DNA of 64,000 nt from assembly GCA_947650365.1 (NCBI GenBank), contig OX393550.1, forward strand, positions 120,654,374-120,718,373. Reading direction: 5' to 3'. Below, piece after piece: positions 1-64,000 of this stretch. The DNA comes from Chamaelirium japonicum (Eukaryota; Streptophyta; Magnoliopsida; Liliales; Melanthiaceae). The position numbers and the translations under genes were made by a program. Each line of letters opens with the position of its first letter. The stretch's first letter is position 1. Below the pieces are notes generated by a model. The model was not told the DNA's origin, made no database searches, and saw nothing but the letters and a program-made list of their open reading frames with translations.

Positions 1-3000
1 TCATACAAACTATTCTAATTCTTTCACACGATCCATTCCAATTCATTCGTACGATCCATTCTAATTCATTCGTACAATCCATTCTATTTCATTCGTGCGA
101 TCCATTCTTACTCATTCGTATGATCCATTCTAATTTATTCGCACGAATGTATCCATTCTAATTCATTCGTACGATCCATTCTAATTCATTCGTACGATCC
201 ATTCTAATTCATTCATATGATCCATTCTAATTCATTCGTACGAATGTATCCATTCTAATTCATTCGCACGAATGTATCCATTCTAATTCATTGATACGAT
301 CTATTCTATTTCATTCGTACGATCCATTCTAATTCATTCGTACAATCCATTCTATTTCATTCGTTCGATCCATTCTTACTCATTCGTACGATCCATTCTA
401 ATTCATTCGCATGAATGTATCCATTCTAATTCATTCATTCGTACGATCCATTCTAATTCATTCGTACGATCCATTCTAATTCATTCGCACGAATGTATCC
501 ATTCTAATTCATTCGCACGAATGTATCCATTCTAGTTCATTCATACCATCTATTCTAATTCATTCATACGATCCATTCTAATTCATTCGTACAATCAATT
601 CTATTTCATTCGTACGATCTATTCTTACTCATTCGTACGATCCATTCTAATTCATTCGCACAAATGTATCCATTCTAATTCATTCGCACGATCCATTCTA
701 ATTCATTTGTACGATCCATTCTAATTCATTCGTACAATCCATTCTATTTCATTCATACGATCCATTCTAATTCATTCGTACAATCCATTTAATTTCATTC
801 GTACGATCCATTCTTACTCATTTGTATGATGCATTCTAATTCATTCGTACGATCCATTCTAATTTATTTGCACGATCCATTCTAATTCATTAGTACGATC
901 CATTCTAATTCATTCGTACGACGCACGATCCATTCTAATTCATTCATACGATCCAATCTAATTCATTCATATGATCCATTCTAATTCATTCGTATGTATC
1001 CATTCTAATTCATTCATACGATCCATTCTAATTCATTCGTACAATCCATTCTATTTCATTCATACGATCCATTCTTACTCATTCGTATGATCCATTCTAA
1101 TTCATTCACACGAACGTATCCATTCTAATTCATTCATACGATCCATTCTAATTCATTCATACGATCCATTCTAATTTATTCATACAATCACTTCTAATTC
1201 TTTCACACGATCCATTCTAATTCATTCGTACAATCCATTCTACGCACGAATGTATCCATTCTAATTCATTCGCACAATCTATTCTAATTCATTCGTACGA
1301 TCCATTCTAATTCATTCGTACGATCCATTCTAATTCATTCGTACAATCCATTCTATTTCATTCGTACGATCCATTCTTACTCATTCGTATGATCCATTCT
1401 AATTCATTCATACAATCCATTCTAATTCATTCATACGATCCATTCAAATTCATTCGTATGATCAATTCTAATTCCTTCGTACGATCCATTCTATTTCATT
1501 CTTAAGATCCATTCTTACTCATTCGTATGATCTATTCTAATTCATTCGCACGAATGTATCCATTCTAATTTATTCATACGATCCATTCTAATTCATTCTT
1601 ACGATCCATTCTAATTCATTCGTACAATCCATTCTATTTCATTCGTATGATCGCACGATCTATTCTAATTCATTCGTACGAACCATTCTAAGTCATAAGT
1701 ACGATCCATTCTATTTCATTCGTACGATCCATTCTAATGAAATAGAATGGATTGTACGAATGAATTAGAATGGATCGTACGAATGAATTAGAATAGATCG
1801 TGTGAAAGAATTAGAATGGATTTATTTCATTCGTAATACGCACGATCCATTCTAATTCATTCATACGATCCAATCTAATTCATTCGTACGATCCATTCTA
1901 ATTCATTCGCCCGCTCCATTCTAATTCATTAATACGATCCATTCTAATTCATTCGTACGACGCACGATCCATTCTAATTCATTCATACGATCCAATCTAA
2001 TTTATTCATACGATCCATTCTAATTCATTCGTATGTATCCATTCTAATTCATTCATACGATCCATTGAATTAGAATGGATATATTCGTGCAAATGAGTTA
2101 GAATGGATCATACGAATGAGTAAGAATGGATTGTATGAATGAATTAGAATGGATCGTATGAATGAATTAGAATGCTTCGTGCGAATGAATGCGAATGGAT
2201 CGTGTGAATGAAATAGAATGGATGGAAATGAATTAGAATGGATCATACGAATGAATTAGAATGGATCGTATGAGTGAATTTAAATGGATCGTGCGAATGA
2301 ATTAGAATGGATCGTACGAATGAATTAGAATGGATCGTACGAATGAATTAGAATGGATCGTACGAATGAATTAGAATAGATCGTACGAATGAGTAAGAAT
2401 GGATCGTACGAATGAAATAGAATGAATTGTACGAATGAATTAGAATGGATCGTACGAATGAATTAGAATGGATCGTGTGAAAGAATTAGAATGGATTGTA
2501 TGAATGAATTAGAATAGATCGTGCGAATGAATTAGAATGGATCATACGAATGAGTAAGAATGGATCGTACGAATGAAATAGAATGGATTGTACGAATGAA
2601 TTAGAATGGATCGTACGAATGAATTAGAATGGATCATATGAAAGAATTAGAATGGATTGTATGAATGAATTAGAATGGATCGTATGAATGAATTAGAATG
2701 GATCGTACGAATGAATTAGAATGGATCGTACGAATGAATTAGAATGGATACATTCGTGCGAATGAATTAGAATGGATCATACGAATGAGTAAGAATGGAT
2801 CGTACGAATGAAATAGAATGGATTGTACGAATGAATTCGAATGGATCGTACGAATGAATTAGAATGGATTGAATTAGAATGAATCGTACGAATGAATTAA
2901 AATTGATCGTATGAATGAATTAGAACAAAGGAATTAGAATGGATCGTACGAAGGAATTAGAATGATACGAATGAATTAGAATGGATCATACGAATGAATT

Positions 3001-6000
3001 AGAATGGATCGTATGAATGAATTAGAATGGATCGTATGCGAATGAATTAGAATGGATCGTACGAATGAATTAGAATGGATCGTACGAATGAATTAGAATG
3101 GATCGTGCGAATGAATTAGATTGGATCGTATGAATGAATTAGAATGGATCGTGCGAATGAATTAGAATGGATCGTACGAATGAATTAGAAGTGATTGTAT
3201 GAATGAATTAAAATGGATCATACAAAGGATGGATACATTCGTGCGAATGAATTAGAATGGATCGTACGAATGAATTAGAATGGATCATATGAATGAGTAA
3301 GAATGGATCGTACGAATGAAATAGAATGGATTGTACGAATGAATTAGAATGGATCGTGCTAATGAATTAGAATTGATCATGCGAATGAATTAGAATGGAT
3401 CGTACGAATGAATTACAATGGATCGTGCGTCATTCACATGATCCATTCTAATTCATTCGCACGAATGAATCCATTCTAATTCATTCATACGATCCATTCT
3501 AATTCATTCGCACAATCCAATGAATTAGAATTGATCGTGCGAATGAATTAGAATGGATCGTACGAATGAATTAGAATGGATCGTGCGAATGAATTAGAAT
3601 GGATCATGCGAATAAATTAGAATGGATCGTACGAATGAATTAGAATGGATACATTCGTGCGAATGAATAAGAATGGATCGTACGAATGAAATAGAATAGA
3701 TCGTACGAATGAATTAGAATGGATCGTACGAATGAATTAGAATAGATTGTACAAAGGAATTAGAATGGATCATACGAATGAATTAGAATGAATGGATCGT
3801 ACGAATGAATTAGAATGGATCGTATATGAATGAATTAGAATGGATTGTACGTATGAATTAGAATGGATACATTCAAGGGAATGAATAAGAAAGGATCGTA
3901 CGAATGAATTAGAATGGATCGTATTCATACGATCCATTCTAATTCCTTCGTACGATCCATTCTAATTCATTCGCACGATCCATTCTAATTCATTCATACG
4001 ATCCATTCTAATTCATTCGTACGATCCATTCTAATTTATTCGCACAATCTATTCTAATTCATTCGTACGATCCATTCTAATTCATTTGTACGATCCATTC
4101 TAATTCATTCGAACAATCCATTCTATTTCATTAGAATGGATCATACGAGTGAAATAGAATGGATCGTACTTATGAATTAGAATGGATCGTACGAATGAAT
4201 TAGATCCATTCTAATTAATTCGAACAATCTATTCTATTTCATTCGTACGATCCATTCTTACTCATTCATATGATCCATTCTAATTCATTCGTACGATCCA
4301 TTCTAATTTATTCGTACGATCCATTCTAATTCATTCGTACAATCCATTCTATTTCATTCGTACGATCAATTCTTACTCATTCGTATGATCCATTCTAATT
4401 CATTCGCACGAATGTATCCATTCTAATTCATTCGTACGATCCATTCTAATTCATTCGTACAATCCATTCTATTTCATTCGTACGATCCATTCTTACTCAT
4501 TCGTATGATCCATTCTAATTCATTCGTACAATCTATTATAATTCATTCGTACGATCCATTCTAATTCATTCGCACGATCCATTCTAATTCATTTGTACGA
4601 TCCATTCTATTTCATTCGTACGATCCATTCTAATTCATTCGTACGATCCATTCAAATTCATTCGCACGAATGTATCCATTCTAATTCATTCGTACGATCC
4701 ATTCTAATTTATTCGCACGATCCATTCTAATTCATTCATATGTACAATCCATTCTAATTCATTCGCACGATCCATTCTAATTCATTCATACGATCCATTC
4801 TAATTCATTCGTACGATCCATTCTAATTCATTCGCACGATCCATTCTAATTCATTCATACGATCCATTCTAATTCATTCGTACGATCCATTCGAATTCAC
4901 CCATACGATACATTCCAATTCATTCGTATGATCCATTCTAATTCATTTGTATCCATTCTATTTCATTCGCACGATCCATTCGAATTCATTCGCATGATCC
5001 ATTCTAATTCATTCGTACGATCCATTCTAATTATTCATACAATCCATTCTAATTCTTTCGCATGATCCATTCTAATTCATTCGTACGATCCATTTTAATT
5101 CATTCATACGATCCATTCTAATTCATTCATGCGATTGAATTAGAATAGGTCGTACGAATGAATTAGAATGGATACATTCGTGCGAATTAATTAGAATGGA
5201 TCGTACGAATGAATTAGAGTGGATCGTGTCAAAGAATTAGAATGGATTGCATGAATGAATTAGAATGAATCGTATGAATGAATTAGAATGGATCGTGCGA
5301 ATGAATTAGAATGGATCGTGCGAATGAAATAGAATGGATACAAATGAATTAGAATGGATCATACGACTGAATTAGAATGGATCGCATGAGTGAATTCGAA
5401 TGGATCGTGCGAATGAATTAGAATGGATTGTACGAATGAATTAGAATGGATCGTGCTAATGAGTAAGAATGGATCGTACGAATGAAATAGAATGGATCGT
5501 ATGAATTAGAATGGATCGTACGAAGGAATTAGAATGGATACATTCGTGCGAATGAATTAGAATGGATCGTACGAATGAGTAAGAATGATTCGTACGAATG
5601 AATTAGAATGGATCGTACGAAGGAATTAGAATGGATACATTCGTGTGAATGAATTGGAATGGATCGCATGACTGAATTAGAATGGATACATTCGTGCGGA
5701 AGAATTAGAATGGATCGTACGAATGAATTAGAATAGATCATACGAATGAATTAGAATGGATCGTGTGAAAGAATTAGAATGGATCGTGTGAAAGAATTAG
5801 AATGGATTGTACGAATGAATTAGAATGGATCGTACTAATGAATTAGAATGGATCGTACGAATGAATTAGAATGGATCGTGTGAAAGAATTAGAATAGATT
5901 GTATGAATGAATTAGAATGGATCGTATGAATGAATTAGAATGGATCGTGCGAATGAATTCGAATGGATCGTGCGAATGAAATAGAATGGATACAAATGAA

Positions 6001-9000
6001 TTAGAATGGATCATACGAATGAATTAGAATGGTTCATATGAGTGAATTCGAATAGAATGTGCGAATAAATTAGAATGGATTGTACGAATGAATTAGAATG
6101 GATCGTGCGAATGAAATAGAATGGATCGTACGAATGAATTAGAATGGATCGTACGAATGAATTAGAATGGATACATTCGTGCGAATGAATTAGAATGGAT
6201 CATATGAATGAATTAGAATGGATCGTGCGAATGAATTAGAATGGATACATTCGTGCGAATGAATTAGAATGGATCGTACGAATGAGTAAGAATGAATCGT
6301 ACGATTGAAATAGAATGGATTATACGAATGAATTAGAATGGATCGTACGAATGAATTAGAATGGATCGTACGAATGAATTAGAATGGATACATTCGTGCG
6401 AATAAATTAGAATGGATCGTACGAATGAATCCATTCTAATTCATTCGCACGAATGTATCCATTCTAATTCATTCGTACGATCCATTCTAATTCATTCGTA
6501 CGATCCATTCTAATTCATTCGCACGATCCATTCTAATTCATTCGCACGAATGAATCCATTCTAATTCATTCGTACAATCCATTCTATTTCATTCGTACGA
6601 TCCATTCTTACTCATTCGTACGAATCATTCTAATTCATTCGTGCGAATGAATTAGAATGGATACATTCGTGCGAATGAATTAGAATGGATCATACGAATG
6701 AGTAAGATCCTTTCTAATTCATTCGCACGAATGTATCCATTCTAATTCATTAGAACAATCCATTCTAATTCATTCGTACGATCCATTCTAATTCATTCGT
6801 ACAATCCATTCTATTTCATTCGTACGATCCATTCTTACTCATTCGTACGATCCATTCTAATTCATTCGCACAAATGTATCCATTATAATTCATTCGCACG
6901 ATCCATTCTAATTCATTCGTACGATCCCTTCTAATTCATTCGTATAATCCATTCTATTTCATTCGTACGATCCATTCAAATTCATTCGTACAATCTATTC
7001 TATTTCATTCGTATGATCCATTCTTACTCATTCGTATGATCCATTCTAATTCATTTGCATGAATTTATCCATTCTAATTCATTCGTCGATCCATTCTAAT
7101 TCATTCGTACGATCCATTCTAATTCATTCATACGATCCATTCTAATTCATTCATACGATCCATTCTAATTTATTCGCACGATCCATTCGAATTCATTTGT
7201 ACGATCCATTCTAATTCATTCTGTACGATCCATTCTAATTCACTCGTATGATCCATTCTAATTCATTTGTATCCATTCTATTTCATTCGTACGATCCATT
7301 TGAATTCATTCGTACGATCCATTCTGATTCAATCGTATAATACATTCTATTTCATTCGTACGATCCATTCTTACTCATTCGTATGATCCATTCTAATTCA
7401 TTCGCACGAATGTATCCATTCTAAGTCATTCGCACGATCCATTCTAATTCATCCGCATGATCCATTCTAATTCATTCGTACAATCCATTCTAATTCATTC
7501 GTACAATCCATTCTATTTCATTCGTACGATCCATTCTTATACATTCGTACGATCTATTCTAATTCATTCGCACAATCCATTCTAATTCTTTTGCACGAAT
7601 GTATCCATTCTAATTCATTCGTACGATCCATTCTAATTCATTCGTACGATCCATTCTAATTCATTCGCACGATCCATTCTAATTCATTCATACGATCCAA
7701 TCTAATTCATTCCTACGATCCATGCGAATTCATATGTACGATCCATTCTAATTCATTTATACGATCCAATCTAATTCATTCATACAATCCATTCTAATTC
7801 ATTCGCACGAATTTATCCATTCTTATTCATTCGTATGATCCATTCTAATTCATTCGCACAATCTATTCTAATACATTCATACGTTCCATTCTAATTCATT
7901 CGCACGATCCATTCTAATTCTTTCGTACGATCCATTCTATTTTATTCGCACGATCCATTCTAATTCATTCGCACGATCCATTCTAATTCATTCGTACGAT
8001 CCATTCTAATTCATTCGTACAATCCATTCTATTTTATTCGTACGATCCATTCTTACTCATTCGTATGATCCATTCAAATTCATTCATACAATCCATTCTA
8101 TTTCATTCGTACGATCCATTCTTACTTATTCGTACGATCCATTCTAATTCATTCGTACGATCCATTCTAATTCATTCGCACGATCCATTCTAATTCCTTT
8201 GTACGATCCATACGAATGAATTAGAATGGATCTATGAGTGAATTAGAATCGAACGTACGAATGAATTAGAATAGATTGTGCGAATGAATTAGAATGGATC
8301 GTATGAATGAATTAGAATGGATACATTCGCGCGAATGAATTAGAATGGATTGTATGAATGAATTAGATTGGATCGTGTAAATGAATTAGAATGGATCGTA
8401 CGAATGAATTGGAATGGATCGTGCGAATGAATTAGAATGGATCGTACGAATTAATTGGAATGGATACATTCGTGCGAATGAATTAGAATAGATCATATGA
8501 ATGAATTAGATTGTACGAAGGAATTAGAATGGATCATATGAATGAAATAGAATGGATCGTAATCTAATTTATTCATACGATCCATTCTAATTCATTCGCA
8601 CAATCAATTCTAATTCATTTGTACGATCCATTCTAATTCATTCGTACGATCTATTCTAATTCATTCGTACGATCCATTCTAATTCATTCGCACGAATGTA
8701 TCCATTCTAATTCATACGATCCAATCTAATTCATTTGTACAATCCATTCTAATTCATTCATATGATCCATTCTAATTCCTTTGTACAATCCATTCTATTT
8801 CATTCGTACGATTCATTCTAATTCATTCGTACAATCCATTCATTCGTACGAAGGAATTATAATGGATCGTACGAATGAATTAGAATGGATCGTACGAATG
8901 CTTTAGATTGGATCGTATGAATGAATTAGAATGGATCGTGCGAATGAATTAGAATGGATCGTAAGAATGTATTAGAATGGATCGTATGAATGAATTAGAA

Positions 9001-12000
9001 TGGATCGTACAAATGATGGATACATTCGTGCGAATGAATTAGAATGGATCGTACGAATGAATTAGAATGGATCGTGTGAAAGAATTAGAATGGATTGTAT
9101 GAATGAATTAGAATTGATCATTCGAATGAATTAGAATGGATCCGTACGATCCATTCTAATTCATACGATCCATTTTATTTCATTCATACGATCCATTCTA
9201 ATTCATTCGCACGATCCATTCTAATTCATTTATACGATCCATTCTAATTCCTCCGTACGATCCATTCTAATTCCTTCGTACGATCCATTCGAATTCATTC
9301 ATATGATCCATTCTAATTCATTCGTACGATCCATTAGAATGGATCGTATGAATGAATTAGATTGGATCGATTGTATGAATGAATTAGAATGGATCGTGTG
9401 AATGAATTAGAATGGATCGTATGAATGAATTAGAATGGATCGTATCAGTGAATTCGAATTGATCGTGCGAATGAATTAAAATGGATTGTACGAATGAATT
9501 AGAATGAATCGTGCGCACGATCAATTCTAATTCATTAATACGATCCATTCTTACTCATTCGTAAGATCCATTCTAATTCATTCGTATGATCCAATCTAAT
9601 TCATTCATACGATCTATTCTAATTCCTTCATACGATCCATTCTAATTCATACGATCCATTCTATTTCATTCATACGATCCATTCTAATTCATTCGCACGA
9701 TCCATTCTAATTCATTCATACGATCCATTCTAATTCATTCGCACGAACCATTCTAATTCATTCACACGATCCTTCCTAATTCATTTGTACGATCCATTCT
9801 AATTCATTCGTACGATCCATTCTAATTCATTCGTACGATCAATTCTAATTCATTCGTACGATCCATTCTAATTCATTCGCACAATCTATTCTAATTCATT
9901 CGTACGATCCATTCTAATTCATTCATACGATTAATCTAATTCATTCGCACGATCCATTCTAATTCATTCAATCGATCCATTCTAATTCATTCATACAATC
10001 CATTCTAATTCTTTTGCACGAATGTATCCATTCTAATTCATTCGTACGATCCATTCTAATTCATTCGTACGATCCATTCTAATTCATTCATTCGATCCAT
10101 TCTAATTCATTCATACAATCCATTCTAATTCTTTTGCACGAATGTATCCATTCTAATTCATTCGTACGATCCATTCTAATTTATTCATACGATCCATTCT
10201 AATTCCTTCGTACGATCCATTCTAATTCATTCGTACGATCCATTCTAATTCATTCGCACGATCCATTCTAATTCATTCATACGATCCATTCTAATTCATT
10301 CGCACGATCCATTCTAATTCACTAATACGATCCAATCTAATTCATTCATACGATCCATTCTAATTCATTCGCACGATCCATTCTAATTCATTCATACGAT
10401 CCTTACTAATTCATTCGTACGATCCATTCTAATTCATTCATACGATCCAATCTAATTAATTCATACGATCCATTCTAATTCATTTGCATGATCCATTCTA
10501 ATTCCATTCTATTTTATTCGTACCATCCATTATTACGATCCATTCTTATTCATTCGTACGATCCATTCTAATTCATTCGCACGAATGTATCCCTTCTAAT
10601 TCATTCGTACGATCCATTCTAATTCATTCGCATGATCCATTCTAATTCATTCGTTCGAACCATTCTAATTCATTCGTACAATCCATTCTAATTCATTCGC
10701 ACGATCCATTGTAATTCATTCGCACAATCTATTCTAATTCATTCATACGATCCATTCTAACTCATTCGCACGAATGTATCCATTTTAATTCATTCGTACG
10801 ATCCATTCTAATTCATTCGTACAATCCACTCAATTTCATTCGTATGATCCATTCTTACTCATTCGTACGATCCATTCTAATTCATTCGCACGAATGTATC
10901 CATTCTAATTCCTTCATATGATCCATTCTAATTCCTTCGTACAATCTATTCCAATTCATTCGTACGATCCATTCTAATTCATTCATACAATCCAATCTAA
11001 ATCATTCATACGATCCATTCTAATTCATTCGCACGAATGTATCCATTCTAATTCATTCGTACGCGTACGATCTATTCTAATTCATACGATCCATTCTATT
11101 TCAATAATACGGATCCATTGTAATTCATTCGCACGATCCATTCTAATTTATTCGTACGATCCATTCTAATTCCTTTGTACGACCCATTATATTTCATTCG
11201 TATGATCCACGTGCTAATGAATTAGAATTGATCGTACGAATGAATTAGAATGTATCGTGCTAATGAATTAAAATGGATCGTACGAATGAATTAGAATAGA
11301 TCGTACGAATGAATTAGAATGGATACATTCGTGCGAATGAATTAGAATGGATCGTACGAATGAATTAGAATGGATCGTGCGAATGAATTAGAATGGATCG
11401 TATGAATGAATTAGAATGGATCATATGAGTGAATTAGAATGGATTGTGCGAATGAATTAGAATAGATTGTACGAATGAATTAGAATGGATTGTACGAATT
11501 AATAAGAATGGATCGTGCGAATAAAATAGAATGGATCGTGCGAATGAATTAGAATGGATCGTGCGAATGAATTAGAATGGATCGTACGAATGAATTAGAA
11601 TGGATATATTCGTGCAAATGAATTAGAATGGATCGTACGAATGAATTAGAATAGATCGTACGAATGAATTAGAAGGGATCGTATAAATGAATTAGAATGG
11701 ATCGTACGAATGAATTAGAATGGATACATTCGTGCGAATGAATTAGAATGGATCGTACGAATGAATTAGAATAGATTGTGTGAATGAATTAGAACGGATC
11801 ATACGAATGAGTAAGAATGGATCGTACGAATGAAATAGAATGGATTGTATGAATGAATTTGAATTGATCGTACGAATGAATTAGAATGGATACATTCGTG
11901 CGAATGAATTAGAATGGATCCTGCTAATGAATTAGAATTGATTGTACAAATGAATTAGAATGGATACATTCGTGCGAAAGAATTAGAATGTATCGTACGA

Positions 12001-15000
12001 AGGAATTAGAATGGATCGTACGTACGAAGGAACTAGAATAGATCGTACATATGAATTAGAATGGATTGTACGAATGAATTAGAATGGATCGTACGAAGGA
12101 ATTAGAATGGATCGTACGAATGAATTAGAATAGATTGTGCGAATGAATTAGAATGGATACATTCGTACGAATGAATTAGAATGGATCGTACGAATGAAAT
12201 AGAATGGATCGTAATAATGGATCGTACGTATGAATTTGTACGTATGAATGAATTAGAATGGATCGGATTAGAATGGATCGTACGAATGAAATAGAATGGA
12301 TCGTACGTATCAATTAGAATGGATACATTCATGGGAATGAATTAGAATGGATCGTACGAAGGAATTAGAATTGATCGTACGAAGGAATTAGAATGGATCG
12401 TACGTATGAATTAGAATTGATACATTCATGCGAATGAATTTGAATGGATCGTACGAATGAATTAGAATGGATCGTAATAATGAATCGTACGAATGAAATA
12501 GAATGGATCGTACGAATGAATTAGAATGGATCGTTCTAATGAATTAGAATTGATCGTACGAATGAATTAGAATAGATTGTGCGAATGAATTAGAATGGAT
12601 CGTACGAATGAATTAGAATGGATACATTCGTGCGAATGAATTAGAATGTTTCGTACGAATGAGTAAGAATGGATCGTACGAATGAAATAGAATGGATTGT
12701 ACGAATGAATTAGAATGGATTCATTCGTGCGAATGAATTCGAATGGATCGTGCGAATGAATTAGAATGGATCGTATGAATGAATTAGAATGGATACATTC
12801 GTGCGAATGAATTAGAATGGATCGTACGAATGAATTAGAATCGATCGTACTTATGCAATAGAATGGATCGTACAAAGGAATTAGAATGGATCATACGAAT
12901 GAAATATAATGGGTCGTACAATGGAATTAGAATGGATCGTGCGAATGAATTAGAATGGATACATTCGTGCAAAAGAATTAGAATGGATTGTATGAATGAA
13001 TTAGAATGGATCGTCCTAATGAATTAGAATGGATCGTACGAATGAATTAGAATAGATTGTGCGAATGAATTAGAATGAATCGTACGAATGAATTAGAATG
13101 GATCGTAATAATGGATCATACGAATGAAATAGAATGGATCGTACGAATGAATTAGCATGGATCGTGCTAATGAATTAGAATGGAACGTACGAATGAATTA
13201 GAATAGATTGTGTGAATGAATTAGAATGGATCGTACGAATGAATTAGAATGGATCGTACGAATGAATTAGAATGGATACATTCGTGCAAATGAATTAGAA
13301 TGGATCGTACGAATGAGTAAGAATGGATCGTACGAATGAAATAGAATGGATTGTACGAATGAATTAGAATGGATTCATTCGTGCGAATGAATTAGAATGG
13401 ATCGTGCGAATGAATTAGAATGGATCGTATGAATGAATTAGAATGGATACATTCGTGCGAATGAATTAGAATGGATCGTACGAATGAATTAGAATGGATC
13501 GTACGAAGGAATTAGAATGGATCGTACGAAAGAATTAGAATGGATCGTACGAATGAATTAGAATGGATACATTCGTGCGAATGAATTAGAATAGATCGTA
13601 CGAATGTGTAAGAATGGATCGTACGAATGTAATAGAATAGATTGTACGAATGAATTAGAATGGATACATTCGTGACGATCCATTCTAATTCATTCATACG
13701 ATCCATTCTAATTCATTCGCACGTACGAATGAATTAGAATAGATCGTACGAATGAATTAGAATGGATAATACGAATGAAATAGATGGATACAATCGTGCG
13801 AATAAATTAGAATAGATGGTAAGGATGAATTAGAATGGATCGTGCGAATGAATTAGAATGGATTGTACGAATGAATTAGAATGGATTGTATGAATGAATT
13901 AGAATGGATCATACAAAGGATGGATACATTCATGCGAATGAATTAGAATGGATCATACGAATGAATTAGAATGGATCGTGTGAAAGAATTAAAATGGATT
14001 GTATGAATGAATTAGAATTGATCATGCGAATGAATTAGAATGGATCGTACGAATGAGTTAGAATGGATCGTACGAATGAATTAGAATGGATCGTATGAAT
14101 GAAATAGAATGGATCGTATTAATTAGAATGGATCGTACGAATGAAATAGAATAGATCGTACAAATGAATTAGAATGGATACATTCGTGCAAATGAATTAG
14201 AATGGATCGTACGAATGAATTAGAATGGATCGTGCGAATGAAATAGAATGGATCGTACGAGTGAGTAAGAATGGATCGTACGAATGTATTCGTGCGTGTC
14301 AATGAATTAGAATGGATTATGCGAATGAATTAGAATGGATACATTCGTGCGAATGAATTAGAATGGATCGTATGAATGAATTAGATTGGATAGATTGTAT
14401 GAATGAATTAGAATGGATCGTGCGAATGAATTAGAATGGATCGTATGAATGAATTAGAAAGGATCGTATGAGTGAATTCGAATGGATCGTGCGAATGAAT
14501 TAGAATGGATTGTACGAATGAATAAGAATGGATCGTATGAATGAATTAGAATGGATCGTGTGAATGAATTAGAATGGATCGTACGAATGAATTAGAATGG
14601 ATCGTATGAATGAATTAGAATGGATCGTGGTACGATCCATTCTAATTCATTTATACGATCCAATATAATTCATTCATACAATCCATTCTAATTCATTCGC
14701 ACGAATTTATCCATTCTAATTCATTCATACGATCCATTCTAATTCATTCGCACGGTCCATTCTAATTCATTCGCACGATCCATTCTAATTCATTCGCACG
14801 ATCCATTCTAATTCATTCGCACGATCCATTCTAATTCATTCGTACGATCCATTCTAATTCATTCACACGATCCATTCTAATTCATTCGTACGATCCATTC
14901 TAATTCATTCGCACGATCCATTCTAATTCATTCGTCGTACGAAGGAATGGATGGTACGAATGAATTAGATTCGATCGTATGAATGAATTAGAATGGATCG

Positions 15001-17699
15001 TGCAAATGAATTAGAATGGATCGTACGAATGAATTAGAATGGATCGTACGAATGAATTAGAATGGATCGTACGAATGAATTAGAATGAATCGTATGAATG
15101 AATTAGATTGGATCGTATGAATGAATTAGAATGGATCGTACGAATGAAATAGAATGGATCGTACGAATGAATTAGAATGGATCGTGCGAATGAATTAGAA
15201 TGGATCGTACAAAGGAATTAGAATGGATCGTACGAAGGAATTAGAATGGATCGTACGAATGAATTAGAATGGATACATTCTAATTCCTTCATACGATCCA
15301 TTCTAATTCATACGATCTATTCTATTTCATTCATACGATCCATTCTAATTCATTCGCATGATCCATTCTAATTCATTCATACGATCCATTCTAATTCATT
15401 CGCACGATCCATTCTAATTCATTCGCACGATCCTTTATAATTCATTCGTACAATCCATTCTAATTCATTCATACGATCCATTCTAATTCATTCGTACGAT
15501 CCATTCTAATTCATTCGCACAATCTATTCTAATTCATTCGTACGATCAATTCTAATTCATTCGTACGATCCATTCTAATTCATTCGCACAATCTATTCTA
15601 ATTCATTCGTACGATCCATTCTAATTCATTCGCTCGAATATATCCATTCTAGTTCATTCATACGATCCATTCTAATTCCTTCGTACGATCCATTCTAATT
15701 CCTTCGTACAGTCCATTCTAATTCATTCGCACGATCCATTCTAATTCATTCGCACGATCCATTCTAATTCATTAATACGATCCAATCTAATTCATTTGCA
15801 AATGAATTAGAATAGATCGTACGAATGGATTAGAATGGATCGTGTGAATGAATTATAATGGATCGTACGAAGGAATTAGAATGGATCATACGAATGAATT
15901 AGAATGGATCGTGCGAATGAATTAGAATGGATCGTACGAATGAATTAGAATGGATACATTCATGCGAATGAATTAGAATGGATCGTATGAATGAATTAGA
16001 ATGCACGAATGTATCCATTCTAATTCATTCGTACGATCCATTCTAATTCAATCGCACGATCCAGTCTAATTCATTCGCACAATATATTCTAATTCATTCA
16101 TACGATCCATTCTAATTCATTCGCACGAATGTATCCATTCTAATTCATTCGTACGATCCATTCCAATTCCTTCGTACGAATGTATCCACTTTAATTCATT
16201 CGTACGATCCATTCTAATTCCTTCGTACGCTCCATTCTAATTCTATCCATTCTAATTCATTCATATGTACAAATTCATACGTACGATCCATTATTACGAT
16301 CCATTCTAATTCATTCGTACGATCCATTCTAATTCCTTCGTACGATCCATTCTAATTCATTCATACGATCCATTCTAATTCATTCGTACGATCCATTCTA
16401 ATTCATTCATACGATCCATTCTAATTCATTCATACGATCCATTCTAATTCATTCGTCCGATCCATTCTAATTCCTTCGTACGATCCATTCTAATTCCTTC
16501 ATACGATCTATTCTAATTCATTCGCATGATCCATTCTAATTCCTTCGTATCCATTCTAATTCATTCGTTCGATCCATTCTAATTCATTCACATGATCCAT
16601 TCTAATTCATTAATACGATCAAATTTAATTCATTCATACGATCCATTCTAATTCATTCATACAATCCATTCAAATTCTTTCACACGATCCATTCTAATTC
16701 ATTCGTATGATCAATTCTAATTCATTCGTACGATCCATTCTAATTCATTCGCACGAATGTATCCAGATCCATTCTAATTCATTCGCACGATCCATTCTAA
16801 TTCATTCGCACGATCCATTCTAATTCATTCGTACAATCCATTCTTACACATTCGTACGATCCATTCTAATTCATTCATACAATCCATTCTAATTCTTTTA
16901 CACGAATGTATCCATTCTAATTCATTCGTACGATCCATTCTAATTCCTTCGTACGATCCATTCTAATTCCATCGTACGATCCATTCTAATTCGTTCACAC
17001 GATCCATTCTAATTCATTCGTACGATCCATTCTAATTCATTCGCACGAATGTATCCAGATCCATTCTAATTCTTTTGCACGATCCATTCTAATTCATTCG
17101 CACGATCCATTGTAATTCATTCGTACAATCCATTCTTACTCATTCGTAAGATCCATTCTAATTCATTCATACAATCCATTCTAATTCTTTTGCACAAATA
17201 TATCCATTCTAATTCATTCGTATGATCCAATCTAATTCATTCATACAACCCATTCTATTTCATTCGTACGATTCATTCTAATTCTTTTGCACGAATGTAT
17301 CTATTCTAATTCATTCGTACGATCTATTCTAATTCATTCGCACGAATGCATCCATTCTAATTCATTCGTACGATCCATTCAAATTCATTCATACGATCCA
17401 TTCTAATTCATTCATACGATCCATTCTAATTCATTTGTACGATCCATTCTAATTCATTTATACAATCCATTCCAATTAATTCGCACGATCCATTCGAATT
17501 CACTCATACGATCCATTCTAATTCATTCGTATGATCCATTCTAATTCATTTGTATCCATTCTATTTCATTCGCACGATCCATTCGAATTCATTCGTACGA
17601 TCCATTCTAATTTCCATTCTAATTCATTCGTACGATCCATTCTAATTCATTCGCATGAATGTATCCATTCTAATTAATTCGTATGATCCATTCTAATTT

Positions 17700-18780
17700 C
17701 TTCGTACAATCAATTCTAATTCATTCACACGATCCATTCTAATTCATTCGCACGATCCATTCTAATTCATTCATACGATCCAATCTAATTCATTCATACG
17801 ATGCATTCTAATTCATTCGTACGATCCATTCTAATTCCTTCGTACGATCCATTCTAATTCCTTCGTACGATCCATTCTAATTCCTTCGTATGATCCATTC
17901 TAATTCCTTCGTACGATCCATTCTAATTCTAATTCATTCGCACAATCTATTCTAATTCATTCGTACGATCTATTCTAATTCATTAGCACGATCCATTCTA
18001 ATTCATTCATATGATCCATTCTAATTAATTCGCACGAATGTATCCATTCTAATTCATTCGTACGATCCATTCTAATTCATTCGTACAATCCATTCTATTT
18101 CATTCGTACGATCCATTCTTACTCATTCGTATGATCCATTCTAACTCATTCATACGATCCATTCTAATTTATTCGTACGATCCATTCTAATTCATTCGTA
18201 CAATCCATTCTAATTCATTCACACGAATTTATCCATCCTTTGTACGATCCATTCTAATTCATTCATACGATCATTCTAATTCATTCTTATGATCCATTCT
18301 AATTCATTCGCACGATCCATTCTAATTCATTCATACGATCCAATCTAATTCATTCGTACGAGCCATTCTAATTCATTCGTACGATCCATTCTAATTCCTT
18401 CGTACGATCCATTCTAATTCCTTCGTACGATCCACTCTAATTCCTTCGTACGATCCATTCTAATTCTAATTCATTCGCACAATCTATTCTAATTCATTCG
18501 TACTATCCATTCTAATTCATTAGCACGATCCATTCTAATTCATTCGTATGATCCATTCTAATTCATTCGCACGAATGTATCCATTCTAATTCATTCGTAC
18601 GATCCATTCTAATTCATTCGTACAATCCATTCTATTTCATTCGTACGATCCATTCTTACTCATTCGTATGATCCATTCTAATTCATTCATACGATCCATT
18701 CTAATTTATTCGTACGATCCATTCTAATTCATTCGTACAATCCATTCTAATTCATTCACACGAATTTATCCATCCTTTGT
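17700..18780 (+). repeat. Tandem duplication of about 537 bp in the satellite
   Basis: Rare variants recur at a spacing of 537 bp. The clipped unit CGAATTTATCCATCCTTTG appears at 18224 and 18761. The TAATTCTAATTC stutter is at about 17928 and 18464, and the shortened CATACGATCATTC unit is at about 18264 and 18801. This marks a local duplication of roughly 23 units; the edges are approximate. Confidence 0.75.
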
Positions 18781-21700
18781 ACGATCCATTCTAATTCATT
18801 CATACGATCATTCTAATTCATTCGTACGATCCATTCTAATTCATTCGCACGATCCATTCTAATTCATTCATACGATCCAATCTAATTCATTCGTACGATC
18901 CATTCTAATTCATTCGTACGATCCATTCTAATTCTGTCACACGATCCACTCTAATTCATTCGTACGATCCATTCTAATTCCTTCGTACGATCCATTCTAA
19001 TTCATTCATACAATCCATTCTAATTCATTCGTATGATCCATTCTAATTCATTCGTACGATCCATTCTAATTCCTTCGTACGATCCATTCTTATTCATTCC
19101 AATGAATGTATCCATTCTAATTCATACATACGATCCATTCTAATTCATTTATACGATCCATTCTAATTCTTTCGCACGAATGTATCCATTCTAATTCATT
19201 CGTACGATCCATTCTAATTCATTCGCACAATCTATTCTAATTCATTCGTACGATCCATTCTAATTCTAATTCGCACGATCCATTCTAATTCATTTGCACA
19301 ATCTATTCTAATTCATTCGTACGATCCATTCTAATTCATTCACACGATCCATTCTAATTCATTCGTACGATCCATTCTATTTTATTCGTACGATCCATTC
19401 TTACTCATTCGTAGATCCATTCTAATTCATTCGCACGATCCATTCTAATTCATTCGCACGATCCATTCTAATTCGTTCATACGATCCATTCTAATTCATT
19501 CATACAATCCATTCTAATTCTTTCACACGATCCAATCTAATTCATTCGTACGTTCCATTCTAATTCATTAGCACGATCCATGCTAATTCATTCGTACGGT
19601 CCATTCTAATTCATTAGCATGATCCATTCTAATTCATTCGCACGAATGTATCCATTCTAATTCATTCGTACGATCCATTCTAATTCATTCGTACGATCCA
19701 TTCTAAGTCATTCATACGATTCATTCTAATTCATTCGTACGATCCATTCTAATTCACTTGCGCGATCCATTCTAATTCATTCATACGATCCATTCTAATT
19801 CATTCGCGCGAATTTATCCATTCTAATTCATTCGTACGATCCGTTGTAATTCATTTGCACGAATGTATCTATTCTAATTCCTTCATACGATCTATTCTAT
19901 TTCATTCGTACGATCTATTATATTTCATTCGTGTGATTCCATACGATCCATTCTTACTCATTCGTACGATCCATTCTAATTCATTCGCACGATCTATTCT
20001 AATACATTAATATGATCCATTCTAATTCATTCATACGATCCATTCTAATTCATTTGTACGATCCATTCGAATTCATTCGCACGATCCATTCTAATTCATT
20101 CATACGATCCATTCTAATTCATTCGCACGAATGTATCCATTGTAATTCATTTGTACGATCCATTCTAATTCATTCGCACGAATGTATCCATTCTAATTCC
20201 TTCGTACGATCCATTCTAATTCATTCATACAATCCGTTCTAATTCATTCGCACAATCTATTCTAATTCATTCGTACGATCCATTCTAATTCATTAGCACG
20301 ATCTATTCTAATTCATTCATACGATCCCATAAGAATGAATTAGAATGGATCGTGTGAATGAATTAGATTGGATCGTATGAATGAATTAGAATGGATCGTG
20401 TGTCGTACGAATGAATTAGAATGGTTCATATTAATGAATTAGAATGGATCGTGCGAATGAATTAGAATGGATCGTACGAATGAATTAGAATGGATACATA
20501 TGAATGAATTAGAATGGATCGTATGAATGAATTAGATTGGATCGTATGAATGAATTAGATTGGATCGTATGAATGAATTAGAAAAGATCGGGCGAATGAA
20601 TTAGAATGGATCGTGCGAATGAATTAGAATGGATCGTACGAATGAATTACAATGGATACATTTGTGCGAATGAATTAGAATGGATCGTACGAATGAATTA
20701 GAATGGATACATTCGTGCGAATGAATTAGAATGGATCGTATGAATGAATTAGGTTGGATCGTATGAATGAATTAGAATGGATCGTGCGAGTGAATTAGAT
20801 TGGATCGTATGAATGAATTAGATTGGATCGTATTAATGAATTAGAATGGATCGTACGAATGAATTAGAATGGATCGTACGAATGAATTAGAATGGATACA
20901 TTTGTGCGAATGAATTAGAATGGATCGTACGAAGGAGTAAGAATGGACCGTACGAATGAAATAGAATGGATCGTACGAATGAATCAGAATGGATAAATTC
21001 GTGCGAATGAATTAGAATGGATTGTATGAATGAATTAGATTGGATCGTATAAATGAAATAGAATGGATCGTACGTATGAATTAGAATGGATACATTCATG
21101 GGAATGAATAAGAATGGATCGTACGAATGAATTAGAATGGATCGTACGAATGAATTAGTATGGATCGTACGAATGAAATAGTATGGATCATACGTATTAA
21201 TTAGAATGGATCGTGCGAATGAATTAGAATGGATCGTATGAATGAATTAGAATGGATCGTATGAATGAAATAGAATGGATCGTGCGAATGAATTAGAATG
21301 GATCGTGCGAATGAATTAAAATGGATCTGGATACATTCGTGCGAATGAATTAGAATGGGTCGTACGAATGAATTAGAATGGATCGTACGAGTACGAATGA
21401 GTAAGAATGGATCGTACGAATGAAATAGAATTGATTGTACGAAAGAATTAGAATGGATCGTACGAATGAATTAGAATCGATCGTGTAAATGAATTAGAAT
21501 GGATCGTATGAATGAATTAGAATGGATCGTGCGAATGAATTAGAATGGATCGTACGAATGAAATAGAATGGATCGTATGAATTAGAATGGATCGTACGAA
21601 GGAATTAGAATGGATCGTATGAATGAATTAGAATGGATACATTCGTGCGAATGAATTAGAATGGATCGTACGAATGAATAATAATGGATCGTACGAATGA

Positions 21701-23930
21701 AATAGAATGGATTGTACGAATGAATTAGAATGGATTCATTCGTGCAAATGAATTAAAATGGATCGTGCGAATGAATTAGAATGGATCGTACGAATGAATT
21801 AGAATGGATACATTCGTACGAAGGAATTAGAATGGATCGTGCGAATGAATTAGAATGGATCGTACGAATGAATTAGAATGGATCGTATGAATGAATTAGA
21901 ATGGATCGTACGAAGGAATTAGATTGGATCATACGAATGAATTAGAATGGATCGTACGAATAAATTAGAATGGATTGTACGAATGAATTAGAATGGATAC
22001 ATTCGTGCGAATGAGTTAGAATGGATCGTAGGAATGAATTAGAATGGATCGTGCGAATAAATTAGAATGGATCATACGAATGAATTAGAATGGATCATAC
22101 GAATGAATTAGAATGGATCGTACGAATGAATTAGAATGGATACATTCGTGCGAATGAATTAGAATGGATCGTACGAATGAGTAAGAATGGATCGTACGAA
22201 TGAAATAGAATGGATTATACGAATGAATTAGAATGCATCATACGAATGAATTAGAATGGATCGTACGAAGGAATTAGAATGGATCGTACGAATGAATTAG
22301 AATGGATATATTCGTGCAAATGATTTAGAATGGATCGTACGAATGAATTAGAATGGATCGTATGAATGAATTAGAATGGATCGTGCGAATGAATTAGAAT
22401 GGATCGTACAAATGAATTAGAATAGATTATGCGAATGAATTAGAATGGATCGTGCGAATGAATTCGAATAGATCGTACGAATATATTAGAATGGATCGTG
22501 TGAATGAATTAGAATGGATCGTAAGAAGGAATTAGAATGGATCGTACGAATGAATTAGAATAGATCGTACGAATGATATAGAATGGATCGTACGAATGAA
22601 ATAGAATGGATCGTACGAACGAATTAGAATGGATACATTCGTGCGAATGAATTAGAATGGATTGTACGAATGAATTAGAATGGATCGTACGAATGAATTA
22701 GAATGGATCGTATGAATGAATTAGAATGGATCGTATGAATGAAATAGAATGGATCGTACGAATGAATTAGAATGGATCGTGCGAATGAATTAGAATAGAT
22801 TGTGCGAATGAATTAGAATAGATTGTGCGAATGAATTAGAATGGATTCCTTCGTACGATCCATTCTATTTCATTCGTACGATCCATTCTAATTCATTCGT
22901 ACGATCCATTCTAATTCCTTCGTACGATCCATTCTAATTCATTCGCACGATCCATTCTAATTCATTCGTACGATCCATTCGAATTCATTCGCACGATCCA
23001 TTCTAATTCATTCGCATAATCTATTCTAATTCATTTGTACGATCCATTCTAATTCATTCACACGATCCATTCTAATTCATTCGCACGATCCATTCCAATT
23101 CATTCATACGATCTATTCTAATTCATTTGCACGAATATATCCATTCTAATTCATTCGTACGATCCATTCTAATTCCTTCGTATGATCCATTCTAATTCCT
23201 TCGCACAATCTATTCTAATTCATTCGTACGATCCATTCTAATTCATTCGTATGATCCATTATAATTCATTCGTACGATCCATTCTATTTCATTCGCACGA
23301 TCCATTCTAATTCATTCGCCCGATCCATTCTAATTCATTCGTACGATCTATTCTAATTCATTCGTACGATCCATTCTAATTCATTCATACAATCCTTTCT
23401 AATTCTTTCGCACGATCCTTTCTAATTCATTCGCTCGATCCATTATAATTGATCGTACGAAGGAATTGGAATGGATCGGATACATTCGTGCGAATTAATT
23501 AGAATGGATCGTATGAAGGAATTAGAATGGATCGTACGAAAGAATTAGAATGGATCGTGCGAATGAATTAGAATGGATCGTACGAATAAATTAGAGTGGA
23601 TACATTCGTACGAAGGAATTAGAATGGATCGTACGAATGAATTAGAATGGATCATACGAATGAGTAAGAATGGATCGTACGAATGACATAGAATGGATTG
23701 TACGAATGAATTAGAATGGATCGTACGAATGAATTAGAATGGATACATTCGTGCGAATTAATTAGAATGGAACATACGAATGAATTAGAATAGATTGTGC
23801 GAATGAGTAAGAATGGATCGTACGAAGGAATTAAATTGGATCGTGTGAATGAATTAGAATGGATCGTGCGAATGAATTAGAATGGATCGTACGAATGAAT
23901 TAGAGTGGATCGTATGAATGAATTAGAATG

Positions 23931-24160
23931 GATCGTACAAAGGAATTAGAATGGATCATACGAATGAATTAGAATTGATCATACGAATGAATTAGAATGG
24001 ATCGTATGAATGAATTAGATTGGATCGTATGAATGAATTAGAATGGATCGTACAAAGGAATTAGAATGGATCATACGAATGAATTAGAATTGATCATACG
24101 AATGAATTAGAATGGATCGTATGAATGAATTAGATTGGATCGTATGAATGAATTAGAATC
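23931..24160 (-). repeat. 115-bp (five-unit) direct duplication in the satellite
   Basis: A run of five distinct variant units, including CGTACAAAGG and two ATCATACG units, repeats at an offset of 115 bp (5 x 23) almost without change. This is a recent small expansion in an R-oriented block. Confidence 0.8.
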
Positions 24161-27100
24161 GATCGTGCGAATGAATTAGAATGGATCGTATGAATGAATT
24201 AGAATAGATCGTACGAATGAATTAGAATGGATACATTCGTGCGAATGAATTAGAATGGATCGTACAAATGAATTAGAATGGATACATTCGTCTGAATGAA
24301 TTAGAATGGATTGTATGAATGAATTAGAATGGATCGTGTGAATGAATTAGAATGGATCGTGCGAATGAATTAGAATGGATCGTACGAATGAATTAGAATG
24401 GATCGTACGAATGAATTAGAATGGATCATATGAATGAATTAGAATCGATCGTGTGTATGAATTAGAATGGATCGTATGAATGAATTAGAATGGATCGTAT
24501 GAGTGAATTCGAATAGATCATGCGAATGAATTAGAATGGATCGTATGAAGGAATTAGAATAGATCGTACGAAGGAATTAGAATGGATCGTACGAATGAAT
24601 TAGAATGGATACATTCGTGCGAATCCATTCTATTTCATTCGTACGATCCATTCTAATTCATTCACACGATCCATTCTAATTCATTCGCATGATCTATTCG
24701 AATTCACTCATACGATCCATTCTAATTCATTCATACGATCCATTCTAATTAATACACACGATCGATTCTAATTCATTCATACGATCCATTCTAATTCATT
24801 CGTACGATCCATTCTAATTCATTCGTACGATCCATTCTAATTCATTCGTCTGAATGAATTAGAATGGATTGTATGAATGAATTAGAATGGATCGTGTGAA
24901 TGAATTAGAATGGATCGTGTGAATGAATTAGAATGGATCGTACGAATGAATTAGAATGGATCGTACGAATGAAGTAGAATGGATTGTATGAATGAATTAG
25001 AATCGATCGTGTGTATGAATTAGAATGGATCGTATGAATGAATTAGAATGGATCGTATGAGTGAAGTCGAATAGATCATGCGAATGAATTAGAATGGATC
25101 GTATCAGTGAATTCGAATAGATCATGCGAATGAATTAGAATGGATCGTATGAATGAATTAGAATGGATACATTCGTGCGAATGAATTAGAATGGATCATA
25201 CGAATGAATTCGAATGGATCGTACGAATGAATTAGAGTGGATACATTCGTGCGAATGAATTAGATTGGATCGTACAAATGAGTAAGAATGGACCGTACGA
25301 ATGAAATAGAATGGATCGTACGTATCAATTAGAATGGATACATTTATGGGAATGAATTAGAATGGATCGTACGAAGGAATTAGAATGGATCGTATGAAGG
25401 TATTAGAATGGATCGTACGAATGAATTAGAATGGATACATTCGTGCGAATCCATTCTATTTGATTCGTACGATCCATTCTAATTCAATCGTACGATCCAT
25501 TCTTACTCACTCGTACGATCCATTCTTACTCATTCGTATGATCCATTCTAATTCATTCACACGAATTTATCTATTCTAATTCATTCGTACGATCCATTCT
25601 ATTTAATTCGTACGATCCATTCTAATACATTCGCACGATCCATTCTAATTCTAATTCCTTCGTACGTACGATCCATTCTAATTCCTTCGTACGATCCATT
25701 CTATTTCATTCATACGATCCAATCTAATTCATTCATACGATCCATTCTAATTCATTCGCACGAATGAATCCATTGTAATTCATTCGTACGATCCATTCTA
25801 TTTCATTCGTACGATCCATTCTTACACATTCGTACGATCCATTCTAATTCATTCGCACGATCTATTCTAATTCATTCGTCCAATCCATTCTATTTCATTC
25901 TTACGATCCATTCTTACTCATTCGTATGATCCATTCTAATTCATTCGGACGAATGTATCCATTCTAATTATTTCGTACGATCCATTCTAATTCATTCATA
26001 CGATCTATTCTAATTCATTCGTACGATCCATTCTAATTCATTCATACGATCCATTCTAATTCTTTCGCACGAATGTATCCATTCTAATTCATTCGTACGT
26101 TCCATTCTAATTCATTCGCACGAATGTAGCCATTCTAATTCATTCGTACAATCTATTCTAATTCATTCGCACAATCTATTCTAATTCATTCGCATGATCC
26201 ATTCTAATTCATTCATACGATTCATTCTAATTCATTCGCACGATCCATTCTAATTCTAATTTATTCACACGAAAGTATCCATTCTAATTCATTCATACAT
26301 GTAAGAATTCATTCGTACGATCCATTCTAATTCATTCGTACGATCCATTCTAATTCATTCGTAGGATCCATTCTTACTCATTTGTATGATCCATTCTAAT
26401 TCATTCGCACGAATGTATCCATTCTAATTCATTCGTACGATCCATTCTAATTCTTTCGTAATAATGGATCGTACGAATGAAATAGAGTGGATTGTAAGAA
26501 TAAATTAGAATGGATTGTGCGAATGAATTAGAATGGATCGTACGAAAGAATTAGAATGGATCATGTGAAAGAATTAGAATGGATCGTACGAAGGAATTAG
26601 AATGGATCGTATGAATTAATTAGATTGGATTGTATTAATGAATTAGATTGGATCGTACGAATGAATTAGAATGGATCGTACGAATGAGTAAGAATGGATC
26701 GTATTAATGAATTAGAATTGATCGTGCAAGAATGGATCATACGAATGAAATAGAATGGATCGTATGAATGAATTAGAATGAATCGTGCGAATGAATTAGA
26801 ATGGATCATACGAATGAATTAGAATGGATCGTATGAATGAATTAGAATGGATCGTACGAATGAATTAGAATAGATCGTACGAATGAATTAGAATGGATCA
26901 TATGAATGAATTAGAATGGATCGTACGAAGGAATTAGAATGGATCATACGAATGAAATAGAATGGATTGTACGAATGAATTAGATTATATCGTATGAATG
27001 AATTAGAATGGATCGTGTGAAAGAATTAGAATGGATTGTATGAATGAATTAGAATTGATCGAGCGAATGAATTAGAATTGATCGTACGAATGAATTAGAA

Positions 27101-27269
27101 TGGATCGTACGAATGAATTAGAATGGATCATACGAATGAGTAAGAATGGATCGTACGAATGAAATAGAATGGATCGTACGAATGAATTAGAATGGATAAA
27201 TGAAATAAAATGGATTGTACGAGATCCATTCTAATTCATTCATATGATCCATTCTAATTCATTCGCACG

Positions 27270-30200
27270 ATCCATTCTAATTTATTCGCACCATTCTAAT
27301 TCATTCGCATAATCTATTCTAATTCATTCGCACGATCCATTCTAATTCATTCGCACGAATTTATCCATTCTAATTCATTCGTACGATCCATTCTAATTCA
27401 TTTGTACAATCCATTCTAATATATTCATACGATCCATTCTAATTCCTTCGTACGATCCATTCTAATTCCTTCGTACGATCCATTCTTACTCATTCGTACG
27501 ATCCATTCTTACTTATTCGTATGATCCATTCTAATTCAATCGCACGAATGAATCAACTCTAATTCATTCGCACGATCCATTCTAATTCATTCGTACGATT
27601 CATTCGTATGATCCATTCTAATTCATTCGTACGAATGTATCCACTCTAGAATGGATCGTCTGTATGAATGAATTAGCTTGGATCGTATAAATGAATTAGA
27701 ATGGATCGTACGTATGAATTAGAATGGATACATTCATGAGAATGAATAAGAATGGATCGTACGAAGGAATTAGAATGGATCATACGAATGAAACTAGAAT
27801 GGATCGTACGAAGGAATTAGAATGGATCGTACGAAGGAATTAGAATGGATCGTACGAATGAATTAGAATGGATCGTATGAATGAATTAGAATGGATACAT
27901 TCGTGCGAATGAATTAGAATGGAACGTACGAATGAGTAAGAATGGTTCATACGAATGAAATAGAATGGATTGTACGAATGAATTAGAATGGATTATACGA
28001 ATGAATTAGAATGGATCTTATGAATGAATTAGAACGGATCGTGTGAAAGAATTAGAATGGATTGTATGAATGAATTAGAATGGATCGTATAAATGAATTA
28101 GAGTGGATCGTGTTTTTTCGTGCTAATGAATTAGAATGGATCGTACGAATGAATTAGAATGGATACATTCGTGCGAAAGAATTAGAATGGATCGTATGAA
28201 TGAATTAGATTGGATCCTATGAATGAATTAGAATGGATGGTGCGAAGGAATTAGAATGGATACATTCGTGCGAATGAATTAGAATGGATCGTGTGAATGA
28301 ATTAGAATGGATCGAATTAGAATGGATACATTCGTTCGAATGAATTAGAATGGATCATACGATTGAGTAAGAATGGATCGTACGAATGAAATAGAATAGA
28401 TCGTACGGAATGGATCGTACGAAGGAATTAGAATGGATCGTACAAAGGAATTAGAATGGATCGTACGTATGAATTAGAATGGATACATTCGTGCGAATGA
28501 ATTAGAATTGATTGTACGTAAGAATTTGTACTTATGAATGAATTAGAATGGATCGAATTAGAATGGATCGTACGAAGGAATTAGAATGGATCGTGCGAAT
28601 GAATTAGAATGGATACATTCGTGCGAATGAATTAGAATGGATCGGATAAAGGAATTAGAATGGATGCGAATGAATTAGAATGGAATGGATCGTACTTATG
28701 AATTAGAATGGATCGTACGAATGAATTAGAATAGATCGTACGAATGAATTAGAATAGATTGTGCGAATGAATTAGAATGGATCGTATGAATGAATTAGAT
28801 TACGATCCATTCTATTTCATTCGTATGATCCATTCCAATTCTTACGAATGAATTAGAATGGATCGTACGAATGTATTCGTGCGTGTGAAACAATTAGAAT
28901 GGATTGTGCGAATGAGTAAGAATGGATCGTACGAAGGAATTAGAATGGATCATACGAATGAATTAGAATGGATCGTATGAATGAATTAGAATGGATCATG
29001 CGAATGAATTAGAATGGATCGTATGAATGAATTAGAATAGATTGTGCGAATGAATTAGAATGGATCGTGCGAATGAATTAGAATGGATCGTATGAATGAA
29101 TTAGAATGGATCGTACTAATGAATTAGAATGGATCGTATGAATGAATTAGAATGGATACATACAAATGAATTAGAATGGATCGTATGAATGAATTAGATT
29201 GGATCGTATGAATGAATTAGAATGGATCGTGCAAATAAATTAGAATGGATCGTATGAATGAGTTAGAATGGATCATATGAATGAATTAGAATGAATTAGA
29301 ATGGATCGTATGAATAAATTAGAATAGATTGTGCGAAACGTACGAATGAATTAGAATAGATTGTGCGAATGAATTAGAATGAATCGTACGAATGAATTAG
29401 AATGGTTAAATTCGTGCGAATGAATTAGAATGGATTGTATGAATGAATTAGAATGTATCGTACGAATGAATTAGAATGGATCGTACGAATGAATTAGAAT
29501 GGATACATTCGTGCGAATGAATTAGAATGGATCATACGAATGAGTAAGAATGGATCGTACGAATGAAATAGAATGGATTGTACGAATGAATTAGAATGGA
29601 TTCATTCGTGCGAATGAATTAGAATGGATCGTACGAATGAAATAGAATGGATCGTACGTATGAATTAGAATGGATCGTACGAATATATCCACTCTAATTT
29701 ATTCATACGAAGCTAATTCATTCGTACGATCCATTCTAATTCATTCGCATGATCCATTCTAATTCATTCATACGATCAATTCTAATTCATTCGTACGATC
29801 CATTCTAATTCATTCGTACGATCCATTCTAATTCATTCGCACAATCAATTCTAATTCATTCGTACGATCCATTGTAATTCATTCGCACGATCCATTCTAT
29901 TTCATTCGTACGATCCATTCTATTTCATTCATATGATCCATTCTAATTCCTTCGTACGATCCATTCTAATTCCTTCGTACGGTCCATTCTAATTCCTTCG
30001 TAAGATCCATTCTAATTCATTCACACAATCCATTCTAATTCTTTTGCACGAATGTATCCATTCTAATTCATTCGTACGATCCATTCTAATTCATTCATAC
30101 GATCCATTCTTATTCATTCCCATGAATGTATCCATTCTAATCCATACGTACGATCCATTCTAATTCATTTATACGATCTAATCTAATTCATTCATACAAT

Positions 30201-33200
30201 CCTTTCTAATTCATTCGCACGAATTTATCTATTCTAATTCATTCATACGATCCATTCTAATTCATTCGCACGATCCATTCTTACTCATTCATACGATCCA
30301 TTCTAATTCATTCGTACGATCCATTCTAATTCATTCGCACGATCCATTCTAATTTATTCATACAATCCATTCTAATTCTTTTGCACAAATGTAGCCATTC
30401 TAATTCATTCGTACGATCCATTCTAATTCATTCGCACGATCCATTCTAATTCATTCATACGATCCATTCTAATTCATTCGCACGGATGTATCCATTCTAA
30501 TTCATTCGAACGATCCATTCTAATTCATTCGTACAATCTATTCTAATTCATTCGTACGATCCATTCTAATTCATTCGCACGATCCATTCTAATTCATTCG
30601 CACGATCCATTCTAATTCATTCATACGATCTATTCTAATTCATTCGCACGATCCATTCTAATTCATTCATACGATCCATTCTAATTCATTCGTACGATCC
30701 ATTCAAATTCATTCGAACAATCTATTCTAATTCATTCAGACGATCCATTCTATTTCATTCGTACGATCTATTCTTACTCATTCGTATGATCCATTCTAAT
30801 TCATTCGCACGAATGTAGCCATTCTAATTCATTCATACGATCCATTCTAATTCCTTCGCACGATCCATTCTAATTCATTCGTACGATCCATTCTAATTCA
30901 TTCATACGATCCATTCTAATTCATTCATACGATCAATTCTAATTCCTTTGTACGATCCATTCTAATTTATTCATACGATCCATTCTAATTCATTCGTACG
31001 ATCCATTCTAATTCATTCGCACGATCCATTCTAATTCATTCATACGATCCAATCTAATTCCTTCGTACGATCCATTCTTACTCATTCGCACAATCTATTC
31101 TAATTCATTCGTACGATTCATTCTAATTCATTCGTACGATCCATTCTAATTCTTTCATATGATCCATTCTAATTCATTCGTACGATCCATTCTAATTCAA
31201 TTGCACGATCCATTCTAATTCCTTCGTACAATCCACTCTAATTCCTTCCTACGATCCATTCTAATTTCTTCGTACGATCCATTCTAATTCCTTCGTATGA
31301 TCCATTCTAATTCATTCGTACGATCCATTCTAATTCATTCACGATCCATTCTAATTCCTTCGTACGATCCATTCTAATTCCTTCGTACGATCCGTTCTAA
31401 TTTATTCGCACGATCCATTCTAATTCATTCGCACGATCCATTCTAATTTATTCATATGATCCAATCTAATTCATTCATACGATCCAATCTAATTCATTCC
31501 TATGATCCCATCTAATTCCTTCGTACGATCCATTCTAATTCATTCGTACGATCCATTCTAATTCATTCATACGATCCATTCTAATTCATTCGTACGATCC
31601 ATTCTAATTCCTTTGTACGATCCATTCTAATTCATTCGTACGATCCATCTAATTCATTCGTACGATCCATTCTAATTCATTCGCATGATCCATTCTAATT
31701 CATTCATACGATCCGATCTAATTCCTTCGTACGATCCATTCTTACTCATTCGCACAATCTTTTCTAATTCATTCAAACGATCCATTCTAATTCATTCGTA
31801 CGATCCATTCTAATTCATTCGTACGATCCATTCTAATTCATTCGCACGAATGTATCCACTCTAATTCATTCGTATGATCCATTCTAATTCATTCGTACGA
31901 TCCATTCTAATTCATTCGTACGATCCATTCTAATTCATTCGTATGATCCATTCTAATTCATTCGCATGATCCATTCTAATTCATTCGTACGATCCATTCT
32001 AATTCATTCGTACGATCCATTCTAATTCATTCGTACGATCCATTCTAATTCAATTGCACGATCCATTCTAATTCCTTCGTACGATCCACTCAAATTCCTT
32101 CGTACGATCCATTCTAATTCCTTCGTAAGATCCATTCTAATTCCTTCGTACGATCCATTCTAATTTATTCGTACGATCCATTCTAATTCATTCACGATCC
32201 ATTCTAATTCCTTCGTACGACCCATTCTAATTCATTCGCACGATCCGTTCTAATTCATTCGCACGATCCATTCTAATTCATTCGCACGATCCATTCTAAT
32301 TCATTTGCACGATCCATTCTAATTCATTCATATGATCCAATCTATTTCATTCGTACGATCCATTCTAATTCATTCGTACGATCATTTCTAATTCCTTCGT
32401 ACGATCCATTCTAATTCAATCGTATGATCAATTCTAATCCATTCTAATTCATTCATGCAATCAATTCTATTTCATTTGCACGATCCATTCTAATTCATTC
32501 GTATGAGCCATTCTATTTCATTCGTACGATCCATTCTTACTCATTCGTACGATCCATTCTAATTCATTCGTACGATCCATTCTAATTCATTCGCACGAAT
32601 GTATCCAATCTAATTCATTCATACGATCCATTCTAATTCATTCGTACAATCCATTCTAATTCATTCGCACGAATGTATCCATTCTAATTCATTCGTATGA
32701 TCCATTCTAATTCATTCCCATGAATGTATCCATTATAATTCATACGTACGATGCATTCTAATTCATTTATACGATCCAATCTAATTCATTCATACGATCC
32801 AATTTATTTCATTCTTACGATCCATTCTAAATCATTCGTACGATCCATTCTAATTCATTCGTACGATCCATTCTAATTCATTCGTACGATCCATTCTAAT
32901 TCATTCATACGATCCACTCTAATTCATTCATGCGATCCATTCTAATTCATTCGCACGATCCATTCTAATTCATTCGTACGATCCATTCTATTTCATTCGC
33001 ACGATCCATTCTAATTCATTCGCACGAATGTATCCATTCTAATTCATTCATACGATCCATTCTAATTCATTCATACAATCTATTTTAATTCTTTCACACG
33101 ATCCATTCTAATTCATTCGTACAATCCATTCTAATTCATTCGTACAATCCATTCTATTTTATTCGTACGATCCATTCTAATTCATTCGTACGATCAATTC

Positions 33201-33904
33201 TAATTCATTCGTACAATCCATTCTAATTCATTCGCACGAATGTATCCATTCTAATTCATTCATACGATCCATTCTAATTCATTCATATGATCCATTCTAA
33301 ATTATTCGTACGATCCATTCCAATTCATTCGCACGATCCATTCTAATTCTTTCGTACGATCCATTCTAATTCATTCGCACGAATGTATCCATTCTAATTC
33401 ATTTGTACGATCTATTCTATTTCATTCGTACGATCCATTCTAATTCATACGATCCATTCTATTTCATTCATACGATCCATTCTAATTCATTCGTACAATC
33501 CATTCTAATTCATTCGCACGATCAATTCTAATTCATTCATACAATCCATTCTAATTCTTTCGTACGATCCATTCTTACTCATTCTTACGATCCATTCTAA
33601 TTCATTCGCACGAATGTATCCATTCTAATTCATTCGTACGGTCCATTCTAATTCCTTCGTACGATCCATTCTAATTCCTTCGTACGATCTATTCTAATTC
33701 CTTCGTACGAACCATTATATTTCATTCGTATGATCCATTCTAATTCCTCCGTACGATCCATTCTTATTCATTCCCATGAATGTATCCATTCTAATTCATA
33801 CGTACGATCCATTCTAATTCATTTATACGATCCAATCTAATTCATTCATACAATCCATTCTAATTCATTCGCACGAATTTATCCATTCTAATTCATTCGT
33901 ACGA
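27270..33904. repeat. Segmental duplication within the satellite, copy 1
   Basis: This is the first copy of a block of about 6.63 kb that repeats immediately downstream. Landmarks shared at an offset of 6634: the TTTATT..CACCATTC unit (27281 and 33915), the CTCTAGAATGG orientation switch (27646 and 34280), the GAAGCTAATTC junction (29709 and 36343) and the CAATTGCACG variant (31199 and 37833). The offset becomes 6635 after a 1-bp deletion near 31648. The left edge lies between the orientation switch at 27222 and about 27280. Inverted sub-blocks are part of the duplicated unit. Confidence 0.88.
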
Positions 33905-36900
33905 TCCATTCTAATTTATTAGCACCATTCTAATTCATTCGCATAATCTATTCCAATTCATTCGCACGATCCATTCTAATTCATTCATACGATCCATTCT
34001 AATTCATTCGCACGAATTTATCCATTCTAATTCATTCGTACAATCCATTCTAATTCCTTCGTACGATCCATTCTAATTCCTTCGTACGATCCATTCTAAT
34101 TCCTTCGTACGATCCATTCTTACTCATTCGTACGATCCATTCTTACTCATTCGTATGATCCATTCTAATTCAATCGCACGAATGAATCAACTCTAATTCA
34201 TTCGCACGATCCATTCTAATTCATTCGTACGATTCATTCGTATGATCCATTCTAATTCATTCGTACGAATGTATCCACTCTAGAATGGATCGTCTGTATG
34301 AATGAATTAGCTTGGATCGTATAAATGAATTAGAATGGATCGTACGTATGAATTAGAATGGATACATTCATGAGAATGAATAAGAATGGATCGTACGAAG
34401 GAATTAGAATGGATCATACGAATGAAACTAGAATGGATCGTACGAAGGAATTAGAATGGATCGTACGAAGGAATTCGAATGGATCGTACGAATGAATTAG
34501 AATGGATCGTATGAATGAATAAGAATGGATACATTCGTGCGAATGAATTAGAATGGAACGTACGAATGAGTAAGAATGGTTCGTACGAATGAAATAGAAT
34601 GGATTGTACGAATGAATTAGAATGGATTATACGAATGAATTAGAATGGATCTTATGAATGAATTAGAACGGATCGTGTGAAAGAATTAGAATGGATTGTA
34701 TGAATGAATTAGAATGGATCGTATGAATGAATTAGAGTGGATCGTGTTTTTTCGTGCTAATGAATTAGAATGGATCGTACGAATGAATTAGAATGGATAC
34801 ATTCGTGCGAAAGAATTAGAATGGATCGTATGAATGAATTAGATTGGATCCTTTGAATGAATTAGAATGGATGGTGCGAAGGAATTAGAATGGATACATT
34901 CGTGCGAATGAATTAGAATGGATCGTGTGAATGAATTAGAATGGATCGAATTAGAATGGATACATTCGTTCGAATGAATTAGAATGGATCATACGATTGA
35001 GTAAGAATGGATCGTACGAATGAAATAGAATAGATCGTACGGAATGGATCGTACGAAGGAATTAGAATGGATCGTACAAAGGAATTAGAATGGATCGTAC
35101 GTATGAATTAGAATGGATACATTCGTGCGAATGAATTAGAATTGATCGTACGTAAGAATTTGTACTTATGAATGAATTAGAATGGATCGAATTAGAATGG
35201 ATCGTACGAAGGAATTAGAATGGATCGTGCGAATGAATTAGAATGGATACATTCGTGCGAATGAATTAGAATGGATCGGATAAAGGAATTAGAATGGATG
35301 CGAATGAATTAGAATGGAATGGATCGTACTTATGAATTAGAATGGATCGTACGAATGAATTAGAATAGATCGTACGAATGAATTAGAATAGATTGTGCGA
35401 ATGAATTAGAATGGATCGTATGAATGAATTAGATTACGATCCATTCTATTTCATTCGTATGATCCATTCCAATTCCTATGAATGAATTAGAATGGATCGT
35501 ACGAATGTATTCGTGCGTGTGAAACAATTAGAATGGATTGTGCGAATGAGTAAGAATGGATCGTACGAAGGAATTAGAATGGATCATACGAATGAATTAG
35601 AATGGATCGTATGAATGAATTAGAATGGATCATGCGAATGAATTAGAATGGATCGTATGAATGAATTAGAATAGATTGTGCGAATGAATTAGAATGGATC
35701 ATGCGAATGAATTAGAATGGATCGTACGAATGAATTAGAATGGATCGTACGAATGAATTAGAATGGATCGTATGAATGAATTAGAATGGATACATACAAA
35801 TGAATTAGAATGGATCGTATGAATGAATTAGATTGGATCGTATGAATGAATTAGAATGGATCGTGCAAATAAATTAGAATGGATCGTATGAATGAGTTAG
35901 AATGGATCGTATGAATGAATTAGAATGAATTAGAATGGATCGTATGAATAAATTAGAATAGATTGTGCGAAACGTACGAATGAATTAGAATAGATTGTGC
36001 GAATGAATTAGAATGGATCGTACGAATGAATTAGAATGGTTAAATTCGTGCGAATGAATTAGAATGGATTGTATGAATGAATTAGAATGTATCGTACGAA
36101 TGAATTAGAATGGATCGTACGAATGAATTAGAATGGATACATTCGTGCGAATGAATTAGAATGGATCATACGAATGAGTAAGAATGGATCGTACGAATGA
36201 AATAGAATGGATTGTACGAATGAATTAGAATGGATTCATTCGTGCGAATGAATTAGAATGGATCGTACGAATGAAATAGAATGGATCGTACGTATGAATT
36301 AGAATGGATCGTACGAATGTATCCACTCTAATTCATTCATACGAAGCTAATTCATTCGTACGATCCATTCTAATTCATTCGCATGATCCATTCTAATTCA
36401 TTCATACGATCAATTCTAATTCATTCGTACGATCCATTCTAATTCATTCGTACGATCCATTCTAATTCATTCGCACAATCTATTCTAATTCATTCGTACA
36501 ATCCATTCTAATTCATTCGCACGATCCATTCTATTTCATTCGTACGATCCATTCTATTTCATTCATATGATCCATTCTAATTCCTTCGTACGATCCATTC
36601 TAATTCCTTCGTACGATCCATTCTAATTCCTTCGAAAGATCCATTCTAATTCATTCACACAATCCATTCTAATTCTTTTGCACGAATGTATCCATTCTAA
36701 TTCATTCGTACGATCCATTCTAATTCATTCATACGATCCATTCTTATTCATTCCCATGAATGTATCCATTCTAATTCATACGTACAATCCATTCTAATTC
36801 ATTTATACGATCTAATCTAATTCATTCATACAATCCTTTCTAATTCATTCGCACGAATTTATCCATTCTAATTCATTCATACGATCCATTCTAATTCATT

Positions 36901-39900
36901 CGCACGATCCATTCTTACTCATTCATACGATCCATTCTAATTCATTCGTACGATCCATTCTAATTCATTCGCACGATCCATTCTAATTTATTCATACAAT
37001 CCATTCTAATTCTTTTGCACGAATGTAGCCATTCTAATTCATTCGTACGATTCATTCTAATTCATTCGCACGATCCATTCTAATTCATTCATACGATCCA
37101 TTCTAATTCATTCGCACGGATGTATCCATTCTAATTCATTCGTACGATCCATTCTAATTCATTCGTACAATCTATTCTAATTCATTCGTACGATCCATTC
37201 TAATTCATTCGCACGATCCATTCTAATTCATTCGCACGATCCATTCTAATTCATTCATACGATCCATTCTAATTCATTCGCACGATCCATTCTAATTCAT
37301 TCATACGATCCATTCTAATTCATTCGTACGATCCATTCTAATTCATTCGCACAATCTATTCTAATTCATTCAGACGATCCATTCTATTTCATTCGTACGA
37401 TCTATTCTTACTCATTCGTATGATCCATTCTAAGTCATTCACACGAATGTAGCCATTCTAATTCATTCGTACGATCCATTCTAATTCCTTCGCACGATCC
37501 ATTCTAATTCATTCGTACGATCCATTCTAATTCATTCATACGATCCATTCTAATTCATTCATACGATCAATTCTAATTCCTTTGTACGATCCATTCTAAT
37601 TTATTCATACGATCCATTCTAATTCATTCGTACGATCAATTCTAATTCATTCGCACGATCCATTCTAATTCATTCATACGATCCAATCTAATTCCTTCGT
37701 ACGATCCATTCTTACTCATTCGCACAATCTATTCTAATTCATTCGTACGATTCATTCTAATTCATTCGTACGATCCATTCTAATTCATTCGTACGATCCA
37801 TTCTAATTCATTCGTACGATCCATTCTAATTCAATTGCACGATCCATTCTAATTCCTTCGTACAATCCACTCTAATTCCTTCCTACGATCCATTCTAATT
37901 CCTTCGTACGATCCATTCTAATTCCTTCGTATGATCCATTCTAATTCATTCGTACGATCCATTCTAATTCATTCACGATCCATTCTAATTCCTTCGTACG
38001 ATCCATTCTAATTCCTTCGTACGATCTGTTCTAATTCATTCGCACGATCCATTCTAATTCATTCGCACGATCCATTCTAATTTATTCATATGATCCAATC
38101 TAATTCATTCGTACGATCCAATCTAATTCATTCGTATGATCCATTCTAATTCCTTCGTACGATCCATTCTAATTCATTCGTACGATCCATTCTAATTCAT
38201 TCATACGATCCATTCTAATTCATTCGTACGATCCATTCTAATTCCTTTGTACGATCCATTCTAATTCATTCGTACGATCCATTCTAATTCATTCGTATGA
38301 TCCATTCTAATTCATTCGCATGATCCATTCTAATTCATTCATACGATCCGATCTAATTCCTTCGTACGATCCATTCTTACTCATTCGCACAATCTTTTCT
38401 AATTCATTCGAACGATCCATTCTAATTCATTCGTACGATCCATTCTAATTCATTCGTATGATCCATTCTAATTCATTCGCCCAAATGTATCCACTCTAAT
38501 TCATTCGTATGATCCATTCTAATTCATTCGTACGATCCATTCTAATTCATTCGTACGATCCATTCTAATTCATTCGTATGATCCATTCTAATTCATTCGC
38601 ATGATCCATTCTAATTCATTCGTACGATCCATTCTAATTCATTCGTACGATCCATTCTAATTCATTCGTACGATCCATTCTAATTCAATTGCACGATCCA
38701 TTCTAATTCCTTCGTACGATCCACTCAAATTCCTTCGTACGATCCATTCTAATTCCTTCGTAAGATCCATTCTAATTCCTTCGTACGATCCATTCTAATT
38801 TATTCGTACGATCCATTCTAATTCATTCACGATCCATTCTAATTCCTTCGTACGATCCATTCTAATTCGTTCGTACGATCCGTTCTAATTCATTCGCACG
38901 ATCCATTCTAATTCATTCGCACGATCCATTCTAATTCATTTGCATGATCCATTCTTATTCATTCATATGATCCAATCTATTTCATTCGTACGATCCATTC
39001 TAATTCATTCGTACGATCCATTCTAATTCCTTCGTACGATCCATTCTAATTCAATCGTATGATCAATTCTAATCCATTCTAATTCATTCATGCAATCAAT
39101 TCTATTTCTTTTGCACGATCCATTCTAATTCATTCGTATGAGCCATTCTATTTCATTCGTACGATCCATTCTTACTCATTCGTATGATCCATTCTAATTC
39201 ATTCGTACGATCCATTCTAATTCATTCGCACGAATGTATCCAATCTAATTCATTTATACGATCCATTCTAATTCATTCGTACAATCCATTCTAAATCATT
39301 CGCACGAATGTATCCATTCTAATTCATTCGTATGATCCATTCTAATTCATTCCCATGAATGTATCCATTATAATTCATACGTACGATGCATTCTAATTCA
39401 TTTATACGATCCAATCTAATTCATTCATACGATCCAATTTAATTCATTCTTACGATCCATTCTAAATCATTCATACGATCCATTCTAATTCATTCGTACG
39501 ATCCATTCTAATTCATTCGTACGATCCATTCTAATTCATTCATACGATCCACTCTAATTCATTCATACGATCCATTCTAATTCATTCGCACGATCCATTC
39601 TAATTCATTCGTACGATCCATTCTATTTCATTCGCACGATCCATTCTAATTCATTCGCACGAATGTATCCATTCTAATTCATTCATACGATCCATTCTAA
39701 TTCATTCATACAATCTATTCTAATTCTTTCACACGATCCATTCTAATTCATTCGTACAATCCATTCTAATTCATTCGTAAAATCCATTCTATTTCATTCG
39801 TACGATCCATTCTAATTCATTCGTACGATCCATTCTAATTCATTCGTACAATCCATTCTAATTCATTCGCACGAATGTATCCATTCTAATTCATTCATAC

Positions 39901-40540
39901 GATCCATTCTAATTCATTCATATGATCCATTCTAAATTATTCGTACGATCCATTCTAATTCATTCGCACGATCCATTCTAATTCTTTCGTACGATCCATT
40001 CTAATTCATTCGCACGAATGTATCCATTCTAATTCATTCGTACGATCTATTCTATTTCATTCGTACGATCCATTCTAATTTATACGATCCATTCTATTTC
40101 ATTCATACGATCCATTCTAATTCATTCGTACAATCCATTCTAATTCATTCGCACGATCAATTCTAATTCATTCATACAATCCATTCTAATTCTTTCGTAC
40201 GATCCATTCTTACTCATTCGTACGATCCATTCTAATTCATTCGCATGAATGTATCCGTTCTAATTCATTCGTACGGTCCATTCTAATTCCTTCGTACGAT
40301 CCATTCTAATTCCTTCGTACGATCTATTCTAATTCCTTTGTACAAACCATTATATTTCATTTGTATGATCCATTCTAATTCCTCCGTACGATCCATTCTT
40401 ATTCATTCCCATGAATATATCCATTCTAATTCATACGTACGATCCATTCTAATTCATTTATACGATCCAATCTAATTCATTCATACAATCCATTCTAATT
40501 CATTCGCATGAATTTATCCATTCTAATTCATTCATACGAT
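33905..40540. repeat. Segmental duplication within the satellite, copy 2
   Basis: Second copy, directly adjoining the first. It reproduces the same order of variant units and the same internal inversions (34280, 35435, 35478, 36318), differing by scattered substitutions and a few whole-unit gains and losses, for example one extra 23-bp unit near 33975 and one fewer near 34050. Similarity ends near 40540, which maps to the left junction of copy 2, so the block looks like a simple head-to-tail duplication. Confidence 0.88.
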
Positions 40541-43500
40541 CCATTCTATTTCATTCATACAATCCATTCTAATTCCTTTGTACGACCCATTAGATTTCAT
40601 TCGTATGATCCATTCTAATTCCTTTGTACGATCCATTCTAATTCATTCGTACGATCCATTCTTACTCATTCGTATGATCCATTCTAATTCATTCGCACGA
40701 ATGTATACATTCTAATTCATTCGCACGATCCATTCTAATTCATTCGTACGATCCATTCTAATTCATTCGCACAATCTATTCTAATTCATTCACACAATCC
40801 ATTCTAATTCTTTCACACGATCCACTCTAATTCATTCGTACGATCCATTCTAATTCATTCGTACGATCCATTCTAATTCATTCATATGATCCATTCTAAT
40901 TCATTCGTACGATCCATTCTAATTCATTCGCACGATCAATTCTAATTCCTTCGTACGATCCATTCTTATTCATTCCCATGAATGTATCCATTATAATTCA
41001 TACGTACGATCCATTCTAATTCATTTATACGATCCAATCTAATTCATTCATACAATCCATTCTAATTCATTCGCACGTATTTATCCATTCTAATTCACTC
41101 GTACGATCCATTCTAATTCATTCGCACGATCCATTCTAATTCATTCATACAATCCATTCTAATTTATTCGTATGATCCATTCTAATTCATTCGCACGATC
41201 CATTCTAATTCATTCATGCGAATGAATTAGAATGGATCGTATGAATGACTTAGAATGGATCGTATGAATGAATTAGAATGGATCGTGCGAATGAAATAGA
41301 ATGGATCGTACGAATGAATTAGAATGGATCGTGTGAAAGAATTAGAATGGATTGTATGAATGAATTAGAATGGATCGTATGAATAAATTAGAATGGATCG
41401 TGCGAATGAATTAGAATGGATCGTACGAATGAATTAGAATGGATACATTCGTGCGAATGAATTAGAATGGATCGTACGAATGAGTAAGAATGGATCGCAC
41501 GAATGAAATAGAATGGATCATACGAATGAATTAGAATGGATTCATTCGTGCGAATGAATTAGAATGGATCGTGCGAATGAATTAGAATGGATCGTATGAA
41601 TGAATTAGAATGGATTGTGCGAATGAATTAGAATGGATCTTACGAATGACGTACGATCCATTCTAATTCCTTCGTACGATCCATTCTAATTCTCATTCAT
41701 TCGCACAATCTATTCTAATTCATTCGTACGATCCATTCTAATTCATTTGCACGATCCATTCTAATTCATTCGTATGATCCATTCTAATTCATTCGTACGT
41801 TTGAATTAGAATGGATCGTACGAATGAATTAGAATGGATTAGAATGGATCGTACGAATGAATTAGACGTATGATCCATTCTAATTCCTTCGTATGATCTA
41901 TTCTAATTCATTCGTACGATCCATTCTACTTCATTCGTACGATCCATTCTATTTCATTCGTACGATCCATTCTAATTCATTCATACGATCCATTCTAATT
42001 CATTCGCACGATCCATTCTAATTCATACGTACGATCCATTCTATTTCATTCGTACGGTCCATTCTAATTCATTCATACGATCCATTCTAATTCATTCATA
42101 CGATCCAATCCAATTCATTCATACGATCCATTCTAATTCATTCATACGATCCATTCAAATTCATTCGTACGATCCATTCTAATTCCTTCATACGATCCAT
42201 TCTAATTTCTTCGTATGATCCATTCTAATTCATTCATACGATCCATTCTAATTCATTCGTACAATCCATTCTAATTCATTCGGACGAATGTATCCATTCT
42301 AATTCATTCGTACGATCCATTCTAATTCATTCGCACGATCCATTCTAATTCATTCATACAATCCATTCTAATTCATTCGTACGATCCATTCTAATTCATT
42401 CGTACGATCTATTCTATTTCAATCGTACGATCCATTCTAATTCATTCGTACTATCCATTCTAATTCATTCGCACGAATGTATCCATCCTTAGTACGATCC
42501 ATTCTAATTCATTCATACGATCCATTCTAATTAATTCGTACGATCCATTCTATTTCATTCGCGCGATACATTTTTACTCATTTGTACAATCCATTCGAAT
42601 TCACTCAAACGATCTATTCTAATTCATTCATACGATCCATTCTAATTCCTTCGTACGATCAATTCTAATTCATTCGAAGGATCCATTCTAATTCATTCGC
42701 ACGATCCATTCTAATTCACTAATACGATCCAATCTAATTCATTCATACGATCCATTCTAATTCATTCATACAATACATTCTAATTCTTTCACACGATCCA
42801 TTCTAATTCATTCGTATGATCCATTCTATTTCATTCGTACGATCCATTCTAATTCATTCGTACGATCCATTCTAATTCATTCGCACGATCCATTCTAATT
42901 CATTCATACGATCCAATCTAATTCATTCATACGATCCATTCTAATTCATTCGTATGATCCATTCTAATTCATTCGCACGAATGTATCCTTCCTTTGTACG
43001 ATCCATTCTAATTCATTCATATGATCCATTCTAATTCATTCGTACGATCCATTCTAATTCATTCGCAGGATCCATTCTTACTCATTCGTACGATCCATTC
43101 GAATTCACTCATACGAACAATTCTAATTCATTCATACGATCCATTCTAATTTATTCATACTATCTATTCTAATTCCTTCGTACGATCCATTCTAATTCAT
43201 TCGTACGATCCATTCTAATTCATTCGCATGATCCATTCGAATTCACTAATACGATCCAATCTAATTCATTCATACGATCCATTCTAATTCATTCATACAA
43301 TCCATTCTAATTCTTCCACTCGATCCATTCTAATTCATTCGTACGATCCATTCTATTTTATTCGTACGATCCATTCTAATTCATTCGTACGATCCATTCT
43401 AATTCATTCGTACTATCCATTCTAATTCATTCGCACGAATGTGTCTATCCTTTGTACGATCCATTCTAATTCATTCATACGATCCATTCTAATTCATTCG

Positions 43501-45984
43501 TACGAATGAATTAGAATAGATTGTGCGAATGAATTAGAATGGATCGTATGAATGAATTAGATTGGATCGTATGAATGAATTAGAATGGATCGTATGAATG
43601 AATTAGAATGGATCGTGCGAATGAATTAGAATGTATCGTACGAATGAATTTGAACGGATCGTACGAATGAATTTGAATGGATACATTCGTGCGAATGAAT
43701 TAGAATAGATTGGATTGTATGAATGAATTAGAATGGATCGTACGAATGAAATAGAATGGATACAAATGAATTAGAATAGATCATGCGAATGAATTAGAAT
43801 GGATTGTATGAGTGAAATAGAATGAATCGTATGAATTAGAATGGATCGTACGAATGAATTAGAATGGATCGTACGAATGAATTAGAATGGATCATACGAA
43901 TGAAAGTAGAATGGATCGTACGAAGGAATTAGAATGGATCGTACGAAGGAATTAGAATGGATCGTACGAATGAATTAGAATAGATTGTGCGAATGAATTA
44001 GAATGGATCGCATGAATGAATTAGATTATGATCCATTCTATTTCATTCGTATGATCCATTCTAATTCATTCGTAGGATACTTTCGTGAGAATGAATTAGA
44101 ATGGATCATACGAATGAGTAAGAATGGATCGTACGAATAAAATAGAAAGGATTGTATGAATTAATTAGAATGGATCGTACGAATGAATTAGAATGGATCG
44201 TACGAATGAATTAGAGTGGATACATTCGTGCGAATAAATTAGAATGGATCGTACGAATGAGTAAGAATGGATCGTACGAATGAAATAGAATGGATTGTAC
44301 GAATGAATTAGAATGGATCGTACAAAAGAATTAGAATGGATTGTATGAATGAATTAGAATGGATCGTATGAGTGATTTCGAATGGATCGTGCGAATGAAT
44401 TAGAATGGATTGTACGAATGAATTAGAATGGATCATACGAATGAATTAGAATGGATACATTTGTGCAAAAGAATTAGAATGGATTATATGAATGAATTAG
44501 AATGAATCGTGCGAATGAATTAGAATGGATACATTCGTGCGAATGAATTAGAATGGATTGTATGAATGAATTAGACTGGATACATTCGTACGAATGAATT
44601 AGAATGGATCATACGAATGAATTAGAATGGATACATTCGTGCGAATAAATTAGAATGGATCGTATGAATGAATTAGAATGGATCGTATGAGTGAATTCGA
44701 ATGGATCGTGCGAATGAATTAGAATGGATCGTACAAATGAAATAGAATGGATTCGCACGAATGTATCCATTCTAATTCATTCGTACGATCCATTCTAATT
44801 CGTTCGTACAATCCATTCTAATTCATTCGCACGATCCATTCGAATTCACTCATACGATCCATTCTAATTCATTCATATGATCCATTCTAATTCATTCGCA
44901 CGAATGTATCCATTCTAATTCATTCGTACGATCCATTCGTATCGATTCTAATTAATTCGCATGATCCATTCTAATTCATTCGCATGATCCATTCTAATTC
45001 ATTCGCACGATCCATTCTAATTCATTCGTACGATCCATTTTAATTCATTCGCACAATCTATTCTAATTCATTCGTACGATCCATTCTAATTCATTCACAT
45101 AATCTATTCTAATTCATTCATACGATCCATTCTAATTCATTCATACGATCCACTCTAATTGCTTCGTACGATCCATTCTATTTCATTCGTATGATCCATT
45201 CTTTTTCATTCATACGATCCATTCTAATTCATTCGTACGATCCATTCTAATTTATTCTTACGATCCATTCTAATTCATTCATACGATCCATTCTAATTCA
45301 TTCACACGAATGTATCTATTCTAATTCATTCGTATGATCCATTCTAATTCATTAATACGATCCAATCTAATTCAATCGTACGATCCATTCTAATTCATTC
45401 GTACGATCCATTCTAATTCATTCGTACGATCCATTCTAATTCATTCGCATGATCCATTCTAATTCATTCATACGATCCATTCTAAGTCATTCGTACGATC
45501 CATTCTAATTCATTCGCACGATCCATTCTAATTCATTCATACAATCCATTCTAATTCTTTCGCACGATCCTTTCTAATTCATTCGTACGATCCATTCTAA
45601 TTCATTCATACGATCCATTCTAATTCATTCATACGATCCGTTCTAATTCATTCGTACGATCCATTCTAATTCATTCATACGATCCATTCTAATTCATTCG
45701 CACGAATGTATCCATCCTAATTCATTCGTATGATCCATTCTAATTCCTTCGTACAAATGTATCCACTCTAATTCATTCGTATGATCCATTCTAATTCATT
45801 CGCACGATCCATTCTAATTCATTCGTACGATCCATTCTATTTCATTCGTACAATCCATTCTTACTCATTCGTACGATCTATTCTAATTCATTCGCACGAA
45901 TGTATCCATTCTAATTCATTCGTACGATCCATTCTAATTCCTTCGTACGATCCATTCTAATTCCTTCGTACGATCCATTCTAAT

Positions 45985-46080
45985 TCCTTTGTACGACCCA
46001 TTATATTTTATTCGTATCGTACGATCCATTCTAATTCCTTTGTATGACCCATTATATTTTATTCGTATCGTACGATCCAT
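45985..46080 (+). repeat. Short direct duplication with variant satellite units
   Basis: A variant block containing GACCCATTATATTTTATTCG followed by a TATCGTACG stutter occurs twice in a row, about 60 bp apart, unlike the normal 23-bp spacing. It is a local rearrangement in the F block 44752-46278. Confidence 0.7.
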
Positions 46081-47647
46081 TCTAATTCATTCGCACGATC
46101 CATTCTAATTCATTCATACGATCCATTCTAATTCATTCGTACGATCCATTCTAATCTATTCGCATGATCCATTCTAATTCACTAATATGATCCAAACTAA
46201 TTCATTCATACGATCCATTCTAATTCATTCATACAATCCATTCTATTTCATTCGTACGATCCATTCTTACACATTCGTAGGAATGAATTAGCATGGATCG
46301 TGCTAATGAATTAGAATGGAACGTACGAATGAATTAGAATGGATCGTAGAATGGATCGTATGAATGAATTAGATTGGATCGTATGAATGAATTAGAATGG
46401 ATCATACGAATGAATTAGAATGGATCGTATGAATGAATTAGAATGGATCGTGCGAATGAATTAGAATGGATCGTGCAAATGAATTAGAATGGATCGTGCG
46501 AATGACTTAGAATGGATCGTACGAATGAGTAAGAATGGATCGTACGAATGAAATAGAACGGATAGTACGAATGAATTAGATCGGATCGTGCGAATGAATT
46601 AGAATGGATCGTACGAATGAATTAGAATAGATTGTGCGAATGAATTAGAATGGATCGTACGAATGAATTAGAATGGATCGTAATAATGGATCGTACGAAT
46701 GAAATAGAATGGATCGTACGAATGAATTAGAATTCATTCATACGAATGAAATAGAATGGATCGTACCAAGGAATTAGAATGGATCGTACAAAGGAATTAG
46801 AATGGATCGTACGAATGAATTAGAATGGATACATTCATGCAAAAGAATTAGAATGGATTGTATGAATGAATTAGAATGGATCGAATGAATGAATTAGAAT
46901 GGATCGTGCGAATGAATTAGATCGGATCGTATGAATGAATTAGAATGTATCGTACAAATGAACTAGAATAGATCGTACAAAGGAATTAGAATGGATCGTA
47001 CGAAGGAATTAGAATGTATACATTCGTGCGAATGAATTTGAATGGATCGTATGAGTGAATTAGAATAGATCGTACGAATGAATTATAATGGATCGTGCGA
47101 ATGAATTAGAATGGATCGTGCGAATTAATTAGAATGGATCTGGATACATTCGTGCGAATGAATTAGAATGGATCGTACGAATGAAATAGAATGGATCATA
47201 TGAATGAATTAGAATGGATCGTGTGAATGAATTAGAATGGATCGTACGAAGGAATTAGAATGGATCGTATGAAGGAATTACAATGGATCGTACAAATGAA
47301 TTAGAATGGATACATTTGTGCAAAAAAATTAGACTGGATTGTATGAGTGAATTAGAATGGATCGTACGAATAAGTAAGAATGGATTGTATGAATGAATTA
47401 GAATGGATCGTGCGAATGAATTAGAATGGATCGTGCGAATGAATTAGAATGGATCTGGATACATTCGTGCGACTGAATTAGAATGGATCGTATGAATGAA
47501 TTAGAATGGATCGTATGAATGAATTAGAATGGATCGTGTGAAAGAATTAGAATGGATTGTATGAATGAATTAGAATGGATCGTGCTAATGAATTAAAATG
47601 GATCGTACGAATGAATTAGAATAGATTGTGTGAATGAATTAGAAAGG

Positions 47648-47680
47648 ATGCACTACAAGAAATAGGGTCTTTACCGACGG
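47648..47680 (+). repeat. Left terminal inverted repeat of the CACTA element with candidate target duplication
   Basis: ATG (47648-47650) is the possible target-site copy. The terminus CACTACAAGAAAT starts at 47651, and the first CCGACGG motif is at 47674-47680. The complementary terminus is not in the window, so the extent of the terminal repeat cannot be measured. Confidence 0.85.
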
Positions 47681-48295
47681 ACATTATTATCACCGTCGGT
47701 AATAATACACTGTTTACCGACGGTGACAATAATATTCGTCGGTATTATAACTTCAATTTTTTAAATTTTCTTTGCATATTTATACCGACGGTATACATAT
47801 TTACCGTCGGTAATATACTTTATACCGACGGCTACATATAAACCGTCGGCAAAATGTCATCGTCGTGATATTGTACCGACGGAAATTGTATTTCCGTCGG
47901 TATAACCAATGTTACCGACAGCCATAATATCTCCGTCGGCAATATACCGACGGTAATAAAATGTCCGTCGGTAAAATTGTCCCGACGAAACTCAGTGTAA
48001 AAACCGAGCCTCTGGAAAAAAATAGGAGGTTGAGTTTTGTCGTACTATTTACCAACGGACGTGAAAGTTCCGTCGGTATAACTAATTATACCGACGGAAT
48101 TTATATGTCCGTCGGCACTATACCGACGGTAATTAAGTTTCCGTCGGTAAAATGTTCCGACGGAACTCAGGGTGCCAAACCGAGCCTCTGGAAAAAATTG
48201 AGCTTGATGTTTCGTCGTGGAGTTTTACCGACGGATAGTTATTTACCGTCGGTAATAATATTAGTTGTACCGACGGAATCTAAACTTTCCGTCGG
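47674..48295. repeat. Subterminal motif array, alternating CCGACGG and CCGTCGG
   Basis: I count 11 perfect CCGACGG and 11 perfect CCGTCGG heptamers, plus several one-mismatch copies such as CCGACAG near 47915 and CCAACGG near 48051. The two orientations alternate through the array, usually 15-25 bp apart, so neighbouring copies can pair as hairpins. In En/Spm elements, subterminal repeats in both orientations are binding sites for the element's TnpA protein. By analogy these may be bound by the product of the gene at 56679-58379; that link is inference. Confidence 0.85.
47944..48295 (+). repeat. 176-bp direct duplication inside the subterminal array
   Basis: Segment 47944-48119 repeats at 48120-48295. 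Both start ATACCGACGGTAAT and share AAACCGAGCCTCTGGAAAAA and several motif pairs, with moderate divergence between them. The duplication roughly doubled the number of motif sites in the right half of the array. Confidence 0.8.
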
Positions 48296-48369
48296 TAAAA
48301 ACCCTGTTATAAAATAAAACAGTCGAGATCCCCTTTGATCTCTTCTGTTTCGATCTCTCCCGGCCGCCC

Positions 48370-48625
48370 CTCTCTCTCTCTCTCTCTCTCAATCTCCCCC
48401 CCTCCCCGGCCACCCTCCCCCCCCTCCCCGGCCACCCTCCCCCCTCCCCGGCCTCCCTCCCCCCCTCTGGTCGGCCGGCCACCCCTCCCCTCTCGTGCGC
48501 GCCGGCGAGCTCCGCCTCCTCCTCCTCCTCCTGTGGACTCCGGTGAGCTCCTCTCGTTCGCGCCGGTGAGCTCCTCCTCCTCCTCCTCCTCCTGTGGACT
48601 CCGGTGAGCTCCTCCTCCTCCTCCT
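48370..48625 (+). repeat. CT microsatellite and GC-rich minisatellite block
   Basis: A (CT)n run spans 48370-48390. It is followed by three copies of a roughly 20-bp CTCCCCGGCCACC unit (about 48401-48465), then a 61-bp direct duplication (48491-48551 and 48552-48612) with CCT triplet runs. Several overlapping open frames on both strands are rich in Pro, Ser or Arg/Gly, as expected of simple repeats, and I call no gene. The position between the subterminal array and the transposase gene suggests 5' leader or promoter sequence, but I see no defined TATA element or start. Confidence 0.8.
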
Positions 48626-48895
48626 CCCTCTCTCCCATAGTGCAGATTGTGGTGACTTGGTTTTGTGTGATTGTGGTGACAAAGTAAACTAAGCAAGTAA
48701 AGTAGGCAAAATTAATATGGTAATGGGGTGCGTGTTTGAAATTTAGATTTGGAGAGCTAGGGTGTTCGAATCCACCTCTAGGCTATCAGACTCGCTAAAT
48801 TAAATAATAAGATTCTTTGGGTAAACGAGTAGCACTCGGGGATTTTTTTGACAATGGTTTCAAACAAGGATGCCAGTTAAGACGATCGCCCTACT
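48626..48895. other. Noncoding spacer in the left part of the CACTA element
   Basis: AT-moderate sequence with no supported gene or repeat. A sequence resembling a tRNA B box (GTTCGAATCC, around 48764-48773) is present, but I find no matching A box or cloverleaf. Confidence 0.6.
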
Positions 48896-49257
48896 AAAAA
48901 TAGTCGCCTTGATCGAATGTGGGCGTTTTAACTGAATGTGGGTGTCTTCACTAAATGTGAGCGACCTTGCTAAATTTCGATGCCCTCGCCGAATGTGGGT
49001 GTCTTCACCGAATTTGGGCGCGTTCACAGAATGTGGATGCCCCGTCGAACGTGGGCGTTCTCGCTGAATGTTCACGCCGACAAGCATGTGCATTACTATT
49101 GCTATCTCCGCACAAGAAATATTGTCATCACCCACTAAATATTGTTCTCTTCCTCGAAATATTATCGCTGCTCTCTAATTGTTTTGTTGCCACCTATGAA
49201 ATATTATCATTTTTCTCAAAATATTGTCTTCGCCCATAAAATCTTTTGCTTTAACTC
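48896..49257 (+). repeat. Degenerate 19-21-bp tandem repeats
   Basis: From about 48896 to 49084 roughly ten copies of a 19-bp unit occur in register, for example GAATGTGGGTGTCTTCACC at 48991-49009, with boundaries at 48915, 48934, 48953, 48972, 48991, 49010, 49029, 49047 and 49066. After a short break, seven longer copies of 19-21 bp (GAAATATTGTCATCACCCAC type) run from 49116 to 49257 and seem to be a drifted form of the same unit. Open frames across this block follow the repeat and are not supported as genes. Confidence 0.75.
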
Positions 49258-49993
49258 CCCATCTAATCCGAACCATACGTCGGGATCAAATGGACGGCCC
49301 GGATCATAGGTAACTATAGGTAACAACAATAATTGTTTTTAGGGTCATATATTAACCCATGGAATATAACCGACGATGCATGTAATCTAGATAGGAACAA
49401 TTATAGTAAAAACAAAATAATTCATATTTATTAACTAAAACGATTCATTATTTATTAAGCTAAAACCCTAAAAAGACATGAAAAATATAATTTACTAGGC
49501 TAGGGTTTTATCAAAACCCTAGAGGAGGTCTTTAGCCGAGCATGGCGACGATCACTACTTCGATCCTCCGTTTTGCGACGGCTTTCACGCTCTAAAAAAA
49601 ATATGTTTGATGGTCACAAAACGTCTACTTGTATGGTAGGGATCATTCTAGGGTTTCCCCAAAAGAAGCCTCATCACAAAATGAAAGTATTTGGCTATAC
49701 GTTGTTGATTCGGGGTTCTAGGTCTGATAAATCGGACTTCGGGCACAATCGATCGACCATTCATTTTTCACTGTTACAGCCATGTGGTGCTAATTTGTTT
49801 TTGTCATAACTTTTATCTCGGTTATCGGAATTAGGCGTTCTTATGCTCGTTTCTAAGCTCTCGACAAAATCAGATGGCCTGTAGAAGTTTTGGTTCGGTG
49901 TTCCATACCCGGGAACCGAAACTGAAATTGTGCGGAGTCTTATAACATTGTTTGAAATTATATGTCAGGTGTTGTATAGCCAGATAGACGAAG
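49258..49993 (+). promoter_or_regulatory. Upstream region of the TNP2-type transposase gene
   Basis: Noncoding by my reading. It contains AAAACCCTAA near 49462, a perfect palindromic pair CTAGGGTTTT/AAAACCCTAG (49500-49522) and CTAGGGTTT near 49651. These match the plant telo-box (AAACCCTA), a motif found in some plant promoters. A 10-bp inverted repeat, GTTTTGGTTC (49887-49896) with GAACCGAAAC (49913-49922), lies about 70 bp before the start codon. Its role as promoter or leader is inferred from position only; no clear TATA box or splice pair was chosen. Confidence 0.4.
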
Positions 49994-52900
49994 ATGTCTT
50001 TGATCGATAAGAGTTGGATGCGTAATTCGAATCGCATGAGCCAAGAGTACAGAGAAGGAGTCAGGAAATTTCTGGATTTTGCATTTGAGCGTCTTGCACC
50101 GCTTGATGGAAAAATTGTGTGTCCCTGTATAGACTGCGGAAGGGTGATTAGGAAGGTTCGAGAGGAATGTGAGGTTGATCTGGTAATGCGTGGCATTGAC
50201 ATTACCTATACCCGTTGGTTCTCGCACGGTGAGGAGCTAGATGCAGTCCCCATGGCAGCTCACGGTGAAACTTCAAACACAGTGATCGCTGATGATAATA
50301 TTAATACAGACGATGACGATGACATGCAGGGTATGATACATGATTTGCAAGGTGGAATAGGCACGGAAACACCGTCAGGTGATCAGCCCAATATCGAAGC
50401 GGACAAGTTCTACAGATTGCTTAAAGATGCCGAACAACCTCTATACCCGGGGTGTGAGAAGTTTTCAAAACTCTCTTTCACTGTAAAGCTTCTTCATTTG
50501 AAGTGCCTCAATGGTTGGAGTAATAAGTCATTTAATATGTTGGTAGAGTTGCTGAAAGAGGCTTTTCCTATGGGTGAGACAGTACCGAAATCATTCTACG
50601 AGGCGAAGAAGACAATTAAAGATCTCGGTCTGGGTTATGAGAAAATTGATGCATGCGTGAACGATTGTATGTTGTACCGGAAAGAGTACGAACATGCGCG
50701 GTCATGCCATATATGCGGAGCAACGAGATATAAAGAGACGGATGCCGAGTCTAGTACCAGTCGAAGGAAGAAAAATATATCTGCAAAGGTTCTCCTATAC
50801 TTCCCGCTCAGGGACAGGCTTCAGAGGTTGTTTATGTTATCGAAGACTGCTGAGCACATGAGGTGGCATGCACGAGAACGTACAGATGACGGGATTATGA
50901 GACATCCGGCCGACTCTCTGACGTGGAAAGATTTTGATCATACATATCCTGAATTCGCATGTGAAGTTCGCAACGTCAGGTTAGGGCTTGCTAGCGATGG
51001 CTTCAATCCCTTTGGGAATATGAGTGTGTCGTACAGCATTTGGCCAGTTGTCCTAGTTCCATACAATTTGCCTCCCTGGATGTGCTTAAAAAAGCCATAC
51101 ACAATGCTCTCCTTGCTCATTCCCGGACCCAGGTCGCCTGGTAATGATATTGACGTTTATTTGCAGCCGTTGATTGAGGAGTTGAACGAGTTATGGGAAG
51201 TTGGGGCCGATACGTATGATGCCTCGTTGCGCCAGAATTTTCGGATGCATGCGGCACTTCTATGGACCATCAACGATTTTCCTGCATATGCCAACTTATC
51301 CGGGTGGAGTACTAAAGGAAAATTGGCGTGCCCTACATGCAATAAGGAGACAGATTCATTACGATTGAAGAACGGAGGCAAGTTCTGTTATATGGGCCAT
51401 CGAAGATTCCTTGTTGACGGCCATAAGTGGAGGCAGAACAAAAGAGCTTTCAACGGCAAGAAGGAACTTGCAAAGGCCCCGGAGCAGCTTTCGGGGGTAG
51501 AAGTCTTGTGCGAATTGGATCAGCTTGATGCCGTGGCACTTGGAAAAGGTAAAAAGAAGAGAACGCATGAAGATTCTACGCGTGAGCATAACTGGAAGAA
51601 GAAGAGTATTTTCTTTAAACTACCGTACTGGAGCAGCCTACTTTTGCGGCATAACTTGGATGTCATGCATATCGAGAAAAATGTGTGTGACAACATTATA
51701 GGAACACTGATGAATCTCGACGGTAAGACGAAGGATAATCTTAAATCTCGTCTCGATCTTAAGGAGTTGGGCATCCGAAAATCACTTCATCCCCAAGAGA
51801 TTGGGGATAAGTATGTGTTGCCAGTTGCATGCTACACCATGAGCTCACAGCAAAAGGCAGCCTTATGTGCATTCCTATGGTCTGTGAAAACGCCAGACGG
51901 TTATTCTTCGAATATCGCACGATGCGTGCAAGAGAACGGCCGGAAGTTGTCTGGATTAAAGAGCCACGATTGTCATGTTCTTATGCAGCGATTGTTATCT
52001 CTTGCTATACGTGGGAATTTAACCGAAGAGGTGTCCGGTCCGTTAATTGAGCTCAGCACTTTTTTCAGACAGTTGTGCTCGAAGGTACTTAGAGTGGACC
52101 AACTTGAACAGATGGAGAGGGATATTGCGCTCACATTGTGCAAGTTAGAGATGATATTTCCACCTTCCTTCTTTGATGTCATGGTGCATTTGACCGTTCA
52201 TTTGGCAAATGAGGCCAAACTCGGCGGCCCAATTCATTACCGGTGGATGTATTTTATCGAGAGGTAATCGTCTCGTCTCATTCGCACAATGTATTTGATC
52301 GTTCTTGATATATTCATCCAAATATTTTTTTCTCAAATTAGGTACTTGCGAACATTGAAATCATATGTTCGTAATAAAAGTCGTCCGGAGGGATCAATTG
52401 TTGAAGGATACCTAGCAGAAGAATGTCTAACATTCTGCTCAAGATACCTACATGGTATAGACACGCGATTCAATCAACTTGAGCGGAACTATGACGATGG
52501 TCCAATAGACTTCGATGGGGGTCTGTCTATATTTGCCGAAATGGGTAGACCTGTAGGAGGAGGCAAAACCCATCGATTGTCTGTAGATGAGATTCAACAG
52601 GCACATATGTATGTGTTGCGCCAATGTGATGAATTGTGGCCATTCATTGAGTAAGCATTTTACGATCATTTACTCATTCTTTCAGTCCATTCATTAAGTA
52701 TATGTGTTAATTATAATCTAATTCATAACCGGTAAAACAGGAAGCATAAAGCCATCATTAATAATCGGGGTACTCGAAATGCTCCCCAAATTCATGATCG
52801 TGAATTCCCATCGTGGTTCGAGAAACACGTAAGTATTCACATCATTACTGAATTTCATTGACATCCATTACCGAACAATAATTATGTGTTCATATCATGA

Positions 52901-53595
52901 ATGTCGTGTGGTTATTATAGGCACAGGAGCTGCACGACAACCATGATCCGCTGATGAATGAGGATCTCTGGCGCTTATCTTGTAGTCCTTTGCAAGACGC
53001 AATATCGTACGATGGTTATATCTTGAACGGTTATAGATTTCGGACAAAAGATAGTGAAAAATCACGAAGAACCCAAAATAGTGGGGTTGTCGTCAACGGT
53101 GAGCAAGAAGAACTAGAAAATATCGACTTCTATGGCGTCCTCAACGAGATTCTCGAGATTAAATTCCTTGGCCAAAATCGGATCGTATTATTCAAATGCG
53201 ATTGGTATGATGTTAATAATCGCGGGACTGGTTATAATGTCGACAAATACGGTTTTATCAGCATCAACACTGCCAAGAGATTGAATACCCAATATGAAGA
53301 TCCATTCATTCTTGCCTCTCAAGCGTAATAGATATTTTATGCACCGGATAATACCTCTCCAGGTTGGCAAATTATAGTCAGGTCACCACCCAGAGATTTT
53401 TACGACATGGGAGACAAGGATGCGGGGGTCGTCGATGATGATTTGGATGCATACCAGAATGATGAGATAATCATTGTCGACGCAGTGCACGACGAAAATG
53501 AAGATGTCGACAATATAAACTGGACAGCGAAAGCAGATCAAATAATAGAAGAGGGAAGCGATGAGAGTGACAGAGATGAGACAGAAAATAACTAG
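49994..53595 (+). CDS. TNP2-type CACTA transposase (Transposase_21), four exons, two in-frame stops near the C-terminus
   Basis: This is the enzyme that would cut and paste the element. Proposed exons are 49994-52263, 52342-52650, 52741-52828 and 52921-53595; each intron has GT/AG ends and all join in frame. Order along the protein: a Transposase-associated domain (about residues 5-80) with CPCIDC at 43-48 and the W-F-SHGEE end; a CHIC motif at 238-241; the Transposase_21 core with SDGFNPFG (Asp335), IPGPRSPGNDID (376-387), INDFPAY (Asp428), CPTC (446-449) and HNLDVMHIEKN (553-563); DUF4218 from about 690, with YLRTLKSYVRN and GYLAEECLTF; and DUF4216 with FYGVLNEI and FKCDWYDV. Assigning Asp335, Asp428 and Glu561 as catalytic is my inference. 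The ATG at 49994 gives the usual family N-terminus. Codons 1025-1026 are TAA TAG; the same frame then stays open for 87 more codons (FYAPD, then an acidic tail). The gene is therefore truncated to 1024 aa unless read through. Confidence 0.9.
53326..53331 (+). other. Tandem nonsense codons TAA TAG in the transposase
   Basis: They follow PFILASQA, where family members usually continue with Glu-Gln and then FYAPD. Here IFYAPD follows in the same frame directly after the two stops, so no indel is involved. Simple G-to-T and C-to-T changes in a GAA CAG pair would explain them; the ancestral codons are inferred. No GT donor nearby offers an obvious splice around the stops. Confidence 0.85.
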
Positions 53596-53599
53596 ACCG

Positions 53600-53756
53600 T
53601 ATGTAAATCAAATTGTTTCATATTTAAATCAAATTGTTTCATATATAAATCATATTGTTTCATATGTATATCATATTGTTTCATATGTAAATCATACCGT
53701 TTCACCGATTCATATGTAAATCATACCGTTTCATATGTAAATCATACCGTTTCACC
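53600..53756 (+). repeat. 21-bp tandem repeats downstream of the transposase gene
   Basis: Seven copies of a 21-bp unit of the type ATGTAAATCATATTGTTTCA begin just after the transposase stop codon. The last copies are interrupted by CACCGATT fragments that also belong to the adjacent 181-bp unit. The same 21-bp unit reappears on the other side of the 181-bp array at 56513-56680. Confidence 0.85.
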
Positions 53757-56512
53757 GATTTACGATCTGACCGATTCACCGATTTAGAGTCTAAGAGTTG
53801 GAAAATCATAAGTTAGCGTGTTTCGGATATGAAATAGGTTTCGATTCGATCGGATCGTCATCGGATCGGCATCCGATAATTCGAAGTTGGATTTATTCCG
53901 GATTTCGGACTTGCGAGCGGGTTCTAATTGGATATTTGACCAATTTACGCTCTGATTCACCGATTTATAGTCTAAGTGTTGGAAAATCATAAGTTAGCGT
54001 GTTTCGGATATGAAATAGGTTTGGATTCGATCCGATCGTCATCGGATCGGCATCCGGTAATTCGAACTTGGAATTATTCCGTATTTCGGACTTGCGAGCG
54101 GGTTCTAATTGGATATTTGACCAATTTACGCTCCGATTCACCGATTTAGAGTCTAAGTGTTGGAAAATCATAAGTTAGCGTGTTTCGGATATAAAATAGG
54201 TTTGGATTCGATCCGATCGTCATCGGATCGGCATCCGATAATTCGAAGTTGGATTTATTACGTATTTCGGACTTGCGAGCGGGTTCTAATTGGATATTTG
54301 ACCAATTTACGCTCCGATTCACCGATTTAGAGTCTAAGTGTTGGAAAATCATAAGTTAGCGTGTTTCGGATATGAAATAGGTTTGGATTCGATCCGATCG
54401 TCATCGGATCGGCATCCGGTAATTCGAACTTGGAATTATTCCGTATTTCGGACTTGCGAGCGGGTTCTAATTGGATATTTGACCAATTTACGCTCCGATT
54501 CACCGATTTAGAGTCTAAGTGTTGGAAAATCATAAGTTAGCGTGTTTCGGATATAAAATAGGTTTGGATTCGATCCGATCGTCATCGGATCGACATCTGA
54601 TAATTCGAACTTGTATTTATTACGTATTTCGGACTTGCGAGCGGGTTCTAATTGGATATTTGACCAATTTACGCTCCGATTCACCGATTTAGAGTCTAAG
54701 TGTTGGAAAATCATAAGTTAGCGTGTTTCGGATATGAAATAGGTTTGGATTCGATCGGATCGTCATCGGATCGGCATCCGGTAATTCGAACTTGGAATTA
54801 TTCCGTATTTCGGACTTGCGAGCGGGTTCTAATTGGATATTTGACCAATTTACGCTCCGATTCACCGATTTAGAGTCTAAGTGTTGGAAAATCATAAGTT
54901 AGCGTGTTTCGGATATAAAATAGGTTTGGATTCGATCCGATCGTCATCGGATCGGCATCCGATAATTCGAACTTGGATTTATTCCGTATTTCGGACTTGC
55001 GAGCGGGTTCTAATTGGATATTTGACCAATTTACGCTCCGATTCACCGATTTAGAGTCTAAGTGTTGGAAAATCATAAGTTAGCGTGTTTCGGATATGAA
55101 ATAGGTTTGGATTCGATCGGATCGTCATCGGCTCGGCATCCGGTAATTCGAAGTTGGAATTATTCCGTATTTCGGACTTGCGAGCGGGTTCTAATTGGAT
55201 ATTTGACCAATTTACGCTCCGATTCACCGATTTAGAGTCTAAGGGTTGGAAAATCATAAGTTAGCGTGTTTCGGATATGAAATAGGTTTGGATTCGATCC
55301 GATCGTCATCGGATCGGCATCCGGTAATTCGAACTTGGAATTATTCCGTATTTCGGACTTGCGAGCGGGTTCTAATTGGATATTTGACCAATTTACGCTC
55401 CGATTCACCGATTTAGAGTCTAAGTGTTGGAAAATCATAAGTTAGCGTGTTTCGAATATGAAATAGGTTTGGATTCGATCCGATCATCATCGGATCGGCA
55501 TCCGGTAATTCGAACTTGGAATTATTCCGTATTTCGGACTTGCGAGCGGGTTCTAATTGGATATTTGACCAATTTACGCTCCGATTCACCGATTTAGAGT
55601 CTAAGTGTTGGAAAATCATAAGTTAGCGTGTTTCGGATATGAAATAGGTTTGGATTCGATCCGATCGTCATCGGATCGGCATTCGGTAATTCGAAGTTGG
55701 AATTATTCCGTATTTCGGACTTGCGAGCGGGTTCTAATTGGATATTTGACCAATTTACGCTCCGATTCACCGATTTAGAGTCTAAGTGTTGGAAAATCAT
55801 AAGTTAGCGTGTTTCGGATATGAAATAGGTTTGGATTCGATCCGATCATCATCGGATCGTCATCCGGTAATTCGAACTTGGAATTATTCCGTATTTCGGA
55901 ATTGCGAGCGGGTTCTAATTGGATATTTGACCAATTTACGCTCCGATTCACCGATTTAGAGTCTAAGTGTAGGAAAATCATAAGTTAGCGTGTTTCGGAT
56001 ATAAAATAGGTTTGGATTCGATCCGATCGTCATCGGATCGGTATCCGATAATTCGAACTTGGATTTATTCCGTATTTCGGACTTGCGAGCGGGTTCTAAT
56101 TGGATATTTGACCAATTTACGCTCCGATTCACCGATTTAGAGTCTAAGTGTTGGAAAATCATAAGTTAGCGTGTTTCGGATATGAAATAGGTTTGGATTC
56201 GATCCGATCGTCATCGGATCGGCATCCGGTAATTCGAAGTTGGAATTATTCCGTATTTCGGACTTGCGAGCGGGTTCTAATTGGATATTTGACCAATTTA
56301 CGCTCCGATTCACCGATTTAGAGTCTAAGTGTTGGAAAATCATAAGTTAGCGTGTTTCGAATATAAAATAGGTTTGGATTCGATCCGATCGTCATTGGAT
56401 CGGCATCCGATAATTCGAACTTGGAATTATATTCCGTATTTCGGACTTGCGAGCGGGTTCTAATTAGATATTTGACCACTTTACGATCCGATTAACCGAT
56501 TTAGAGTCTAAC
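53757..56512 (-). repeat. 181-bp satellite array 1 (about 15 units), minus orientation
   Basis: Head-to-tail copies of a 181-bp unit, marked by GTTGGAAAATCATAAGTTAG every 181 bp. Each unit holds an inverted pair CGATCCGA/TCGGATCG with a 6-nt loop. Two unit types alternate in the first eight copies (GAAATAGG with CCGGTAATTCG against AAAATAGG with CCGATAATTCG), giving a 362-bp higher-order period; later copies are mostly one type. The last unit is degenerate. A 68-codon open frame recurs in every unit on the minus strand, but 181 is not a multiple of three and the frames only echo the repeat. The array lies between the two CACTA genes. Confidence 0.95.
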
Positions 56513-56680
56513 TGTTTCATATTGTTTCATATTGTTTCATATTGCGAGCGGGTTCATATTGTTTTATATTGTTTCATATGTAAATCATACTGTTTCATAT
56601 GTAAATCAAACTGTTTCATATTGTTTCATATGTAAATCTTAAATCTTACTGTTTCATATGTAAATTAAATTGTTTCAGAT
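56513..56680 (+). repeat. 21-bp repeats between array 1 and the second gene
   Basis: Copies and half-copies of the TGTAAATCATACTGTTTCAT unit seen at 53600-53756, including runs of the short half TTTCATATTG. A stray fragment of the 181-bp unit (TTGCGAGCGGGTTC) is embedded near 56542. The repeats lead straight into the start codon of the next gene, so they probably form part of its promoter or leader. Confidence 0.85.
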
Positions 56681-58379
56681 GGCATCACGGTCATATGTTC
56701 GTAGAGGCAGAGGCAGAGGCAGGGGTAGGGTAGCTCAGAGCGCTCCGGCTGCCACCCCAGGGTCCGAGGCTGAGCCGTCCGGATCTGGTAGTGCTGTTCC
56801 TCTCTCCACACCAGCTCCTGCTGTGGTCGCAGCCTCCGGAGCTTCGAGCAGTGCTCAGCACTCGGCTGCAGCGTCTACGCCCATAGGTAATGTTTAGATC
56901 TAAAGTTTTATACATGTTGTAAATACTTCTTCAGTACTGATGTATATTTTATTTGCAGGGTCGACCAGGTACGTAGGCGACCGGGGCGTGACGACGGCCC
57001 GGCGCTTGTCGGCCTTACGCGAGCCGCTGTCCCTACAGTGGAGCGGCCATACCTTTGTGGGCGAGCACGCTTCTGACGCCGCCACGTGGGTCGGCATGAT
57101 AGTACGGGAGGAGAGGAATGCCCCGATTGTGGGGTTAAGGGGGTGGAAGAACATTGATGCATCCTATAAGGAGAGGATGTATCAGCAGTTTTTGGTACGT
57201 TAGTTTCATTAAAGCATTTTAGAATAATATCGTACTTCTTTATAATTTGATTTGATAAAATGACTTGTTTCTAAATTGATTTTACAGGAGAAATTTAAAT
57301 GGGAGAACATGGAAACCGACACCCATCGGGAGGACTTGTTGAAGACGATGGGTGAGCGGTACAGGGATTACTGTTACGAGCTCTACCAGCTCTACGGTTA
57401 CTTGGTTGGCCAGCCGGCTGAGGAGGTACAGGCTGCGGCCGGGACGAGAGACGCGCCACCGCTGCACATTCTACAGTTTTTGGTCGCTCACTGGGCCACC
57501 CCTAGCTTTCAGGTATAATTATAATTTTGTTGATTCGTACTTGTTTTAATGTTATACTAAAAATTTGTATTGATGTTTCAAAATTTAATTGATTCACACA
57601 GAGGAAATCTGCTATAGGCAAGCAGAATAGAAGTGCCTCGACGACACCTGCTCCAGTGAAGGGGAGGACCTCCATGCCCCAGCTTGCCCAGCAGCTGGTA
57701 AATGATACAAACATTGTTATTATTTAAAGCTCTATACATGTTATATTAACTCGTCTATTTATTTTATATGTCCAACAGACACAGTCCTTGGGCCACGAGC
57801 CTAATAGGATTGACCTTTTTGAGGCCTCTAGGAGGCGGCGTATCGATGGGGCATTTCTGGACGACAGGGTTGCCTCGCAAGTGGTAAGTAATTAAATTAC
57901 TGTTAATATATTCTTATACATATGCCATAAAATATCATTGAATATCATTGGTTGTTTTTATATAGGAGAGGATGCGACTTCTGGTGACCCCGTCGGGCGA
58001 GGCCGGCTCCTCCTCCAGCTCAGTATCTGTCGACTCAGCGATGGATACTGTGCTGAGACCTGCCACGCACGGCCGTGTCCTCTGTACGGGCCTTGGAGTC
58101 ACGCCCTCCTCCTACTTTGGACGAGAGGGTATGCGCTCGAGGGCACGGGACACCCAGACCGGTGCTATCACTCAGCTGCAGTCTGCGCTAGACGCGGAGC
58201 GAGAGCAGAGGCAGGCCCTCGAGCAGAGGATGGAGGCGGAGCGAGAGCAGAGGCAAGCCCTCGAGCAGAGGGTTGAGGCGGAGAAGAAGGCCTTCGATGA
58301 GGAAAGAGAAGCTCGCAGGGAACTGGAGCGTAAATTTAATGAATTCATAAGCCGGTCTAGCGGTGGCTCATCCTCATGA
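56679..58379 (+). CDS. CACTA accessory protein, TnpA/Transposase_24-like, six exons, intact
   Basis: Proposed exons are 56679-56886, 56959-57194, 57288-57512, 57602-57697, 57779-57883 and 57966-58379; all introns have GT/AG ends and join in one frame, giving 427 aa without a stop. The N-terminus is basic (RRGRGRGRGR, residues 8-17), then Ala/Ser/Pro-rich. Residues about 70-220 (WSGHTFVGEHA, WKNIDASYKERMYQQFLEKF, then MGERYRDYCYELY) resemble the plant transposase family Transposase_24, which accompanies TNP2 genes in CACTA elements. The C-terminus has a 42-bp in-frame duplication (58191-58232, 58233-58274) encoding AEREQRQALEQR twice and continues as a likely coiled coil. In En/Spm the TnpA protein binds subterminal repeats; that role here is inferred. 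The start ATG at 56679 comes right after the 21-bp repeats. Exon GC content is clearly higher than in the arrays and in the transposase gene. Family assignment is from memory of motifs. Confidence 0.72.
58191..58274 (+). repeat. 42-bp in-frame duplication in the coiled-coil region
   Basis: Two nearly identical 42-bp units encode a 14-residue period (EREQRQALEQR core). Fourteen residues equal two heptads, so the duplication would lengthen the coiled coil without changing register. Confidence 0.85.
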
Positions 58380-58455
58380 TCAGGTACTTACTAATCTTTA
58401 TAATATTAGCAAAAAATATGAATCTTACTAATTTGAGTTTAGATCATATTATCAC
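58380..58455 (+). other. Short AT-rich spacer after the second gene
   Basis: It joins the stop codon at 58377-58379 to the first degenerate 181-bp unit. I see no polyadenylation signal that stands out and no repeat. Confidence 0.5.
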
Positions 58456-61400
58456 ACTTATGATTTTCCAACACTTAGACTATAAATCAGTAAATCGAAT
58501 CATAAATGGTCTCTCTTTCTCTCATGGTAATGATGTAGCCTCTGTTTTTCTTTTAAATACGGAATAATTCCAACTTCGAATTACCGGATGCCGATCCGAT
58601 GACGATCGGATCGAATCCAAACCTTTTTCATATCCGAAACACGCTAACTTATGATTTTCCAACACTTAGACTCTAAATCGGTGAATCGGAGCGTAAATTG
58701 GTCAAATATCCAATTAGAACCCGCTCACAAGTCCGAAATACAGAATAAATCCAAGTTCGAATTATCGGATGCCGATCCGATGACGATCGGATCGAATCCA
58801 AACCTATTTCATATCCAAAACACGCTAACTTATGATTTTCCAACACTTAGACTCTAAATCGGTGAATCGGAGCGTAAATTGGTCAAATATCCAATTAGAA
58901 CCTGCTCGCAAGTCCGAAATACGGAATAATTCCAACTTCGAATTACCGGATGCCGATCCGATGACGATCGGATCGAATCCAAACCTATTTCATATCCGAA
59001 ACACGCTAACTTATGATTTTCCAACACTTAGACTCTAAATCGGTGAATCGGAGCGTAAATTGGTCAAATATCCAATTAGAACCCGCTCGCAAGTCCGAAA
59101 TATGGAATAAATCCAAGTTCGAATTATCGGATGCCGATCCGATGACGATCGGATCGAATCCAAACCTATTTCATATCCGAAACACGCTAACTTATGATTT
59201 TCCAACACTTAGACTCTAAATCGGTGAATCGGAGCGTAAATTGGTCAAATATCCAATTAGAACCCGCTCGCAAGTCCGAAATACGGAATAATTCCAAGTT
59301 CGAATTACCGGATGCCAAGCCGATGACGATCCGATCGAATCAAAACCTATTTCATATCCGAAACACGCTAACTTATGATTTTCCAACACTTAGACTCTAA
59401 ATCGGTGAATCGGAGCGTAAATTGGTCAAATATCCAATTAGAACCCGCTCGCAAGTCCGAAATACGGAATAATTCCAAGTTCGAATTACCGGATGCCGAT
59501 CCGATGACGATCGGATCGAATCCAAACCTATTTCATATCCGAAACACGCTAACTTATGATTTTCCAACACTTAGACTCTAAATCGGTGAATCGGAGCGTA
59601 AATTGGTCAAATATCCAATTAGAACCCGCTCGCAAGTCCGAAATACGGAATAAATCCAACTTCGAATTATCGGATGCCGAGCCGATGACGATCCGATCGA
59701 ATCCAAACCTATTTTATATCCGAAACACGCTAACTTATGATTTTCCAACACTTAGACTCTAAATCGGTGAATCGGAGCATAAATTGGTCAAATATCCAAT
59801 TAGAACCCGCTCGCAAGTCCGAAATACGGAATAATTCCAAGTTCGAATTATCGGATGCCGAGCCGATGACGATCGAATCGAATCCAAACCTATTTTATAT
59901 CCGAAACACGCTAACTTATGATTTTCCAACACTTAGACTCTAAATCGGTGAATCGGAGCGTAAATTGGTCAAATATCCAATTAGAACCCGCTCGCAAGTC
60001 CGAAATACGGAATAATTCCAAGTTCGAATTACCGGATGCCGATCCGATGACGATCGGATCGAATCCAAACCTATTTCATATCCGAAACACGCTAAGTTAT
60101 GATTTTCCAACACTTAGACTCTAAATCGGTGAATCGGAGCGTAAATTGGTCAAATATCCAATTAGAACCCGCTCGCAAGTCTAAAATACGGAATAAATCC
60201 AACTTCGAATTATCGGATGCCGATCCGATGACGATCAGATCGAATCCAAACCTATTTCATATCCGAAACACGGTAACTTATAATTTTCCAACACTTAGAC
60301 TCTAAATCGGTGAATCGGAGCGTAAATTGGTCAAATATCCAATTAGAACTCGCTCGCAAGTCCGAAATTCGGAATAATTCCAAGTTCGAATTATCGAATG
60401 CCGAGCCGATGACGATCGGATCGAATCCAAACCTATTTCATATCCGAAACACGCTAACTTATGATTTTCCAACACTTAGACTCTAAATCGGTGAATCGGA
60501 GCGTAAATTGGTCAAATATCCAATTAGAACCCGCTCGCAAGTCCGAAATACGGAATAATTCTAAGTTCGAATTACCGGATGCCGATCCGATGACGATCGG
60601 ATCGAATCCAAACCTATTTCATATCCGAAACACGCTAACTTATGATTTTCCAACACTTAGACTCTAAATCGGTGAATCGGAGTGTAAATTGGTCAAATAT
60701 CCAATTAGAACCCGCTCGCAAGTCCGAAATACGGAATAAATCCAACTTCGAATTATCGGATGCCGATCCGATGACGATCGGATCGAATCCAAACCTATTT
60801 CATATCCGAAACACGCTAACTTATGATTTTCCAACACTTAGACTCTAAATCGGTGAATCGGAGCGTAAATTGGTCAAATATCCAATTAGAACCCGCTCGC
60901 AAGTCCGAAATTCGGAATAATTCCAAGTTCGAATTATCGAATGTCGAGCCGATGACGATCGGATCGAATCCAAACCTATTTCATATCCGAAGCACGCTAA
61001 CTTATGATTTTCCAACACTTAGACTCTAAATCGGTGAATCGGAGCGTAAATTGGTCAAATATCCAATTAGAACCCGCTCGCAAGTCCGAAATACGGAATA
61101 ATTCCAAGTTCGAATTATCGAATGCCGAGCCGATGACGATCGGATCGAATCCAAACCTATTTCATATCCGAAACACGCTAACTTATGATTTTCCAACACT
61201 TAGACTCTAAATCGGTGAATCGGAGCGTAAATTGGTCAAATATCCAATTAGAACCCGCTCGCAAGTCCGAAATACGGAATAATTCCAAGTTCGAATTACC
61301 GGATGCCGAGCCGATGACGATCCGATCGAATCCAAACCTATTTCATATCCGAAACACGCTAACTTATGATTTTCCAACACTTAGACTCTAAATCGGTGAA

Positions 61401-62254
61401 TCGGAGCGTAAATTGGTCAAATATCCAATTAGAACCCGCTCGCAAGTCCGAAATACGGAATAATTCCAAGTTCGAATTATCGGATGCCGATCCGATGACG
61501 ATCGGATCGAATCCAAACCTATTTCATATCCGAAACACGCTAACTTATGATTTTCCAACACTTAGACTGTAAATCGGTGAATCGGAGCGTAAATTGGTCA
61601 AATATCCAATTAGAACCCGCTCGCAAGTCCGAAATTCGGAATAATTCCAACTTCGAATTATCGAATGCCGATCCGATGACGATCCGATCGAATCCAAACC
61701 TAGCTATTTCATATCCGAAACACGCTAAGTTATGATTTTTCAACACTTAGACTCTAAATCGGTGAATCGGAGCGTAAATTGGTCAAATATCCAATTAGAA
61801 CCCGCTCGCAAGTCCGAAATACGGAATAATTCCAAGTTTGAATTATCGGATGCCGAGCCGATGACGATCCGATCGAATCCAAACCTATTTTATATCCGAA
61901 ACACGCTAACTTATGATTTTCCAACACTTAGACTCTAAATCGGTGAATCGGAGCGTAAATTGGTCAAATATCCAATTAGAACCCGCTCGCAAGTCCGAAA
62001 TACGGAATAATTCCAACTTCGAATTACCGGATGCCGATCCGATGACGATCGGATCGAATCCAAACCTATTTCATATCCGAAACACGCTAACTTATGATTT
62101 TCCAACACTTAGACTCTAAATCGGTGAATCGGAGCGTAAATTGGTCAAATATCCAATTAGAACCCGCTCGCAAGTCCGAAATTCGGAATAATTCCAAGTT
62201 CGAATTATCGAATGCCGATCCGATGACGATCCGATCAAATCCAAACCTAGCTAT
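58456..62254 (+). repeat. 181-bp satellite array 2 (about 21 units), plus orientation
   Basis: The same 181-bp unit as array 1 but reversed, so the pair forms an inverted repeat around the second gene. The first unit is divergent: about 58509-58552 is replaced by unrelated sequence containing TCTCTCTTTCTCTC. Three-unit (543-bp) higher-order repeats are visible, for example GAAATTCGG at 60364 and 60907 with matching GAATGCCGAGCC/GAATGTCGAGCC variants. Two late units share a 4-bp insertion, CCTAGCTAT, at about 61698 and 62246. The last unit stops at 62254, where an LTR-like sequence begins. Confidence 0.95.
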
Positions 62255-64000
62255 TGTTGGAAACAAATCCATGGTAGAGGCCCGCAGCGGAAGCAAAGTG
62301 AAGGTCCGAGGACCGTGAGCGGTGTGCGTTACATATCAAAATTTTCATCGAAACAATTTACATATGCGTGTATGAAACTTAGCATCGCAACTACGCGAAC
62401 CCCTAACGACGATCTAACGCAAACGAACAATCTAGCATGAATGCATGTTCTAATTATGTTAGATCTACTTGTTAGAGATCATACTTGCGTGCGGAATCTT
62501 TCACCGCGACAAATTTCTTCTTTGTCGATGGAGACGGGCAACGGATCTGCTCGACATAGCTTCAGTGCGACAGCCATAACGTTTTGCTCCGAACTCCGAT
62601 TGGGCTGAAATTTGGACTGAAGGTAGCCAACTTCAAGACGGAACTTTTGCAACAAGTTTCACGTCGTTTGGACTTTTGTAGCTCCCGGAATCACAGAAAC
62701 AACGCTGATTTTCTGTGCAGATTCTGGACAGCAAAAGGTTGCGGGAGACGCCTTCTAGTTCACCCGATCTCACACGATGCACGGCACCTCGTCGATGGAT
62801 CTCTGAGTGCCTCCATACGACGAGTCTTCTCCTTCTACGAAACACCACGCGAGGAAGACGAGTCGCCATCCAATGGCGCAAGCGAGGGAGAGAGAGACGA
62901 GGGAGGAGATGCGAAGAGAGAAGAGGGGGCGGCTAGGGTTTCCCCATACCATGGCCGGCCCTAGGGCTTGCATGGCTCTATTAAATTTTTTTTGCCCCCT
63001 CTCTCTCCTTCTCATATATATAGCCGGCCTATCCATATGGATAAGGACAGTATGATAAGGATGATTGATTCAAACCTTATCCCTATATATCTCTTCTTTA
63101 TCTCTATCCTTTCCTTGTTTTCGAAAACGGTCAAAACCAGCCCGTTTTCTGCGCCTCATAACCGGCCCCTTCATCGGAGGCAACAACCTCCCGAAACTAA
63201 TGGGGCCGGCCTTGACCAGTCTCTCAACACTTAGGGCTGGCCCCCTTAGTGCATAGTGGCGCATGGTATGACCAAAACGCCCTTATGCCACTAGTTGGCC
63301 GTTCCTCGTGTACGAGACTTTGCAAGGCACACAAAAGTGAAGTGCACCAGTGATTTCACTATTCTCTGAGGTTCCCGTAGGGTGCCCCTAGTGAAGTCAA
63401 CTAGTCAACTCGCAACATGTCCCGGTGCATCGCACCCATGTGGCAAAGTCCACTTATGGCAAGGAATTGCTACATGCGTCTCTGCACTAACCTAGGGTTT
63501 CCCCTTAGTGCACACACGTAGCTACGCATCTACCGAGCACTAGTGCGAAGCACTCACGGAGCGTATGCTTGGACTTCTTGCTTCCTCTAACTACGTTCTG
63601 TGTTTCGATGAGATGGTATAAGAACCATACATAATGTCGATAAGGTGGAACCTTCAGGGACCAGGGTTCATGGCTTCCAACTCAGACTCGATCGACACAC
63701 TACCCGAGTGTACCATCGATCCTCTGAGTCCGAGTTAACCTGCATAGCCACCCAGAGTGCGATGCAGGCTGCACTCCAATCTCCCCGGACTTACTATGTT
63801 CTCCCACATACCCCTGCTCTCCGCTTAGTATGGTAAACTCGTTGTCCCTCCACTGGTGCCATGACGCAACTCGAGCGGTGGAGAATACCGTCAGACTCGA
63901 GTGCTCATATGACTCGTTTCCTTCCAGGTTGACTACGTACATCGTACCTCCAATAACTCTACCGAGTAACCGGATCCGTCATCAGTCCAACTGATGACCA
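62255..64000. mobile_element. Putative long LTR or LTR-derived repeat inserted in the satellite, right end beyond the window
   Basis: The 181-bp unit breaks off after GCTAT (62250-62254), a candidate 5-bp target duplication, and TGTTGGAAAC follows. TG at the edge and a TGTTGG start are usual for copia-type LTRs. No primer-binding site such as TGGTATCAGAGC, no polypurine tract and no gag-pol coding sequence occurs before 64000. Orientation and family therefore stay open: it could be a 5' LTR, or the outer edge of a reversed element. Short open frames at 62584-63256 overlap on both strands and show no recognisable domain, so I call no gene. The nature of the sequence is inferred mainly from the clean boundary. 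Confidence 0.5.
63013..63024 (+). promoter_or_regulatory. Possible TATA box inside the LTR-like sequence
   Basis: CATATATATAG occurs here, about 760 bp from the proposed LTR edge, after a long T run and a CT-rich stretch. It is the best TATA-like site in the region for plus-strand transcription; there is no other evidence. Confidence 0.25.

Follow-up and report, generated by a model that had tools for sequence, protein, structure and literature searches.

Mirrored arrays of one 181-bp satellite unit flank the second gene of a plant CACTA transposon and form a single pool of units

We found that a two-gene CACTA element, with Transposase_21 in its first gene and Transposase_24 in its second, holds two inverted arrays of the same 181-bp unit, one on either side of the second gene, and that the units of both arrays belong to one undifferentiated pool. 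The explanation we prefer, with a probability of roughly 0.5, is that such an element carries an inverted satellite pair whose arms are kept alike by exchange across the loop between them. The following features were located in the window (the whole stretch of 64,000 nucleotides that was analysed):

12-47649: 23-bp satellite (ATTCTAATTCATTCGTACGATCC), filling 47.6 kb from the start of the window (TRF)
47651..47665, + strand: CACTA left terminus (CACTACAAGAAATAG), adjoining the 23-bp satellite
47673..48296, unstranded: subterminal repeat block, 18 copies of ACCGACGG/CCGTCGGT in both orientations
49994..53595, + strand: TnpD-like transposase gene with Transpos_assoc, Transposase_21, DUF4218 and DUF4216
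53600..53754, + strand: 21-bp minisatellite spacer before the left arm (TRF)
53750..56516, + strand: left arm, array of the 181-bp unit, 15.2 copies (TRF from 53771)
56517..56678, + strand: second spacer of the 21-bp type, from the left arm to the loop gene, with a stray 20-bp piece of the unit inside
56679..58379, + strand: loop gene, 427 aa, Transposase_24, six exons with GT-AG introns and an open frame
58455..58510, - strand: diverged relic of the unit on the gene side of the right arm
58555..62254, - strand: right arm, inverted array of the 181-bp unit, 20.4 copies by TRF, cut mid-unit
62255..64000, unstranded: foreign sequence starting TGTTGGAAAC, which interrupts the right array and leaves the window

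The 23-bp satellite ends at 47651, where CACTACAAGAAATAGGG starts, and the 5' terminal CACTA typical of the CACTA (En/Spm) superfamily is present at this position as CACTACAAGAAA. The 8-mer of this terminus is not significant by itself (0.45 expected), its significance lying in its setting beside the subterminal block. Specifically, ACCGACGG or its complement occurs 18 times in the window against 1.00 expected, a count reached in 0 of 100 shuffles, and all 18 copies are confined to 47673-48296, where they make up the short direct and inverted subterminal repeats of this superfamily. Judged by its sequence, 47651 together with this block is the left end of a CACTA element. The initial annotation had identified the element as CACTA and had placed everything inside it; the identity is borne out by the left end, the subterminal block and a tnp2-type transposase gene, whereas the enclosure is not confirmed, since the right terminus of the element lies beyond the window. 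No known RNA family reached its gathering threshold in 47600-64000. In the 23-bp satellite outside the element, a three-state segmentation, in which short segments may be noise, gave about 51 flips of orientation in 47.6 kb. A few of the 21 switches that were checked fall on longer perfect palindromes, with half-lengths of 16 (at 43501), 13 (15798), 7 (27630 and 34264) and 6 (6619), and of at most 4 at the other 16. Within the same satellite, 27562-29369 and 34196-36003, about 6.63 kb apart, have nearly the same TRF rows and orientation pattern and are probably a duplicated block.

Both genes of the element lie on the + strand. The first shows the tnp2-type transposase of the CACTA (En/Spm) superfamily (Transposase_21, PF02992, E-value 1.9e-102), accompanied by Transpos_assoc (6.4e-20), by DUF4218 in its two exons (2e-30 and 6.3e-20) and by DUF4216 (1.1e-16). 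Two adjacent in-frame stops at 53326-53331 fall in its last exon, inside the DUF4216 part, and the frame reopens for 87 codons past them. The match to DUF4216 reaches position 55 of 73 and breaks off at these in-frame stops (where the query piece also ended), so the protein predicted from this gene is probably shortened. The loop gene was assembled from exons at 56679-56886, 56959-57194, 57288-57512, 57602-57697, 57779-57883 and 57966-58379, with borders picked by eye, and its product matches Transposase_24 (PF03004) at residues 211-337 with an E-value of 1.7e-16. In its last exon, a 42-bp tandem duplication (58194-58283) extends a charged, coiled-coil-like tail; a search of solved structures with 285 of the 427 residues as query gave a best E-value of 0.42. 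Taken together, the domains of the two genes (TAD, Transposase_21, DUF4218 and DUF4216, with Transposase_24 in ORF2) match the Type 3 architecture of CACTA elements as set out in the available portion of PMC8978399, which gives Type 3 18 database hits against 671 for Type 1 and in section 7 prints its DUF4218 as DUF4181 at one place. By its domain, the loop gene is the Transposase_24 gene that this portion places in ORF2 of Type 3. To call it an accessory gene, as the initial annotation did, is therefore misleading, since Transposase_24 in ORF2 of the described Type 3 makes it a recurrent part of such elements.

The two arms have the same regular anatomy. TRF delimits the left array at 53771-56516 (period 181, 15.2 copies, 96% matches) and the right array, with the unit in reverse complement, at 58555-62249 (20.4 copies, 96%), while a partial unit prolongs the left-arm homology outward to about 53750. 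These arrays and the open six-exon gene between them bear out the earlier description of two arrays facing opposite ways around an intact gene. In both arms the units are oriented towards the loop gene, and their spacing is exactly 181 bp in 14 of 14 left intervals and in 18 of 19 right intervals, the remaining one being 185 bp. The longest exact inverted repeat between the arms measures 294 bp (54261-54554 against 59354-59647). The left arm lies between the element's two genes and the right arm after ORF2, as in a CACTA element with an internal satellite. Long repeats are prone to assembly error, but the two arms join the gene through unlike sequences, and the partial units at these junctions have diverged differently, which would be unexpected from a mirrored mis-join, and we give almost no credence to a false inverted orientation. 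The position 62254, which had been read as the end of the array, is not a natural one: the right array is broken off mid-unit at about this point, where the TGTTGGAAAC sequence starts. From its terminal signature we take this sequence to be, probably, an LTR inserted in the array; none of the primer-binding and polypurine words tried was found. The cut unit at the right end and right-arm unit R03 carry an identical 4-bp insertion, so that the array at the cut resembles ordinary array and not an edge. Given this mid-unit cut, the right array probably continues past the window.

The evidence for a single pool comes from the variation among units. Units of the left arm diverge from one another by 2.8% and those of the right arm by 3.1%, and comparison across the arms gives 3.0% (permutation p 0.15; 14 left and 19 right full units, with L15 and R20 dropped). 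When the units were compared column by column (15 left and 19 right; L15 kept, R20 and the two partial end units dropped), we found no fixed difference between the arms and 8 columns polymorphic for the same bases in both, 4 of them transversions, and net divergence between the arms was 0.0006 (bootstrap -0.0011 to 0.0030). Two pairs of units are identical across the arms (L04 and R15, L14 and R01). Together, these observations make the two arms one undifferentiated pool of units, and the four shared transversions are poorly explained by recurrent mutation, so the arms share the ancestry of these variants. In addition, for some pairs of shared variants, every one of the four possible combinations turns up within each arm, a pattern pointing to recombination among units on a scale finer than the single unit. 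A shared order of units was not detected between the arms, either in the same direction (p 0.53) or in the opposite one (p 0.33), and on this ground we rejected a single simple inverted duplication of the whole array with its order kept. A weak two-unit period inside the left arm (best-segment test, p 0.0165) was not seen in the right arm by the same test (p 0.41).

We propose that the arms would have been founded as an inverted pair, either from a captured satellite or from internal sequence amplified in place, and would since have stayed alike because they pair with each other and exchange sequence across the loop, through conversion or crossover, with unequal exchange acting besides inside each arm. 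We also simulated copying with a crude model, run six times per setting at arbitrary rates and with a mutation input that differed between low and high exchange; net divergence as a ratio of between-arm divergence was 0.435, 0.029, 0.081 and -0.001 when 5%, 10%, 20% and 50% of copying events crossed the arms. The model approached the observed ratio of 0.02 only once about a tenth or more of the events did so, a result that is indicative only, as units in the model differ from one another at about 3 positions, against about 5 in the actual arrays. Against exchange between the arms we count the private variation, namely, among the 15 and 19 units, 14 columns that are variable in the left arm alone, 19 that are so in the right arm alone and 3 where the two arms vary but for different bases.

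The main rival is a recent joint origin from a variable satellite pool, in which part of a host 181-bp satellite that already held the variants was taken into the element, either as an inverted pair or twice in opposed orientation, no exchange being needed. If very recent, such an origin from one polymorphic pool would give the same undifferentiated arms. A comparable case is the CACTA element of Chenopodium quinoa that contains a 171-bp array (32.5 copies, 5.5 kb, near the 3' end of the element), read as captured in the accessible part of PMC8978399. Orientation switches are also common in the adjacent 23-bp satellite, all of them outside the CACTA element, and their frequency makes the mirrored 181-bp layout less surprising. 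Two independent later insertions, which had been named as an alternative, would need one common variant pool because the arms share polymorphisms. The lack of a detected unit order speaks against joint seeding, yet seeding from different parts of a source array would give none either.

A further point against recent joint seeding is that divergence in both arms is higher at the inner edge than in the interior. Compared with the 34 full units, in which 117 of 6152 positions differ from the consensus, the core of the relic unit differs at 6 of 55 aligned positions (p 7e-4; 8 of 67 with its gapped tail, p 5e-5) and the inner edge of the left arm at 4 of 50 (p 0.016; 4 of 55 with its tail, p 0.02), these comparisons being based on 50-67 positions. 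The outer-left partial unit is barely more diverged (1 of 21 aligned positions, 2 gap columns), and the two inner edges agree with each other at 31 of 37 positions, about as expected from independently worn edges. At face value, the time that the arms have spent beside the gene exceeds the time for which their interiors have been similar, and this speaks for exchange rather than for a recent joint birth; alternatively, the edges may reflect a diverged source unit instead of age. On balance, recent joint seeding appears to us somewhat improbable.

The origin of the 181-bp unit is a separate matter, and amplification in place would be compatible with later exchange. According to this possibility, a spacer of the element itself gave rise to the unit, which was then amplified to the left and to the right of ORF2. 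In the second spacer, 56542-56561 matches the unit at 18 of 20 positions, and the spacer as a whole scores 30 against a largest value of 24 in 100 shuffles; the other spacer barely exceeds its 100 shuffles (23 against 22). The shared pieces could equally be debris shed from the array, and neither the 5' region nor the transposase gene has an above-chance match to the unit. We therefore hold this origin to be doubtful.

Under our preferred explanation of exchange across the loop, the mirrored layout is most likely a by-product of satellite turnover and not a selected device. A selected role in cis, with the arrays serving as multiplied sites or promoters that read towards the gene and regulate ORF2 or bind its product, would agree with the placement of the arms where the promoter and the 3' end of ORF2 would be. 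It would also agree with the 5 left-arm and 3 right-arm copies of TATAAAA, which we take to be a TATA-box word, all of them reading towards the gene. However, this form is a minority variant (8 of 34 units, column 60). Likewise, the unit contains a dyad and its consensus folds better than shuffles (z -3.3, with 1 of 200 as good), but one or more of its 8 pairs are disrupted in 14 of 34 units, none of them with a compensatory change, and a conserved hairpin was rejected as a candidate. The earlier suggestion that the units are multiplied binding sites fails for the subterminal motif, because ACCGACGG has 0 matches in the arms at 0 or 1 mismatch, and arms made of copies of this motif were likewise rejected. 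Overall, we consider a selected device in cis very unlikely. The observed/expected ratio of CpG is 2.1 in each arm against 1.0 in the transposase gene; undepleted CpG in the arms does not suggest long methylation decay, although the unit sequence sets this ratio.

As deduced from the unit divergence and the order comparisons, the arms would be able to form a duplex some 2.7 kb long with about 97% identity, and a cruciform or double-stranded RNA, both raised in the initial annotation, are possible given this anatomy. A read-through transcript from the transposase side that carried both arms would fold into a duplex of about 2.7 kb, which could feed small-RNA silencing of the element family. We think it quite unlikely that the arms recombine by crossover as well as conversion such that the 1.9-kb loop, and ORF2 with it, is inverted time and again. 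If this were true, the element would exist as two isomers, with ORF2 either in line with the transposase gene or facing it, and satellite DNA would have built a reversible switch of a plant transposon's second gene; in the facing isomer, transcription coming from the transposase side would yield RNA antisense to ORF2. More generally, satellite arrays borne by mobile elements are one route of satellite spread, and it is plausible, by analogy with the precedent described in the accessible part of PMC8978399, that a genomic satellite has its source in this element or is carried by it. With a mirrored pair on the two sides of its second gene, an element could make its arms uniform, turn its loop around or produce long double-stranded RNA, and each of these outcomes bears on CACTA silencing and on satellite seeding.

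Among the open-licence PMC papers listed in literature searches, as judged by their titles and the starts of their abstracts, none showed a mirrored satellite pair around a CACTA ORF2. Searches for relatives in three collections, none of them of plants and thus of little weight, gave no match in the plasmid collection (near mode), 0 matches in viral_contigs to a 24-base piece of the 181-bp unit, and 1 pattern hit but no relative in genome_contigs for the first transposase exon. The closest described systems, compared here as far as the available portions of the respective papers describe them, each share a part of the present arrangement. Like the Jozin-type CACTA of Chenopodium quinoa, our element contains an internal array of nucleosome-sized units, but there one array per element is described, and no inversion is mentioned in the portion available, whereas here two opposed arrays flank ORF2 (PMC8978399). 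The Tpn1 family of Ipomoea nil likewise consists of CACTA elements with tandem repeats in non-coding parts; its repeats (122 bp and 104 bp) are subterminal and occur at both ends, in contrast to the one inverted unit found here, whose left arm lies between the two genes (PMC5105172). Satellite arrays are also linked to a CACTA element in Chenopodium, where monomers of about 40 bp derive from the tnp2 domain, unlike our 181-bp unit without a match to the transposase gene; the same paper cites the Afa and TM-2 repeats from CACTA deletion derivatives in Triticeae (PMC7320549). In the foldback transposon Tetris of Drosophila virilis, an apparently non-autonomous element, tandem repeats of about 220 bp occupy the terminal inverted repeats and are linked to an emerging satellite (PMC4079207); here, by contrast, the left arm starts about 6.1 kb inside the left terminus, which sets the element apart from foldback transposons, and flanks a gene. 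Finally, the macro-dyad symmetries of Tribolium madens resemble our arms in that kilobase-scale subarrays of one satellite face each other, but these lie in multi-megabase satellite regions and neither inside a transposon nor around a gene (PMC13081366). Thus, within the parts of this literature that were available, satellite arrays within CACTA elements, mirrored satellites outside transposons and terminal-repeat arrays in foldback elements are already known, and what stands out as apparently new is the mirrored 181-bp pair around ORF2, with halves that have not drifted apart.
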